From an uncultured Sphingomonadaceae bacterium (GTDB taxonomy: Bacteria > Pseudomonadota > Alphaproteobacteria > Sphingomonadales > Sphingomonadaceae), in NCBI GenBank assembly GCA_937995515.1, contig CALKJZ010000021.1:1-64000 (forward strand): DNA of 64,000 bases, written 5' to 3'. Of this stretch, positions 1 through 64,000 are shown one piece after another. The notes beneath the pieces were generated by a model that was not told the DNA's origin, did not search any database, and saw only the letters and a program-made list of their open reading frames with translations. Position 1 is the stretch's first letter. Every line of letters begins with the position of its first letter. Both the position numbers and the translations under genes were made by a program.

Positions 1-118
1 CGAGCAGGCCCGGGCGCGCCTCGATAGCGCGGGGAGCCTGCGCTTCATCGAACTGGTCAGGGCACCCGGGCACCGCGCCGCGCTCCAGCAACTGATGGCT
101 AAGACCAGCGGCACCTGA
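1..118 (+). CDS. C-terminal end of a gene cut by the window edge, possibly a TPP-dependent decarboxylase
   Basis: An open frame enters from the left edge (codons in phase from base 2) and stops at TGA 116-118. Only 38 residues are visible, including LRFIELVRAPGHRAALQQLM. The pattern of a beta strand F-I-E-L-V followed by an acidic or basic turn and an amphipathic helix resembles the last segment of pyruvate/indolepyruvate decarboxylase-type thiamine-diphosphate enzymes. That is a guess from a very short piece; no catalytic motif is inside the window. It reads toward the tRNA-Arg on the other strand. Confidence 0.35.
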   Translation, partial: EQARARLDSAGSLRFIELVRAPGHRAALQQLMAKTSGT

Positions 119-204
119 CCGCGCCGGTTCCCGGCGCCCGGACAAGGGCGCACGACCACATGGCCAGACCCCACCCGGCCTCATCCACATGATCCGAAAA
201 TGAA

Positions 205-281
205 TGGCGCGCCCGGAACGATTCGAACGTCCGACCCCCAGATTCGTAGTCTGGTGCTCTATCCAGCTGAGCTACGGGCGC
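205..281 (-). tRNA. tRNA-Arg(ACG)
   Basis: On the minus strand the cloverleaf folds completely: acceptor stem GCGCCCG/CGGGCGC, D arm GCTC...GAGC, anticodon stem CCAGA/TCTGG around loop CTACGAA (anticodon ACG), a five-base variable loop, T arm GGACG/CGTTC with TTCGAAT loop, discriminator G and an encoded CCA at 205-207. Total length is 77 nt including CCA. The A34 of ACG is normally edited to inosine by TadA so that one tRNA reads CGU, CGC and CGA. Confidence 0.97.
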
Positions 282-356
282 GTGGCACGGCCGTGCGTGC
301 GAGCGGCCGCTTTAGACGATGACGGGCGGATTGCAAGCGGCTATGCCGGGCACCCG

Positions 357-878
357 ATGGCTGGAAGGGCGCCCCTCATGCTCCTCGCGCTCACCCACGG
401 GCTTGCGGGATGTGCGCTGCCCGATGCGCAATCGCCCTCGCTCCTGCCCCGCCCGCAGGAAACCCCGCGCCAGATCGCGGTTGTCGATCCTGGTCCGCTG
501 CGCCTGTCGGCTGAGGAGGCTGCGCAGCTCGAAGCCGACCTCGCGCGCGACACGGCCGCCCTTGCTGCGGCGGAACGTGCCCTTGCGGCTGCCGAACGCA
601 CGCTTGCTGCCGCGCTCGCCCGGGCGCGGGGGGCCGCCTGGGGCAGCCTTCCATGGGCCGACGCGCAGTCCGAGCTCTCGCGCTTCGAGGAGGTGCGCCT
701 GCCGGTCCCGGCGCTGCGGCTGCGGGTCGAGGCGAGCCGGATGATGGTCGATCCGCTGGCCGCAGACGATCGGCTGCGGCGCGCCGTCGAGGCGCTTCAT
801 ACGCGCGTGGCGGCGCTCGACAGCCGGAGCGCGGCCACCGCCGAAGCCGCAGCCCGCGCGCTCGACCGCCGGGGCTGA
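357..878 (+). CDS. small predicted lipoprotein with coiled-coil region
   Basis: The protein has 173 residues. The frame stays open upstream across the tRNA, so the start was placed at ATG 357, which gives a short hydrophobic leader ending in the lipobox LAGC; a second ATG at 378 gives an even shorter leader. After the lipobox comes a proline-rich linker, then a long Ala/Leu/Glu/Arg helix (about residues 50-90, heptad-like, likely coiled coil), and a second helical part. It is probably an outer-membrane-anchored periplasmic protein. I do not recognise a family. It converges on the P1 peptidase gene, the stops being 4 nt apart. Confidence 0.6.
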   Translation: MAGRAPLMLLALTHGLAGCALPDAQSPSLLPRPQETPRQIAVVDPGPLRLSAEEAAQLEADLARDTAALAAAERALAAAERTLAAALARARGAAWGSLPWADAQSELSRFEEVRLPVPALRLRVEASRMMVDPLAADDRLRRAVEALHTRVAALDSRSAATAEAAARALDRRG

Positions 879-882
879 CAGC

Positions 883-1809
883 TCAGCCGGTCGCCTTGCG
901 GATGGCCTCGACGAGGCAATCGGCGCCCACTGTGCCGATTTCGGTGAGGAGCGGCGGGTCCACAACCGCCGGCGTTTCCGCTGCGGTTGAAAGGGCAAAC
1001 ACGATATCGCCATCATAGGGCGCGTGGACGGGGCGGATGGCCCGCGCGAGCCCGTCGTGGCCCATCATCGCCACCCGGCGTGCCGCTGCGCGGGTGAGCG
1101 GCCGGTCGGTTGCAACGACAGCAAGCGTGGTGCTCGCGCCGAGCCCTGCGGGCAGGCCGGCTTTCAGCTTTGGCATGGGAACCGGGCCTGCCACGGGTTG
1201 CTCGGCCGTCGTGACCTCGCCGAAACTGTTCACGACTGCAAGCGCAGCCACGGTGCCACCGCCCTCGAGCCGCGCGGAGGCCATGCCCAGCCCGCCCGGC
1301 CGGCTTCCTGCCACGGCGCCCAGTCCTGCTCCCACCCGGCCGGAGGCGGGCGCCCTGCCCGCCGCCTGCAGGGCCTCGGCCGCAAGGCGGCGATAGGGCG
1401 GCTCCGTGCCCTTCCCTTCGCCCGCGCCTGCGGCGCCTTCTGCCTCCATGGCCCAGCCCTTGTCGCCGCCGTTGCGGAGATCGAAGAGGATCGCCGCCGG
1501 GACCACGGGAACATGGATGCCCGGGGCAACGGGAAGCCCGATGCCGCGCCGTGCCAGAAGAAGCGTGACCTCATCGGCTGCGGCCAGCCCGAACACGCTC
1601 CCGCCCGAGAGCACGATGGCGTGTGCGCGTTCGACCAGATTGGCCGGATCGAGCGCGTCCGTCTCGCGGGTGCCCGGCCCGCCGCCGCGCACGTCCACGC
1701 CCATGACGGCCGGCGCGTCCGGCAGGATGACCGTGACGCCGGTTTGCGCCACCGGGCATCCGGCATGGCCGACCTTGAGGCCCGGGACATCCGTGAGCAG
1801 GCCGCTCAC
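883..1809 (-). CDS. P1/S58 family peptidase (DmpA/NylC-like N-terminal nucleophile hydrolase)
   Basis: The 308-residue protein opens with [12 protein letters not shown], the standard start of the P1 (S58) family, which includes DmpA aminopeptidase and nylon-oligomer hydrolase NylC. These proteins are made as a precursor and cut themselves to expose a Ser/Thr nucleophile. Visible family blocks are [11 protein letters not shown] (41-51), the glycine-rich [10 protein letters not shown] (66-75), GRVGAGLGA (157-165) and [12 protein letters not shown] (224-235). Thr227 or Thr228 is the probable autocleavage nucleophile, by analogy with the NTT site of NylC. The start is GTG, overlapping the trpS stop as GTGA, so it is probably translated with trpS at the end of the secB-murJ-trpS run. 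The physiological substrate is unknown; no signal peptide is seen. Confidence 0.88.
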
Positions 1810-2810
1810 AGCAGAAAGCCCACGGCGCCGCGCACGAGTCGCATGGTCTCTTCGGCTGCGGCACGAGCGCGCGCGGCGCCTTCGTCGAGGATCCGGTCAA
1901 GCTCCTGCGGGTGGGCCAGAAGGTCGTGCAGGCGGGCGGCGATCGGTGCGAGCGTCTCAACGAGGAGCTCGGCAAGCGCCGGCTTGAAGGTGCCGAAGCC
2001 CTGGCCGGCAAACCGGCCGAGCACGGCGTCGAGCGGCTCGCCTAAAAGCGCGGCGTGGATCTCGAGGAGGTTTCTTGCCTCCGGCCGGCCTTCCAGCCCG
2101 TCGACCGTTGCCGGGATCGGCAGGGCGTCGGTTCGTGCCTTGCGGATCTTGAGGCGGATCAGGTCGGCATCGTCGGTCAGGTTGATGCGGCTCATGTCCG
2201 ACGGGTCGGACTTCGACATCTTGGCCGCTCCATCGCGCAGCGAGCGCACCCGGGGAGCCGCCGGCGGGATCATCGGCTGCGGGAGCGGGAACACGGCCGC
2301 TCCGAAATCGGTGTTGAACTTGGCGGCAATGTCGCGCGCAAGCTCCAGATGCTGCTTCTGGTCTTCGCCCACCGGCACATGGGTTGCGCGGTAGACGAGC
2401 ACGTCTGCGGCCTGCAGCACGGGGTAGGTATAGAGGCCGACCGAGGCCCCCTCGCGATCCTTGCCGGATTTTTCCTTGAACTGGGTCATCCGGTTCAGCC
2501 ACCCGACCCGGGCGGTGCAGCCGAGGATCCAGGCGAGCTCCGCATGCTGGGGCACGCGCGCCTGGTTGAAGAGCGTGGCGCGCGCCGGGTTGGTTCCGGC
2601 GGCAAGAAGGGCGGCTGCGATCTCGCGCGTGGCGCCTGCCAGTTCCCCGGGCGGCTGGGGCACGGTGATGGCGTGGAGGTCGGCGATGAAGAAGAAGGCC
2701 TCCTCGCCTTCCGCCAGGCTATCCTGCATGGCCACCCAGTTGCGGATGGCGCCCAGATAGTTGCCAAGGTGCAGGCTGCCGGTGGGCTGGATGCCGGACA
2801 CGATTCGCAT
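1806..2810 (-). CDS. trpS: tryptophanyl-tRNA synthetase
   Basis: This is a 334-residue class I aminoacyl-tRNA synthetase that charges tRNA-Trp. The HIGH-type signature is HLGN at residues 14-17 within [16 protein letters not shown], and the KMSKS loop is intact at 197-201 ([10 protein letters not shown]). Length matches bacterial TrpRS (about 330). The ATG at 2810 was chosen because it sits just before the invariant [11 protein letters not shown] start; the frame is open further upstream but only as antisense of murJ. It lies 17 nt after murJ and overlaps the next gene by 4 nt, so it is co-transcribed with murJ. Confidence 0.97.
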
Positions 2811-2827
2811 GGGCTCTCCTGCTCTCC

Positions 2828-4396
2828 TCAGCGGGCGGCGCTGCGCCGGAACGCGGCGCGCAGATAGGCCGGGTCGTAGGCGCCGGCCAGCCGGCCGGCC
2901 ACGAGGTAGGACACCGTGCCCGCGCCGGTGAGCAGCGCAAGACCGAGCGCGCGCGCGGCAAGCGGCCCCTCGAGCCACGGCATGAGGAGGCGGCCGAGCG
3001 GCAGCAGCACGGCCGCCATCGCGGCGGCCGCCAGCCCCATGCGCGGAAGCGCACGGCGCAGCTGCCTGTCGGGTGCGAACAGGCGCTGACGGTGGAGGAG
3101 GAGGAAGAGCGTGCCGGCGTTGACCCACGCGGCAAGCGCGGTCGCGATCGCAATGCCGACATGGCCGAACGGCCAGATGAGTGTCAGATTGCCGGCGAGG
3201 TTGACGAGAATGGCTGCAAGCGCCACCCGCATCGGGGTCTTGGTATCTCCGCGCGCATGAAAGCCGGGGGTGAGCACTTTCACGAGCACATAGGCCGGAA
3301 GCCCCAGCGAGAAGGCGCTGAGCGCGGCTGCGGCACCTGCGGCGTCGGCAGCGGTGAAGGCGCCCTGGCGGAACAGGCCGGTGACAATGGGCAGGCTGCT
3401 GACCACCAGCGCGGTTGCAGCCGGAAGGGTGAGCAGCGCTGCAAACTCGATCGCCCGGTTCTGCTGGTGGATGGCGGCCGGCTGGTCCCCCGCGCTGATG
3501 AGGCGGGACATGGTCGGCAGAAGCGCAATGCCCATGCCGATGCCGATGATGCCGAGCGGCAGCTGGTTCAGCCGGTCGGCATAGTAGAGGTAGCTGACCG
3601 ACCCTTCGGGCAGCAGGCTGGCGGCGATGAGCGTCGAGACGAAGAGGTTGATCTGCGTCGCGCCTGCGCCGATTGCGGCCGGGCCGATGCGGCGGAACAT
3701 GTCGGCCATCTCGGCCGTCCAGCGCGGAAGGCCCAGCCGGGGTGCGACCCCGGCCCGCCACACGGCGCTGAAGACCAGCACGAACTGGACCACGCCCGCA
3801 ACCGACACGCCGGCGGCAAGCGCACGCGCGGTCGCCTCGGTCCCGCTGTCGCGCGCGAGGAGGATGGCAAGGATGAGGATTGCGTTCAGGAGCAGCGGGG
3901 CAAGCGCCGGAATGGCAAAGAGGCCGAGCGCGTTCAGCACCCCGCCAAGCAGCGCGACGAGCGAGATCATCAGGAGATAGGGAAAGGTGAGGCGCGTGAG
4001 ATCGACGGTCAGCGCCAGCTTGTCGTGCGAGTCCCCGCCGAAGCCGCCCGTCATCAGGAACACGACGGGGCCGGCTGCAATCATCATGAGCGCCGTAAAC
4101 AGCAGGAGCACGGGCAGAAGGATTGCCAGCGCATCCTCGGTGAACGCGCGTGCCGGGGCCTGCCCGCTGCCGTTGCGCCGCATGCGCGCGGCAACCATGG
4201 GCACGAACCCGGCCGAGAAGGCCCCTTCCGCGAACAGCGAGCGGAACAGGTTGGGAAGGCGGAAGGCGACGAGAAAGGCATCCGCTGCAAGGCCGGCACC
4301 AAGGTAGCGCGCCATCAGCATGTCGCGGGCAAAGCCCGCGATCCGGCTGACGGCCGTCAGCCCGCCGACGGTCGAGGCGGCACGGATGAGCGACAT
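2828..4396 (-). CDS. murJ: lipid II flippase MurJ
   Basis: The 522-residue integral membrane protein of the MOP superfamily begins with the family block [20 protein letters not shown] followed by [20 protein letters not shown]. These are the conserved first helices of MurJ (MviN). About 14 hydrophobic segments can be counted, and the loop [13 protein letters not shown] between later helices is also diagnostic. MurJ moves lipid-linked peptidoglycan precursor across the inner membrane and is essential in most bacteria. It lies 50 nt after secB and 17 nt before trpS on the same strand, a linkage common in sphingomonads. Confidence 0.96.
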
Positions 4397-4446
4397 GGCG
4401 TGGTCAGGCCCGGCCAGCTGCGGCCAAGGCGGGTCCCTGCGTCAGG

Positions 4447-4959
4447 TCAGGCCGTTCCGGCGGCCGGGCCCATGCTTGCCCCCTGCCGGCGCGCTTCGAG
4501 CTGCTGGATGTAGAGCCCGCCGAAATCGATCGGCTCGAGCATCAGTGGCGGGAAGCCCCCATCGCGCACGGCATCGGCAATCACCCGCCGGGCGAACGGA
4601 AACAGGATCCGCGGCGCCTCCACGATGAGGAACGGCTCGATCGCCTCCTGCGGCGCGCCGGCAAGGCGGAACAGCCCGGCATAGACCAGCTCGACCGCAA
4701 AGGCGACCCGATCGCCGTCGCCGCGCGCATTCGCCTGGATGCGCAGCTCCACCTCGTAGAGATCATCGCCGCCCGCGCGCGCATTCACGTTCACGTTGAT
4801 CTCGATCTTCGGCTGGCCCTGCATCTGCAGCGACTGGGGCGCATTCGGGTTCTCGAACGAAAGATCCTTCACATACTGGGCGAGGATGCCAGCCTGCGGC
4901 GTCAGGTCGGCGCCATTGGCGAGCGCTTCGGCATCCTCTTCGGTGATCGGGCTGGTCAT
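4447..4959 (-). CDS. secB: protein-export chaperone SecB
   Basis: The 170-residue cytosolic chaperone keeps preproteins unfolded and passes them to SecA. It carries the SecB core YVKDLSFENPNAP (about residues 29-41), the EINVNVNAR strand, the YAGLF stretch, and the C-terminal FPFARRVIADAVRDGGFPPLML block. The acidic N-terminal extension ITEEDAEAL is typical of alphaproteobacterial forms. It is the first gene of the minus-strand run secB-murJ-trpS-peptidase and is divergent from the Tim44-domain gene. Confidence 0.97.
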   Translation of the reverse strand: MTSPITEEDAEALANGADLTPQAGILAQYVKDLSFENPNAPQSLQMQGQPKIEINVNVNARAGGDDLYEVELRIQANARGDGDRVAFAVELVYAGLFRLAGAPQEAIEPFLIVEAPRILFPFARRVIADAVRDGGFPPLMLEPIDFGGLYIQQLEARRQGASMGPAAGTA

Positions 4960-5308
4960 GGCGGTCCTGCTCGTCGTACCCGGCCCTCGCTGGACGGCCG
5001 GCGGTTTCGTCTGGCAAACGGATCAGGCCTGCCCGGAACGCCGGCGCAGGCGAGGCCTTCGGCTAGCAGCGCGGCACGGCTGCGGCAAGCGCGCCCATCG
5101 TGACGGAATGTGATTGCGGATTCGCCTGCCGTCCCTATCTAGGGCATGGTCGCTGAAAAGGGGCGGCGCATTGCCCGATTCGGCTGGGCATGGCATGCCA
5201 TTGGCGGCCACTGCTGCCGGCCCCGGGCTGGCCATGCCGCCCGGTTTGGCCATGCAGGCTGAAGCGGCGCGCATGGGGTTGGCTTCGGAACGGCGAGTAG
5301 AGCGTGTG
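4960..5308. other. divergent intergenic region secB / Tim44
   Basis: The 349-nt region between the divergent starts must carry promoters for both directions. A rightward sigma-70-like promoter is listed separately. Open frames extend into it from the Tim44 gene, but their predicted residues (before the membrane segment) look non-coding. The only other pattern noticed is a short self-complementary stretch, GGCATGGCATGCC, near 5200. No RNA gene is seen. Confidence 0.5.
5114..5141 (+). promoter_or_regulatory. candidate sigma-70 promoter for the Tim44-mltA-Smr run
   Basis: TTGCGG at 5114-5119 and TATCTA at 5136-5141 are separated by 16 nt. This reads toward the Tim44-domain gene, whose chosen start lies about 165 nt downstream. 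Based on sequence match only. Confidence 0.35.
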
Positions 5309-5977
5309 ATGCAGAGCGGATGGATCGAAATCGTGTTCCTGGCCATGCTTGCCGGGTTCATCGCGCTCAGGCTCTACCACGTGCTGGGGCGGCGCACGGG
5401 CCATGAGAAACCCGTCTCCGACGCCTTCCGTCCGGCCGGCGCCGAACTGTCCCGCCCCGAGCCGCGGGCGGTCGACCGCGAGCCCGCCCCGCTCATCGAG
5501 CTGCCGGGCGACATCGACCCGAAGGTGCGCCCGGGCGTCGAGGCGATCGCCGAGGCCGACCGGACCTTCTCGGTGCCGGCCTTTCTTGCCGGGGCGCAGG
5601 GCGCCTACACCATGGTGCTCGAGGCCTTCTGGCGCGGCGACACGGAGGCGCTCTCGGAACTGGTTGCCGACGATGTGCTTGCGGATTTTGTCGCAGCCAT
5701 CGAGGCGCGCGCCGACCGCGGCGAGCAGCTCGACAACCGCCTGCTCCAGGTGGACCGTGCGCGGATCGTTGGCGCGCGGATGAACGGCATGATGGCGGAG
5801 GTCACCGTGCAGTTCGATGCCGAAATCGTGGCGGTCACGCGCGATTCCGAAGGCCGCGTGATCGAGGGCGACCCGAACGCGACAGTCGAAACCCACGATG
5901 TGTGGACGTTCAGCCGGCACACCACCTCGCCCGACCCGGCGTGGCTGCTGATCGCAACCGACGAGGTTGCCGCCTGA
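5309..5977 (+). CDS. Tim44/TimA domain membrane-anchored protein
   Basis: The protein has 222 residues. It starts at ATG 5309 with one transmembrane helix (about residues 5-24, WIEIVFLAMLAGFIALRLY), followed by VLGRRTGHE, the classic beginning of bacterial Tim44-like proteins (TimA). A linker of about 50 residues leads to the Tim44 fold from about residue 85 (FLAGAQGAYTMVLEAFWRGD, then LSELVADDVL and a final WTFSRHTTSPDPAWLLIATDE). The domain is NTF2-like and is homologous to the mitochondrial import motor subunit Tim44; its bacterial role is not well defined. Divergent to secB and directly before mltA, with a 20-nt gap. Confidence 0.9.
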   Translation: MQSGWIEIVFLAMLAGFIALRLYHVLGRRTGHEKPVSDAFRPAGAELSRPEPRAVDREPAPLIELPGDIDPKVRPGVEAIAEADRTFSVPAFLAGAQGAYTMVLEAFWRGDTEALSELVADDVLADFVAAIEARADRGEQLDNRLLQVDRARIVGARMNGMMAEVTVQFDAEIVAVTRDSEGRVIEGDPNATVETHDVWTFSRHTTSPDPAWLLIATDEVAA

Positions 5978-5997
5978 AGGCAGGTGGCCGGCCGCGC

Positions 5998-7101
5998 ATG
6001 CTGGCGCGGCCCCTTTTGCCCGCATGGGGCGGGCTGGCGCTTGCCCCTGCCCTTGCTGTCCTCTGTGCCGCGTGCGCTGCAGCGCCCGGGCCCGGCCCCG
6101 GGCGGCTGAGCGCAGCGGCAGACACGGGCTGGGGGCCGGCCGCCACCATCGGGGCAATCCGCTGGCCCGGGGCCGGAGCGCTCGGCGCGGCAATTGCCGA
6201 TTTCCTTCGTGCATGCCCCGAAATCCTGCGGCGGGAGGACGTCTCGGGCCTCACCCGCCCTGCCGACTGGGCGCCCGCTTGCGCCGACGCGCCCGGCGAT
6301 GACCCGCGCGCCTTTCTTGCGCGCCACTTTGCCCCGGTTCGCCTCGGCGACGGGACGGGGCTTGTCACTGGCTATTTCGAGCCGGAGGTGCCGGCAAGCC
6401 GCAGCCCGGCCGAAGGCCTCGTGCCGGTGCTCGGAGGGCCGCCGCCCGGCGCGCTTCCCGCCGGCCCCGGCCCCACGCGCGCCGAGATCGAGGCCGGAGC
6501 GCTGCGGGGTGTCGCGCCGGTGCTTGCATGGGCAGATCCGGTCGATCTCTTCTTCCTCCAGGTCCAGGGCTCGGGCGTGCTGCGGTTTGCCGATGGCAAG
6601 ACGCTGAAGCTCGGCTTCGGCGGGCACAACGGCCATGGCTATGTCGCCATCGGCCGGCTCCTGCGGTCGCGCGGCCTCCTTCCCGAACGGGCCGGCATGG
6701 CGGAGATCCGCGCCTGGCTTGCCGCAAACCCGGCCGAAGGCGCAGCGCTCATGCGCGAGAACCCGCGCTACATCTTCTTCCGGCCGCGCCCTTCCGGCAG
6801 CAGCGGGCCGGTGGGCGCGCTCGGGGTGCCGCTTGGCCCCATGCGCGCGATCGCAATCGACCCGCAGCACGCGCCGCTGGGTGCGCTCGCGCTGCTCGAG
6901 ACCGAGATCGGCGGAGCGCCCTGGCAGGCACTGGTGCTTGCAGCCGATACCGGCGCGGCCATCCGCGGCCCCAACCGGGTGGACCTCTTCACCGGCACGG
7001 GCGCGGCCGCCGGCGCGCTTGCGGGCCCCCTGCAGGCCAGCGGGCGTCTCGTGCTGCTGCTGCCGCGCGCGGCGGCCGCGCGGCGGGACGCCACCCCATG
7101 A
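5998..7101 (+). CDS. mltA: membrane-bound lytic murein transglycosylase A
   Basis: The 367-residue protein starts at ATG 5998 with a hydrophobic leader ending in a possible lipobox (CAAC), so it is probably an outer-membrane lipoprotein. MltA cleaves peptidoglycan to 1,6-anhydromuropeptides. Family blocks are visible: GLVTGYFEP, PTRAEIEAGAL, DPVDLFFLQVQGSG, and the 3D-type active site LAADTGAAIRGPNRVDLFTG, where Asp317 is the expected catalytic acid. Its stop overlaps the start of the Smr gene as ATGA, so the two are translationally coupled. Confidence 0.93.
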   Translation: MLARPLLPAWGGLALAPALAVLCAACAAAPGPGPGRLSAAADTGWGPAATIGAIRWPGAGALGAAIADFLRACPEILRREDVSGLTRPADWAPACADAPGDDPRAFLARHFAPVRLGDGTGLVTGYFEPEVPASRSPAEGLVPVLGGPPPGALPAGPGPTRAEIEAGALRGVAPVLAWADPVDLFFLQVQGSGVLRFADGKTLKLGFGGHNGHGYVAIGRLLRSRGLLPERAGMAEIRAWLAANPAEGAALMRENPRYIFFRPRPSGSSGPVGALGVPLGPMRAIAIDPQHAPLGALALLETEIGGAPWQALVLAADTGAAIRGPNRVDLFTGTGAAAGALAGPLQASGRLVLLLPRAAAARRDATP

Positions 7102-7655
7102 CACGCCGCAACCTCACGCCCGAGGAGGAGGCGCTGTGGCAGCAGGCAACCGCGGGCGTCACGCCGCTCGGCAGCCGGCCGCAGGCTGCCCCGCCCGTGC
7201 GCATCTGTGTGCTGGTCCGTCCGCCGGCTGCGTCGGCGCCCGCGCCTCCCGTGCCGCCCGGCCGCCACGCCGAAACCCTCGACCGCAGCTGGGACCGGCG
7301 CCTCGGCAGCGGCCGGGCCCGGCCGGACCGCCTTGTCGATCTCCACGGCCTCAGCCGGGAGGAGGCCCGGCTGCTGCTGCACCGCCAGATCGAGGCGGCG
7401 CACCGGCGCGGGGAGCGTCTGCTCCTCGTCATCACCGGCAAGGGCAGCCCGCTCGGCGTGCAGCCGGCGGACCTGATGCCGCTCGGCACGCCCCCGCCGC
7501 GCGGCGCCATCCGGGCCGAGCTGCCGCGCTGGCTCGCCGAGCCCCGGCTTTCGGCACGGATCGCAGCCGTGCGCCAAGCGCACCCGCGCCATGGCGGCGC
7601 GGGTGCCGTCTATCTGGTGCTCAGGCGGCCACGCCCGGCGCGCGGCGGCGCCTGA
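7098..7655 (+). CDS. Smr/MutS2-type domain protein
   Basis: The 185-residue protein has a charged N-terminus (RRNLTPEEEALWQQ), a Pro/Ala-rich linker and a C-terminal Smr domain from about residue 78: LVDLHGLSREEARLLLHRQI (DLHG at 81-84), LLLVITGKG, and a final GGAGAVYLVLRR. Smr domains are small nucleic-acid-binding or nicking modules; the stand-alone form is common next to mltA in alphaproteobacteria. The start overlaps the mltA stop by 4 nt. Its last 35 nt overlap, tail to tail, with the PEP-CTERM gene on the other strand. Confidence 0.88.
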   Translation: MTRRNLTPEEEALWQQATAGVTPLGSRPQAAPPVRICVLVRPPAASAPAPPVPPGRHAETLDRSWDRRLGSGRARPDRLVDLHGLSREEARLLLHRQIEAAHRRGERLLLVITGKGSPLGVQPADLMPLGTPPPRGAIRAELPRWLAEPRLSARIAAVRQAHPRHGGAGAVYLVLRRPRPARGGA

Positions 7656-8334
7656 GCGCGCCGCCCACCACCCCGAACCCGCCAATCATCAGGGCCCAGC
7701 TCGCAGGCTCAGGGACTGGTGCGGAACCGGAAAGACCCTTGCTGATCCGGTACCAGAAGAGCGGCACCTCGTCGCCCGCACCAAGCGGCGCCACACGCTG
7801 GACGTCGACCTCCGGCGGCAGACCCGGTTCGGCCCAGACCGGCCCGCGCTGCAGGCCGAGGACCGCCGTGCTGCCACGAGGAATGGAGAACTCGGTAACC
7901 CGCCAAGGATCGGGATAGACAACAACGTCCTCACCTTTCCCGACCGCCAGAAGGCGTGCCACACTGCCGAACACGAACCTCAGGTTCGCGTTGGCATAAA
8001 GAGCGACCAGAACCTCAGCGGAGACATCCGTTTCGAAGCCCAGTTTCTCATCGCCGCCAATCCAGACCTCCTCGCCCCCGGTAGCCGGAGGCGGAAAGGG
8101 CGGCCCGAACGGTACGCCGTCAGGCTGGCCGAAGATGATCTCCGAGATCGAGGGAAGCCGCGGATAGCGGACCAGGACCGTGAGGGGCGGTGGCGGGTTG
8201 TCCCAGGTGAAGCGGATCCCGTTTTCCTCGATGGCGATATGGTTGGGCTTGGTCCAGTCGATCTCTGCGGTTGCGGGCGCGGCAGCGAAGGCCGCGACAG
8301 CAGCGGCAGCGAAGAGCAGCTGTTTGGATGTCAT
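7621..8334 (-). CDS. PEP-CTERM (PEPxxWA type) exported protein
   Basis: The 237-residue protein has a signal peptide (residues 1-23, cut after AAPATA) and a C-terminal sorting signal VPEPASWALMIGGFG followed by a hydrophobic helix and RRRR. Such signals are recognised by an exosortase, which is not in this window. The mature domain (IDWTKPNHIAIEENGIRF..., DEKLGFETDVSAEVLVALYANANLRF, FSIPRGSTAVLGL) is beta-rich and I do not recognise it. The ATG 8334 start is clear from the signal peptide. A candidate sigma-54 promoter and an upstream element precede it. The tail overlaps the Smr gene by 35 nt. Confidence 0.85.
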   Translation of the reverse strand: MTSKQLLFAAAAVAAFAAAPATAEIDWTKPNHIAIEENGIRFTWDNPPPPLTVLVRYPRLPSISEIIFGQPDGVPFGPPFPPPATGGEEVWIGGDEKLGFETDVSAEVLVALYANANLRFVFGSVARLLAVGKGEDVVVYPDPWRVTEFSIPRGSTAVLGLQRGPVWAEPGLPPEVDVQRVAPLGAGDEVPLFWYRISKGLSGSAPVPEPASWALMIGGFGVVGGALRRRRAPGVAA

Positions 8335-8375
8335 GCTTGGCTTCTTGTTGCGCTCCGATAGCGCACCTTTCCGTG

Positions 8376-8393
8376 AAGCAAGTACAAGGCCAA
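8376..8393 (-). promoter_or_regulatory. candidate sigma-54 (-24/-12) promoter of the PEP-CTERM gene
   Basis: Minus strand TTGGCCTTGTACTTGCTT has the GG-N10-GC spacing (GG at 8391-8390, GC at 8379-8378) and TTGCT at the -12 element, close to the consensus TGGCAC-N5-TTGCW. A start of transcription near 8367 would leave a leader of about 33 nt before ATG 8334. GG-N10-GC alone is common in GC-rich DNA; the extended match and position raise the case. Confidence 0.5.
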
Positions 8394-8453
8394 CCGGACG
8401 GCTGCCATAAGCTGAAATTTCTCGGAAGCGGATGGTGGATGTCTCTGCGCAGC

Positions 8454-8470
8454 TGTAAAAAATTCCGACA
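8454..8470. promoter_or_regulatory. candidate upstream activator site of the PEP-CTERM gene
   Basis: The AT-rich motif tgtaaaaaattccgaca with TGT/ACA ends stands out from GC-rich surroundings and is centred about 95 nt upstream of the predicted sigma-54 start, the usual distance for an enhancer-binding protein such as PrsR. Inferred from position and composition only. Confidence 0.35.
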
Positions 8471-8707
8471 GAACCTGTTGCGATTTGATGACACATCCAG
8501 ACGGCAGGCTGGCTCCGGTCTGCCCTCGCTGCGGCGCAGCAGGCCGGCTTGCGGAGCCCGAACCCCCATGCTAACGCGCGCCCCGCGCAAGAGGCGCAGG
8601 CCTTCTGCGCCCTTCCCGCCATGGCAGCGCGCGAGACGGACTTCCGCCGGGGCACGCTTCCGACAGGCTTTCGAGGGCCCCGGCCCGGCACGACAGAGGG
8701 CGAAGTC

Positions 8708-9262
8708 TTGAGCGAACGGACGCGGTCGATTGCGGCGGATGGGCTTCCGGGCCGATATGCTGCGGCCCTTTTCGACCTTGCGCGCGCGGAGAGGGCGGTG
8801 GCGCCGACGCGTGCCGCCCTTGCCCGCCTCGGCGAGGCCATGGAGACCGTTCCCGAGCTCAGGGCGCTTGTCTCGGGCCGGCAGGTAGACACAAGCGGCG
8901 CGGCCGTCCTTGCGGTTGCCGACGCGCTCGGCCTCTCGCGGCTTGTTCGCAGCTTTCTCGGCGTGGTGGCGCGCAACCGGCGTCTCCGGGCTCTTCCCGC
9001 GATCATCCGGGCGTTCGAGGCGCGGGTCGATGCGCTGGAAGGTGTCGAGACTGCGCAGGTGCGGGCGGCCCACCCGCTGTCCCAGTCGCAGCTGGAGGCC
9101 CTGAAGCGCCAGCTGAAGGCGCGCACCGGTGCGGACATGCGGCTCGACGTGACCATAGATCCGGCCATTCTCGGCGGGTTGGTGGTGCGGATCGGCAGCA
9201 CCCAGATCGACAGCAGCGTCCGGACCCGCCTCGACCGGCTGGCCCAGCAGATGAAAGGGTAG
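8708..9262 (+). CDS. atpH: ATP synthase F1 delta subunit
   Basis: The 184-residue subunit forms the stator link between F1 and the F0 b subunits. The family start [11 protein letters not shown] is at about residues 14-24 and the C-terminal block [27 protein letters not shown] near the end is diagnostic of OSCP/delta. I place the start at TTG 8708 because it follows a purine-rich site (agagggcg) at good spacing and gives normal length; an ATG at 8621 would add 29 residues that do not look like protein. It is the first gene of atpHAGDC, 2 nt before atpA. Confidence 0.93.
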
Positions 9263-9264
9263 AC

Positions 9265-10794
9265 ATGGACATTCGGCCCTCGGAAATCTCCCGCGTGATC
9301 CGCGAGCAGATCGCGGGCTTCGACACCGCGGCCGAAGTGGCCGAGGTGGGCGAGGTGCTCTCCGTGGGCGACGGCATTGCACGCGTGCACGGCCTCGACC
9401 GGGTGCAGGCGGGCGAGATGGTGGAGTTCCCCGGCGGCATCAAGGGAATGGCGCTCAACCTCGAGACCGACAATGTGGGCGTCGTGATCTTCGGCTCCGA
9501 TACCGAGATCAAGGAAGGCGATACCGTCAAGCGCACCGGCACCATTGTCGACGTGCCGGTCGGCAAGGGTCTGCTCGGCCGCGTCGTCGATGCGCTCGGC
9601 AACCCGATCGACGGCAAGGGCCCGATCGAGGCGACCGAGCGCCGGCGGGTGGAAGTGAAGGCGCCGGGCATCATCCCGCGCACCTCGGTGCATGAGCCGG
9701 TACAGACGGGCCTCAAGGCGCTCGATGCGCTCGTGCCCGTCGGGCGCGGCCAGCGCGAGCTCATCATCGGCGACCGCCAGACGGGCAAGACCGCGGTTGC
9801 GATCGATACCTTCATCAACCAGCGCGGCCTGAACGCGGGCGACGATGAATCGAAGAAGCTCTACTGCATATATGTTGCCATCGGGCAGAAGCGCTCCACG
9901 GTTGCACAGGTGGTGCGGATGCTCGAGGAGAATGGCGCGATGGACTATTCCATCGTCGTCGCCGCGACTGCATCGGAGCCTGCGCCGCTGCAGTTTCTTG
10001 CGCCCTACACCGGCTGCGCCATGGGCGAGTTCTTCCGCGACAATGGCATGCACGCGGTCATCGTCTATGACGACCTTTCGAAGCAGGCCGTCGCCTACCG
10101 GCAGATGTCGCTGCTGCTGCGCCGCCCGCCGGGCCGCGAGGCCTATCCGGGCGACGTCTTCTATCTCCATTCGCGCCTGCTCGAGCGCGCAGCGAAGATG
10201 AACAGGGCCAATGGCGCAGGATCGCTGACGGCCCTTCCCGTCATCGAGACGCAGGGCGGCGACGTCTCGGCCTATATCCCGACCAACGTCATTTCCATCA
10301 CCGACGGGCAGATCTTCCTCGAATCCAATCTGTTCTACCAGGGCATCCGGCCGGCCATCAACGTGGGCCTGTCGGTCTCGCGGGTCGGCTCGGCCGCGCA
10401 GACCAAGGCGATGAAGAAGGTGGCGGGCTCGATCAAGCTCGAGCTCGCCCAGTATCGGGAGATGGCCGCCTTCGCCCAGTTCGGCTCCGATCTCGATGCC
10501 GCAACGCAGAAGCTCCTGAACCGCGGCGCGCGCCTGACCGAGCTCCTCAAGCAGAAGCAGTTCGCGCCCATGCCGGTCGAGGAGCAGGTCGTCTCGATCT
10601 TTGCCGGGACCAACGGCTATCTCGACCCGCTGCCGGTCTCCGAGGTCGGCCGCTTCGAGGAGACGATGCTCGCCCACATGCGTGCCGAGCACCCCGGGCT
10701 GCTCGAGACGATCCGCGTGACGGGCGACCTTTCCGACGAGACCCGTGCGGGCCTGAAGGACGCGCTCGACGGGTTCGCCAAGACCTTCGCCTGA
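9265..10794 (+). CDS. atpA: ATP synthase F1 alpha subunit
   Basis: The 509-residue protein has the Walker A motif GDRQTGKT at 169-176, the DELSD-equivalent VYDDLSKQA, and the alpha signature [17 protein letters not shown]. It carries the non-catalytic nucleotide sites of F1 and forms the alpha3beta3 hexamer with AtpD. Length and start ([16 protein letters not shown]) match alphaproteobacterial AtpA. Confidence 0.99.
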
Positions 10795-10807
10795 GGATGC
10801 CCCGGCG

Positions 10808-11686
10808 GTGGCAACGCTGAAAGAGCTCAAGCTCCGGATCGCCTCGGTCAAGTCGACCCAGAAGATCACCAAGGCCAAGCAGATGGTGGCGGCCGCCAAG
10901 CTCCGGCGGGCGCAGCAGGCCGCCGAGGCCGCACGCCCCTATGCCGAGCGTCTCGAGGCGGTGGTGGCAAGCCTGGCCGCGCGCGTGGGCGCAAGCGCGA
11001 GCGCGCCGCGCCTGCTTGCCGGCACCGGGCGGAGCGACGCGCATCTCCTCATCGTGATGGCAGCCGACCGGGGGCTGTGCGGCGCGTTCAACGCCAATAT
11101 CGTGAAGGCCGCACGCCAGCATGCCGACCGGCTGATCGCCGAGGGCAGGTCGGTGAAGTTCCTCACCGTCGGGCGCAAGGCCCGCTCCGGTCTCCTGCGC
11201 ACCCACGCCGACCGGCTGCTCGACCATCACGATACCTCGGCTGTCCGCAACATCGGCTTTGCCGAGGCCGAGGCGGTGGCCGCCCGCGTGCTCGACCTGT
11301 TCGAGCGCGGCGCCTTCGATGTCGCCACCCTCTTCTTCTCGAGGTTCCGCTCCGCGCTGGTGCAGCAGCCGACCGCGGTGCAGCTGATCCCTGTTGCGCT
11401 CGCCCCGGAGGCGGCCGGTGCGGCCGGCGGCGCCGTGGTGGACTATGAGCCGGACGAGGAGGCAATCCTTGCCGAGCTCCTGCCGCGCAATGTGAAGGTC
11501 CAGATCTTCAAGGGTCTCCTTGAAAATGTGGCGGGCGAACAGGGCGCATCGATGACCGCGATGGACAATGCCACCCGCAATGCCGGCGACCTCATCACGC
11601 GGCTGACCATCGAGTTCAACCGCAGCCGGCAGGCCGCGATCACCAAGGAACTCATCGAAATCATCTCGGGCGCCGAAGCGCTCTGA
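10808..11686 (+). CDS. atpG: ATP synthase F1 gamma subunit
   Basis: The 292-residue central-stalk subunit rotates inside alpha3beta3. The start is GTG 10808, 13 nt after atpA, giving the canonical [30 protein letters not shown] beginning (described by its first residues). The C-terminal signature [15 protein letters not shown] is complete, as is the [17 protein letters not shown] region. Confidence 0.98.
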
Positions 11687-13152
<1,466 letters not shown>

Positions 13153-13153
<1 letters not shown>

Positions 13154-13428
13154 TGCCCGCGCTGCTGCAGTTCGAGCTTGTCTCGCCGGAACGGCTGCTC
13201 CGCTCGGGCGAGGTGCACATGGTGGTGGTGCCCGGCACCGAGGGCGATTTCGGCGTGCTCGCAGGCCATGCGCCCTTCATGTCGACCATCCGCGAGGGCG
13301 AGCTTGCCATCTACGCAACCGAAGGCGCCGCACCCGAGCGCATGCGCATCTCCGGCGGTTTTGCCGAGGTGAACGAGCGGGGGCTCACCATCCTTGCCGA
13401 GCACGCCGAGCCTGTCACCGCGCACTGA
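13153..13428 (+). CDS. atpC: ATP synthase F1 epsilon subunit (short form)
   Basis: The 91-residue protein consists of only the N-terminal beta-barrel domain: [28 protein letters not shown], and [21 protein letters not shown]. The usual C-terminal two-helix domain (about 45 residues), which inhibits ATP hydrolysis in many bacteria, is missing. The gene ends cleanly at TGA after EPVTAH, so this is a natural short form rather than a frameshift. In alphaproteobacteria a separate zeta subunit takes the inhibitory role; it is not in this window. Confidence 0.95.
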
Positions 13429-13930
13429 GCCGGTTGTCATCCGGCCGGCAGGCCAAGCCGATGCCGGGCCGATCGCCACCATCTACGCGCACCATGTGCT
13501 CAAGGGCACTGGCACGTTCGAGATCACGCCGCCGGCTGCGGCCGAAATCGGCCGTCGCATCGCACTGGTGCTTGGCCGCGGCTGGCCGTGGCTGGTCGCC
13601 GAATGCGAAGGCCGCCCCCTTGGCTATGCCTACGCCGCACAGTTCCGCGACCGCGAGGCCTATGCGGAGACCTGCGAGGTCTCGGTCTATGTGGCGCACG
13701 GCATGCAGGGCCGGGGCGTGGGCCGGGCGCTGATGCAGGCCCTGCTGCCGGCGGCCCGCGCAGCCGGCTTCCGGGAGATGGTCGCACTCGTCGGCGACAG
13801 CGCCAATGCGGCCTCGCTCGCGCTGCACCGCGCGCTCGGCTTCCGCGAGACCGGCCGGCTGATCGCAGTCGGCCGGAAGTTCGGGCGGCCGCTCGATGTT
13901 GTCATCCTGCAGCGCACACTTGGCGATTGA
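13394..13930 (+). CDS. GNAT N-acetyltransferase, phosphinothricin-acetyltransferase-like
   Basis: The protein has up to 178 residues. Family blocks are [20 protein letters not shown] at the start of the fold, the CoA-binding [12 protein letters not shown] (Q/R-x-x-G-x-G/A), and a late [14 protein letters not shown]. The [19 protein letters not shown] segment is typical of the Pat/YncA branch, which acetylates small amines such as phosphinothricin or methionine sulfoximine; the natural substrate is unknown. No ATG is available near the 5' end: TTG 13394 (overlapping atpC by 35 nt) or CTG 13412 are the candidates, so the exact start is open. Confidence 0.82.
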
Positions 13931-14262
13931 CCGCCAGCCGGTCAGCCGCCGGTTCGACATTTTGCGGACAGGTGAGACGCGATCACCGCGCTCGCCCAGC
14001 CGGCCCTGCCGGCGGTGGCCCGGGCGCCGGCGATCGAGGCTGCGCCGGCCAGCGGCGGCCTCGCCCACCCGCGCAACCGGATCCGCCACCAGGCAGGCGC
14101 GGCGCGCAAGCGGATTGATGTGCCAGGACAGCACGCCGGGCATGGCATGCGGCCCGGCAAGCTGGTAGGGGTCGCGCGTTGCCCCCCGGCCGCAGCCGAG
14201 CGCGCCGCACCGGGGGGCATCGGCTGAGACGACCCGCTTCACAATCCCTCGCCGGAGGCACG
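13931..14262. other. 332-nt spacer without a recognisable gene
   Basis: Several frames on both strands are open across this stretch, but all give Arg/Pro/Ala-rich text typical of antisense GC-rich DNA. I recognise nothing. It presumably contains the promoter of the ACR3 gene; no arsR-type regulator gene is present. Confidence 0.5.
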
Positions 14263-15330
14263 ATGGCAACGCTTGCAGCGCCCGCAAAGCGCCTGTCCTT
14301 CCTCGACCGTTGGCTTACGGTCTGGATCCTTCTCGCCATGGCCCTGGGCACGGCGCTCGGGAGCCTGGTGCCGGGCCTTCCGCAGGCGCTCAACAGCCTG
14401 TCGATCGCGGGCACCAACGTGCCGATTGCCATCGGCCTCATCCTGATGATGTATCCGCCGCTCGCGCGTGTCCGCTACGAGGAGCTTCCGCGCGTGTTCG
14501 AGGATCGGCAGGTGCTCGCGCTCTCGCTGGTGCAGAACTGGGTTATCGGCCCGGTGCTGATGTTCGCGCTGGCGGTCCTGTTTCTTTCCGACTCGCCGGA
14601 ATATTTCACCGGCCTCGTGCTCATCGGCCTTGCGCGCTGCATCGCGATGGTCATCGTCTGGAACCAGCTGGCGCGCGGAGACAATCAGTATGTCGCGGCC
14701 CTGGTGGCCTTCAACTCGCTCTTCCAGCTCCTGTTCTTCAGCGTCTATGCGTGGCTGTTCCTGGCCGTCCTGCCACCGCTCTTCGGGCTCGAGGGCCAGG
14801 TGCTCGAGGTCTCGTTCCTCGAGATCGCCCGCGAGGTGCTGGTCTATCTCGGCATCCCCTTCGCCGCCGGCTATCTGACGCGGCGGATCCTCATCCCGAA
14901 ACGGGGGCGCAGCTGGTATGACGAGGCCTTCCTGCCGCGCATCGCCCCCGTGACACTTGTCGCGCTTCTCCTCACGATCGTTGCCATGTTCATCCTTCAG
15001 GGAGACCAGCTGATCGAACGCCCCGCCGACGTGCTGAAGATCGCGCTGCCGCTGGCGCTCTACTTCGTCATCATGTTCGTCGTCAGCTTCCTGATGGGCC
15101 GCCTCATCGGGGCCGATTACCCGCGGACGACCGCGCTCGCCTTCACCGCCGCGAGCAACAACTTCGAGCTTGCGATTGCCGTTGCCATCGCCACCTTCGG
15201 GCTGGGCTCGGGCGTGGCCTTCGCAACCGCCATCGGGCCGCTCGTCGAGGTGCCGGTGCTCATCTCGCTCGTCTATGTCGCGCTGTGGCTCGGCCCGAAG
15301 CTGTTTCCGGCAACCGCGCCTGGGCAATGA
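14263..15330 (+). CDS. arsB: ACR3-family arsenite efflux permease
   Basis: The 355-residue protein with ten predicted membrane helices belongs to the BASS superfamily. It has the ACR3 hallmarks: [20 protein letters not shown], a conserved Cys126 in [13 protein letters not shown], and Glu302 in [17 protein letters not shown], which correspond to residues essential for As(III)/H+ antiport in studied homologues. It exports arsenite from the cytoplasm to the periplasm. Unusually, no arsR, arsC or arsH lies beside it. Its stop overlaps the start of the next gene as ATGA, so it is coupled to an outer-membrane barrel protein. The symbol arsB is often used loosely for ACR3 proteins; acr3 is more exact. 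Confidence 0.92.
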
Positions 15331-16646
15331 GGTGCAGGCTCGGGGCGTTCCTGTTGCTGGCTGCGGCCGGCCCGGCTGGTGCAGGAGAGCTCAGCCTCTC
15401 TGGCCAGGCGCGGGCGCGCGTCGAGCTGATCGACAGCCAGGTGCGCCCGGGCGCAGCGGAAGACGATCTCCTGCTGGTGCTGCGCCTCATCCTGCGGGCA
15501 GACTATGATGCCGGGCCGCTCGCCCTTTCGGCCGAACTTCGGGATTCGCGGGTTTTCGGCACACGGCCCGACAGCGCGGTCAGCAGCAACGATGTGAACG
15601 CGTTCGAGCCGGTGGTGCTTCAGGCCCGGCTCGAGCTTGGCGACGCCCTTGGTCGCAACACGCGCACCAGCCTGACCGTTGGCCGCATCCTGCTTGGCCT
15701 TGGCTCCAACCGGCTCGTCGACCCGCCCGACTATCGCAATGCCACCAATGCCTTCACCGGCGTGAAGCTGGAGACGCAGGCGGGCCCGCTGGCCGTCGAG
15801 GCCGCCTGGGCCATGCCGCAGCAGCGGCGGCCGGATGCGCCGGAGGATGTTCGCGCCAATCGCTGGGCGCTCGACCGGGAGGGGACCGACCGGCAGGTCT
15901 GGGGCGTGCATCTCTTTCATCGGGAGGTGATTGGCGCTCTGGGCGCTGGTCTCACCTATGTCGGCTACCACGAGCACGACCGCGACGGGAGGCCAACCCG
16001 CGACCGGAACCTGCACGCCGTGGGCCCCTGGCTGTTTGCGCCGCCGCGGGCCGGCCGTTTCGACCTCGATGCGGAAGCCTATGTGCAATGGGGCACGGTT
16101 TCCGCCTCGCTCGAGCCGGACGCCGTGCGGCAGGAGGTGCTGGCCGGTTTTGCACGCGCCGAGATCGGCTACAGCCTTCCCGGCGCGTGGCAGCCGCGGC
16201 TGTCGTTCCGCTACGACTGGGCCTCGGGCGACAGGCCGGGCGCGCGCTTTACCCGCTTCGACCGGCTGTTCGGCAACCGGGTCGCGGATTTCGCCGTCTC
16301 GGGCCAATATGCTGCCATCGGCCGGGCTAATATCTCCTCGCCCGGCGTGCGGCTGGGCCTGCAGCGCGGCGCGATGGATGGCTATCTGACCGCCCGCCTG
16401 CTGTGGGCCGACAGCGCCACCGACAGCTTCTCGACAACCGGGGTGCGCGACGCCTCCGGCGCCTCGGGCCGCTTTGCCGGCGCGCAGCTGGAAGGCCGGG
16501 TGCGCCACTGGTTCACCCGCGAGCGGCTGCGGCTGGATACGGCCTTTGCCGTGCTCTTCCGCGACGGGCTGCTGGTGCAGGCGCCCAATGCGCCGCCGGG
16601 GCGTACGACCCTCTATCTCGCCCCGGCGCTCGTCTGGTCCTTCTGA
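15327..16646 (+). CDS. alginate-export (AlgE-like) outer-membrane beta-barrel protein
   Basis: The 439-residue protein has a signal peptide (about residues 1-19, cut after AGA before [14 protein letters not shown]). The body is alternating amphipathic strands ([53 protein letters not shown], each given in part) and it ends in an aromatic residue (LVWSF), as expected of a BAM-inserted barrel. The pattern [14 protein letters not shown] and FDRLFGNR is that of the alginate export domain family. There are no alginate genes nearby. The ATG overlaps the ACR3 stop (ATGA), suggesting a functional link. It overlaps the convergent gene by 34 nt. Confidence 0.8.
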
Positions 16647-17377
16647 TCGAGCGTGCAGCTGGCCTGGATCGAGCGGATGTTGATGCCCACCCGCTTTGCA
16701 CCCGGATCGGCCCAGGAATAGGCAATGGCCCGTTCGGCTTCGGGTGCGAAGACATAAAGGACGAGACTGGGCTGATTGGGCCCCGTGGGCCAGACCACGT
16801 TGCGCATCCTGAGCTCGAAGCGCTGTGGTTCGGGCTCGTCGGTTGCCAGCGCCACGCGCCCGCCCTGGTCGTGCAGCGCAAGGCCGCGCGCGCCCCACCA
16901 GTCCGTCGCCCCGTCGGGCCTTGCGGCCCGTTTCGGAATCGCAGCCCAGCAGACAAAGGGCCGCGCCCGGCGCAGTTCGAGCGCGCTGCCATCGGCCATC
17001 TTCAGCACCATGCCGGCAGGCGCAAACCGGTGGAAGGCCGCAGGGCCGCGGCAAACCCCGCGCGCGTCGACCGCCACCAGCTGATCCCCCTCGACCTGAT
17101 AGACCCGGGTGCAGCGGCCGGTCGTGATCGCCACCCCTGCGCTGCCCTCGGCGGCAAGCGTCATGCGCTGGTTCTCGGGGCCTGCCGCGCCATAGGGATC
17201 GAACGAGGTGAGCCGTAACCCCTCCCCTTCCGGTGCGATGGCAAGGCCCGACCAGGGCGGCGCCGCCGCGCCGGACTCGCGCGCAAACGAGACCTGTTCC
17301 TCGTTGGTGTAGCGCCCGGGCAGCAGCTGCTGCGCCAGCAGCACCGCCGCCGAGGCCGCAGCAAGAAGCGCGCTCAA
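16613..17377 (-). CDS. exported protein of unknown function, coupled to DUF1838
   Basis: The 254-residue protein starts at TTG 17377, which overlaps the DUF1838 stop as TTGA; no ATG or GTG gives a signal peptide. The N-terminal helix (LSALLAAASAAVLLAQQ) is a probable signal peptide or anchor. The mature part contains RYTNEEQVSFARESG, a PWSGLAIAPEG strand, several Cys (TTGRCTRVY, ARGVCRGP, PFVCWA) that may form disulfides, and a beta-rich C-terminal half. I do not recognise a family. It converges on and overlaps the AlgE-like gene by 34 nt. Confidence 0.65.
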   Translation of the reverse strand: MSALLAAASAAVLLAQQLLPGRYTNEEQVSFARESGAAAPPWSGLAIAPEGEGLRLTSFDPYGAAGPENQRMTLAAEGSAGVAITTGRCTRVYQVEGDQLVAVDARGVCRGPAAFHRFAPAGMVLKMADGSALELRRARPFVCWAAIPKRAARPDGATDWWGARGLALHDQGGRVALATDEPEPQRFELRMRNVVWPTGPNQPSLVLYVFAPEAERAIAYSWADPGAKRVGINIRSIQASCTLDQKDQTSAGAR

Positions 17378-18291
17378 TGCGATTCCACGGCCTTTGAGGC
17401 CGCCGCGCCGGCCTTCGCCCGCTCGGCCTCGACCAGCCGGCGGAACTCGGTCCAGGTCGTCGCATTGGGCCGCTGGTCGTCGATCGGTGGCGGATTGCGA
17501 TATTCTGGATAGTCGCGCTCCAGCCGCTGGCGCACCACGGCCGGAAGCGCCTCGTAGGCGACCTTCTGGCCGGTTGCGTTGAACACCATCAGCCCCGGCC
17601 GCGAGCCCATCTCCATGAACGGAAGCCAGGGCGCGATGCGCACCCACGAGACGGCCGCATTGGTCTGGCTGGTGCGCGGGTCACGCAGCTCGCGCTCGCT
17701 GGCCACGAAGTTGAAGATTTCCATCGCATGGTAATGATTGCCCACAAAGACCTGGAAATCGCCGCCAAGCGGGTTGGTGTAGAAGAGCGGGACCTCGATG
17801 TTCCAGAACGCGCGCCCGCCCTCGAACCGGAGCGGAATGCGGTAGGGCCGCCCGTCGCGCCCGGCTGCAAACATGGGCGGCTGGTTCACCGGATCATTGG
17901 CGACATGGACCATGCGGACCTCCCGGCCCGTCCAGGGGTTCCTCCAGCGGTCGATCACCTCGCCGGTTGCCGGATCGAGGTAGAACATGAGCTCGCGCGA
18001 CACCATGCGCACGCCGGGCCCACGTTCCGGGTCGACCACGGTCGCGCACTGGCGCACATTCATGCCCTCGATATTCCAGAGGTGCCGGTCCGGCTCGCCG
18101 TCCACGCGCGAATAGACCCGGCCCGACCAGTGATAGAAGACCGGCTGCAGATCCTCGGTCGAGCACTGGATCTTGCGAAACATCTGAATGGCATGGGCGC
18201 TGTTGTTGGGATCGAGCATACGCCCCTGGGCACAGACGCCGCCTGCCAAGCCCGCCGCTGCAATCGCACCCACCAGCCATGTTGCCCGCAT
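17374..18291 (-). CDS. DUF1838 family exported protein
   Basis: The 305-residue protein starts at ATG 18291 with a clear signal peptide ending at VCAQG (about residue 22). Then come RMLDPNNSAHAIQMFRKIQCSTED, VFYHWSGRVYSRVDGEPDR (in part), LFNIEGMN-like LWNIEGMNVRQC, REVMFYLDP-like SRELMFYLDPATGEVIDRW and the final DRPNATTWTEFRRL-like segment, the arrangement of DUF1838. Function is unknown; homologues are periplasmic and frequent in sphingomonads with steroid or aromatic catabolism. It is divergent from the MaoC operon across 124 nt that contain a 16-bp palindrome, so both directions may share one regulator. Confidence 0.82.
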   Translation of the reverse strand: MRATWLVGAIAAAGLAGGVCAQGRMLDPNNSAHAIQMFRKIQCSTEDLQPVFYHWSGRVYSRVDGEPDRHLWNIEGMNVRQCATVVDPERGPGVRMVSRELMFYLDPATGEVIDRWRNPWTGREVRMVHVANDPVNQPPMFAAGRDGRPYRIPLRFEGGRAFWNIEVPLFYTNPLGGDFQVFVGNHYHAMEIFNFVASERELRDPRTSQTNAAVSWVRIAPWLPFMEMGSRPGLMVFNATGQKVAYEALPAVVRQRLERDYPEYRNPPPIDDQRPNATTWTEFRRLVEAERAKAGAAASKAVESH

Positions 18292-18354
18292 GCTTGCTCC
18301 TTCCGGTTTCCCTGCCCGTTCGCCGCCTGCCGGAGCAATGCGGCCATCGCGCGC

Positions 18355-18383
18355 TTGACAGGAAATTTGTCCGGACAAATAGG
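18355..18383 (+). promoter_or_regulatory. promoter of the MaoC-led catabolic operon
   Basis: A perfect -35 hexamer TTGACA lies at 18355-18360. With 17-nt spacing the -10 would be AATAGG (18378-18383), a weak match. The spacer is almost filled by the palindrome listed next, the classic position for a repressor operator. The MaoC start is about 33 nt further on. Confidence 0.5.
18365..18380. promoter_or_regulatory. perfect 16-bp palindromic operator
   Basis: atttgtccggacaaat is its own reverse complement across all 16 bases. It sits between the -35 and -10 of the MaoC operon promoter and 74 nt from the divergent DUF1838 start. The TTGTC/GACAA half-sites suit a dimeric repressor of the GntR or TetR type; no such regulator gene is in the neighbourhood. 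Confidence 0.65.
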
Positions 18384-18415
18384 GGCTGCGTCAAGCAAAA
18401 TCGGGGACTGTTGCC

Positions 18416-18925
18416 ATGCGCCCAGGGGTGATCGAGGTTGGACCGCAGCGCTATCGCGAGACGTTCGGGCGGTATTATGAGGAGTTTACCGTCGGCGATG
18501 TCTATGAGCACCGCCCGGGGCGCACCATCACCGAGACGGACAACACCTGGTTCACCCTGCTCACGATGAACACCCATCCGAGCCATTTCGACTGGGAATA
18601 TGCCAAGGAAACCGAGTTCAAGCGGCCGCTGGTGTGCTCGCCGCTCACGGTTGCCATTCTTGTCGGCATGAGCGTGTCGGATGTGAGCCAGAAGGCCGTT
18701 GCCAATCTCGGCTGGAAGGAAATCCGGCTGACCGCGCCCGTCTTTGCCGGCGATACGCTCTACGCCGAGAGCGAGGTGCTGGAGAAGCGCGACAGCGCCA
18801 AGCGCCCCGAGCAGGGAATCGTGACCATCCGCACCACCGGCCGCAACCAGCATGGCGTGGTTGTGTGCGATTTCCAGCGCACCATGCTCATCTGGAAGAA
18901 GGGCTTCGGCCCTGCCGACCGCTAG
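18416..18925 (+). CDS. MaoC family enoyl-CoA hydratase, itaconyl-CoA-hydratase-like
   Basis: The 169-residue hot-dog fold protein has the MaoC run YYEEFTVGDVYEHRPGRT, ITETDNTWFTLLTMNTHPSHFD, and LRLTAPVFAGDTL-like EIRLTAPVFAGDTLYAESEV. The TMNTHPSH segment holds the catalytic Asp/His type residues. The text is close to mycobacterial Rv2499c-type proteins, which hydrate itaconyl-CoA in leucine/itaconate breakdown. This is recalled similarity, not an alignment. It is the first gene of the operon; the next gene begins 10 nt after the stop. Confidence 0.88.
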   Translation: MRPGVIEVGPQRYRETFGRYYEEFTVGDVYEHRPGRTITETDNTWFTLLTMNTHPSHFDWEYAKETEFKRPLVCSPLTVAILVGMSVSDVSQKAVANLGWKEIRLTAPVFAGDTLYAESEVLEKRDSAKRPEQGIVTIRTTGRNQHGVVVCDFQRTMLIWKKGFGPADR

Positions 18926-18935
18926 GGAGACCATC

Positions 18936-20114
18936 GTGGCCACCGCCTATCAGCAGCAGCGTGACATCGACCCCGCCTTCGAGGCGGGCCTCATGGATTC
19001 GATCGACAAGTGGATCGAGCGGGACCTGAGGCCGGTCGTGATGCACCACGACCATGGCGACATCTGGCCGGAGGAAACCGTTGCCCAGATGCAGGAGATG
19101 GGCCTTTTCGGTGCCACGGTCGGGCAGGAATGGGGCGGCCTTGGCCTTCCCGCCACCACCTATGCCGGGATCGTTGCCCGGATTGCCTCCTTCTGGATGG
19201 CGCCGACGGGGATCTTCAACAGCCACCTCATCTGCGCCATGGCGATCGAGAAGTTCGGCACACCGGCGCAGAAGGCGAAATGGCTGCCGAAGATGGCCAC
19301 GGGCGAGCTGCGCGGCGGGCTTGCGCTCACGGAGCCGGATGCGGGCACCGATCTCCAGGGCATCCGCATGACCGCGCGCCGCGACGGCGACCATTATGTC
19401 GTCAACGGCACCAAGACGTGGATCTCCAACGGGATCCACGGCCATGTCTTCGCCCTGCTCGTCAAGACGGACCCGGAGGCAAACCCCCGCTACAGGGGCA
19501 TGAGCCTGTTCATCGCCGACAAGTCGCTGCCCGGGTTCCGGGTCGGCAAGAAGATCGACAAGCTCGGCTACAAGGCCATCGATTCCGCCGAGCTAGTGTT
19601 CGAGGACTGCCGGATCCCGGCTGACCAGCTGATCGGCGGCGAGGAAGGCCAGGGCTTTTTCCAGGCGACCGGGGGGCTCGAACTGGGGCGGATCAATGTC
19701 GCGGCGCGTGGCGTCGGGCTGGCCGAGGGCGCGCTCCGGCTCGCAACCGAATATGCGCAGGTGCGCAAGACATTCGGCAAGCCGATCGCCGAGCACCAGG
19801 CGATCCAGCTGAAGCTGGGCGAGATGGTCACCCGCGCCCGGGCCGCCAGGCTTCTCACCTTCGATGCAGCGGCCGCCTACGATCGCGGCGAACGCTGCGA
19901 CATGGAAGCGGGCATGGCCAAATATTTCGCATCCGAAGCCGCGGTGAAAAATGCCGAGGAGGCGATGCGCATCTTCGGCGGTTATTCCTATTCCAAGGAA
20001 TATGAGATCGAGCGCTTCTACCGCGATGCGCTGCTGATGTGCATCGGCGAGGGCACGAATGAGATGCAGCGCATGATCGTGGCACGGCAGTGGGTGAAGC
20101 GGAACCCGGCGTGA
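18936..20114 (+). CDS. acyl-CoA dehydrogenase
   Basis: The 392-residue flavoprotein starts at GTG 18936, preceded by agggaga. It has the FAD/substrate block GLALTEPDAGTDLQGIR, NGTKTWISNG, QVRKTFGKPIAEHQAIQ, and a C-terminal RDALLMCIGEGTNEMQR, where the Glu in EGT is the usual catalytic base of medium-chain-type dehydrogenases. It oxidises an acyl-CoA to the 2-enoyl-CoA and passes electrons to ETF. It is the second gene of the MaoC operon; its stop overlaps the next start as GTGA. Confidence 0.93.
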   Translation: MATAYQQQRDIDPAFEAGLMDSIDKWIERDLRPVVMHHDHGDIWPEETVAQMQEMGLFGATVGQEWGGLGLPATTYAGIVARIASFWMAPTGIFNSHLICAMAIEKFGTPAQKAKWLPKMATGELRGGLALTEPDAGTDLQGIRMTARRDGDHYVVNGTKTWISNGIHGHVFALLVKTDPEANPRYRGMSLFIADKSLPGFRVGKKIDKLGYKAIDSAELVFEDCRIPADQLIGGEEGQGFFQATGGLELGRINVAARGVGLAEGALRLATEYAQVRKTFGKPIAEHQAIQLKLGEMVTRARAARLLTFDAAAAYDRGERCDMEAGMAKYFASEAAVKNAEEAMRIFGGYSYSKEYEIERFYRDALLMCIGEGTNEMQRMIVARQWVKRNPA

Positions 20115-21307
20115 GCGCCCCTGCCCGGCCGCTCGCCGGAACCCGGATCCTCAGCCTCGAGCAATATGGCGCCGGACCCTACGGCACGATGATGCTGGCG
20201 CAGCTGGGCGCCGAGGTCATCAAGCTGGAGCCGCCGAAGGGCGGCGACAGCTCGCGTGCGACCGGCCCCTATTTCCTCGGCCCCGACGACAGCCTCTTCT
20301 ACCAGACCTTCAACCTCAACAAGCGCTCGCTCACCATCGATCTCAAGACGGCCGGCGGCCAGCAAATCCTGCTCCGCCTTGCCGCCATGGCAGACGCCGT
20401 CACCAACAACGCCCGCGGCGACCAGCCGGAAAAACTTGGGCTGACCTATGCCGCGCTTGCCGAGGTGAACCCGGCCATTGTGTGCGTGCACGCCTCGGCC
20501 TATGGGCGCGGCAATCCGCGCGAGGCTTGGCCCGGATACGACTATCTGATGCAGGCCGAGGCGGGCTTTCTCTCCGTGACCGGCGAGCCCGATGCGCCGC
20601 CGACCCGGTTTGGCCTTTCGATGGTCGATTTCATGACCGGACAGATGCTGGCCACCGCCACGCTGGCGGGGATCCTTGCGGCGCGCGCAACCGGCAAAGG
20701 CGCGGACTACGACATCTCGCTGCTCGAGGCCGCGCTGCACCAGACGAGCTACCCGGCCTTCTGGTATCTGAACGAAGGCCACATCACCGGCCGCAGCCCG
20801 CGCTCCGCGCATCCGTCGGTCACGCCTTCGCAGCTGTTCCGGACATCCGATGGCTGGATCTTCGTGATGGCCCAGCTGCCCAAGTTCTGGGAGCGGCTGA
20901 CAGACGCCATCGGCGCCGCCTGGCTCCGCGACGACCCGCGCTTTGCCACCATGCCCCTGCGCCTCGAACACCGCGACGTGCTGACCGAAATCCTCGATTC
21001 CATCTTCATGACCCGGCCAACCGCAGACTGGATCGCCCGGCTGGGCGGCCTCTGCCCGGTTGCCCCGGTCCACGATCTTGCCCAGGCGCTCGACAGTCCG
21101 TTCATCCGCCAGCGCGGCATGGTGGAGACCATCCCGCACCCGGACCGCGCCGAACTCCGGGTGCTTGCCAACCCGATCCTCGTCGATGGCGCGCGCCTGC
21201 CCAACACCCATGCCCCGAAGCTCGGCGCGGATACCGCAGAGATCCTTGCGGAGGCCGGCTTCGATGCCGCAGAGATTGCCGCCTTCCGCGCCGAAGGAGC
21301 CATCTGA
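20111..21307 (+). CDS. CaiB/BaiF (family III) CoA-transferase, first of two
   Basis: The 398-residue protein begins GTG 20111 (overlap GTGA with the dehydrogenase stop). Family signs are LAGTRILSLEQYGAGPYGTMML, LGAEVIKLEPPKGGD, YFLGPDDSLFYQTFNLNKRS (part), and KGADYDISLLEAAL. Family III enzymes move CoA between acids through an Asp-bound intermediate. Pairs of such genes often form heterodimers, as in BbsEF of benzylsuccinate degradation. It directly precedes a second homologue. Confidence 0.92.
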   Translation: MSAPARPLAGTRILSLEQYGAGPYGTMMLAQLGAEVIKLEPPKGGDSSRATGPYFLGPDDSLFYQTFNLNKRSLTIDLKTAGGQQILLRLAAMADAVTNNARGDQPEKLGLTYAALAEVNPAIVCVHASAYGRGNPREAWPGYDYLMQAEAGFLSVTGEPDAPPTRFGLSMVDFMTGQMLATATLAGILAARATGKGADYDISLLEAALHQTSYPAFWYLNEGHITGRSPRSAHPSVTPSQLFRTSDGWIFVMAQLPKFWERLTDAIGAAWLRDDPRFATMPLRLEHRDVLTEILDSIFMTRPTADWIARLGGLCPVAPVHDLAQALDSPFIRQRGMVETIPHPDRAELRVLANPILVDGARLPNTHAPKLGADTAEILAEAGFDAAEIAAFRAEGAI

Positions 21308-21308
21308 G

Positions 21309-22382
21309 ATGGGCAAGCTCGACGGGCTGAAGGTGGTCGACCTCAGCCTGTTCCTGCCTGGGCCGATGCTCACCTGCATGCTGGCCGACCAGGGTGCCGA
21401 GGTCATCAAGGTCGAGCCGCCGGCCGGCGACCCCGCCCGCGCGATGGAGCCGTTCGAGGCCGGACAGTCCTTCTGGTTCCGCAATCTCAACCGCGGCAAG
21501 ACAAGCCTGCGGCTGGATCTCAAGTCCGATGCGGGCAGGCAGGCGCTCTGGGCGCTCGTCGAGTCGGCCGATGTGCTGGTGGAAGGGTTTCGCCCGGGCG
21601 TGATGGAGCGGCTGGGATTTGGCTATGACGCGGTTGCAGCCCGCAACCCGCGGATCGTCTACTGCGCGATTTCCGCCTTCGGGCAGCACGGGCCGATGGC
21701 CGGCCACCCGGCGCACGACATGGGTGCGCAGGCCCTGTCCGGCTTCCTTTCGGTCAACGACGGGCCCGACGGGACGCCCGTGGTTCCCGGCGTTCCGGCC
21801 GCCGACATGGCTGCCGGGCTGACGGGATGCGCGGCCGTGCTCATGGCGCTGCTCGGCCGCGCGCGCACCGGCCGGGGGGATTTCATCGACCTGTCGATGT
21901 TCGGCAGCCTCCTGCCCTGGTGCGCTCATGTTGCGGGCGAGGCCGCAATCGAGGGGCGGCCCATCCGCTCCGCAGAGCAGCGGTCACTGGGCGGGGCCGC
22001 CTTCTACAACGTCTATGCCACCGCCGATGGCCGGCACGTCGTGCTGTGCGGGCGCGAGGAGAAGTTCGTCCGCCACCTGCTCGAGGCGCTCGGCCGGCCC
22101 GATCTTGTTGCATCTGCGCTTGCGCCCGCCGGGCCGGCGCAGGAACCGGCCCGCCAGTTCCTCGAACAGACATTCGCCACCCGCACCCGCGACGCGTGGG
22201 TCAACTGGTTCGAGGGGCGCGACGTCGCCTTTGCCCCAGTGCTCGATTTTGCCGAGGCGCTGGCGCAGCCGCTGGTGCGCGAGGGCGGTCTGCTGGTGGA
22301 GGCCGATGGCGCGCATTTCCTCGCGCCCGCCATCCGCTTCGCCAGCGAGCCGCCGTGGCATCCGGTCGCAGCTCCGGCCTGA
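21309..22382 (+). CDS. CaiB/BaiF (family III) CoA-transferase, second of two
   Basis: The 357-residue homologue starts 1 nt after the first transferase stop. It shows LDGLKVVDLSLFLPGPMLTC, LADQGAEVIKVEPPAGDPAR, SDAGRQALWALVESADVLVE and GRGDFIDLSMFGSLLPW. The PAHDMGAQALSG segment contains the Asp position usual for the active site. It is clearly diverged from its neighbour, which fits two unlike subunits or two different substrates. Last gene of the tightly packed four-gene unit. Confidence 0.92.
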   Translation: MGKLDGLKVVDLSLFLPGPMLTCMLADQGAEVIKVEPPAGDPARAMEPFEAGQSFWFRNLNRGKTSLRLDLKSDAGRQALWALVESADVLVEGFRPGVMERLGFGYDAVAARNPRIVYCAISAFGQHGPMAGHPAHDMGAQALSGFLSVNDGPDGTPVVPGVPAADMAAGLTGCAAVLMALLGRARTGRGDFIDLSMFGSLLPWCAHVAGEAAIEGRPIRSAEQRSLGGAAFYNVYATADGRHVVLCGREEKFVRHLLEALGRPDLVASALAPAGPAQEPARQFLEQTFATRTRDAWVNWFEGRDVAFAPVLDFAEALAQPLVREGGLLVEADGAHFLAPAIRFASEPPWHPVAAPA

Positions 22383-22500
22383 GATGCTGCGTTTCTGCAA
22401 CAGTTGGCAACTTTTCGCCGCCCAGCCCTTTTCGCGCCCCGCCCCCTTGGCCTAGCCTTCCGCTAATCGGATCGCGGTCGTCGGGAGCGGAGGGGTTGCC

Positions 22501-25500
22501 ATGAGGTCGTTGCTGTTGGCGGGCGCATCCATTGCCGCGTGCCTTGGGGGTCCGGCGCTCGCGCAGGCACCAGCCGAGGAGCCGACCGCTCCGCGCACGG
22601 CTGCAACGGCCGATCCTGGCGACTTTATCGTGGTCACCGGCTCCCGGGTCCGGCGGCTCGAGTTCGACACACTCGAGCCGATTGCGGTCACGAGCCAGGA
22701 ATATATCGACGCGCGCGGCCTCACCAACGTGGCAGACGCCCTGCTGCGCCAGCCCGGCTTCGGCGCGGCCGTCACACCGGAAGGCGGCCAATCGAGCTTC
22801 GGGGTCAGCCAGAACTTCGTCAACCAGTTCGGCCTTGGCACGGCCCGCACCCTCACCGTCATCAACGGGCGCCGCACGGTGTCGTCGAACGCGCCCTCGA
22901 TCTTCGGCCCGGCCGCGCCCGGCGTACAGGTGGACCTCAACATCATCCCGCAGAACATGGTCGAGCGGGTGGAGTCCATTTCGATCGGCGGTGCCCCCAC
23001 CTACGGCTCGGACGCGATTGCCGGCACGGTCAACATCATTCTGAAGCGCGATTTCGAAGGCATCGAGCTGCGGGGCCTCACCGGCATCACCAGCCGCGGC
23101 GACGGCATGCGCTACAATCTCGCCGGCCTTTTCGGCCGCAATTTTGACGATGGCCGCGGCAACATCACCTTCGGCATCCAGTTCGACAGCGTCGATGGCG
23201 TGGCCGCGCTTGCCCGCCCGCGCACCCGCGCAGGGTTCGCAGCCCGCACCAACCCGCTTGCCAGCACGGTCGCCCAGTTCGCGCCCGGCCGCACGCCTGC
23301 CAACGACGGCCGCCTGAACCCCGATGTGCCGTTCAACACCGGCGGCACGGACGGAATCCCCAACGCGGTCTATATCACCAACGACCGCTTCTCGACCTTC
23401 ACGGCCAACGGCCTCCTGTTCCCGGCCACTGGCCCCTTCAACCTGAACGCCCTCGGCGAGGTGCGTGGCTTCGGCCCCGATGGCCGCACCTACTTCCAGT
23501 TCGACGGGCAGGGACGGCTCATCCCCTACAACCCCGGCATACCGTTCGGCACCTCGAACGCCAGTGGCGGCGACGGGTTCAACCTCACCGAAACGGCCCC
23601 GCTCACCAACGACCTTCAGCGCATCTCGGCCGCGCTCAACTTCCGCTACGATTTCAACGACAACATCCGCCTGTTCTTCGAGGGGAACTTCTATTCGGCA
23701 GACGCGCTGGAAATCCTCGACCAGGCTGCGTTCAATGTGAACCTGTTTGGCGGGGTTTCGGCGCCGCTCATCTTCTCGGTCAACGACCCGCGCCTGCACC
23801 CGGATGATCGGGCGAAGCTGCAGGCGCTCGGTGTCACCGACTTCCGCATGAGCCGCATCATGCGCGACCTGCAGAACAACAATGCCTCCTCCACGAGCGA
23901 GCTGTGGCGCGGAGTCATTGGCTTTTCGGGGGATTTCACCATCGGCGAACAGCCCTTCTTCTGGGAGGTGAGCGCCAACTGGGGCCGCTCGGAGGGTCGC
24001 TTCTTCTCGACTGCGCTCAACCAGCAGCGCTTCGTCAACGCGGTAAACGTGCGCCTCGATGCCAATGGCCGGCTGGTGTGCGATCCGAACCCGGCACGCA
24101 ATGTTGCACCAGGGCCCGTCCGCCCGGTGGCTGATCCTGCCTGCGTGCCGCTCGAGGTGTTCGGCGAGAACCGCCGTTCGGCGGAAGCCCTTGCCTATGT
24201 GACGGAAGAGAATGAATCGCAGGCGCTCCTCCAGCAGGAAGTCTATACCGCCGTGCTCGGGGGTTCGCCCTTCCGCCTGTGGGCCGGCGACATTGCCTTC
24301 GTGGCGGGCTTCGAGCACCGGGTGGAGCGCGGCAAGTTCATTCCCGCAGAGGCGCTGCGGGAGGGACGCGGGCGTTCGGCCATCATCAACCCCAACCGCG
24401 GCGCGTTCAACACCAAGGAGGCCTTCGGCGAACTGGTGGTGCCGATCACCGGCCCCGACAATGCCATTCCCCTCCTCTATTCGCTCACAGCCGAAGGCAA
24501 GATCCGCTATGTCGACAATACCGTCAACGGCGGGTTCACCACCTGGACGGCTGGCGGGCGCTGGCGCCCCCTCCCCGATGTCGAGGTCCGGGGCAACTAC
24601 ACCCGCTCGCTTCGCGCGCCGGCGCTTGTCGAGCTCTTCACGCCCCAGTCGCAGGCCTTCGCCACCGTGCCCGACCCGTGCGACACCCGCAACGTGAACG
24701 GCGGCGCGCGCCCCGAGGTCCGGCGGCGCAACTGCCAGGCGTTCTACCAGTTCTACGGCCTCGATCCGAACAACTTCCAGTCAACCGCGGTCAATGCGAC
24801 CGTGCCGATCGTGACTGGCGGCGATCCCAACCTCCTGAACGAGGAAGGAAAGGCGTGGACGGTCGGCGTCGTGCTGCGCCCGCGCTTCCTGCAAGGCTTC
24901 CGCGCGCAGGTGGACTGGAACGACATCAAGATCATCGGGCCGATCGCCAACCTCAACACCACCCAGATTGCAACCGGCTGCTTCGACAACGACAATTTCG
25001 ATACCACCGACGTGCCCAACGCCAACCAGTTCTGCAGCCGGATCCGCCGCAACCCCGACGGGCAGATTTCGGCCGACGTCAACAACCCGGGCGTGCGCAC
25101 CGGCTTCGTCAATGGCCAGGAAATTCGCTTCCAGGGGCTTACCGCCGATGTCGGCTACAGCTTCCCCGTGAAGGGGCTGGGGGACTTCGATCTGAGCGGG
25201 CGGCTCTTCTACCTCGAACGGCTCGTTTCCAACATCAACGGCGTGGTGCCCGCGCCCAGCCACGGCACCATCAACGATCCGCAATGGCGGGGCACGGCCA
25301 CGCTCGCGTTCACCCGGGGCCAGTTCCTGTTCGACTTCGAGGGCCGCTACACCGACAAGGTGAAGCTCGGGTTCTTCGACAATGAGGAAACCCGCGACAT
25401 CATCCTGTTCGACGACCACTGGCTGTTCAACACCAGCCTTGCCTACCGCTTCAGCGAGGGCACGATCCTGCGCCTCTCGGTTACCAACCTGTTCGACAAG

Positions 25501-25584
25501 GCGCCGCCCTTCCCGCTGGGCGGTGCCGGCACGTACGATACGCTCGGCCGCCGCTACGCGCTCTCGCTGCGCTACACCTTCTAG
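22501..25584 (+). CDS. TonB-dependent outer-membrane receptor
   Basis: The 1027-residue protein starts at ATG 22501 after a strong ribosome site (gcggagggg). The signal peptide ends at GPALAQA (about residue 22). The plug domain begins with a TonB-box-like DFIVVTGSRVRR and includes NVADALLRQPGFG and VDLNIIPQNMVERVES with APTYGSDAIAGTVNIIL. The 22-strand barrel follows, ending with the BAM signal ALSLRYTF. No CarboxypepD-like N-terminal domain is seen. In sphingomonads such large receptors import complex organic molecules as well as iron; its place between CoA-ester genes suggests it brings in the substrate of that pathway. Confidence 0.95.
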   Translation: MRSLLLAGASIAACLGGPALAQAPAEEPTAPRTAATADPGDFIVVTGSRVRRLEFDTLEPIAVTSQEYIDARGLTNVADALLRQPGFGAAVTPEGGQSSFGVSQNFVNQFGLGTARTLTVINGRRTVSSNAPSIFGPAAPGVQVDLNIIPQNMVERVESISIGGAPTYGSDAIAGTVNIILKRDFEGIELRGLTGITSRGDGMRYNLAGLFGRNFDDGRGNITFGIQFDSVDGVAALARPRTRAGFAARTNPLASTVAQFAPGRTPANDGRLNPDVPFNTGGTDGIPNAVYITNDRFSTFTANGLLFPATGPFNLNALGEVRGFGPDGRTYFQFDGQGRLIPYNPGIPFGTSNASGGDGFNLTETAPLTNDLQRISAALNFRYDFNDNIRLFFEGNFYSADALEILDQAAFNVNLFGGVSAPLIFSVNDPRLHPDDRAKLQALGVTDFRMSRIMRDLQNNNASSTSELWRGVIGFSGDFTIGEQPFFWEVSANWGRSEGRFFSTALNQQRFVNAVNVRLDANGRLVCDPNPARNVAPGPVRPVADPACVPLEVFGENRRSAEALAYVTEENESQALLQQEVYTAVLGGSPFRLWAGDIAFVAGFEHRVERGKFIPAEALREGRGRSAIINPNRGAFNTKEAFGELVVPITGPDNAIPLLYSLTAEGKIRYVDNTVNGGFTTWTAGGRWRPLPDVEVRGNYTRSLRAPALVELFTPQSQAFATVPDPCDTRNVNGGARPEVRRRNCQAFYQFYGLDPNNFQSTAVNATVPIVTGGDPNLLNEEGKAWTVGVVLRPRFLQGFRAQVDWNDIKIIGPIANLNTTQIATGCFDNDNFDTTDVPNANQFCSRIRRNPDGQISADVNNPGVRTGFVNGQEIRFQGLTADVGYSFPVKGLGDFDLSGRLFYLERLVSNINGVVPAPSHGTINDPQWRGTATLAFTRGQFLFDFEGRYTDKVKLGFFDNEETRDIILFDDHWLFNTSLAYRFSEGTILRLSVTNLFDKAPPFPLGGAGTYDTLGRRYALSLRYTF

Positions 25585-25757
25585 AGGCAGCGGGCCGACT
25601 CAGGGGCAGCGCGGCGGGCGTCGCCCGGCCTCACCTCGTGGCAAATGACCGCACCATCTCCCCACTTGCGCGAGGTGGCAGCCGCAGGGCTGCGTGGCAG
25701 GAACCGGGGGAAGACGGGAAAGACGGGGGATCGGGAGGGAAAGATCAGGAGGGTTTG

Positions 25758-26900
25758 ATGCTCGAGACAGGCCACCGCACCGCGTTCAGTGACGATCATC
25801 ACCAGTTCCGCGAGCAGGTGCGGAAGTTCTTTGCGAAGGAACTGCTGCCCAACCTCGACCGGTGGGAACAGCAGGGCATTGTCGATCGCAGCTTCTGGAA
25901 GGCGTGCGGCAATGCCGGCATGCTGTGCCCGACAGTGCCCGAGGAGATGGGCGGGCTGGGTCTCGACTTCGGCTACAATGCCGTGTTCAACGAGGAACTG
26001 GGCTATGCCGGCTCGTCAGCCGGGGTGACGCTGCAAAACGACATCACCATTCCCTATTTCGTGCATTACGGGTCGGACGAGCAGCGGGCCAAGTATATTC
26101 CGGCGATGATTTCGGGGGACTGTATCGCCGCCATCGCCATGACGGAACCCGGGGCCGGCTCCGACCTGCAGGGAATCCGCACCACGGCCCGGCGCGATGG
26201 CAATCACTATGTGATCAATGGCTCCAAGACCTACATAACCAACGGCCAGCATTGCGACGTGGTGATCGTGGTGGCCAAGACCGACCCGGAGCGGGGCGCC
26301 AAGGGCACGAGCCTCATTCTCGTGGATGCGGGCACGCCGGGCTTCGAGAAGGGCCGCAACCTCGACAAGATCGGCCAGCACAGCGCCGATACCTCCGAGC
26401 TCTTCTTCCACGATGTCCGCGTTCCGATCACCAACTGCCTCGGCGAGGAGAACCAGGGGTTCATCTATCTGATGAGCCAGCTGCCGCAAGAGCGGCTCTC
26501 GATCGCCATTTCCGCGCAGGCGGCCGCGCAGCGCGCGTTCGACGAGGCCGTCGCCTTCACCAAGGACCGCAAGGCCTTCGGCCGGCCGGTGTTCGATTTC
26601 CAGAACACCCGGTTCACGCTCGCGGATCTCAAGGCGAAGCTGCAGGTCGGCTGGGCCCACCTCGATTGGGCCATCCGCCGGCACATGGAGGGCCGGCTCG
26701 ATGCCTATGAGGGCGCAGCCGCAAAGCTCTGGCACACCGAGCTGCAGTGGGAGGTGGTCGATGCCGCGCTGCAGCTCCACGGTGGTGCGGGGTACATGAA
26801 CGAATATGCGATTGCCCGGCTGTGGCGCGATGCCCGGGTGCAGCGCATCTATGGCGGCACGTCGGAGATCATGAAAGAGCTGGTCGGCCGCAGTATCTAG
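25758..26900 (+). CDS. acyl-CoA dehydrogenase, long-chain/isovaleryl-like
   Basis: The 380-residue protein starts at ATG 25758, preceded by aggaggg; upstream residues do not look like protein. It has IAAIAMTEPGAGSDLQGIRT, NGSKTYITNG, FQNTRFTLADLKAKLQ, and YGGTSEIMKELVGRSI. At the end it has YGGT where medium-chain enzymes have the catalytic Glu (YEGT), so the base must lie elsewhere, as in long-chain and isovaleryl-CoA dehydrogenases, where it is in helix G. It follows the receptor by 173 nt and likely belongs to the same pathway. Confidence 0.92.
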   Translation: MLETGHRTAFSDDHHQFREQVRKFFAKELLPNLDRWEQQGIVDRSFWKACGNAGMLCPTVPEEMGGLGLDFGYNAVFNEELGYAGSSAGVTLQNDITIPYFVHYGSDEQRAKYIPAMISGDCIAAIAMTEPGAGSDLQGIRTTARRDGNHYVINGSKTYITNGQHCDVVIVVAKTDPERGAKGTSLILVDAGTPGFEKGRNLDKIGQHSADTSELFFHDVRVPITNCLGEENQGFIYLMSQLPQERLSIAISAQAAAQRAFDEAVAFTKDRKAFGRPVFDFQNTRFTLADLKAKLQVGWAHLDWAIRRHMEGRLDAYEGAAAKLWHTELQWEVVDAALQLHGGAGYMNEYAIARLWRDARVQRIYGGTSEIMKELVGRSI

Positions 26901-26924
26901 AGCGGGATCCTGTCGGCCTCGATC

Positions 26925-27855
26925 TTATCGGCGGGCGCTGAAGTGGTTGGCGCCTTCTCGTGGCAAGGAGCGCTCGAGAATGCGGCCGGTGGCGGCCCGG
27001 AGGCCGTCGACGGTGCGCTCGGCGGCTTTGCCCAGCAGCGCCTTGAGTCTGACGAAGGCGGTCTCGATGGGGTGACGTGTGGGCAGAAGGCGCGGCAGGG
27101 CCAGCGGGCGCACGCCGCCGGCTTCGATCAAGGCGCAGCGCCCTTTGAGCTGGACAGCACATCCGTGACGCAGCCTGTCCTCGACGACGCTTGCGCCCGA
27201 GCGCAGCTCCGGGGCGCGCACCGTCTCGGCCTCGGCCACGAAGGCGTCGCGGTTGATCGCGCCGGGCGGGACAAAGGGCGCGATCGTGCCGGGCAAGGTC
27301 AGGGCGGCGGGGAAGGCGGTCGTCTTCCCGTGGCCGTTTCGAATGCCCCTGCGCAGCCGCTCGCCGCGCCGCGCGCGACCAAGGCTCCGGGCCGTGCTGG
27401 TCGCAGTCCGGGTCTCACAAATAAACACCGGCCGGTCTGGGTGAAGGTCGATCTGCCTGTTGCACCCTCAGCTGTCGGCACTTCCGATCGTCGAGGGGGT
27501 CCCGTCCGGTCGCGTGCAAGGTCTCTTCTGCGCATCAGGCCGTGACGGCGGAAGACCTGCAGCACCATGCCCTGGCCAAAGGCACGGCCCCGCCCGGCCG
27601 GCACCGCGCAGCTCCTCGGTGGTGATGCCCGGCGTCGCTGCCGGAAGATCGCGGATCCGCGCGCCCGGTACCTCCTTGCGTCCCGGGCGCCGGCCCCGCC
27701 CCGGGCGCCCGGGCGCGGCTCGCCCTTCGTCGAGGCCAGCGCCCGCCACCGGCCGACGCGCACGGCGCTGGCGCCGCATCGCGCCACCACGGCAGGATGA
27801 TGCGCGCCCCCTTCAGAAGCCGCACGCGAGGATCAGCGCAGAGGGCTTTCCCCAC
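26925..27855 (-). pseudogene. IS630-family transposase remnant, frameshifted
   Basis: Read on the minus strand, pieces in three frames follow the order of an IS630 transposase: GKALCADPRVRLLKGA (start near GTG 27855), ASAVRVGRWRALASTKGEPRP, LPAATPGITTEELRGA, QVFRRHGLMRRRDL, then from about 27450 one long frame with LHPDRPVFICET, VVEDRL and HPIETAFVRLKALLGKAAERTV. Of the DDE triad, the first Asp (normally in I-D-E-T) is Cys here, while the Asp of the second block and the Glu of N/H-P-I-E remain. At least two frameshifts plus this substitution mean it is inactive. Terminal repeats could not be assigned. Confidence 0.78.
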
Positions 27856-27970
27856 GCCCGCCGGCCTTCCGCCCCGGCAGACACCTTGACTCCAGAACCG
27901 AACCACAACCGGCCAAAAGGGGCAACCCCCGGCGATCCAGTCAGCTGCGGCGTCGTTCCAGCCGGCGGGC

Positions 27971-28606
27971 TCAACCGGCGAGCAGGGCCCGCACGAAGGA
28001 TACAAGCCCCGTCTGCCGGTCGCGCCGGAGGCGTTCGGCGGCAAGGATTGCTTGGATCTCGGCAAGGCACATGTCCGCATCGTCGTTGACCAGCACATAG
28101 TCATATTCCGCCCAGTGGCTGATCTCGTCGGCCGCGCGCGCCATGCGCTGGCGGATCACCTCCTCCGCGTCGCTGGCCCGCCGGCGCAGTCGCTCCTCCA
28201 GCGCCTGCATCGAGGGCGGGAGGAGGAAGATGGCCGCCAGATCGCCACCCGCCTGCGACTGCCGAAGCTGCTGGGTTCCCTGCCAGTCGATGTCGAACAG
28301 CACGTCCCGGCCCTCGGCAAGCGCGGCCTCCACCGGCGCGCGCGGCGTGCCGTAGCGGTTGCCGAACACCTCGGCCCACTCGAGCAGCGCGCCCTCGGCA
28401 ACCAGCGCCTCGAACTGGGCGTGCGACACGAACCGGTAGTCGACCCCGTCGGTCTCCCCGGCACGCGGCGGTCGCGTGGTCACCGAGACCGAGAGCGAGA
28501 TGCCCGGATCCTGCGCCAGAAGCTGGCGCGACATGGTTGTCTTGCCGGCACCCGACGGCGAGGAGAGCACCAGCATCAGCCCGCGCCGGGCGGAGGGAAT
28601 CGTCAT
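27971..28606 (-). CDS. gmk: guanylate kinase
   Basis: The 211-residue enzyme converts GMP to GDP with ATP. It has the P-loop SSPSGAGKTT (residues 15-24), SVTTRPPRAGETDGVDYRFV with GMP-binding residues, and the DIDWQGTQQLR motif. Length is normal. The ATG at 28606 was preferred over an upstream GTG that would add a non-homologous 26 residues. Its 3' side borders the IS630 remnant; sspB lies upstream on the same strand with an 84-nt gap. Confidence 0.97.
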   Translation of the reverse strand: MTIPSARRGLMLVLSSPSGAGKTTMSRQLLAQDPGISLSVSVTTRPPRAGETDGVDYRFVSHAQFEALVAEGALLEWAEVFGNRYGTPRAPVEAALAEGRDVLFDIDWQGTQQLRQSQAGGDLAAIFLLPPSMQALEERLRRRASDAEEVIRQRMARAADEISHWAEYDYVLVNDDADMCLAEIQAILAAERLRRDRQTGLVSFVRALLAG

Positions 28607-28690
28607 GGCTAGCCGTTGGCCGCATCGGCCGCCGAGGTCAAACCCGGGATGCGCGGCATGCGGGCGGCATCGCCCTGCCCGCACGGCCGC

Positions 28691-29176
28691 CTATTTCTTG
28701 CGCCGGAAGTCGAGGCTTATCACGTTCGAGCCGGCTTCGCCCGCTGGCGCCTCGTCCGACGGCTGCGGCGCGTCGGGCGCAGGCGGTGCGTCAGACACGG
28801 TGAACTGGAGCGCGAAGTTGACGGCCGGATCAACAAAGCCCGAGATCGCCGCAAAGGGAATGCGGAGCTTGGCCGGCACCTGGTTGAAGGTGAGGCCGAC
28901 TTCGAAGTAGCTCTCTTCCACCTTCAGGTCCCAGAAGCGGTGCTGCAGCACCACCGTCATTTCCTCGGGATAGCGCTCAAGCAGGTGGCGCGGCATGTCC
29001 ACCCCCGGGTGCCTTGTGCGGAAGGCGATGAAGAAATGGTGGGCGCCGGGAAGCCCGCCTGCCAGCTGCACATCGCGGAGCACGTGGCGCACCACCGCGC
29101 GCAGCGAATTCTGCACAATCTCATCATAGGGGATGAGACTGTCGGGCACGTCGGGCGGGTCGGTGGCGTTGCTCAT
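28691..29176 (-). CDS. sspB: SspB-family ClpXP adaptor
   Basis: The 161-residue protein matches alphaproteobacterial SspB: IPYDEIVQNSLRAVVRHVL, then GLPGAHHFFIAFRTRHPGVDM, VLQHRFWDLKV and FNQVPAKLRIPFAAISGFVDP, followed by a flexible Pro/Asp/Glu tail that ends VISLDFRRKK, the peptide which docks on ClpX. It delivers ssrA-tagged and other substrates to the ClpXP protease. The start at ATG 29176 gives the canonical beginning. It is upstream of gmk on the same strand. Confidence 0.92.
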   Translation of the reverse strand: MSNATDPPDVPDSLIPYDEIVQNSLRAVVRHVLRDVQLAGGLPGAHHFFIAFRTRHPGVDMPRHLLERYPEEMTVVLQHRFWDLKVEESYFEVGLTFNQVPAKLRIPFAAISGFVDPAVNFALQFTVSDAPPAPDAPQPSDEAPAGEAGSNVISLDFRRKK

Positions 29177-29690
29177 GGCCAGGCTCTCGGGCGCATGCCA
29201 AGGGTTACGACGCTGCCTGCCCCCGATCAAGGCCCGGGCACCAAGACACCGTGCCTGTCATCAAGATTTCGCACATGGGAGCTTTCCACCACAGGCCTGC
29301 GCGATCGCGCCACCTGCCGCGACGGCCCCATGGTCGGCAGCTGCCGAGCCGGTTGCGTGGACGCGGCGCGCGGGAGAGCTGGAGAGGAGATGCAGGCGCT
29401 TCTGTTGCCCGGCGCGCCTGCGAGCCGCTGGAGTCCGATTCTGTTACCGGGTTCGGCCCGAACCCTGCTCAGGCCTTGTAAGGATTGCCTTGGGGGCAAC
29501 CGTTACGCGGCGATCGCAAATGCCTCGTTGTCGTTGGCATTTGTGGGTTTTGACCCGTTTTACGGGAGTATCTGCCCGGGCAGAAACGGCGTCTTTCGCC
29601 ACACGTCGATCCTGTTTCGGCCCCGTCAGATCCTGCGCGCACGCAAGGAGTTGGTGGAGCCGCCGGGTACCGCCCCCGGGTCCGCAATGG

Positions 29691-30071
29691 CTATTCCACG
29701 CAGTTCTTCACTGCCATCTCCGCGCGAACGCGGCCCTGCTCATGTAGCATCCGGGCGGGCCGATTTGAAGACCGGCCCGGAAGGCCTGCCATCCAGGCGG
29801 CCGGGGCGAGCCGCCGCCGACACACCACGGCCGCGGCAAGCCCGAAGCCGAGGATCATCATCGCCCGGCTCTTCGGCTCCGGCACGACCGGGGCGGAACA
29901 TGTCTGCACATGTGCGAGCATCGCGGCATCGGCGCCGGTTGCAGCCGATTCCAGCGCGGAAGCGAGAACGGCAAGGACGGCCGCAGCGGCGACCGATGTG
30001 GCAGCCGGCGTCGCGGCATCGGCCGACCGTGCAACCCCTGCGATGGCGGCTGCAGGCGCAGCGGATCTCAT
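29691..30071 (-). pseudogene. degenerate PEP-CTERM protein gene
   Basis: A 126-residue frame from ATG 30071 is Ala/Val-rich and reaches VPEPKSRAMMILGFGLAAAVVCRRR, a PEPxxWA-type sorting signal whose Trp is replaced by Arg. In intact members the protein ends a few residues after the basic cluster; here it runs on for over 40 more residues without recognisable sequence, so the original stop is probably lost. There is no clean signal peptide. A candidate sigma-54 site lies about 42 nt upstream. Most likely a decaying member of the same family as the gene at 7621-8334. Confidence 0.5.
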
Positions 30072-30112
30072 CACGATCCAACCCGCAACAGCATCCGTGG
30101 TGCCATTCCCGG

Positions 30113-30127
30113 GCCAACCGCGTGCCC
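30113..30127 (-). promoter_or_regulatory. sigma-54-like site before the degenerate PEP-CTERM gene
   Basis: Minus strand GGGCACGCGGTTGGC keeps GG-N10-GC spacing (GG at 30126-30125, GC at 30114-30113) and GGCACG of the -24 element; the -12 element is TGGC rather than TTGC. The predicted leader of about 30 nt equals that of the intact PEP-CTERM gene. Weak on its own. Confidence 0.3.
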
Positions 30128-30257
30128 ACCAGCCGGAAAGTGGGAGTTCTCTCGGTTTTCCTGGGAAAATCCGGGTCCCCCAGCGCACGGTCGCGCGCCA
30201 GCGGGAGGCGGGCCGACGGTCGGCGCCGCCAAGCCTCAAGACCTGTTAAGACGCTGC

Positions 30258-30285
30258 GGGGCCGGCCGTGTGCGCAACCGGCCCC
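30258..30285 (-). terminator. hairpin after rpoC
   Basis: A perfect 8-bp stem GGGGCCGG/CCGGCCCC with a 12-nt loop lies 11 nt beyond the rpoC stop. There is no strong U tract after it, so it may act with Rho or as a 3' end stabiliser. Confidence 0.5.
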
Positions 30286-30295
30286 GTGCACTGTG

Positions 30296-34528
<4,233 letters not shown>

Positions 34529-34580
34529 CTGGCCTCCTCGCGCGGCATGAGCGGATGCCGCGCATTCCTGTCTGTCGGGG

Positions 34581-38753
<4,173 letters not shown>

Positions 38754-39076
38754 GCTTGCGAAAGCCCTTCGAGACGGTCACGCGGTTCTCTCAAGCGCCG
38801 CCCGGCCGGGTGCCGCCCGATGGCGGGCCCGGAGGCAGCGGTCCGCACGCAGACTGGGACCCACACACCAAGGGGCCGCGCCCCCCGGTAATCCGGTGGT
38901 GCAGCCCTGGCGCCTGTGCAAGTCCCTGAGCTCCCCTGCGTGTGGCGCACCCGCGCGGTTGGCGCGCCATGTCCCGGAAGCCTCGTCGTCGGTCTAGGCC
39001 GAAGCGGCCGGCCGTGTCAAACCGGAAAGGCCTTGCCGGCCCTGCGGCCGGCCGCGCCACGACCTGTGCCATCGTT
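38754..39076. other. 323-nt leader region upstream of rpoB
   Basis: No gene is seen. It contains the candidate rpoB promoter (38992-39020) and would give a leader of about 230 nt. A short hairpin GCTTTCGCAAGC sits directly before the rpoB start. No rplJ/rplL reading frames are present. Confidence 0.5.
38992..39020 (-). promoter_or_regulatory. rpoB: candidate rpoBC promoter
   Basis: On the minus strand TTGACA (39020-39015) is followed after 17 nt by CTAGAC (38997-38992). A perfect -35 with an optimal spacer and a moderate -10. It would let rpoBC be transcribed independently of the dehydrogenase gene upstream. Confidence 0.5.
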
Positions 39077-40873
39077 TCAGGCGGCAAGCATCGCCTCTTC
39101 GGGCACGGCGTGGAGCATGGCCGCACCGCGCGTCACCGGGCCGAGAAGCGCAGGCGCGGCGGGCAGAAGCTGCTCGGCATAGAAGCGGGCGGTTGCGATC
39201 TTGGCCCGCAGGAAGGCCGGGTCGCCCCGCCCCTCCTCCAGCCTGCGCGCCGCTTCGGCGGCCTGCCGCACGAGAAGCGTGCCACCGAGCGTCAGGCCGA
39301 ACATCCTCAGATAGGGCGTGGCGCCGGCGGCGGTGTCGGCCAGTTTCTCGCCCGCATTGCCCGTCATCCACACCGAGGCGGTCTGCAGTGCCTCCAGCGC
39401 ATCTTCCGCATAGGGCCGGATCGCGCCCAGATCCCCGCCGTCGGGCAGCGCGGCAAGGAACGCCCGCTCGCGTTGAAGCAGCTGGCGCCAGTGCGTGCCG
39501 CCGTCCATCACGAGCTTGCGGCCAACGAGATCCAGCGCCTGGATCCCGTTGGTGCCCTCGTAGATGGGCGCAATGCGGGCGTCGCGATAGTGCTGCGCTG
39601 CGCCCGTTTCCTCAACATAGCCCATGCCGCCGAACACCTGCAGCGCAAGGCTTGCCATCTCGACGCCCATGTCGGTTGCAAAGGCCTTGGTGATGGGGGT
39701 GAGGAGGTCTGCCTCGCCCTGGGCCGCGCGGCGCCGCTCCGGGTCCGGCTCGGCATGGGCGCGGTCGACGGCTGCGGCATTGCGCGCGGCGATCGCCCGG
39801 CACGCCTCGGTCATTGCCTTCACGGTCATCAGCATGCGGCGCACGTCGGCATGTTCGATGATGCGCACCGGCACGCGCGACGGGTCTCCGAAACGGGCGG
39901 ACTGCACCCGCTCGCGGGCGAAGGCGAGCGCGCCCTGGAAGGCCCGCTCGGCAATCGCGATGCCCTGCAGGCCGACATTCACCCGCGCGTGGTTCATCAT
40001 CGTGAACATCGCCCGCATGCCGGCATGCTCCGCCCCCACCATCCAGCCAACACAGGCCCCCGAGTCGCCGAAGCTCATGGTGCAGGTGGGGCTGGCATGA
40101 ATGCCGAGTTTGTGCTCGGTGGATACCGCGCGCAGGTCGTTGCGGGCGCCCGGCCGGCCGCCCGCGCCGGGCAGAAACTTCGGTACGATGAACAGGCTGA
40201 TGCCCTTCGTCCCCTCCGGTGCGCCGGGCGTGCGGGCCAGCACGAGGTGGACGATGTTCTCGGCGAGATCATGCTCGCCCCAGGTGATGTAGATTTTCGT
40301 GCCCCGGATGCGCCACGTGCCATCGCCGGCCGGAGTGGCCTCGGTGCGGAGCGCGCCCACGTCGGAGCCGGCCTGCGGCTCGGTCAGGTTCATGGTTCCC
40401 GTCCAGCGGCCCTCCACAAGCGGCCGCAGGAAGGTGTCCTTCTGCCATGCATCGCCATGGGCCTGCAGCGCCTCGATCGCGCCCAGCGTCAGCATGGGGC
40501 AGAGCGAATAGGCCATGTTCGCGCTCGTCAGCTGCTCCTGCACCATGCAGGCAAGCGCAAAGGGCAGCCCCTGCCCGCCGTGTTCGGGCGCGGCATTGAG
40601 CCCGATCCAGCCCCCTTGCACATACTGGCGGTGCGCCTCGGCAAAGCCGTCCGGCATGGTGACGACGCCATCGATGGCCCGTGCGCCCACCCGGTCGCCG
40701 ATGGCGTTCAGGGGGGCAAACACATGGGCTGCAAGCTTGCCCGATTCGTGGAGGATGGCCTCCACCATGTCGGCAGTTGCCCCCTCGAAGCCGGGCAGTC
40801 GCTGGAGGCCGGCGATGTCGGCAATCGTCTCGAGCGCAAAGCGCTGGTCGGCAATCGGTGGCGTGTAGGTCAT
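39077..40873 (-). CDS. acyl-CoA dehydrogenase with C-terminal extension (DmdC/FadE-like)
   Basis: The 598-residue protein belongs to the long acyl-CoA dehydrogenase branch typified by DmdC (3-methylmercaptopropionyl-CoA dehydrogenase). It starts MTYTPPIADQRFALETIADI, a typical beginning of this group. FAD/substrate blocks are GTMNLTEPQAGSDVGALRTEA (part), GTKIYITWGEHDL, FGGMGYVEETGAAQHYRDARI, and IYEGTNGIQALDL with the catalytic Glu. The last 130 residues form the extra helical domain (WMTGNAGEKLADTAAGATPYLRMFG). It may act on short or branched acyl-CoAs; the exact substrate cannot be read from sequence. Divergent from the Sua5 gene with 46 nt between. Confidence 0.92.
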   Translation of the reverse strand: MTYTPPIADQRFALETIADIAGLQRLPGFEGATADMVEAILHESGKLAAHVFAPLNAIGDRVGARAIDGVVTMPDGFAEAHRQYVQGGWIGLNAAPEHGGQGLPFALACMVQEQLTSANMAYSLCPMLTLGAIEALQAHGDAWQKDTFLRPLVEGRWTGTMNLTEPQAGSDVGALRTEATPAGDGTWRIRGTKIYITWGEHDLAENIVHLVLARTPGAPEGTKGISLFIVPKFLPGAGGRPGARNDLRAVSTEHKLGIHASPTCTMSFGDSGACVGWMVGAEHAGMRAMFTMMNHARVNVGLQGIAIAERAFQGALAFARERVQSARFGDPSRVPVRIIEHADVRRMLMTVKAMTEACRAIAARNAAAVDRAHAEPDPERRRAAQGEADLLTPITKAFATDMGVEMASLALQVFGGMGYVEETGAAQHYRDARIAPIYEGTNGIQALDLVGRKLVMDGGTHWRQLLQRERAFLAALPDGGDLGAIRPYAEDALEALQTASVWMTGNAGEKLADTAAGATPYLRMFGLTLGGTLLVRQAAEAARRLEEGRGDPAFLRAKIATARFYAEQLLPAAPALLGPVTRGAAMLHAVPEEAMLAA

Positions 40874-40919
40874 GGGCGGGCCCTGTTCGGCTGGAGAGCC
40901 GCCTCCTATAGCGCCAGCG

Positions 40920-41873
40920 ATGCCGAGTTCCACCGACAGCGTGCCGCGCCGGGTGGCCGCAGACGAAGCGGGCGTAGCCGAGGCTGTCGGCCTTCTTGCC
41001 GCCGGCGGGATCGTGGTGATTCCGACCGAGACGGTCTACGGGCTTGCCGCCGATGCCGCCAACCCGGCGGCCGTCGCCCGGGTCTTTGCCGCCAAGGGCC
41101 GGCCGGCCCTCAACCCCTTGATCGTCCATGTCGCAAGCTTTGGCATGGCGGAACGCTACGGCCAGTTCGGAGAGCTGGGGCGGCACCTCGCCCGGCGGTT
41201 CTGGCCGGGGCCGCTCACGCTTGTCGTGCCGCGCCGGGCCGGGGCACCGCTTGCCGGGGCGGTCACGGCGGGCCTGCCCACGGTTGCGCTGCGCGTGCCC
41301 GCCCACCCGGTGATGCAGGCCGTGGTCGCGCGCCTTGGCCGGGCGGTGGCGGCACCTTCGGCCAATGTGTCCGGCCGTCTTTCGCCGACGCGCGCCGCGC
41401 ATGTGGCCGGCCTTGATGTGCCGCTTGTTCTCGATGCCGGACCCTGTGCGGCGGGGCTCGAGAGCACGATCCTGAAGCTGGGGGCGGATGGCGCGCTCAC
41501 GTTGCTGCGGCCGGGGGCTGTGCCGCTGGAGACGCTCGTGGCGGAAGCCGGGCGGCCGGTCGCGCCGGCCGGTGCCGGAGTGGAGGCGCCGGGCATGCTG
41601 CTTCGGCACTATGCGCCGCGGCTGCCCCTCTTGCTGGAGGTGACGGAGCCGGAAGCCGGCATGTTCCTGATCGGCTTCGGCCCGGTTGCGGGCGATCTCA
41701 ACCTTTCGCCGACGGGCGATCTTGCCGAGGCGGCAGCCGGCCTGTTCGACGCGCTCCACCGGGCCGAGGCAAGCGGTGCGGAGTCAATCGGGGTGGCCCC
41801 CATTCCGCGCCACGGCCTCGGGCTTGCCATCCACGACCGGCTCCGGCGAGGAAGCGCCGCCGGCTGCGTGTAG
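40920..41873 (+). CDS. tsaC: L-threonylcarbamoyladenylate synthase (Sua5 type)
   Basis: The 317-residue enzyme makes threonylcarbamoyl-AMP for the t6A37 tRNA modification. The YrdC domain has GGIVVIPTETVYGLAADA, KGRPALNPLIVHV, FWPGPLTLVV and SANVSGRLSPT. The extra C-terminal Sua5 domain (after APGMLLRHYAPRLPL) makes it the long Sua5 form rather than short TsaC. The start at ATG 40920 gives a short leader before the domain. Confidence 0.95.
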   Translation: MPSSTDSVPRRVAADEAGVAEAVGLLAAGGIVVIPTETVYGLAADAANPAAVARVFAAKGRPALNPLIVHVASFGMAERYGQFGELGRHLARRFWPGPLTLVVPRRAGAPLAGAVTAGLPTVALRVPAHPVMQAVVARLGRAVAAPSANVSGRLSPTRAAHVAGLDVPLVLDAGPCAAGLESTILKLGADGALTLLRPGAVPLETLVAEAGRPVAPAGAGVEAPGMLLRHYAPRLPLLLEVTEPEAGMFLIGFGPVAGDLNLSPTGDLAEAAAGLFDALHRAEASGAESIGVAPIPRHGLGLAIHDRLRRGSAAGCV

Positions 41874-42212
41874 ACGGCCCCTGCCTCGGCCCGCATGTCG
41901 GGCCGCACGCGGCAGCCGGTCCGCAAAAGGCAGCAGTCGGCAGCCGGCCCGCCGTCGGCATGGGGTCGGGTTGCCCCTCCCCTCGGCACCCCTTGCGTCC
42001 GGGGCCGGGTCAAGCCGTGGGCCCACACGGGCCCTCCGGCTGCATCAGATGGGCAGACGACGGGAGGCGTGGGCCGAAGATGCCCACGGCCGCAGCCGCC
42101 TGCCCGCTCCCGAACATCGGCGAGCGAAACCTGCAGGCCCGGGACCCGGCAGGCGGAAGACCCGTGCCGCGCCGGGATGTGGCGGCCCTCGGCGGGCACC
42201 ATCCCAACAATG
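41874..42212. other. 339-nt convergent spacer, nothing recognised
   Basis: It lies between the stops of the Sua5 gene (plus) and nrdB (minus). Open frames on both strands give low-complexity Arg/Pro/Gly text. No RNA gene, repeat or clear terminator was seen. Confidence 0.5.
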
Positions 42213-43259
42213 TCATGGCACGACAACGCCGCTCAGGAGGTCGGCATCGGCTTCCCGCGCAGCCTCGGCGGCGGCTGCCTTCGCCTTCCGGCGCTGGTCG
42301 AAGGCGGCCCACACCTCGTTCCAGCTGCCCCTGGTGGCAGCCTTGGAATATTCCGTCGCCCGCGTCTCGAAGAAGTTCGCATGCTCCACGCCGGACAGGA
42401 GCGGCTGGAGCCACGGCAGCGGATGCTCCTCGATCAGATAGATGGGCGCAAGGCCGAGCTGCTTCAGCCGCCAGTCTGCCGTGTAGCGGATATATTTCTT
42501 GATCTCCTTCGGGTGCATGCCCGGAACCGGGCCCATCTCGAAGGCGAGGTCGATAAAGGCATCCTCCAGCCGCACGACCTTCTGGCAGACATCCACGATA
42601 TCATCCTTTACCGCCTGCGTCAGGCAGTCGCGCTCGGCGACGAAGCTGTGGAAGAGCTTGATGATCCCCTCGCAGTGCAGCGTCTCGTCGCGCACCGACC
42701 AGGAGACGATCTGCCCCATGCCCTTCATGCGGTTGTGGCGCGGAAAGTTCATGAGCATCGCAAAGCTGGCGAACAGCTGCAGCCCCTCGGTAAAGCCGCC
42801 AAACATTGCAAGGGTACGCGCGATGTCCGCATCCGTCTCCACCCCGAACTGGCTCATGAAATCATGCTTGTCGCGCATCTCCTTGTAATTGAGAAATGCG
42901 GCATATTCCGCCTCCGGCATGCCAATCGTATCAAGCAGGTGGCTGTAGGCGGCAATGTGTACCGTCTCCATGTTCGAGAAGGCGGTGAGCATCATTTTCA
43001 CTTCGGTCGGCTTGAACACCCGGCCATACTTGTCGTGGTAGCAATCCTGCACCTCGACATCGGCCTGGGTGAAGAAGCGGAAGATCTGGGTAAGCAGGTT
43101 GCGCTCGTGGGTGCCGAGTTTCTGCGCCCAGTCCCTGCAGTCTTCGCCCAGCGGCACCTCTTCCGGCATCCAGTGGATCTGCTGCTGGCGCTTCCAGTAT
43201 TCATAGGCCCAAGGATATTCGAACGGCTTGTAGACCTTGGAGGCTTCGAGAAGGGGCAT
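42213..43259 (-). CDS. nrdB: class Ia ribonucleotide reductase beta subunit
   Basis: The 348-residue subunit houses the diiron-tyrosyl radical used to reduce ribonucleotides. Metal and radical motifs are intact: NMETVHIAAYSHLLDTIG (Glu/His ligands and the probable radical Tyr), FTEGLQLFASFAML, and SVRDETLHCEGIIKLFH. The C-terminal acidic tail (ADADLLSGVVVP) should contact NrdA. The start ATG 43259 gives MPLLEASKVYKPFEYPWAYEYW (part), the common beginning. nrdA is not adjacent. An NrdR-box-like site lies about 200 nt upstream. Confidence 0.96.
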   Translation of the reverse strand: MPLLEASKVYKPFEYPWAYEYWKRQQQIHWMPEEVPLGEDCRDWAQKLGTHERNLLTQIFRFFTQADVEVQDCYHDKYGRVFKPTEVKMMLTAFSNMETVHIAAYSHLLDTIGMPEAEYAAFLNYKEMRDKHDFMSQFGVETDADIARTLAMFGGFTEGLQLFASFAMLMNFPRHNRMKGMGQIVSWSVRDETLHCEGIIKLFHSFVAERDCLTQAVKDDIVDVCQKVVRLEDAFIDLAFEMGPVPGMHPKEIKKYIRYTADWRLKQLGLAPIYLIEEHPLPWLQPLLSGVEHANFFETRATEYSKAATRGSWNEVWAAFDQRRKAKAAAAEAAREADADLLSGVVVP

Positions 43260-43676
43260 CGGGGCAGATCCTTGGCCAGTGCGTGGAACGAAGATGGAAC
43301 ATTGCGGCGCGGGTGGCAAGGCGCAAGGCACGGCAACCACATTCTCCTCCGCCGTTCTCCGCGCCGCCGATGGCCTGAGGCTAACCCGCGCCGGGCGCCG
43401 GCGCAAGACGGGAACCGGCGCCTCTACCCGCATCTAGAGGCGGCAGGCTGACGCGACCACGAAATATGGTGGTTGGCAGGGGGGGTCACGCGGCAGGTTG
43501 GGCCGGGGGCAAGCGCCGCCGCCGCGCGCCCGCGGGGCGGTGGCGGATGGCCCGCGGCCGCGGGGGGCGCCTGTTGCACCTCGGGAAAGCCGCACGCCGC
43601 GGCGCCGGCCACCGGCACATGGGCCCGGCCGCGCTGGTCATGCGCGCGGCAGGCGCGAGGCCGGGCAGCCGGGCAG
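43260..43676. other. 417-nt leader region upstream of nrdB
   Basis: The spacer between the thiolase stop and nrdB. It contains the NrdR-box-like site (43456-43473) and a 7-bp inverted repeat GCCTCTA/TAGAGGC (43420-43426 and 43435-43441). The last 200 nt before nrdB have no further pattern I can name, and no gene is seen. Confidence 0.5.
43456..43473. promoter_or_regulatory. NrdR-box-like site upstream of nrdB
   Basis: accacgaaatatggtggt is an inverted repeat (ACCAC/GTGGT) with an AT-rich centre, the shape of NrdR boxes (consensus close to ACACWATATATWGTGT). NrdR represses ribonucleotide reductase genes when ATP/dATP levels are sufficient. NrdR boxes usually come in pairs; only one is clear here. 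Confidence 0.55.
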
Positions 43677-44939
43677 CTACCGGGCCGTCACCCGCTCGAT
43701 GATGATCGCAGGGGCCATGCCGCCTGCGGCACACATGGTCACCAGCCCGCGCCGGAGGTCGCGCCGCTCCAGCTCGTCGAGGATGGTGCCGACGAGAATC
43801 GCCCCGGTCGCCCCGATCGGATGGCCGAGCGCGATCGCACCGCCGTTCACATTCACCCGCTCCCGGTCGAGATCGAGATCGCGGACATATTTCTCGGCGA
43901 CTACCGCAAATGCCTCGTTCACCTCGAAGAGGTCGATGTCTGCGAGCGAGAGGCCGGCCTTTGCCAGCACCTTGCGGGTGGCGCCCACCGGCGCGTTCAG
44001 CATCAGCGTGGGGCAATCCCCGTGGTTGGCCATGGCCACCACCCGCGCGCGCGGCTTCAGCCCGTGCGCCTCCGCATAGGCCCGCGAGGTGACCAGCACG
44101 GCGGCTGCGCCATCCACCACGCCCGAGGAGTTGCCGGCGTGGTGCACGTGGCGGATCTGGAGATCGGGGTATTTCTGCCGGATGAGCCCGGCAAATGTCG
44201 TGCCCTCGGCATCGAGAGGCATCTCGGCCACCCGCGCGAAGGCCGGCTCCAGCGCCGCGAGCGCCTCCATCGTCGTCTCGGGCCGCGGATATTCGTCGTG
44301 GTCGAGCGCGACCGAGCCGTCCTCGTTCAGAACCGGCACCAGCGAGCGCTGGAAATGCCCCCCGGCGATGGCGGCGGCTGCGCGCCTCTGGCTTTCGAGC
44401 CCGAGCGAATCGAGCGCCTCGCGGGGAATGCCCTCGAGCGTTGCGATCGCGTCGCCGCACACGCCCTGGTGCGACTGCGGGTGCACCTTCTGCAGCCTCG
44501 CATTGCCCGAGCCGATGCCCATCGGCTTCAGCCCGGCGGCCATCTCCTCACGCTGGAGCTCGGCCGTATAGCTCATCATCTCGGTGCCGCCGGCAACGAT
44601 GCAGGCCTCGAGCCCCGAGGCGACCATGCCGGCGGCAAGCGTCACTGCCGTGATGCCGCCGCCACAGAACCGGTCGAGCGTCACGCCGGAGGAGCGGATG
44701 TCGTAGCCGGCATCGAGCGCGGCCATGCGGCCGAGATCGCCGCCCTGCCGGCCCTTCTGCGAAGAGGTGGACCAGATGACATCGTCGACCGTCGCCGTGT
44801 CGAGCCCGTTGCGCGCGGCAATGGCGGCAAGGACCGTGGCCGCAAGCTGCTGCGGGTGAAGGTGCGCGAGCGCGCCCTTGCCAGCCTTGCCGATGCCGCG
44901 CGGCGTGCGCACCGCATCGATGATCAGCGCCTCGCCCAT
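43677..44939 (-). CDS. acetyl-CoA C-acyltransferase (thiolase)
   Basis: The 420-residue thiolase has the nucleophile Cys in DRFCGGGITAVTLAAG, NEAFAVVAEKYVRDL, GGAIALGHPIGATGA with the catalytic His, and the second Cys in MCAAGGMAPAIIIE. It cleaves 3-oxoacyl-CoA to acetyl-CoA and a shorter acyl-CoA, or runs in reverse. The variant DRFCGGG (rather than NRFCSSG) is seen in FadA/PcaF-like degradative subfamilies. The ATG 44939 gives the standard start EALIIDAVRTPRG. Monocistronic; substrate not determined. Confidence 0.94.
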   Translation of the reverse strand: MGEALIIDAVRTPRGIGKAGKGALAHLHPQQLAATVLAAIAARNGLDTATVDDVIWSTSSQKGRQGGDLGRMAALDAGYDIRSSGVTLDRFCGGGITAVTLAAGMVASGLEACIVAGGTEMMSYTAELQREEMAAGLKPMGIGSGNARLQKVHPQSHQGVCGDAIATLEGIPREALDSLGLESQRRAAAAIAGGHFQRSLVPVLNEDGSVALDHDEYPRPETTMEALAALEPAFARVAEMPLDAEGTTFAGLIRQKYPDLQIRHVHHAGNSSGVVDGAAAVLVTSRAYAEAHGLKPRARVVAMANHGDCPTLMLNAPVGATRKVLAKAGLSLADIDLFEVNEAFAVVAEKYVRDLDLDRERVNVNGGAIALGHPIGATGAILVGTILDELERRDLRRGLVTMCAAGGMAPAIIIERVTAR

Positions 44940-45199
44940 GCCCGTCTCCCCCAGCTCCCGCGACGACGGGCAGCGGCATGACGCGCGGCCGCACGGCAAG
45001 ATAGCCCAGAATTTGCGGGGGTCGGCCTCGGGGCAGGCCGGGGCGCGCGAAGGGGCTCGCCGAAGGCCAGCCGCCGGAGCCCGGGTTCTGCGGCCGCGCC
45101 CGGCGCCCTGGCCTGCGGCGCAAGGCCCTGGGCGGCCGATGGGCCGCCTTGCCTTGCGGGCCATCGGCGCCCATCTGCGCCTTAGCGAGGAGAGTGGCC

Positions 45200-45628
45200 A
45201 TGGGCAGCACGGCAGATCAAGGGTTTCCATTCCGGCTGAGCGAGGCGGAGTGGCGTGCGCGGCTCACACCCGAGCAATTCGACGTGATGCGCCGCCACGG
45301 CACGGAGCGGCCCGGGTCGTGCGCGCTGCTCCGCGAACGGCGGCGCGGCATCTTCTGCTGCGCTGGCTGCGGCAACCCGCTGTTTGCAAGCGGAGACAAG
45401 TTCGACAGCGGAACCGGCTGGCCGAGCTTCGACGCGCCGCTCGCCGGTGCGGTTGGAACCTCGATCGACACCTCCCACGGGATGGTTCGAGAGGAGGTGC
45501 ACTGCGCCAACTGCGGGAGCCACCTCGGCCATGTGTTTCCCGATGGTCCGCCGCCAACCGGGCTGCGCTACTGCATCAACGGGGTGGCGCTCAGGTTCGA
45601 GCCGGAGCCGGAAGGGCACGTGGCCTGA
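45200..45628 (+). CDS. msrB: peptide-methionine (R)-S-oxide reductase
   Basis: The 142-residue enzyme repairs methionine R-sulfoxide. The structural zinc pairs are C54-A-G-C57 and C102-A-N-C105; the catalytic Cys125 is in [23 protein letters not shown] and [19 protein letters not shown] (part) are classic. The ATG at 45200 follows gcgaggaga. Divergent from the thiolase gene, no msrA nearby. Confidence 0.96.
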
Positions 45629-45818
45629 GCCACGCGCACCTCAGCCTCGCGCCGGGCGCACCAGCGGTTGCGCCGCCGCATGGTGCCGGGCGCAATCCCG
45701 GCCGGCGGCGGCGTGCGGTACGGCAGGGGCGCTGCCACGGGCATGAGACCGAGCCTGCACGGAACCGATCCGGGCACGAGACCAATGGGCAGCCCTGAAG
45801 GGTCGGGCTGCCGGGGGC

Positions 45819-45894
<76 letters not shown>

Positions 45895-46038
45895 ATTCCA
45901 TCCCGGCTTTCCATTCCGGCGCGCATCTTGCGCACCCCTGGCGCCCCGCCTGGGTGCGGGAGCGCGGCTCCTAATCCAACGGCCCGGCTCTTGCAAGGCC
46001 GCACGGGCAAAGGTCCTGCCAGCGGTTGGCCCGGCAGC

Positions 46039-46374
46039 CTACTGGTCGTCTTCCTTGTCCTCGACAACCACGTCGGCGAGGTCGCTGTCGTCGCCGCCGA
46101 TATCGACATCGGCATCGTCGGAAGGCTCCGCCTCGTCGGCATCGATGGCTTCCAGGTCGTCGGCCTCGATTGCGACATCGTCCTCTGCGCCGCCTGCCTT
46201 GCCCTCGGGCTTTTCCGTCTCGAACGGAAGCGCCTGCTTGGACTTCAGGATCGGCTCGGGCAGCCAAGCATGGCCGCAGTTGATGCAGACCACAGGGTCG
46301 TCGTTGCCGAGGTCGTAGAAACGGGTGCTGCACTTCGGGCAGGTCCGCTTTGTGCCCCATTCCGCTTTGATCAC
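46039..46374 (-). CDS. TIGR02300 family zinc-ribbon acidic protein
   Basis: The 111-residue protein begins at GTG 46374 with IKAEWGTKRTCPKC, then STRFYDLGNDDPVVCINCGH. Two CxxC pairs form a zinc ribbon, and the FYDL block gives the family its name. The C-terminal half is very acidic (Asp/Glu runs). It is a conserved alphaproteobacterial protein of unknown function, usually found divergent from aroA as here (165 nt between starts). No ATG precedes the domain in frame. Confidence 0.9.
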   Translation of the reverse strand: MIKAEWGTKRTCPKCSTRFYDLGNDDPVVCINCGHAWLPEPILKSKQALPFETEKPEGKAGGAEDDVAIEADDLEAIDADEAEPSDDADVDIGGDDSDLADVVVEDKEDDQ

Positions 46375-46539
46375 GGTCTTGAAACTCCATGGGCCGCCCG
46401 GCCGGTTGCCGGGCCCGGCCTCGACGCGCGCCAAGGGGCATGGGGCAGGCCCGGCGGCCCTGCGGCGGGCCGAATCGGAAGGTGGAGGCGCTTGCCACAG
46501 CACCTCTGCCCTGTCAAAGCCGCCGCCGCCGTCCTGCCC

Positions 46540-47895
46540 ATGCCGCTCGATCACGCCCTCACCCTTGCCCTGCCGAGCCGGGGCGCAGCCCTGTCCGGTT
46601 CGGTTGCCGTTCCGGGCGACAAGTCGATCTCGCACCGCGCGCTGATGTTTGCCGGGCTTGCGGTGGGCGAAAGCCGCATCTCGGGCCTGCTCGAGGGCGA
46701 GGATGTGCTGGCCACCGCTGCAGCCCTGCGCGCGCTGGGCTGCGAGGTCACCCGCGCCGGGGATGGCTGCTGGCGGGTCTGGGGCATGGGGGTTGGCAGC
46801 CTGCTCCAGCCCCAGTCGGCCCTCGATCTCGGCAACAGCGGCACCTCGGCGCGGCTGCTGATGGGGCTGGCGGCCAGCCACCCCCTGGTCGCGGTGATGA
46901 CGGGGGATGCCTCGCTGAGCCGTCGGCCGATGGAGCGGGTGATGGCGCCGCTGCGCGCCATGGGCGCGGCGTTTCTGCCCAGCCCCGGCGGGCGCCTGCC
47001 GCTCGTGGTGCGCGGGCTGGCCCCGGCGGTTCCGGTCCGCTGGCGGCTTGCGCTGCCCTCGGCCCAGGTGAAGTCGGCGATCCTTCTTGCCGGGCTCAAC
47101 GCCGATGGGCTGACCACGGTCGAGGAGCCGGTTGCCACGCGCGACCACACGGAACGCATGCTGCGGCAGTTCGGTGCCGGGCTCGATGTGGGCGAGGCGG
47201 ACGGCGTGCGCATCGTGTCGGTGCGCGGCCCGGCAACGCTTGCGCCGCAGACGATCGACGTGCCCGGCGATCCATCCTCTGCGGCCTTCCCGGCCGTGGC
47301 GGCGACCATCGTGCCCGGGAGCCGGATCACCATCACCGGCGTGGGGCTGAACCCAACCCGCGACGGCCTCTACCGGGTGCTGGAGATGATGGGGGCGCGC
47401 ATTGTCAGGGCCAATCCGCGCACGGTGGGTGGCGAGCCGGTCGCCGATCTTGAGGTGGGCGCGGCACCGCTGCGCGGCATCGAGGTGCCGCCCGAGATCG
47501 CACCCGCGATGATCGACGAGTATCCGGCGCTGTTCGTGGCCGCCGCGCTCGCCTCGGGGACAACGGTGATGCGCGGCATTGGCGAGCTCCGGGTGAAGGA
47601 AAGCGACCGGATCTCGACCATGGCAGCCGGCCTCGGCGCGGCGGGTGTCAGGGTCGAGGAACTCGAGGATGGGCTGGTGATCGAGGGCACGGGCGGCGAT
47701 CCGGTGCCCGGCGGCGCGGTGGTGGCCGCCCGGCTCGACCATCGCATCGCCATGAGCCTTGCCACGCTGTCGCTGGCGGCAGAGCGCCCGATCACCATCG
47801 ACGATGGCCGCGCGATTGCAACGAGCTTCCCCGGGTTTCGGGCGCTGATGGAGGCGCTTGGCTGTGTCACCCTGCCCCCGCCCTCAGAGGGCTGA
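46540..47895 (+). CDS. aroA: 3-phosphoshikimate 1-carboxyvinyltransferase (EPSP synthase)
   Basis: The 451-residue enzyme of the shikimate pathway joins PEP to shikimate-3-phosphate. It has VPGDKSISHRALMFAGLAVG, LDLGNSGTSARLLMGL, VKSAILLAGLNADG, and RVKESDRISTMAAGL. The residue pattern resembles alphaproteobacterial class II forms, but the NSGT stretch keeps Gly where the glyphosate-insensitive CP4 enzyme has Ala. The ATG 46540 begins MPLDHALTLALPSRGA. Its final 12 nt overlap the wecB tail on the other strand. Confidence 0.97.
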   Translation: MPLDHALTLALPSRGAALSGSVAVPGDKSISHRALMFAGLAVGESRISGLLEGEDVLATAAALRALGCEVTRAGDGCWRVWGMGVGSLLQPQSALDLGNSGTSARLLMGLAASHPLVAVMTGDASLSRRPMERVMAPLRAMGAAFLPSPGGRLPLVVRGLAPAVPVRWRLALPSAQVKSAILLAGLNADGLTTVEEPVATRDHTERMLRQFGAGLDVGEADGVRIVSVRGPATLAPQTIDVPGDPSSAAFPAVAATIVPGSRITITGVGLNPTRDGLYRVLEMMGARIVRANPRTVGGEPVADLEVGAAPLRGIEVPPEIAPAMIDEYPALFVAAALASGTTVMRGIGELRVKESDRISTMAAGLGAAGVRVEELEDGLVIEGTGGDPVPGGAVVAARLDHRIAMSLATLSLAAERPITIDDGRAIATSFPGFRALMEALGCVTLPPPSEG

Positions 47896-49038
47896 GGTCT
47901 TGGTGCGGGGAACCGGCGAGACTCCGGACCATTGCAGCAGGATGCGGGCGATGCGCACGGCGGCCTGCCCATCGCCATAGGGAAAGACAGGCGCGATCTC
48001 CGGCTTGCGCAGGGCTGCGCGGACCGCCCGGTCGATCCGCTCCGGCTGCGTGCCGACGAGCTCGGCCGCGCCAAGGTCCACTGCCTCAGGCCGCTCGGTG
48101 GTGTCCCGCAACACGAGCACCCGGCGGCCGAGCGCGGGCGCTTCCTCCTGCAGGCCGCCCGAATCGGTGAGCACCAGCCGGCACCGCTGCAGCAGCCAGA
48201 CCATCGCCCCATGTTCGACCGGCGGGATCAGGTGGACACGCGGAACGCCGGACAGCATCGGCGCAAGAACTCCCGAGACCGCCGGATTGGGATGGAGCGG
48301 CAGCACGAACTCGCAGACCCCTGCAGCCGCAAGGCGACTGACCGCGCGGGCGATGTCGCGCATGCGCGGCCCGATGCTCTCGCGGCGGTGTGTTGTGAGC
48401 AGCACCAGCGGCCGTGTTGCACGAGCGACGAACGGGAAGCGCGCCTGCATCAGCGCCCCGAGTTCGCGGTTGGTGCCGAGCCGGTTGGCGGTGGCAAGCA
48501 GCGCATCGATCCCCGTGTTGCCGGTGAGGTAGACGGACTGCGGGTCGACCCCCTCGCGGGCCAGCGCGGCCACGGCCGCGCTGGTTGGCGCGAAGTGCAT
48601 GGCGGCAAGGCTGGTAATGACCGCCCGCTGCATCTCCTCCGGGAAGGGCTCGTCGCGGTCGTAGGTTCTAAGGCCGGCCTCGACATGGCCAACCGGCACC
48701 TGCGCATAGGCGGCTGCAAGCGCGCCGGCGAGCGCGGAGACCGTATCCCCCTGGACGAGCACAAGCGCCGGCCGGTGCGCCACGATGACCGGCGGCAGAA
48801 GCTGGAGCACCGCGGCGAGCAGCTGTGCGGGGCTTCCGCCGGCGCGCGCTGCGCCGAGATCGATGTCGGTATGCAGGCCCACCTCGGCAAGCATCGAAAT
48901 GGCAAGATCCGAGTGCTGGCCGGTGGTGGCGACAACGACGGGCTGCCGGCAATCCTTCAGTGCATGCACCACCGGTGCGAGCTTGATGGCCTCCGGGCGC
49001 GTGCCCATGACAACGAGGACCGGGGATCGACCGCGCAA
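47884..49038 (-). CDS. wecB: UDP-N-acetylglucosamine 2-epimerase (non-hydrolysing)
   Basis: The 384-residue enzyme interconverts UDP-GlcNAc and UDP-ManNAc. Signatures: VVMGTRPEAIKLAPVVHAL, TTGQHSDL, VLVQGDTVSALAGALAAAY, GHVEAGLRTYDRDEPFPEE, LTTHRRESIG, and LTDSGGLQEEAPALG. An upstream in-frame TGA leaves TTG 49038 as the only start ahead of the fold. UDP-ManNAc feeds surface polysaccharides; no wecC or other polymer genes are next to it, but NfrB/NfrA-like genes are 4 kb away. Confidence 0.95.
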   Translation of the reverse strand: MRGRSPVLVVMGTRPEAIKLAPVVHALKDCRQPVVVATTGQHSDLAISMLAEVGLHTDIDLGAARAGGSPAQLLAAVLQLLPPVIVAHRPALVLVQGDTVSALAGALAAAYAQVPVGHVEAGLRTYDRDEPFPEEMQRAVITSLAAMHFAPTSAAVAALAREGVDPQSVYLTGNTGIDALLATANRLGTNRELGALMQARFPFVARATRPLVLLTTHRRESIGPRMRDIARAVSRLAAAGVCEFVLPLHPNPAVSGVLAPMLSGVPRVHLIPPVEHGAMVWLLQRCRLVLTDSGGLQEEAPALGRRVLVLRDTTERPEAVDLGAAELVGTQPERIDRAVRAALRKPEIAPVFPYGDGQAAVRIARILLQWSGVSPVPRTKTSAL

Positions 49039-49299
49039 CGCCTGCCGCTTTCAACCGACCCTTCGGTTGACCGACCCACACGCTCCTTTAGCCGCACTGT
49101 TTCTCTCTTACCAGTCTGAAAAGTTGCACGTTAACCAAGGGTTCCGGATGTTGACCAGATCGTCAGGGTCGCACGGTCGTTGCATCCGTCAGCCCGAGCC
49201 CATCGGCAGAGCCCATAAAGCTTGTGCGAGGCACTTGCATTATCGGCCGGCGCAGCCTATTCCGAACCCGGAAAGGCCAGCCCGAGGGATACCCCGCCC

Positions 49300-49473
49300 G
49301 TGATCGTCTGCCTGTGCAACGCACTCAAGGAAGCCCAGGTTCGTGATCTTGCCCGCGCCGGGGTGCGCTGCGAGCGCGAGGCCTATGCAAGGCTCGGGTG
49401 TCGCCCGCGATGCGGGCAATGCCTGCCCTTCGCCCGCGAACTCCTGCAGTCCGAACAGCCGCAGGCCGCCTGA
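49300..49473 (+). CDS. (2Fe-2S) bacterioferritin-associated ferredoxin-like protein
   Basis: The 57-residue protein starts at GTG 49300 after a gaggga site: VIVCLCNALKEAQVRDL... ending RPRCGQCLPFARELL. The C-x-C and C-x-x-C pairs about 32 residues apart are the Bfd-type [2Fe-2S] ligands. Bfd reduces the iron in bacterioferritin so that it can be released. No bfr gene is adjacent. Divergent from wecB. Confidence 0.88.
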   Translation: MIVCLCNALKEAQVRDLARAGVRCEREAYARLGCRPRCGQCLPFARELLQSEQPQAA

Positions 49474-49510
49474 GCCTCCGCCCCGTCGGGACCCGGGCCT
49501 TTGCCGGGCT

Positions 49511-50434
49511 TCAGCCAAGCGCCGCCCGTGCCGCCTGCGCGTCGCGGGCGATCTGGGCCTTCAGTGCCTCGAGATCGCAGAACCGCATCTCCTCGCGCAG
49601 AAAGGCGATGAGTTCGACCGAGAGTGTCTGGCCATAAAGATCGCCCTCGAAGTCGAGCAGCCAGGTCTCCAGCAGCAGCCGGGGCGGCGTGAACATCGGC
49701 CGGATGCCGAGATTGGCGACACCATCGGCCAGCCTGCCATCGGCGAGCCGGGCACGGACGGCATAGACCCCGAAGCGCGGCCGCAGATAGGGCCCGAGGT
49801 CCATGTTGGCCGTCGGAGCGCCAATCACCCGGCCGCGCTTGTCGCCATGGACGACCTCGCCCTCGATTGCGAAGGGGCGGGTGAGAAGGCGTGCGGCCTC
49901 GGCCGGATCTCCGGCGCGAAGGGCGTTGCGGATTCGCGTGGAGGAGACGGGCGCACCCCGGTCGAGCACGGGTGCGACCGCTTCGGCGGCAAAACCGTGC
50001 GCCCGGCCCAACTCGGCGAGCAGGGCGGCAGAGCCGCTGCGCCCGCGGCCGAAGGTGAAATCGTCGCCGGTGACCACGAGGTGCGGGGCAAGGCGGGCGG
50101 CAAGAATCTCGGCAACGAACGCTTCCGGCGCGAGCGCGGCAAGCGAAGGGGTGAAGGGCAGAACCATGGTTGCATCCACCCCCAGGCCGGCGAACAGCCG
50201 CAGCCGCTGGTCGAGCGTCGTCAGCGCGAAGGGCTCGGCGTCGGGCCGGAACAGGCGCGAGGGGTGCGGATCGAAGGTGAGGACGAGCGCTGCAGCCCGG
50301 CGCGCGCGCGCGGCCGCGACGGCCCGGCCGATGACGGCCTGGTGTCCCAGGTGCACGCCGTCGAAATTGCCGATTGCCACCGCTCCTCCGCGCAGCCGGT
50401 CTTGCGCAGACTCCCCGTTCCGAAGGATGTTCAT
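49511..50434 (-). CDS. ribF: bifunctional riboflavin kinase / FAD synthetase
   Basis: The 307-residue enzyme makes FMN and then FAD. The N-terminal adenylyltransferase domain has AVAIGNFDGVHLGHQAVIG; SSTRIRNALRAGD marks its end; the C-terminal kinase domain has VVHGDKRGRVIGAPTANM and GVYAVRARL...GVANLGIRP. Length is normal. It is the last gene of thyA-folA-ribF, 48 nt after folA. Confidence 0.97.
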   Translation of the reverse strand: MNILRNGESAQDRLRGGAVAIGNFDGVHLGHQAVIGRAVAAARARRAAALVLTFDPHPSRLFRPDAEPFALTTLDQRLRLFAGLGVDATMVLPFTPSLAALAPEAFVAEILAARLAPHLVVTGDDFTFGRGRSGSAALLAELGRAHGFAAEAVAPVLDRGAPVSSTRIRNALRAGDPAEAARLLTRPFAIEGEVVHGDKRGRVIGAPTANMDLGPYLRPRFGVYAVRARLADGRLADGVANLGIRPMFTPPRLLLETWLLDFEGDLYGQTLSVELIAFLREEMRFCDLEALKAQIARDAQAARAALG

Positions 50435-50482
50435 TGCCGGCGGGTTAGCCCACCCGCCGCGGACGTGCCAGACCCGGGCTTC

Positions 50483-50986
50483 TCACCACCGCTCCAGCCG
50501 GATGAAGGTGAACGCGGGCGAGCCCTCCTCGGCCGGATGGGTTTCGCGGAAGGTCTCACGCCATGCCGCCGGGTCCGGCTCCTCGAAGCGCGTGTCGCCC
50601 TTTGCATCCACATGCACACGGGTGAGCTCGATGGCGGTGGTAATAGGCATGGCCAGCCGGTAGATCTCGCCGCCGCCGATGATGCAGAGGGCCGGCGCAC
50701 GGGCGCGCGGATCGAGGCCGCCGGCTGCCACCGCCTCGGCGAGCGTGTGGGCGACAGTGACGCCGCCTGCGCGCCATCCGCGATCGCGGGTGAGCACGAT
50801 GTTGTGCCGCCCGGGAAGCGGCCGGCCAATCGATTCGAAGGTGCGCCGCCCCATCACCACCGGCCGGCCAACCGTGAGCCGGCGGAAGCGCCGAAGGTCG
50901 GCCGGGATGTGCCACGGAAGCCTGCCATCGGCACCGATCACCCCGTTGTCGGCAGCGGCCACCACGGCGACGATCTCCGGGCGCAC
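50483..50986 (-). CDS. folA: dihydrofolate reductase
   Basis: The 167-residue enzyme regenerates tetrahydrofolate. It starts at GTG 50986 (RPEIVAVVAAADNGVIGADG), then LPWHIPADLRRFRRLT with the catalytic acidic residue, GRPVVMGRRTFESIGRPLPG (NADPH binding) and CIIGGGEIYRLAM. It lies 7 nt after thyA, which produces its substrate dihydrofolate. Confidence 0.96.
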   Translation of the reverse strand: MRPEIVAVVAAADNGVIGADGRLPWHIPADLRRFRRLTVGRPVVMGRRTFESIGRPLPGRHNIVLTRDRGWRAGGVTVAHTLAEAVAAGGLDPRARAPALCIIGGGEIYRLAMPITTAIELTRVHVDAKGDTRFEEPDPAAWRETFRETHPAEEGSPAFTFIRLERW

Positions 50987-50993
50987 GGGCGGG

Positions 50994-51902
50994 CTAGACG
51001 GCAACCGGGGCCGGAATGTGCGGGTGCGGGTCGTAGCCTTCCACCGCAATGTCAGCCGGCGTGTAGGAAAAGAGATCGGGCGGCCGCCGCAGCAGCCTGA
51101 GGCGCGGCCACGGCCGTGGCGCGCGGGCCAGCTGGGTTTCGACGAGATGGGCATGATTGGCGTAGAGGTGCACATCGGCACCCATCCAGACGAGCTCGCC
51201 GGGCGCAAGGTCGGTCTGCTGGGCGAGCATGTGCAACAGCAGCGCGGCCTCGAAGAGGTTGAACGAAAGCCCCAGCCCGAGATCGCAGCTGCGCTGGTAG
51301 AGGATGGACGACAGCCGACCCCCGGCCACGAAATACTGGTAGGTCATGTGGCACGGCGGCAGGGCCATGCGGTCGAGCTCGCCCACGTTCCAGCCGGTGA
51401 AGATGTGCCGCCTGCTGGCCGGGTTGGTGCGCAGGCCCTCGACCAGCGCTGCCAGCTGGTCGTGCACCCGGCCGTCGGCGCCGGTCCAGCGCCGCCACTG
51501 GCAGCCATAGACCGGGCCGAGATCGCCCCACCGCGCGGCGAAGGCCGGCTCGGCCAGGATCCGTGCCTCGAACGAATCGCGGTCGAGCGGCGCGTCCGGG
51601 TGCTCGGCGTTGAAGCGTGCCAGCGGCCAGTCGGTCCAGATATGCACGCCCTCGGCGACAAGCGGGCGGATGTTGGTCTCGCCAGCAAGGAACCACAGGA
51701 GCTCGCGCACCGCGCTCTTCCAGAACACCCGCTTGGTGGTGAGCAGCGGCACCGTGCCATCGGCGAGGTCGAAGCGCAGCGTGGCACCGAACAGTGCGCG
51801 CGTGCCGACACCGGTGCGGTCGGGGCGGACATGGCCCTCCTCCCACACGCGGCGGATCAGATCGAGGACCTGCACTTCGGGGTGCGGGGGCGCGGCGTCC
51901 AC
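50994..51902 (-). CDS. thyA: thymidylate synthase
   Basis: The 302-residue enzyme methylates dUMP using methylene-tetrahydrofolate. It has DRTGVGTRALFGATLRFDL, TTKRVFWKSAVRELLWFLAG, the nucleophile Cys in ALPPCHMTYQYFV, and QRSCDLGLGLSFNLFEAALL (part). The start is GTG 51902 (or GTG 51875, which would match shorter homologues). It is somewhat longer than the E. coli enzyme (264), with an insert around EHPDAPLDRDSFEARILAEP. First gene of thyA-folA-ribF. Confidence 0.97.
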   Translation of the reverse strand: MDAAPPHPEVQVLDLIRRVWEEGHVRPDRTGVGTRALFGATLRFDLADGTVPLLTTKRVFWKSAVRELLWFLAGETNIRPLVAEGVHIWTDWPLARFNAEHPDAPLDRDSFEARILAEPAFAARWGDLGPVYGCQWRRWTGADGRVHDQLAALVEGLRTNPASRRHIFTGWNVGELDRMALPPCHMTYQYFVAGGRLSSILYQRSCDLGLGLSFNLFEAALLLHMLAQQTDLAPGELVWMGADVHLYANHAHLVETQLARAPRPWPRLRLLRRPPDLFSYTPADIAVEGYDPHPHIPAPVAV

Positions 51903-52024
51903 GCGGCTGTTCCTGTCGGCAGCGCCGGGGCCGGTCAAGCCCGACGGCCGAAGTCCCCGGTCGGGGATATGGACGACCGGCGGCCTTCCGGGCAGGTTTG
52001 GGGCGCGAAGTGAGGAAGACGCCG

Positions 52025-52636
52025 ATGGTCGAGGTGGTGGGCACAGGCAGGCATGGCGGCCCGCGAGAGATCCTCGCGGCCATGCATGCTGATCGCAAGT
52101 CGGTGTTCGTCGACCGGCTGGGCTGGGATGTGCCAGTGGTGGACGGGTGCTTCGAGATCGACGAGTTCGACGATGCGCACGCCGTCTACCTGATCGCCAC
52201 CATGCCGGGCACGGTCCTCCATCTCGGTTCGGTGCGCCTGCTGCCAACCACGCGCCGGCACCTTCTGGGCGACCTGTTTCCCATACTGGTCGACGGCGAG
52301 GTGCCGCGCGGCCCCGACATCTTCGAAATCACGCGGCTGTGCACCTCCCCCCTGCTTGCCGACCGGCAGGCGCACAAGGGAATCCGCGAACACTTGGCCA
52401 TGGCGCTCTTCGAATATGCGCTCACGACCGGAATCCGCGCCTACACGATGACAACCCACCTCGCCTGTCTGCCCCAGCTTCTGGCCACGGGCTGGGATGT
52501 CGAGCCCCTCGGCCTGCCGAAAACAGTGGGTGGCGAATCGCTGGGGGCCCTGCAGGTGAATGTCAACCCCGAGACGCTGCAGCGGTTCCGGGCCAGGTTT
52601 GCGCTTGCGGAACCGGTGCTCCGCCTGGGCGCATGA
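52025..52636 (+). CDS. acyl-homoserine-lactone synthase (LuxI family)
   Basis: The 203-residue protein has all LuxI key residues: Arg24, Phe28 and Trp34 in RKSVFVDRLGW, Asp46 and Asp49 in EIDEFDD, Arg71 in GSVRLLPTT, Phe85, Glu101 and Arg104 in FEITRLC. It makes N-acyl-homoserine lactone from SAM and acyl-ACP/CoA. GTG 52010 is a possible earlier start. No LuxR-type receptor gene lies beside it. It is divergent from thyA and upstream of the NfrB/NfrA-like pair on the same strand. Confidence 0.93.
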   Translation: MVEVVGTGRHGGPREILAAMHADRKSVFVDRLGWDVPVVDGCFEIDEFDDAHAVYLIATMPGTVLHLGSVRLLPTTRRHLLGDLFPILVDGEVPRGPDIFEITRLCTSPLLADRQAHKGIREHLAMALFEYALTTGIRAYTMTTHLACLPQLLATGWDVEPLGLPKTVGGESLGALQVNVNPETLQRFRARFALAEPVLRLGA

Positions 52637-52902
52637 GCGGCGGTGTGGCCGGAACAGAAGGAATGAAAACAGGATGAAAGGCACAGGAGCGGGCGGCTTC
52701 ATGCGGCGATTTCCGACCCTGCGTTGCCTGAAGCTTCCCGTCTCCTCGGGCGCCCCGGCGCGTGCACAGATGCGAGGAACACGGCCCTCCCCGTGCTTTT
52801 CTCGGCAGCACCGCCGGGGCGTCCACCCGGTCCGGGCCGCGGAGGGCCCGAGCAGGCCTTGCCTGCGGGACTGACACACAACGGGTCGTCCGGCGCCGGG
52901 GC

Positions 52903-54297
52903 GTGAACCCGGCCGACTGGATCCCGGCCCTTGCGCTCCTCGCGATCCTCACCCGCGAGCTGCTTTGGCTGGCCGGTGTCGGGATCCTGCTGTCCGGCAT
53001 CGACGACCTGGCCATGGACCTTTTGTGGTTCGCGCGGGTGTTGCCGCAGCGCAACGCCCCTCCCCCGCCGCCGGCGGGCCGGGGGCATTATGCGGTCCTC
53101 GTTCCAGCCTGGGACGAATCGGAGGTCATTGGTGCCATGGTGCGGGCCACGCTTGCCCGGCTGGGGCGCGGCGATGTCACGCTCTTTGTGGGCACCTATC
53201 CCAACGATCCGGCAACCCGCGAGGCCGTGCTGGCGGTCGGCGATCCGCGCGTGCGGCTGGTCGAGACCAGCCGGCCCGGTCCAACCAGCAAGGCCGATTG
53301 CCTCAATCACCTCTGGCGCGGCGTCAAGGCCGAGGAAGCGCGCGCGGGCAGGCGCTTCACGGCCATTGTGCTGCACGATGCCGAGGATCTCGTGCACCCT
53401 TCCGAGCTCGACGTGTTCGACCGGTTCCTGCCTGGCCTCGCACTGGTCCAGCTGCCGGTGGTGCCGCTCATCGACCGCGCCGCGCGGATGGTGAGCGGCC
53501 ATTATGCCGACGAGTTTGCCGAAGTGCACACGCGCGACATGATGGTGCGCGGGCTGCTCGGCGCGGCGGTGCCGTCTGCGGGTGTCGGCACTGCGTTCGC
53601 CCGCGATGCCCTGGCGGCGATCGAGGGGCCCGAGGAGGCGCCGTTCAACGCCGCAAGCCTCACCGAGGATTACGAGATCGCGCACCGGCTGCATGCGCTT
53701 GGCTTCCGGGGGCGGATGGTGCGGGTGCGCAAAGATGGTGCGCTCGTTGCCACGCGCGCCTATTTTCCAGCCACGATCGAAACCGCCGTCCGCCAGAAGG
53801 GGCGCTGGCTTACCGGCATCGCCCTTGCCGGGTGGGATCAGCTCGGCTGGCCGGGCGGGCTTGCGCAGCGCTGGCTGCTGCTGCGTGACCGCAAGGGCCT
53901 GCTGACCTCGGCTGTGACGGTTCTGGCCTATGGCGCGGCAGCCCTCATGCTCGCGCAGCTTGCGCTGCGCGCGCTGGTGTCGGAGGCGGCCGGGGTTCCC
54001 CTGCCGCCACCGGCAACAGGCGCGGCCGATTCCCTGCTCGCGGCGCTCCTCGTGCTCAACGGCTTCTTTCTCCTGTGGCGGATCGGCATGCGCGCGATGT
54101 TTACCGCGCGCGAACATGGCCCCATCGAAGGCCTCCTTGCCATTCCGCGCGCCGCTGCCGGCAATCTGGTGAACGCCCTTGCCGCGCTCCGCGCCGTCAG
54201 CGCCTATCGCCGCGCGCTGGACCGCGGCACGCCGCCGCCGTGGGACAAGACGGCCCACCGCTTCCCGGAACCTGCAGCCCGAGCAGCGCATGGTTGA
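52903..54297 (+). CDS. NfrB-like membrane glycosyltransferase (GT2 family)
   Basis: The 464-residue protein has an N-terminal membrane helix (residues 8-31), a GT2 domain with VLVPAWDESEVIGAMV (63-80), the nucleotide-sugar motif HDAED (158-162), TEDYEI (254-259) and QKGRW (298-302, the Q-x-x-R-W motif of polymer-forming enzymes), then two membrane helices (about 340-365 and 385-405). The text is close to bacteriophage N4 adsorption protein NfrB, the synthase of an exopolysaccharide in E. coli. The C-terminal c-di-GMP-binding MshEN domain of E. coli NfrB is absent. Start GTG 52903; its stop lies inside the next gene (8-nt overlap). Confidence 0.85.
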   Translation: MNPADWIPALALLAILTRELLWLAGVGILLSGIDDLAMDLLWFARVLPQRNAPPPPPAGRGHYAVLVPAWDESEVIGAMVRATLARLGRGDVTLFVGTYPNDPATREAVLAVGDPRVRLVETSRPGPTSKADCLNHLWRGVKAEEARAGRRFTAIVLHDAEDLVHPSELDVFDRFLPGLALVQLPVVPLIDRAARMVSGHYADEFAEVHTRDMMVRGLLGAAVPSAGVGTAFARDALAAIEGPEEAPFNAASLTEDYEIAHRLHALGFRGRMVRVRKDGALVATRAYFPATIETAVRQKGRWLTGIALAGWDQLGWPGGLAQRWLLLRDRKGLLTSAVTVLAYGAAALMLAQLALRALVSEAAGVPLPPPATGAADSLLAALLVLNGFFLLWRIGMRAMFTAREHGPIEGLLAIPRAAAGNLVNALAALRAVSAYRRALDRGTPPPWDKTAHRFPEPAARAAHG

Positions 54298-55648
54298 CGC
54301 CGCATCGGCCGCGCGCCCGGCAGGACATGCGCTGCGGGTCTACCAGCTTCTCGGTATGCTCGTGCTCGGCTGGATGCTGGGCCGGCTGCCGGCCGTCCTC
54401 GACGACACACGGGCCGAGCGCGAGGGGCTCGCCGCCGCGCTGGGCGCAGCCGGGCCATCGCAGCCGGCGCGCGACGCAGCCTCCGGCGGCCAGCCGCGGC
54501 GAGACGAGCGCGAGGCCGCAGCGCTTGCCGCGCGCGTGGCCACAGAAGTGGCGGTTGCAGTCGCCGATGCCACGGTTGCGCGCCTGCTGGCGGCTGGCTG
54601 GGGGCCGCCGCCGCGCGACACGGCAAGGGCCCCGCTGCCAGCCCCGGCCGCGGCTCCGCCCGAGACCGTGGTTCGGGTGATTGCCGAGGCACGGCCGCCG
54701 GATGCCGAAACGCTGGCCGCGCTTGGCTGGCGCCTGCCCCCAGCAGGCGAGGCCGCCGCGCGCGAGGCGGCGCCACCCACGCCTCCCGCGGCGCCTGCGG
54801 CCCCATCAGCGCCGCCGGACGACGCCCGCGCCCGCGCCCATGCGCTTGCCACGCTCGGCTATCGCCAGCTCCGCGAGGGCGACAGGCGGCAGGCAGTGCA
54901 GTCGCTCTCCCGCGCGCTCCTGCTCGACCCGGAGGCGCCCGAGGCCGCCGCCTGGGCGGCCGACGTCCGCCGGCTTTCGAAGCGCTGGGCCGTCTCGGCC
55001 TACAGCCTCTCGCGCGAAGGCACGGGCGACCCGCTTGCGGCCTCGCCGGTGCTCGGCGGCGGCCAGGCCGGGGCGGCCGTCTCGTTCACCCTCGATCCGC
55101 TTGCCCGGCGGCCGGTCTCGATCGTCGCCCGCATGGCGTCTGCCGCCGGGCCGGATGGCGTGCTCGATCCGGCAACGGCCGAGGCGGCGCTCGGGCTGCG
55201 CTGGCAGCCGCTGCCGGGCATACCCCTCGCGCTTGATGCCGAGCGGCGGATCGCGCTTGGTGCCTTTGCACGCAGTGCCTGGGCGGCGCGCGTCTCCGGC
55301 GGCTCGGGCGGCCGGGCCCGCATCGGCACGGTTCCCCTGCTGTGGGATGCCTATGGCGAGGCCGGTCTCGTCGGCGAGAAACGTCTCGACCTCTATGGCG
55401 GCGCGCAGGCGCGCGGAGCCGTGCCCCTGTTCGCGCTCGGCAATGTGTCGCTCGATGCGGGCGCAGGGCTCTGGGCTGCCGGCCAGCGCACGGGCGAGCT
55501 CGCCACCGGCCGCCTCGATTTTGGCCCGTCAGCGCGGATTGCGCTGAAGCAGTGGCCCTTCTCCGCGCAGGTGGATTATCGGGTGAAGGCCGCGGGCAAT
55601 GCCGAGCCCGGCACGGGCCTTGCGCTGACGGTTGCGGGCAGTTTCTGA
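54290..55648 (+). CDS. NfrA-like outer-membrane protein (N4 adsorption protein A C-terminal type)
   Basis: The 452-residue protein starts at ATG 54290 inside the end of the glycosyltransferase gene. It has an N-terminal hydrophobic segment (LRVYQLLGMLVLGWMLG), a long Ala/Pro-rich linker, one TPR-like repeat (ATLGYRQLREGDRRQAVQSLSRALLLDP in part), and a C-terminal beta-barrel region beginning RWAVSAYSLSREG, with LYGGAQARGAVPLF and the terminal LALTVAGSF. This matches the NfrA C-terminal domain, the outer-membrane exit partner of NfrB. E. coli NfrA is about twice as long with many TPRs, so this is a compact version. Confidence 0.82.
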   Translation: MVDAASAARPAGHALRVYQLLGMLVLGWMLGRLPAVLDDTRAEREGLAAALGAAGPSQPARDAASGGQPRRDEREAAALAARVATEVAVAVADATVARLLAAGWGPPPRDTARAPLPAPAAAPPETVVRVIAEARPPDAETLAALGWRLPPAGEAAAREAAPPTPPAAPAAPSAPPDDARARAHALATLGYRQLREGDRRQAVQSLSRALLLDPEAPEAAAWAADVRRLSKRWAVSAYSLSREGTGDPLAASPVLGGGQAGAAVSFTLDPLARRPVSIVARMASAAGPDGVLDPATAEAALGLRWQPLPGIPLALDAERRIALGAFARSAWAARVSGGSGGRARIGTVPLLWDAYGEAGLVGEKRLDLYGGAQARGAVPLFALGNVSLDAGAGLWAAGQRTGELATGRLDFGPSARIALKQWPFSAQVDYRVKAAGNAEPGTGLALTVAGSF

Positions 55649-55681
55649 GCCGACAGACCTTGCGGGGAGCGAGCAGGATGC

Positions 55682-55716
55682 GGCCGTCGCGCGGATCCGA
55701 CCCTCACGCGACGGCC
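55682..55716. terminator. stem-loop between convergent nfrA-like and MerR genes
   Basis: A perfect 10-bp stem GGCCGTCGCG/CGCGACGGCC with a 15-nt loop sits between the converging stops. No U tract follows on either side, so a bidirectional but not textbook intrinsic terminator. Confidence 0.6.
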
Positions 55717-55728
55717 CACCCTCCCCCC

Positions 55729-56493
55729 TCAGCAGGGAACCGGCCCCGGCGATCCGCCAGCCGGCTGCTCCGGCAGCGCATCATCGCCCGAATTGTCGTT
55801 GGCGGTCTTCCAGACGGTGTCGCCCTCTGCAAGCGCGCCGAGGATTTCGCGCACATGCAGCTCGCCAAGCAGGGTGTTGAGCAGCGGGACCACCCGCGCG
55901 GCCATGTCGCTTGCCTGCTCGCGGCTGAGGCGCGCTGCCGAGTTGGCAAGGAAATCCCGCACCTCCTCGCGCGCAAGCCAGCGCATCAGCTCCACGTAGC
56001 GGGCCGAGATGTCGCCCGTGTAGCCCGACTTGCGGGTGAAGCCCAGGGCCGCAATTTCATTGACGATCCGAAGGATCCGTGCGTCGCGCGGCGAGATGGT
56101 GCCGTCCTTGGCCACCTCGATGAGGCCGGCGTCTATGCATTCGGCCAGATGATCGGGATCGTCGGAATATTCCGCGGCAACCGCCGCAGCGGATTCACGC
56201 ACGCCTTCGGGCTGGAGACGCGCCTGGAGATAGCGGTCCACGTCGTGCAGCAGTTCGGCCGGCGCCGAGCCTTCCGCCTGCGAGGTCTCAAGCAGCGAGC
56301 GGATGACCGAAAGCGGCAGATACCGATCGCCCCGCAGGCGGCGGATGGCAAACAGCCGGGCGAGATGCTCCTCGTCGTAGACGGCGCTGTTGCGCGATGT
56401 CTTGACCGGCTCGGGCAGCAGCCCTTCGCGGATGTAGAAGCGGATGGTCTCGCGCGAGACGCCGGAGACTTTTTCAAGGTCGCGCATCCGCAT
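55729..56493 (-). CDS. MerR family transcriptional regulator
   Basis: The 254-residue protein has the winged-helix MerR start MRDLEKVSGVSRETIRFYIREGLLP, with the RLFAIRRLRGDRYLPLSVI helix of the family. The C-terminal 150 residues are a helical effector domain without the metal-binding Cys cluster, so a small organic or CoA-type ligand is likely. The start is ATG 56493 (or ATG 56487). It is divergent from nothing close; upstream is the small membrane gene on the same strand. Target genes unknown; no MerR-type 19-20-nt spaced promoter was identified. Confidence 0.9.
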   Translation of the reverse strand: MRMRDLEKVSGVSRETIRFYIREGLLPEPVKTSRNSAVYDEEHLARLFAIRRLRGDRYLPLSVIRSLLETSQAEGSAPAELLHDVDRYLQARLQPEGVRESAAAVAAEYSDDPDHLAECIDAGLIEVAKDGTISPRDARILRIVNEIAALGFTRKSGYTGDISARYVELMRWLAREEVRDFLANSAARLSREQASDMAARVVPLLNTLLGELHVREILGALAEGDTVWKTANDNSGDDALPEQPAGGSPGPVPC

Positions 56494-56574
56494 GGCCCCG
56501 CATAGCCAATGGTGCGGAGCATGTCTACGCAGAGGGGCATTTTGCTGCGCGACAGAGCATGTTCGTGCCAAAAG

Positions 56575-56745
56575 TTAACGTGCAGGGTGGGAAAGCCCGG
56601 ACCAGCTCCACACATTGGAAAGGGTCACAAGCGCGACCAGCAGCATGAGGAGCGCGCGCTGCCGGTCGCGTCGCCACAGCACCACCCCGCCGGCACCGAG
56701 GGCAAGGCTTGCCAGCACCGCAAGGCCATAGGCGAGCCCGAGCAT
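56575..56745 (-). CDS. 56-residue two-helix membrane protein coupled to glpK
   Basis: The ATG at 56745 shares a base with the glpK stop (TGATG). The peptide MLGLAYGLAVLASLALGAGG is followed by the basic loop LWRRDRQRA, a second helix LLMLLVALVTLSNVWSW and a short tail SGLSHPAR. The positive-inside loop and two clear membrane segments argue for a real product. I do not recognise a family; it could be a small accessory of glycerol metabolism or an unrelated passenger. Confidence 0.6.
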   Translation of the reverse strand: MLGLAYGLAVLASLALGAGGVVLWRRDRQRALLMLLVALVTLSNVWSWSGLSHPAR

Positions 56746-58229
56746 CAGCCGGAAAGGCCCGCCACGGCCTGCGCGACCGCCCGCCGCCACGCCGCGCGCC
56801 GCCGTGCGCGCGTGTCCGGGTCGGCTGCCGGGTGGAACTGCCGCTCGGGCGCGGCCATCCGCGCGGCCGCCACCTCGAGGCCGGGGTAGAGCCCCGCGCC
56901 CACGGCCGCCAGCATGGCGGCGCCGAGCGCCGTCGTCTGCACGGTGCGCGGCCGCTCGACGACGAGGCCGGTTGCATCCGCGATATCCTGGCACAGGAAA
57001 TCATTGGCCGTCATTCCGCCGTCGACCCGCAGGAGCCGTGGCACCACGCCGTCGGCGGCGAAGGTTTCGACGAGGTCTGCAGTCTGCTGGCTCATTGCCT
57101 CAAGCGTCGCGCGGACGATGTGCGCGCGGGTGGTGCCGCCGGTGATGCCGGAAATGATGCCGCGCGCCTCCGGCTGCCAGTGCGGCGCACCGAGCCCTGC
57201 AAATGCAGGCACGAAGCTCACCCCGCCGGAATCGGGCACGCTCCGCGCCAACGCCTCCGATTGCGCGGCCGTATCGAGGATCCCGAGCCCGTCGCGCAGC
57301 CATTTGACCGCGTCTCCGCCGACGAAGATCGAGCCTTCCAGCGCGTAGCGCCGCGCGGCGCCATCCGTCCACAGCAGGGTGGCCAGCAGACGGTTGCGCG
57401 AGGCTGGCGGCTTTTCGCCGGCGTTGGCCAGCATGAAGATGCCCGTGCCATAGGTGCACTTGGCCTCGCCGGGTGCGAGGCAGGCCTGTCCGATGGTCGC
57501 AGCCTGCTGGTCGCCGGCGATGCCGCACAGCGGGATCGGTGCGCCGAACATGCGGACATCGGCGAGCCGGCCGATCGACGGGGCAATCGATGGCAGGGCT
57601 GCAAACGGCACCCCGAACAGGCGCAGGAGCTCCGGCCGCCAGTGCAGGCCCGCAAGGTCCATGAGCAGCGTGCGCGCGGCGTTGGTTGCATCCGTCAGGT
57701 GGCTGCGCCCCTCGGTCAGGTTCCACACCAGCCACGAATCGACCGTGCCGAGCGCAAGGTCATTCGCCTCGGCCGCAGCCGACACCGCTGGCAGCTGCGC
57801 CATGGCCCAGCCGATCTTGGTGGCGGAGAAATAGGGGTCGAGCAGCAGCCCGGTCGCCTCCTGCACCTCGGGCTCGCGGCCCTCCGCGCGGAGCGCGGCC
57901 GTCTGGCCGGCGGTGCGCCGGTCCTGCCACACAATCGCAGGCGCGAGCGGCGCGCCGGTTGCGCGGCTCCAGAAGACGACCGTCTCGCGCTGGTTGGCAA
58001 GGCCGATGACGGCCACCTGGCGTGCCCCCACCCCGGCAATCACCCGGCCGGTAACCTCGAGGGTCCGGTCGCGGATCTCGGCGGCATCCTGCTCCACCCA
58101 GCCCGGCTGCGGAAAGCTCTGGGCAAGCGGCGCTGCCGCCTCGGCCACGGTCGCGCCGTCCATCGCGAAGGCGATTGCCCGGGTGGAGGTGGTGCCCGCA
58201 TCGATTGCGAGAATCAGCCGGTCGTCCAT
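56745..58229 (-). CDS. glpK: glycerol kinase
   Basis: The 494-residue FGGY-family kinase phosphorylates glycerol. It has ILAIDAGTTSTRAIAF (phosphate 1), WQDRRTAG, DSWLVWNL, CGIAGDQQAATIGQ, YGTGIFMLANAG and LRVDGGMTANDFLCQ. Two ATGs in tandem (58232, 58229) follow an AGGAGGG site; the second has the better spacing. No glpF, glpD or glpR is nearby. Divergent from the SDR gene. Confidence 0.96.
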   Translation of the reverse strand: MDDRLILAIDAGTTSTRAIAFAMDGATVAEAAAPLAQSFPQPGWVEQDAAEIRDRTLEVTGRVIAGVGARQVAVIGLANQRETVVFWSRATGAPLAPAIVWQDRRTAGQTAALRAEGREPEVQEATGLLLDPYFSATKIGWAMAQLPAVSAAAEANDLALGTVDSWLVWNLTEGRSHLTDATNAARTLLMDLAGLHWRPELLRLFGVPFAALPSIAPSIGRLADVRMFGAPIPLCGIAGDQQAATIGQACLAPGEAKCTYGTGIFMLANAGEKPPASRNRLLATLLWTDGAARRYALEGSIFVGGDAVKWLRDGLGILDTAAQSEALARSVPDSGGVSFVPAFAGLGAPHWQPEARGIISGITGGTTRAHIVRATLEAMSQQTADLVETFAADGVVPRLLRVDGGMTANDFLCQDIADATGLVVERPRTVQTTALGAAMLAAVGAGLYPGLEVAAARMAAPERQFHPAADPDTRARRRAAWRRAVAQAVAGLSG

Positions 58230-58317
58230 CATCCCTCCTGGCCCGGCGTGCCTAGCCCCTTGCAGGGGCAAGCGCAAAACCGGAAAGGACCGGCAACCAA
58301 GCAGGCGGGAGGCGGGA

Positions 58318-59112
58318 ATGGGCCCAAGATTCGAGGGGAAGAGCGTGATCGTGACCGGGGCGGCATCCGGGATCGGCCGGGCGGCCGCACTCGGCTTTGC
58401 CGCGGAAGGGGCCCATGTGCTTGCAGCCGACTGGTCGGACGCGGTGGAGGACACAGTGGCAGCAATTGCCGCCGCCGGCGGCAGCGCCTCGGCCCACAAG
58501 GGCGACGCGGGCGACGAGGCGTTCGTGCGCGCGCTCGCCGACCGCGCTGCCGAGGACCATGGCGGGCTCGATGCCACCTTCGCCAATGCCGGCATTTCCG
58601 GCGGCATCGACCGGCTCTGGGATGTCGGGGTGGCCGAGTGGGCGGAGGTGCTGCGGATCAATCTTGTTGGCGTGTTCCTCGCCATCCGCGAATCGGCGCG
58701 GGTGATGATGGCGGCGGGCCGCGGTGGGGCGATCGTCGCCACGGCAAGCGTTGCCGGCCTGCGCTCGGGCGCGGGCGGACTTCCCTATTCCGCCTCCAAG
58801 GCCGGGGTCATCAACCTTGTTGCCACTTGCGCAAACCAGCTCGCCGGCACGGGGATCCGGGTCAACGCCATCTGCCCCGGCCTCACCGAGACGGGGATGA
58901 CCGCGGACATGTTCGCTTCCGCGCGCGCGCGCGGAAGCGAAGGCAAGCTCGGCCAGCTGAACCCGCTGCGCCGCTACGCCCGGCCGGAAGAGGCAGCCGC
59001 GGTGGCCCTGTTCCTTGCCTCCGACGAGGCGTCCTACGTGAATGGCCAGGCGCTTGCTGTCGATGGCGGTCTTTCCTCCAGCCACCCCACGGTTCCGGGC
59101 AAGTTCATCTAG
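58318..59112 (+). CDS. SDR family NAD(P)-dependent oxidoreductase
   Basis: The 264-residue classical short-chain dehydrogenase has the Rossmann motif VTGAASGIGRA (residues 13-23), NAG(I) in FANAGISGG, the catalytic Ser in ATASVAGL and YSASK (Tyr/Lys pair), and PGLTETGM. After it comes the variable substrate loop, in which a perfect 28-bp DNA palindrome is embedded. The Asp at the end of beta2 (AADWSD) suggests NAD(H) preference. Substrate unknown; ATG 58318 follows aggcggg. Confidence 0.93.
   Translation: MGPRFEGKSVIVTGAASGIGRAAALGFAAEGAHVLAADWSDAVEDTVAAIAAAGGSASAHKGDAGDEAFVRALADRAAEDHGGLDATFANAGISGGIDRLWDVGVAEWAEVLRINLVGVFLAIRESARVMMAAGRGGAIVATASVAGLRSGAGGLPYSASKAGVINLVATCANQLAGTGIRVNAICPGLTETGMTADMFASARARGSEGKLGQLNPLRRYARPEEAAAVALFLASDEASYVNGQALAVDGGLSSSHPTVPGKFI
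58912..58939. repeat. perfect 28-bp palindrome inside the SDR gene
   Basis: Arms TTCGCTTCC and GGAAGCGAA flank ten bases of alternating GC, so the entire 28-bp block equals its reverse complement. It encodes part of the substrate loop (FASARARGSEG). No palindrome of similar length was noticed elsewhere in the window. Confidence 0.8.
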
Positions 59113-59135
59113 GCGCCACCCTCATCCGGGTGCCC

Positions 59136-59726
59136 TCAGCCGAGGAGGAACCACAGGCCAAGGGCTGCAAAGGCGGCCGCAGACCCCCATCGCATCAGCG
59201 CGACGGGCAGGCGGGCGAGGATCCGGTCGGCGAACAGCACGGCCGGAATGGTCGCCAGCAGGATGCCTGCCGTCGCGCCCAGCACCACGGCAACAGGCTG
59301 GCCGGAGCCCGCCGTCATCGAGGCGACCATGATCTGCGTGCGGTCGCCCATCTCGACCACGAAGAAGGTCGCAGCCGTCGTCAGATAGGCGCCCCGCCAG
59401 GTGGCTGGTGCGGTCACCGGCCCGCTGTCCGCCGGCCGCTGCAGTGCAGCCCAGGCCGCAGCGCCGAGAAAACCGAAGCCGACGGCGCGCCGGAGCAGGT
59501 CTGCCGGCACGAGCTCGATGAGGAGCACACCGACCGCGGCTGCCAGCATATGGTTGAGCAGCAGCCCCGTTGCCATGCCCCCGATCACGGCGGCGGGCTT
59601 GCGGAAGCGGGTTGCGAACAGGATGGCCAGAAGCTGCGACTTGTCGCCCATCTCGGCAAGGAACACGCCGGTCATCGCAACAAGGCCGGTCTCGAACATG
59701 TCGGATGGCACGGGCCGATCGTGCAT
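59136..59726 (-). CDS. GDT1/TMEM165 (UPF0016) family manganese/calcium exporter
   Basis: The 196-residue membrane protein has six predicted helices in two repeats, each carrying the E-x-G-D-[KR]-[ST] signature: EMGDKS (25-30) and EMGDRT (125-130). Bacterial members such as MneA/MntX export Mn(II). No yybP-ykoY riboswitch is visible in the 58 nt before it. The start could also be ATG 59699. It converges on the SDR gene and is divergent from tesB. Confidence 0.92.
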   Translation of the reverse strand: MHDRPVPSDMFETGLVAMTGVFLAEMGDKSQLLAILFATRFRKPAAVIGGMATGLLLNHMLAAAVGVLLIELVPADLLRRAVGFGFLGAAAWAALQRPADSGPVTAPATWRGAYLTTAATFFVVEMGDRTQIMVASMTAGSGQPVAVVLGATAGILLATIPAVLFADRILARLPVALMRWGSAAAFAALGLWFLLG

Positions 59727-59784
59727 GGGGCCGCGCGCCCAGTCAATGCTTGCAGCCCCTTCCCATGCCCCCTAACGCGCAGCC

Positions 59785-60663
59785 ATGCCCACCGCGCTTG
59801 CCCGCCTCGTCCGCCTGCTTGCTGTCGAGGAGCTGGAGGTCGATCTCTACCGCGGAGCCAACACCGATGCGGGCTGGATCCGCGTCTATGGCGGGCAGGT
59901 GGTGGCGCAGGCGCTCGCCGCCGCGCAGAAGACGGTCGACCCGGGGCGCCATGTGCATTCGTTGCACAGCTATTTCATCCGCCCCGGAGACCCGAAGGCG
60001 CCGATCCTCTACAGGGTCGAGCGGGTGCGCGACGGCTCGAGCTTCACCACCCGCCGCGTCGCGGCGATCCAGCACGGCGTGCCAATCTTTCTCGCCGATG
60101 CCAGCTTCCAGCTGCCCGAGGAGGGGCTTTCGCACCAGCTGCCCATGCCGCACGCACCCGCGCCCGCCCGCTTGCCCTCGGAAGCGGAGCTGCACGAGCG
60201 CGCCAAGCACCGGATCCCGGAGCCCTTCCGCACCCTCTGGTCTTCCCGCGACCGGCCGTTCGAGTTCCGCCCGGTGGCGCCCGGCAATCCCTTCCGCCCC
60301 GAGCCGCGGCGCGCGCACGCCCAGACATGGTTCCGCGCCGACGACCGCGCGCTTCCCGCGCCGCTCGCGGCAGGCCCGGCGCTTTCGGCCGCGCTTCTTG
60401 CCTATGCCTCGGACATGACGCTGCTCGACACCTGCATCCTGCCCCACGGCGTCTCGTGGACCGACCCGAAGCTGCAGGCCGCCAGCCTCGACCACAATCT
60501 CTGGTTCCACCAGCCCTATGATCCGCTCGCCTGGCACCTCTACGAGCAGACCTCGCCGGTCTCCTCGGGCGGGCGCGGGCTCAACATCGGCCATGTGTTC
60601 CGCGAAGACGGGCTGCTGGTTGCCTCGGTCGTGCAGGAGGGGCTCATCCGCTACCGCGGCTGA
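59785..60663 (+). CDS. tesB: acyl-CoA thioesterase II
   Basis: The 292-residue double hot-dog enzyme hydrolyses acyl-CoAs. The TesB pattern is seen: GGQVVAQALAAAQKTV, HSLHSYFIRPGD, ASDMTLLDTC (Asp) and SLDHNLWFHQPYDP...LYEQTSPVSSGGRGL, with the Asp/Thr/Gln catalytic set. Ordinary length. Its last 13 nt overlap the tail of the TolC-like gene. Confidence 0.96.
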   Translation: MPTALARLVRLLAVEELEVDLYRGANTDAGWIRVYGGQVVAQALAAAQKTVDPGRHVHSLHSYFIRPGDPKAPILYRVERVRDGSSFTTRRVAAIQHGVPIFLADASFQLPEEGLSHQLPMPHAPAPARLPSEAELHERAKHRIPEPFRTLWSSRDRPFEFRPVAPGNPFRPEPRRAHAQTWFRADDRALPAPLAAGPALSAALLAYASDMTLLDTCILPHGVSWTDPKLQAASLDHNLWFHQPYDPLAWHLYEQTSPVSSGGRGLNIGHVFREDGLLVASVVQEGLIRYRG

Positions 60664-62078
60664 GCCGGCCCGGCAGGCTGCGGCGGGCCGCCGACTGCGG
60701 CCTCAAGACGGAGCGCCGCATCGAGTGCGGCGGCCTCGGCGGCAAGCTGCGCGTCGCGGGCCTGGGCGAGGCGGCGCTCGGCGTCGGCAAGCGCATCCGC
60801 GCTGACAAGGCCGGCGGCAAGCTGCGAGCCAACGAGCGCCCGCACCTGCTCGAGGCGGGCGGCCGCGCGCTCGAGCTCCTGCGCCTGCCGGCGGCTTGCG
60901 CGGGTTGCAGCGAGATTGGCCTCCACCTCGGCAATCGCGGCAAGCACGGCACCGCGATAGTCGGCCACCGCGCCGGCGCTGCGGGCGCGGGTTCGCTCCA
61001 CCTCGGCAGCCGCGCGCCCGAAATCGAGGATCGGGCCGGCAAGCCCGCCGCCAAGGCTTGCCGCAAGCGATTCGGCGCTCAACAGCCCCGAGGCCGCCGA
61101 GGCGAGGAAGCCGATCGAGCCGGTGAGCGTAAGCCGCGGGAAGCGCGCGGCAACCGCTGCGGTCACCTCCTGGTCGGCGGCGGCCATGCGCGCATGCGCT
61201 GCGGCAATGTCGGGGCGGCGGTGCAACAGGTCGGTGGGGATGGCCGGCACGGCCCAGGGCAGTGGCAGCGGGCGCGCCGGGCCGAGGATGGTGCGGATCC
61301 GGGCCGCGGGAAGCCCGGTCAGCCGCAGGAGGGCCGCCACTTCCGCCTCGCGCGCGGCCTCGACCGGGGCCCGGGCGGCCTCGGCGGCTGCGGTCTCCGA
61401 TGCCGCGGCCGCGAGCTCCGGCGCGCCTGCAAGGCCGGCAGCCACGCGCGCGGCCACGAGCCGCTCGGCGCGCGCTGCCGCCGCAGCGGCGCGCGCGAGC
61501 TCGAGGCTGCGCGCTTCGAGCGCCCGGATGGCCACAAGTCCGCGCGCGACATCGGCGGCAATTGCGAGGCGCACGGCAGCAGCATCCGCCTCGGCAGCAC
61601 CAAGGCGAAGCGTTGCCGCCTGGCGGTTGGCGGCAAGGCGGCCGAACAGGTCCGCCTCCCAGCCAAGCTCGATGGCAGGCGCAAACAGCGTGCGGTCGCG
61701 CTCGAACTGCTGGCCCTGCGGAAGCGTGAAGCCGAACTGGTCGAGCGAGGTGCGGCTGCGCGTGACCGAGGCTGTGCCATCGACCCGCGGCGCGAGCGCC
61801 GCTGCGGCCGCCGCGCGCCCTGCCCGCGCCTCGGCGATGCGCGCAGCCGCGGCCTCGAGGCTGGTGTTGCCCTGAAGCGCCGCTGCGAGCAGCAAGGAAT
61901 AGGCCGGGTCGGACTGAAGCCCCTCGCCGAGGAGCATTTCGCGGCCGTCTTGCCCGGACGCATCGGGCAGCGCATGCCCGGCCGGCAGGCCGGGCTCCTG
62001 CCGCTCCGGCACAGCCTGTGCACAGGCCGCAAGCATGGGCGAAAGCAGCAGCGCAAGGAGACGTGCCGGGCGCCTCAT
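60651..62078 (-). CDS. outer-membrane efflux lipoprotein (NodT/OprM type)
   Basis: The 475-residue protein has a lipobox LAAC after a short leader, then two outer-membrane efflux repeats rich in Ala coiled coil: LLLAAALQGNTSLEAAAARI (part), PAIELGWEADLFGRLAANRQ, RRPDIAAAHARMAAADQEV, PRLTLTGSIGFLAS and DFGRAAAEVERTRA. It forms the trimeric exit duct for the efflux complex encoded just upstream on the same strand. Start overlaps the adaptor stop by 4 nt. Confidence 0.95.
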   Translation of the reverse strand: MRRPARLLALLLSPMLAACAQAVPERQEPGLPAGHALPDASGQDGREMLLGEGLQSDPAYSLLLAAALQGNTSLEAAAARIAEARAGRAAAAAALAPRVDGTASVTRSRTSLDQFGFTLPQGQQFERDRTLFAPAIELGWEADLFGRLAANRQAATLRLGAAEADAAAVRLAIAADVARGLVAIRALEARSLELARAAAAAARAERLVAARVAAGLAGAPELAAAASETAAAEAARAPVEAAREAEVAALLRLTGLPAARIRTILGPARPLPLPWAVPAIPTDLLHRRPDIAAAHARMAAADQEVTAAVAARFPRLTLTGSIGFLASAASGLLSAESLAASLGGGLAGPILDFGRAAAEVERTRARSAGAVADYRGAVLAAIAEVEANLAATRASRRQAQELERAAARLEQVRALVGSQLAAGLVSADALADAERRLAQARDAQLAAEAAALDAALRLEAAVGGPPQPAGPAQPR

Positions 62079-63067
62079 GGCGCGCCTGCAGGCGGCGGCG
62101 AGGCCGGGCCCCGCGCGGGCAGGAAGGCATCGACCTGCTGGCCGATTGCAAACCCGCGCGCGTCTTCCGGCAGGGCGTAGATGAGCTGCAGCACGCGCAC
62201 ATCGACCCGCTCGCTTGCCTGGTTCGTCAGCTGCCGCTTGGGCACCACCAGCGGCTCCATGCGCACGAACCGGGCTTCCACCTGCTCGGTCGCGCGGCCG
62301 CGCGGCGCAACGATTGCCGCAGCGCCCAGCGCCACGCGACCGATCTCGGTCTCGTCGATGTCGATCCGCACATGCAGCGGGCGGGTCTCGCCCATGGTGA
62401 TGGCAGGCGTGGAACTGCCGCCGGGCGCCGGGCCTGCCGTTACATACTGGCCCGGGCGCGTGCGCACCTGCAGGATCTCGCCCGCCATCGGCGCGCGCAG
62501 CTCGCGGCGGCCGATTTCGGTCTCGGCGCTTTCGAGTGCGGCGGCAGCCCGCCCGGCGTCGGCCTCGGCAAGGGCCAGCCGGGCGGCGGCAGCCCGCAGC
62601 GCCTCCTCGCGATCGATGCGCTGGGTCTCGGCGATGGCCGAAGGCTCGGACAGGCGGCGGAGCAGCGCAAGCTGGCGCGCGGCCGCATCGCGCTCCACCC
62701 GCGCAGCCGTAATGGCCTGCCGCGCATAGGCGAGCGCCGCGCGCGCCTCTCCGGCCCGGGCCCGGGCATCGCGTGCGTCGAGCGCCAGCAGCAGCTGGCC
62801 CTTCACCACCCGGTCGCCGGGCACCACTCGCACCTCGGTGACCACGCCCGGCACAAGCGGCGACAGCTCGACGAGCTCCGAGGCGGGCTCAACCAGCCCG
62901 GCGCCCGCCACGCGCGCCTCGGTGAGCGAAGCCGGCGCCACCGGCGGCAGGATCCGGGCCGCGCCGATCGTTCGGTCCGGCTCGCCGCGCAGCGCAACCC
63001 AGAAGGCCAGTGCAAGCCCGACAAGGGCCATGAGCGGAAGGATCCAGCGCCGTCCCAATGCGGTCAT
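62075..63067 (-). CDS. HlyD/MacA-type periplasmic adaptor of an ABC efflux pump
   Basis: The 330-residue protein has one N-terminal membrane helix (WILPLMALVGLALAFWVAL), a lipoyl half (VVTEVRVVPGDRVVKGQLLLALD), a long coiled-coil hairpin (residues about 105-190), a second lipoyl half (LRAPMAGEILQVRTRPGQYV), and a beta-barrel domain (RPLHVRIDIDETEIGRV). It links the ABC permease to the outer-membrane duct. ATGA overlaps on both sides indicate one operon. Confidence 0.92.
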   Translation of the reverse strand: MTALGRRWILPLMALVGLALAFWVALRGEPDRTIGAARILPPVAPASLTEARVAGAGLVEPASELVELSPLVPGVVTEVRVVPGDRVVKGQLLLALDARDARARAGEARAALAYARQAITAARVERDAAARQLALLRRLSEPSAIAETQRIDREEALRAAAARLALAEADAGRAAAALESAETEIGRRELRAPMAGEILQVRTRPGQYVTAGPAPGGSSTPAITMGETRPLHVRIDIDETEIGRVALGAAAIVAPRGRATEQVEARFVRMEPLVVPKRQLTNQASERVDVRVLQLIYALPEDARGFAIGQQVDAFLPARGPASPPPAGAP

Positions 63068-63771
63068 GCCAGCAGCTCCTCGGGCGGCATCGTCGTGCCA
63101 TCATGCAGGATGCGCCCGTCTTCCATGCCGATGATCCGGTCAGCGAGGCCGAAGACCCGGTTGTCGTGGGTGACGATGATGACGGCGCGTTGAGGCTCGA
63201 GCGCAACCTCGCGCAGCAGCTCCATCACCCGCCGGCCGGAGGCGGCATCGAGGGCGGCGGTCGGCTCGTCGCAGACCACCAGCCGCGGCGCATGAACGAG
63301 CGCGCGCGCGATCGCCACCCGCTGCTGCTGCCCGCCGGAAAGCTGGCGCGGCAGGCGTCGGGCCATGGCACCGAGCCCCAGCCGCTCGAGCACGGCCTCA
63401 GCCCTCGCGATCGCCTCGGCGCGCGGCACGCCCGCCGCCACCAGCGGCACGGCCGCATTCTCGGCTGCCGTCAGCGTGGGGATGAGATTGTACTGCTGGA
63501 AGATGAAGCCGATGGTTGCGAGCCGGAAGAGCGCGAGATCACGATCGGGAAGCGCGTGGACATCGGTTCCGAACAAAAGAACGCGCCCTGCATCGGGGCG
63601 CAGGATGCCTGCAATGATCGAGATGAGCGTGGTCTTGCCGCTTCCGGATTCGCCCACGAGGTAGGTGAGCTGGCCCGGCTCGACGGCAAGGTCGATGCCG
63701 TGCAGCACCTGGACCCGCGCCTCGCCGGTGCCGAACCCCTTCACGATGCCGAAGATCTCGACAGCGCTCAC
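63064..63771 (-). CDS. ABC transporter ATP-binding protein (DevA/MacB type)
   Basis: The 235-residue ATPase has Walker A GESGSGKTT, signature LSGGQQQRVAIARAL, Walker B VVCDEPTAALD and the H-loop IIVTHD. The FIFQQYNLIPTLTAAENAAVPL segment is typical of the MacB/LolD/DevA group, whose permeases are mechanotransmitters rather than classic channels. Its start overlaps the permease stop (ATGA). Confidence 0.95.
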   Translation of the reverse strand: MSAVEIFGIVKGFGTGEARVQVLHGIDLAVEPGQLTYLVGESGSGKTTLISIIAGILRPDAGRVLLFGTDVHALPDRDLALFRLATIGFIFQQYNLIPTLTAAENAAVPLVAAGVPRAEAIARAEAVLERLGLGAMARRLPRQLSGGQQQRVAIARALVHAPRLVVCDEPTAALDAASGRRVMELLREVALEPQRAVIIVTHDNRVFGLADRIIGMEDGRILHDGTTMPPEELLA

Positions 63772-64000
63772 CGGAACACCTCGGCCGGATCAAGCCGCAG
63801 GACGCCGCGAATGGCCAGCATGCCGGTTGCCACCACCATCAGCGCCACGACGAGTGCGGTTCCAGCAAGGATCTGCCACGGCTGGAAGAAGCCCTTGAAC
63901 TGGTCGGTGTTGTTGAAGCTCTCGATGAACACGACGGCAAGACCCGTGCCGATGGCAATGCCAATGAGCGCAATCCATGCCGACTGGACGAGGACCATGA
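63768..64000 (-). CDS. ABC transporter permease, FtsX/DevC type, C-terminal part
   Basis: Only the last 76 residues are inside the window; the gene continues past the right edge. Three membrane helices are seen, with the terminal block IRGVLRLDPAEVFR, which is the usual end of MacB/DevC/FtsX-type permeases (consensus near R-x-x-x-x-D-P-A-E-V-F-R). It is the partner of the ATPase that follows. Confidence 0.9.
   Translation of the reverse strand, partial: MVLVQSAWIALIGIAIGTGLAVVFIESFNNTDQFKGFFQPWQILAGTALVVALMVVATGMLAIRGVLRLDPAEVFR

Follow-up and report, generated by a model that had tools for sequence, protein, structure and literature searches.

The locus described here lies in a 64,000-nucleotide stretch of DNA (the window) from an uncultured Sphingomonadaceae bacterium, and it raises the question of what kind of compound is degraded by its run of CoA-ester genes, and together with which other genes. 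All six genes named in the initial annotation are present as ORFs in the proposed order and place, each matching its expected family, and a DUF1838 gene shares the region upstream of the first of them:

17374..18291, minus strand: DUF1838 protein, 305 aa from an ATG at 18291 (PF08894, 232 bits), divergent from MaoC
18365..18380, unstranded: predicted palindromic operator, ATTTGTCCGGACAAAT, between DUF1838 and MaoC
18416..18925, plus strand: MaoC enoyl-CoA hydratase, RipB/Ich-like (NF038241, 241 bits; cut-off 340)
18936..20114, plus strand: acyl-CoA dehydrogenase ACAD1, EGT type, likely GTG start (Pfam ACAD domains)
20111..21307, plus strand: CT1, family III CoA-transferase, likely GTG start (PF02515, 377 bits)
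21309..22382, plus strand: CT2, CoA_transf_3 member, ATG start (PF02515, 354 bits)
22501..25584, plus strand: TonB-dependent receptor, 1027 aa (Plug and barrel domains)
25758..26900, plus strand: acyl-CoA dehydrogenase ACAD2, GGT, LCAD/IVD-like by best PDB matches, likely ATG start

Conservation of the gene block

The first four genes nearly overlap, as had been noted: the spacing from MaoC through ACAD2 is, gene by gene, 10 bp, a 4-bp overlap (between the CT1 start and the ACAD1 stop), 1 bp, 118 bp and 173 bp. Scans for Sigma-70 promoters and terminators gave no more signal than shuffled sequences, and Rfam at gathering cut-offs returned only tmRNA and tRNAs. For the DUF1838 gene, a longer ORF begins at 18378; its AF2 model (pLDDT 85) had no confident match in a fold search against the PDB (lowest E 3.4e-3, with query TM no higher than 0.30 among the matches listed), and no fold kinship is claimed for it.

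Comparison of gene neighborhoods, based on tblastn maps of relatives' loci, showed that MaoC-ACAD1-CT1-CT2 is kept in 47 of the 62 loci with room for it. Since the same four-gene order recurs in loci labeled alpha-, beta- and gammaproteobacterial, the arrangement is not due to chance. We recognized no published description of this block in the open-access literature, most of it judged from listings, nor did we find there an assay of any protein from this clade.

The MaoC protein is 57.6–57.7% identical to MaoC of the Thermus and Rhodococcus methylsuccinate-type clusters. The earlier view that this is a CoA-ester module whose hydratase resembles itaconyl-CoA hydratase is supported. ACAD1 carries the catalytic EGT; the Glu and Gly of this motif, the two residues covered by our conservation list, which omits the Thr, are at least 98% conserved over 65 rows. 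ACADs from Variovorax and Aminobacter that are 72–73% identical to ACAD1 likewise lie close to two family III proteins. ACAD2 has GGT at the corresponding position, and its best PDB matches include 2pg0, human LCAD and isovaleryl-CoA dehydrogenases, in line with the long-chain/isovaleryl type assigned to it initially; it is kept behind CT2 in four of four near relatives, with 82–84% identity.

The idea that the module has its own receptor fared less well. A receptor stands at the same spot in one of the four near relatives examined, with 30% identity. Receptors repeatedly found next to the module in other loci are of another type, whose gene in this genome lies on contig C5 and is likewise preceded by the operator found upstream of MaoC. 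No operator directly precedes the window's receptor. The receptor is lineage-specific and not a conserved member of the module. A 19-bp Fur consensus had no match within 3 mismatches in the window, which is a weak test of Fur regulation of the receptor, as other Fur sites are possible.

The palindrome and the genes it precedes

The sequence ATTTGTCCGGACAAAT is a perfect 16-bp palindrome just upstream of MaoC and the sole match within 3 mismatches in the window, where 0.05 would be expected. Across 80 loci, its core occurs at 101 sites versus 1.45 expected, placed before lead genes and never before ACAD1 (0/72), CT1 (0/72) or CT2 (0/53). In 40 of 78 loci the core precedes the first gene, versus 0/78 for 29 other palindromes of the same composition, and it is found within 350 bp upstream of 13 of the 14 mapped DUF1838 genes. 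The exact core site is absent from 28 of the 80 loci, including 11 of the 49 with the full block, and in Variovorax the four genes come without an operator. Among open-access papers judged by title, we found none on this string as a bacterial operator.

In its own genome the core has seven sites (the reversed pattern has none), which mark, beyond this locus, a GntR/PrpD/ligase/amidase cluster, two other receptors, an isochorismatase-family hydrolase and an HMGL-type lyase. Behind the sites on contigs C5 and C19 stand gene sets that in other species adjoin the block. On C9 the site fronts the isochorismatase-family gene, relatives of which occur in 13 of the 80 loci, and the C24 site fronts the HMGL-type lyase. 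Conservation of the C10 receptor is low (33% at best). On C8, the site faces a membrane protein gene and cobS.

The cluster on C19 also encodes the candidate regulator, a HutC-like GntR/UTRA repressor that probably binds ATTTGTCCGGACAAAT. The best NCBIfam match of this protein is HutC (99.6 bits, below the cut-off of 220). With a loose cut-off, a GntR gene could be placed in 30 of the 40 full-length block loci. On the C19 stretch itself the 16-bp palindrome was not found within 3 mismatches, the site there being the shorter core only. HutC-type GntR regulators recognize TTGT-N4-ACAA-like operators, and the palindrome shares this layout. It differs from them in its CCGG center, and the pairing of regulator and operator is predicted from co-occurrence.

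Family III proteins and lyases

CT1 and CT2 had been likened to BbsEF; on such a reading they would form a heteromeric CoA-transferase acting on an aryl- or alkylsuccinate. Indeed, the two are adjacent, co-inherited and unlike each other, and both retain the catalytic Asp. However, with catalytic positions anchored to MCR (PMC10967716), the His-Asp-Glu set of alpha-methylacyl-CoA racemase is present in 51 of 51 CT2 rows and in none of 59 CT1 rows, the CT1 set being Tyr-Asp-nonGlu. In a wider set the counts are 56/56 for CT2, 0/69 for CT1 and 3/29 for others, and these three proteins match racemase-type references. The CT2 residues are H138, D168 and E252 in the 359-aa translation from 21303, or H136, D166 and E250 from the ATG at 21309. 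The presence of the racemase His and Glu in CT2, and their absence from CT1 and the other transferases compared, makes a BbsEF-like pair improbable.

Racemases are not the closest sequence relatives of CT2: its best PDB matches are the transferases YfdE (198 bits) and SUGCT (181), followed by MCR (145), and therefore CT2 may still be a transferase. With regard to BbsEF, chains of 9fn0 match both CT1 and CT2, ranked below other family members, and a CT2 structure predicted from the single sequence (pLDDT 39) was set aside. In a tree, CT1, CT2 and the Rhodococcus/Thermus/Pseudosulfitobacter transferases form three separate clades, each with 100/100 support.

The module had further been thought to include no lyase or ligase. 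This does not hold beyond the window: 48 of 62 relatives' loci have a RipC-type lyase, on one strand or the other, no more than 1.5 kb upstream of MaoC, and other contigs of this genome carry a PaaK-like ligase and the HMGL-type lyase marked by the operator (of 15 related genomes that encode this MaoC, 8 lack a PaaK-like match). The search for a close RipC-type lyase covered four genomes of the genus (G000, G001, G003 and G004) and found none, only 36–40% homologs elsewhere in the genome. The operator is present at the HMGL-type lyase in all five genus genomes (G000–G004), versus none of three relatives (G008, G016 and G024) and none of six second HMGL genes. This distribution suggests a non-orthologous lyase replacement, traceable by gain of a regulatory site. 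Since G008 and G024 each have both a RipC-type and an HMGL-type lyase, the HMGL may instead act at another step. In G016 no close RipC-type lyase is present, and the HMGL lacks the operator. A RipC-like lyase on C8, within the same 10 kb as a putative methylmalonyl-CoA mutase (read by eye), is a less likely substitute because there is no operator site there.

An HMGL-type lyase in the regulon could also point to breakdown of leucine or other branched-chain amino acids. In mycobacteria, RipB/RipC-like pairs also serve leucine catabolism, and downstream of the operator-marked isochorismatase gene on C9, in the same orientation, come genes for a carboxyltransferase (PF01039) and an ACAD, an arrangement that slightly raises the probability of this reading. 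However, the block itself contains neither a carboxylase nor an HMG-CoA lyase, these kinds of genes being found on C9 and C24, the second HMGL of the relatives, which has no operator, could be the leucine enzyme, and amidases, PrpD and isochorismatase have no role in leucine breakdown. Therefore, we do not favor leucine breakdown and regard it as very improbable.

Proposed pathway and comparison with known systems

Taken together, gene content, conservation, operator distribution and residue signatures lead us to infer, with moderate confidence, that the genes at this locus form the central operon of a catabolic regulon whose units are dispersed and marked by the operator. This regulon would carry out the beta-oxidation and C-C cleavage of a branched dicarboxylyl-CoA; a branched (di)carboxylic acid, close to the simplest idea named at the outset, still best explains the module. 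CT1 would put CoA on the branched dicarboxylate, with succinyl-CoA as the likely donor, and CT2 may catalyze epimerization at the alpha-carbon of the ester, in the manner of alpha-methylacyl-CoA racemase. ACAD1 would then form the alpha,beta-enoyl-CoA, to which MaoC would add water, giving a beta-hydroxyacyl-CoA of citramalyl, methylmalyl or HMG type. A lyase would split this product by retro-Claisen cleavage, presumably the nearby RipC-like lyase in most relatives and probably the C24 HMGL-type lyase in this genus, and ACAD2 might perform a further or alternative dehydrogenation.

More tentatively, the TGTCCGGACA regulon might encode a hitherto undescribed pathway that starts from a nitrogen-containing compound, such as an amide, an imide or a lactam, and leaves a branched dicarboxylate for the block, a possibility that we regard as doubtful. 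The receptors, CN-hydrolase, isochorismatase-type hydrolase and amidase, and in relatives also an allantoinase-like PuuE homolog, would serve to strip nitrogen, after which the block would activate, epimerize, oxidize, hydrate and cleave the dicarboxylate; in one genus, a move of the operator would have put an HMGL-type lyase in the place of the CitE-type one. One candidate substrate, as a guess, would be imides derived from tetrapyrrole breakdown. The operator ties scattered, singly unremarkable genes into one testable regulon and is a means of finding members in other genomes. Such a regulon would assign functions at once to a racemase-type family III protein, DUF1838, two PrpD types and several hydrolases.

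Among known systems, BbsEF, the succinyl-CoA:benzylsuccinate CoA-transferase, resembles CT1/CT2 in comprising two unlike adjacent family III proteins, and the His-Asp-Glu set of CT2 would set CT1/CT2 apart from it. CT2 keeps the equivalents of His126, Asp156 and Glu241 of MCR, but it scores closer overall to transferases, and its racemase role is a prediction.

Another close counterpart is the itaconate/methylsuccinate cluster of Pseudomonas and Cupriavidus, which consists of ich, mcd, mmgE, ict and ccl (PMC12290011). The gene kinds agree: a MaoC hydratase, an ACAD, a family III transferase, a CitE-type lyase (in relatives) and, as candidate MmgE/PrpD counterparts, the pair of PrpD proteins encoded on C19, which had no NCBIfam match at 1e-10. 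MaoC is 60.6% identical to P. caribensis RipB, and a mixed Pseudosulfitobacter locus, which lacks CT2, combines the operator and an ACAD 61% identical to ACAD1 with a single transferase from the methylsuccinate-type clade. It is nevertheless unlikely that the locus is a plain cluster of this kind plus extra genes. MaoC scores 241 bits against the curated RipB/Ich cut-off of 340, and ACAD1 and CT1 are only ~34.5% and 30.6–32.6% identical to their Rhodococcus/Thermus counterparts, which are references assigned by gene order and not assayed proteins; by these comparisons neither an Mcd-type ACAD nor an Ict-type transferase is present, and a close Ccl/RipC-type lyase is likewise missing from the four genus genomes searched. 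Judged by sequence, then, the block appears to work like the itaconate/methylsuccinate pathway but falls outside it by family membership. Its ACAD and transferases belong to other clades, with a second, racemase-type family III member; the operator core is absent from the two clusters compared, those of Rhodococcus and Thermus; amidase, ligase, EthD-like, SDR and receptor genes are found here; and the lyase has apparently changed in this genus.

Gene content and conservation of the block

The initial annotation had proposed a CoA-ester catabolic module of six genes at 18416-26900, and all six were found there. MaoC (a RipB/Ich-like hydratase), ACAD1 (an EGT-type acyl-CoA dehydrogenase) and the two family III proteins CT1 and CT2 are almost contiguous, with gaps of 118 bp before the TonB-dependent receptor and 173 bp before ACAD2, the second dehydrogenase, while a DUF1838 gene diverges in the opposite direction from the same upstream stretch. 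Gene content and order, clades, residues and the distribution of the operator are observed; every reaction, the direction of flow, the substrate and the identity of the regulator are inferred. The roles given to HutC operators, to glutamates of the MCAD/LCAD type and to RipB/RipC-like pairs of mycobacteria are background knowledge. The genome itself (G000; 2.42 Mb, 31 contigs, 99.86% complete) belongs to a genus that takes in Thermaurantiacus tibetensis, and the L001 sequence is present in the related genome G001. Other features of the window are:

14179-16646, plus strand: ACR3 arsenite efflux transporter, then an alginate-export-like outer membrane protein; ORFs that we take by eye to be ATP synthase subunits lie on one side of this pair and the module on the other
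29430-29773, minus strand: alpha-proteobacterial (permuted) tmRNA gene, near ORFs recognised by eye as presumably rpoC and rpoB
39077-40933, minus strand: 618-aa ORF, by eye only presumed to be a larger acyl-CoA dehydrogenase-like protein

The loci compared are the surroundings of the best 80 of at least 580 confirmed MaoC relatives, a sample biased to close kin. Where there was room on both sides (62/80), the order MaoC-ACAD1-CT1-CT2 is retained in 47 loci, and 48 have a RipC-type (CitE-type) lyase no more than 1.5 kb upstream, counting both strands. The block is present in 40 of the 50 loci longer than 20 kb, and by loose tblastn cuts these 40 contain the lyase (34), a GntR/UTRA regulator (30), one or more of four C-N hydrolase families (29), a HapK/EthD-like gene (25), an amidase (22) and a PaaK-like ligase (21). 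Across 59 related genomes, MaoC at 219 bits or more occurs in 15 and PaaK-like relatives at E 1e-60 in 8, with both in 7 (hypergeometric 1.3e-4, kinship ignored). Some relatives have carboxylate-type DctM TRAP transporters (seven loci), and others amide hydrolases.

Several loci show further variation. A PuuE allantoinase-like protein is encoded at L077:8174-9076 (217 bits against a cut-off of 424.6), and by a loose cut PuuE-like relatives occur in 15 of 50 full loci, often between the SDR and the lyase. MaoC proteins of the window type are also found on a haloarchaeal plasmid (L119, 65%) and a Tistrella plasmid (L117, 73%), with genes for amidase and nitrile hydratase close by, which hints at nitrile or amide substrates and at cross-domain transfer. 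Tistrella pTM2 (L155) has an operator-marked operon that includes a TRAP transporter and is similar except for its second family III gene, whose annotation is split into two pieces that overlap.

The operator and its distribution

The palindrome between DUF1838 and MaoC, ATTTGTCCGGACAAAT at 18365-18380, is the sole match within 3 mismatches across the window. The 80 loci contain 101 copies of its core, TGTCCGGACA, where base composition predicts 1.45, and 83 of these sites precede a mapped family. Within 350 bp upstream, the core was found for DUF1838 (13/14), TB13-type receptors, which recur beside the block elsewhere (15/28), GntR (18/43), lyase (23/57), MFS (8/22), HapK (9/33) and MaoC (17/78), and for none of ACAD1 (0/72), CT1 (0/72) or CT2 (0/53). 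The operator lies upstream of the block's first gene in 40 of 78 loci, compared with 0/78 for 29 control palindromes of the same composition; because the loci are related, the operator counts are not independent. The loci of Aminobacter and Pseudosulfitobacter and the second Tistrella locus also have it; in those of Rhodococcus, Thermus and Variovorax it was not found. The exact core is absent from 28 of the 80 loci; of the 49 in which the block is complete, 11 lack it.

In its own genome, the core with flanking A/T has seven sites, and the reversed pattern none.

Core sites in the genome, by contig
C21: window operon
C19: junction of GntR and PrpDa-PrpDb-PaaK-amidase-HapK-SDR (PrpDa start approximate), arranged as they are downstream of CT2 in relatives
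C5: TB13-type receptor (best 54-59%), MFS, CN-hydrolase, DUF1330, membrane protein
C9: isochorismatase-family hydrolase (relatives in 13/80 loci, best 67%) and divergent alpha/beta-hydrolase; carboxyltransferase and ACAD downstream of the former
C10: further, poorly conserved receptor and amine oxidase (relatives in 6/80 loci)
C8: membrane protein opposite cobS
C24: flanked by a third family III protein and the HMGL-type lyase

The receptor and the lyase

The initial annotation's idea that the module has its own receptor was not supported: among the near relatives examined (L124/L001, L125, L126 and L002), only one of four has a receptor behind CT2, 30% identical, whereas ACAD2 is there in all four. 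No operator lies directly upstream of the window receptor, which is of another type than the receptor on C5 (27% across 172 aa) but may still be co-transcribed with the block.

For the RipC-type lyase, G000, G001, G003 and G004 have just 36-40% homologues distant from the block, while in G008 (59%) and G024 (87%) it adjoins MaoC. The alternative candidate, an HMGL-type lyase (68-87%), was found in seven of the nine further genomes in which it was sought. In G000-G004 the operator lies some 30-40 bp upstream of this gene, but in G008, G016 and G024 it was not found there; nor does it precede a second HMGL, present in six genomes. This pattern would fit a lyase swapped through operator gain, or HMGL could serve a separate step.

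CT2 residues and itaconate/methylsuccinate clusters

The active site of the M. tuberculosis racemase includes His126, Asp156 and Glu241 (PMC10967716). At these positions, anchored via a Rhodococcus racemase-type protein and counted by hand on the alignment, CT2 has H, D and E in 51/51 rows and CT1 has Y, D and non-Glu in 59/59 (rows below 85% length, with stops or under identity limits left out). The loci compared yielded 154 distinct family members, and the H-D-E set occurs in 56/56 CT2, 0/69 CT1 and 3/29 others; of four reference proteins, L151, L152 and L154 have it and L153 does not. CT2 is racemase-like by its predicted catalytic residues, although its overall score is closer to transferases than to racemases, which counts against the racemase reading.

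The itaconate/methylsuccinate cluster employs Ict, Mcd, Ich, Ccl and an MmgE/PrpD isomerase (PMC12290011). The window MaoC shares 60.6% identity with an annotated RipB and 57.6-57.7% with its counterparts in clusters of this layout from Thermus and Rhodococcus; the references in this comparison were classed by gene order rather than as assayed proteins. ACAD1 shares about 34.5% identity with the dehydrogenases of these two clusters and 72-73% with Variovorax and Aminobacter ACADs, themselves near two family III proteins. A transferase tree of 50 rows, drawn from 10 references and a selection of 19 among the 80 loci, has three clades, each 100/100: CT1, CT2, and a third made up of the Rhodococcus, Thermus and Pseudosulfitobacter transferases. 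The Pseudosulfitobacter locus blurs the border between the window block and itaconate/methylsuccinate-type clusters: it carries the operator, and its ACAD is 61% identical to ACAD1, but its transferase falls in the third clade.
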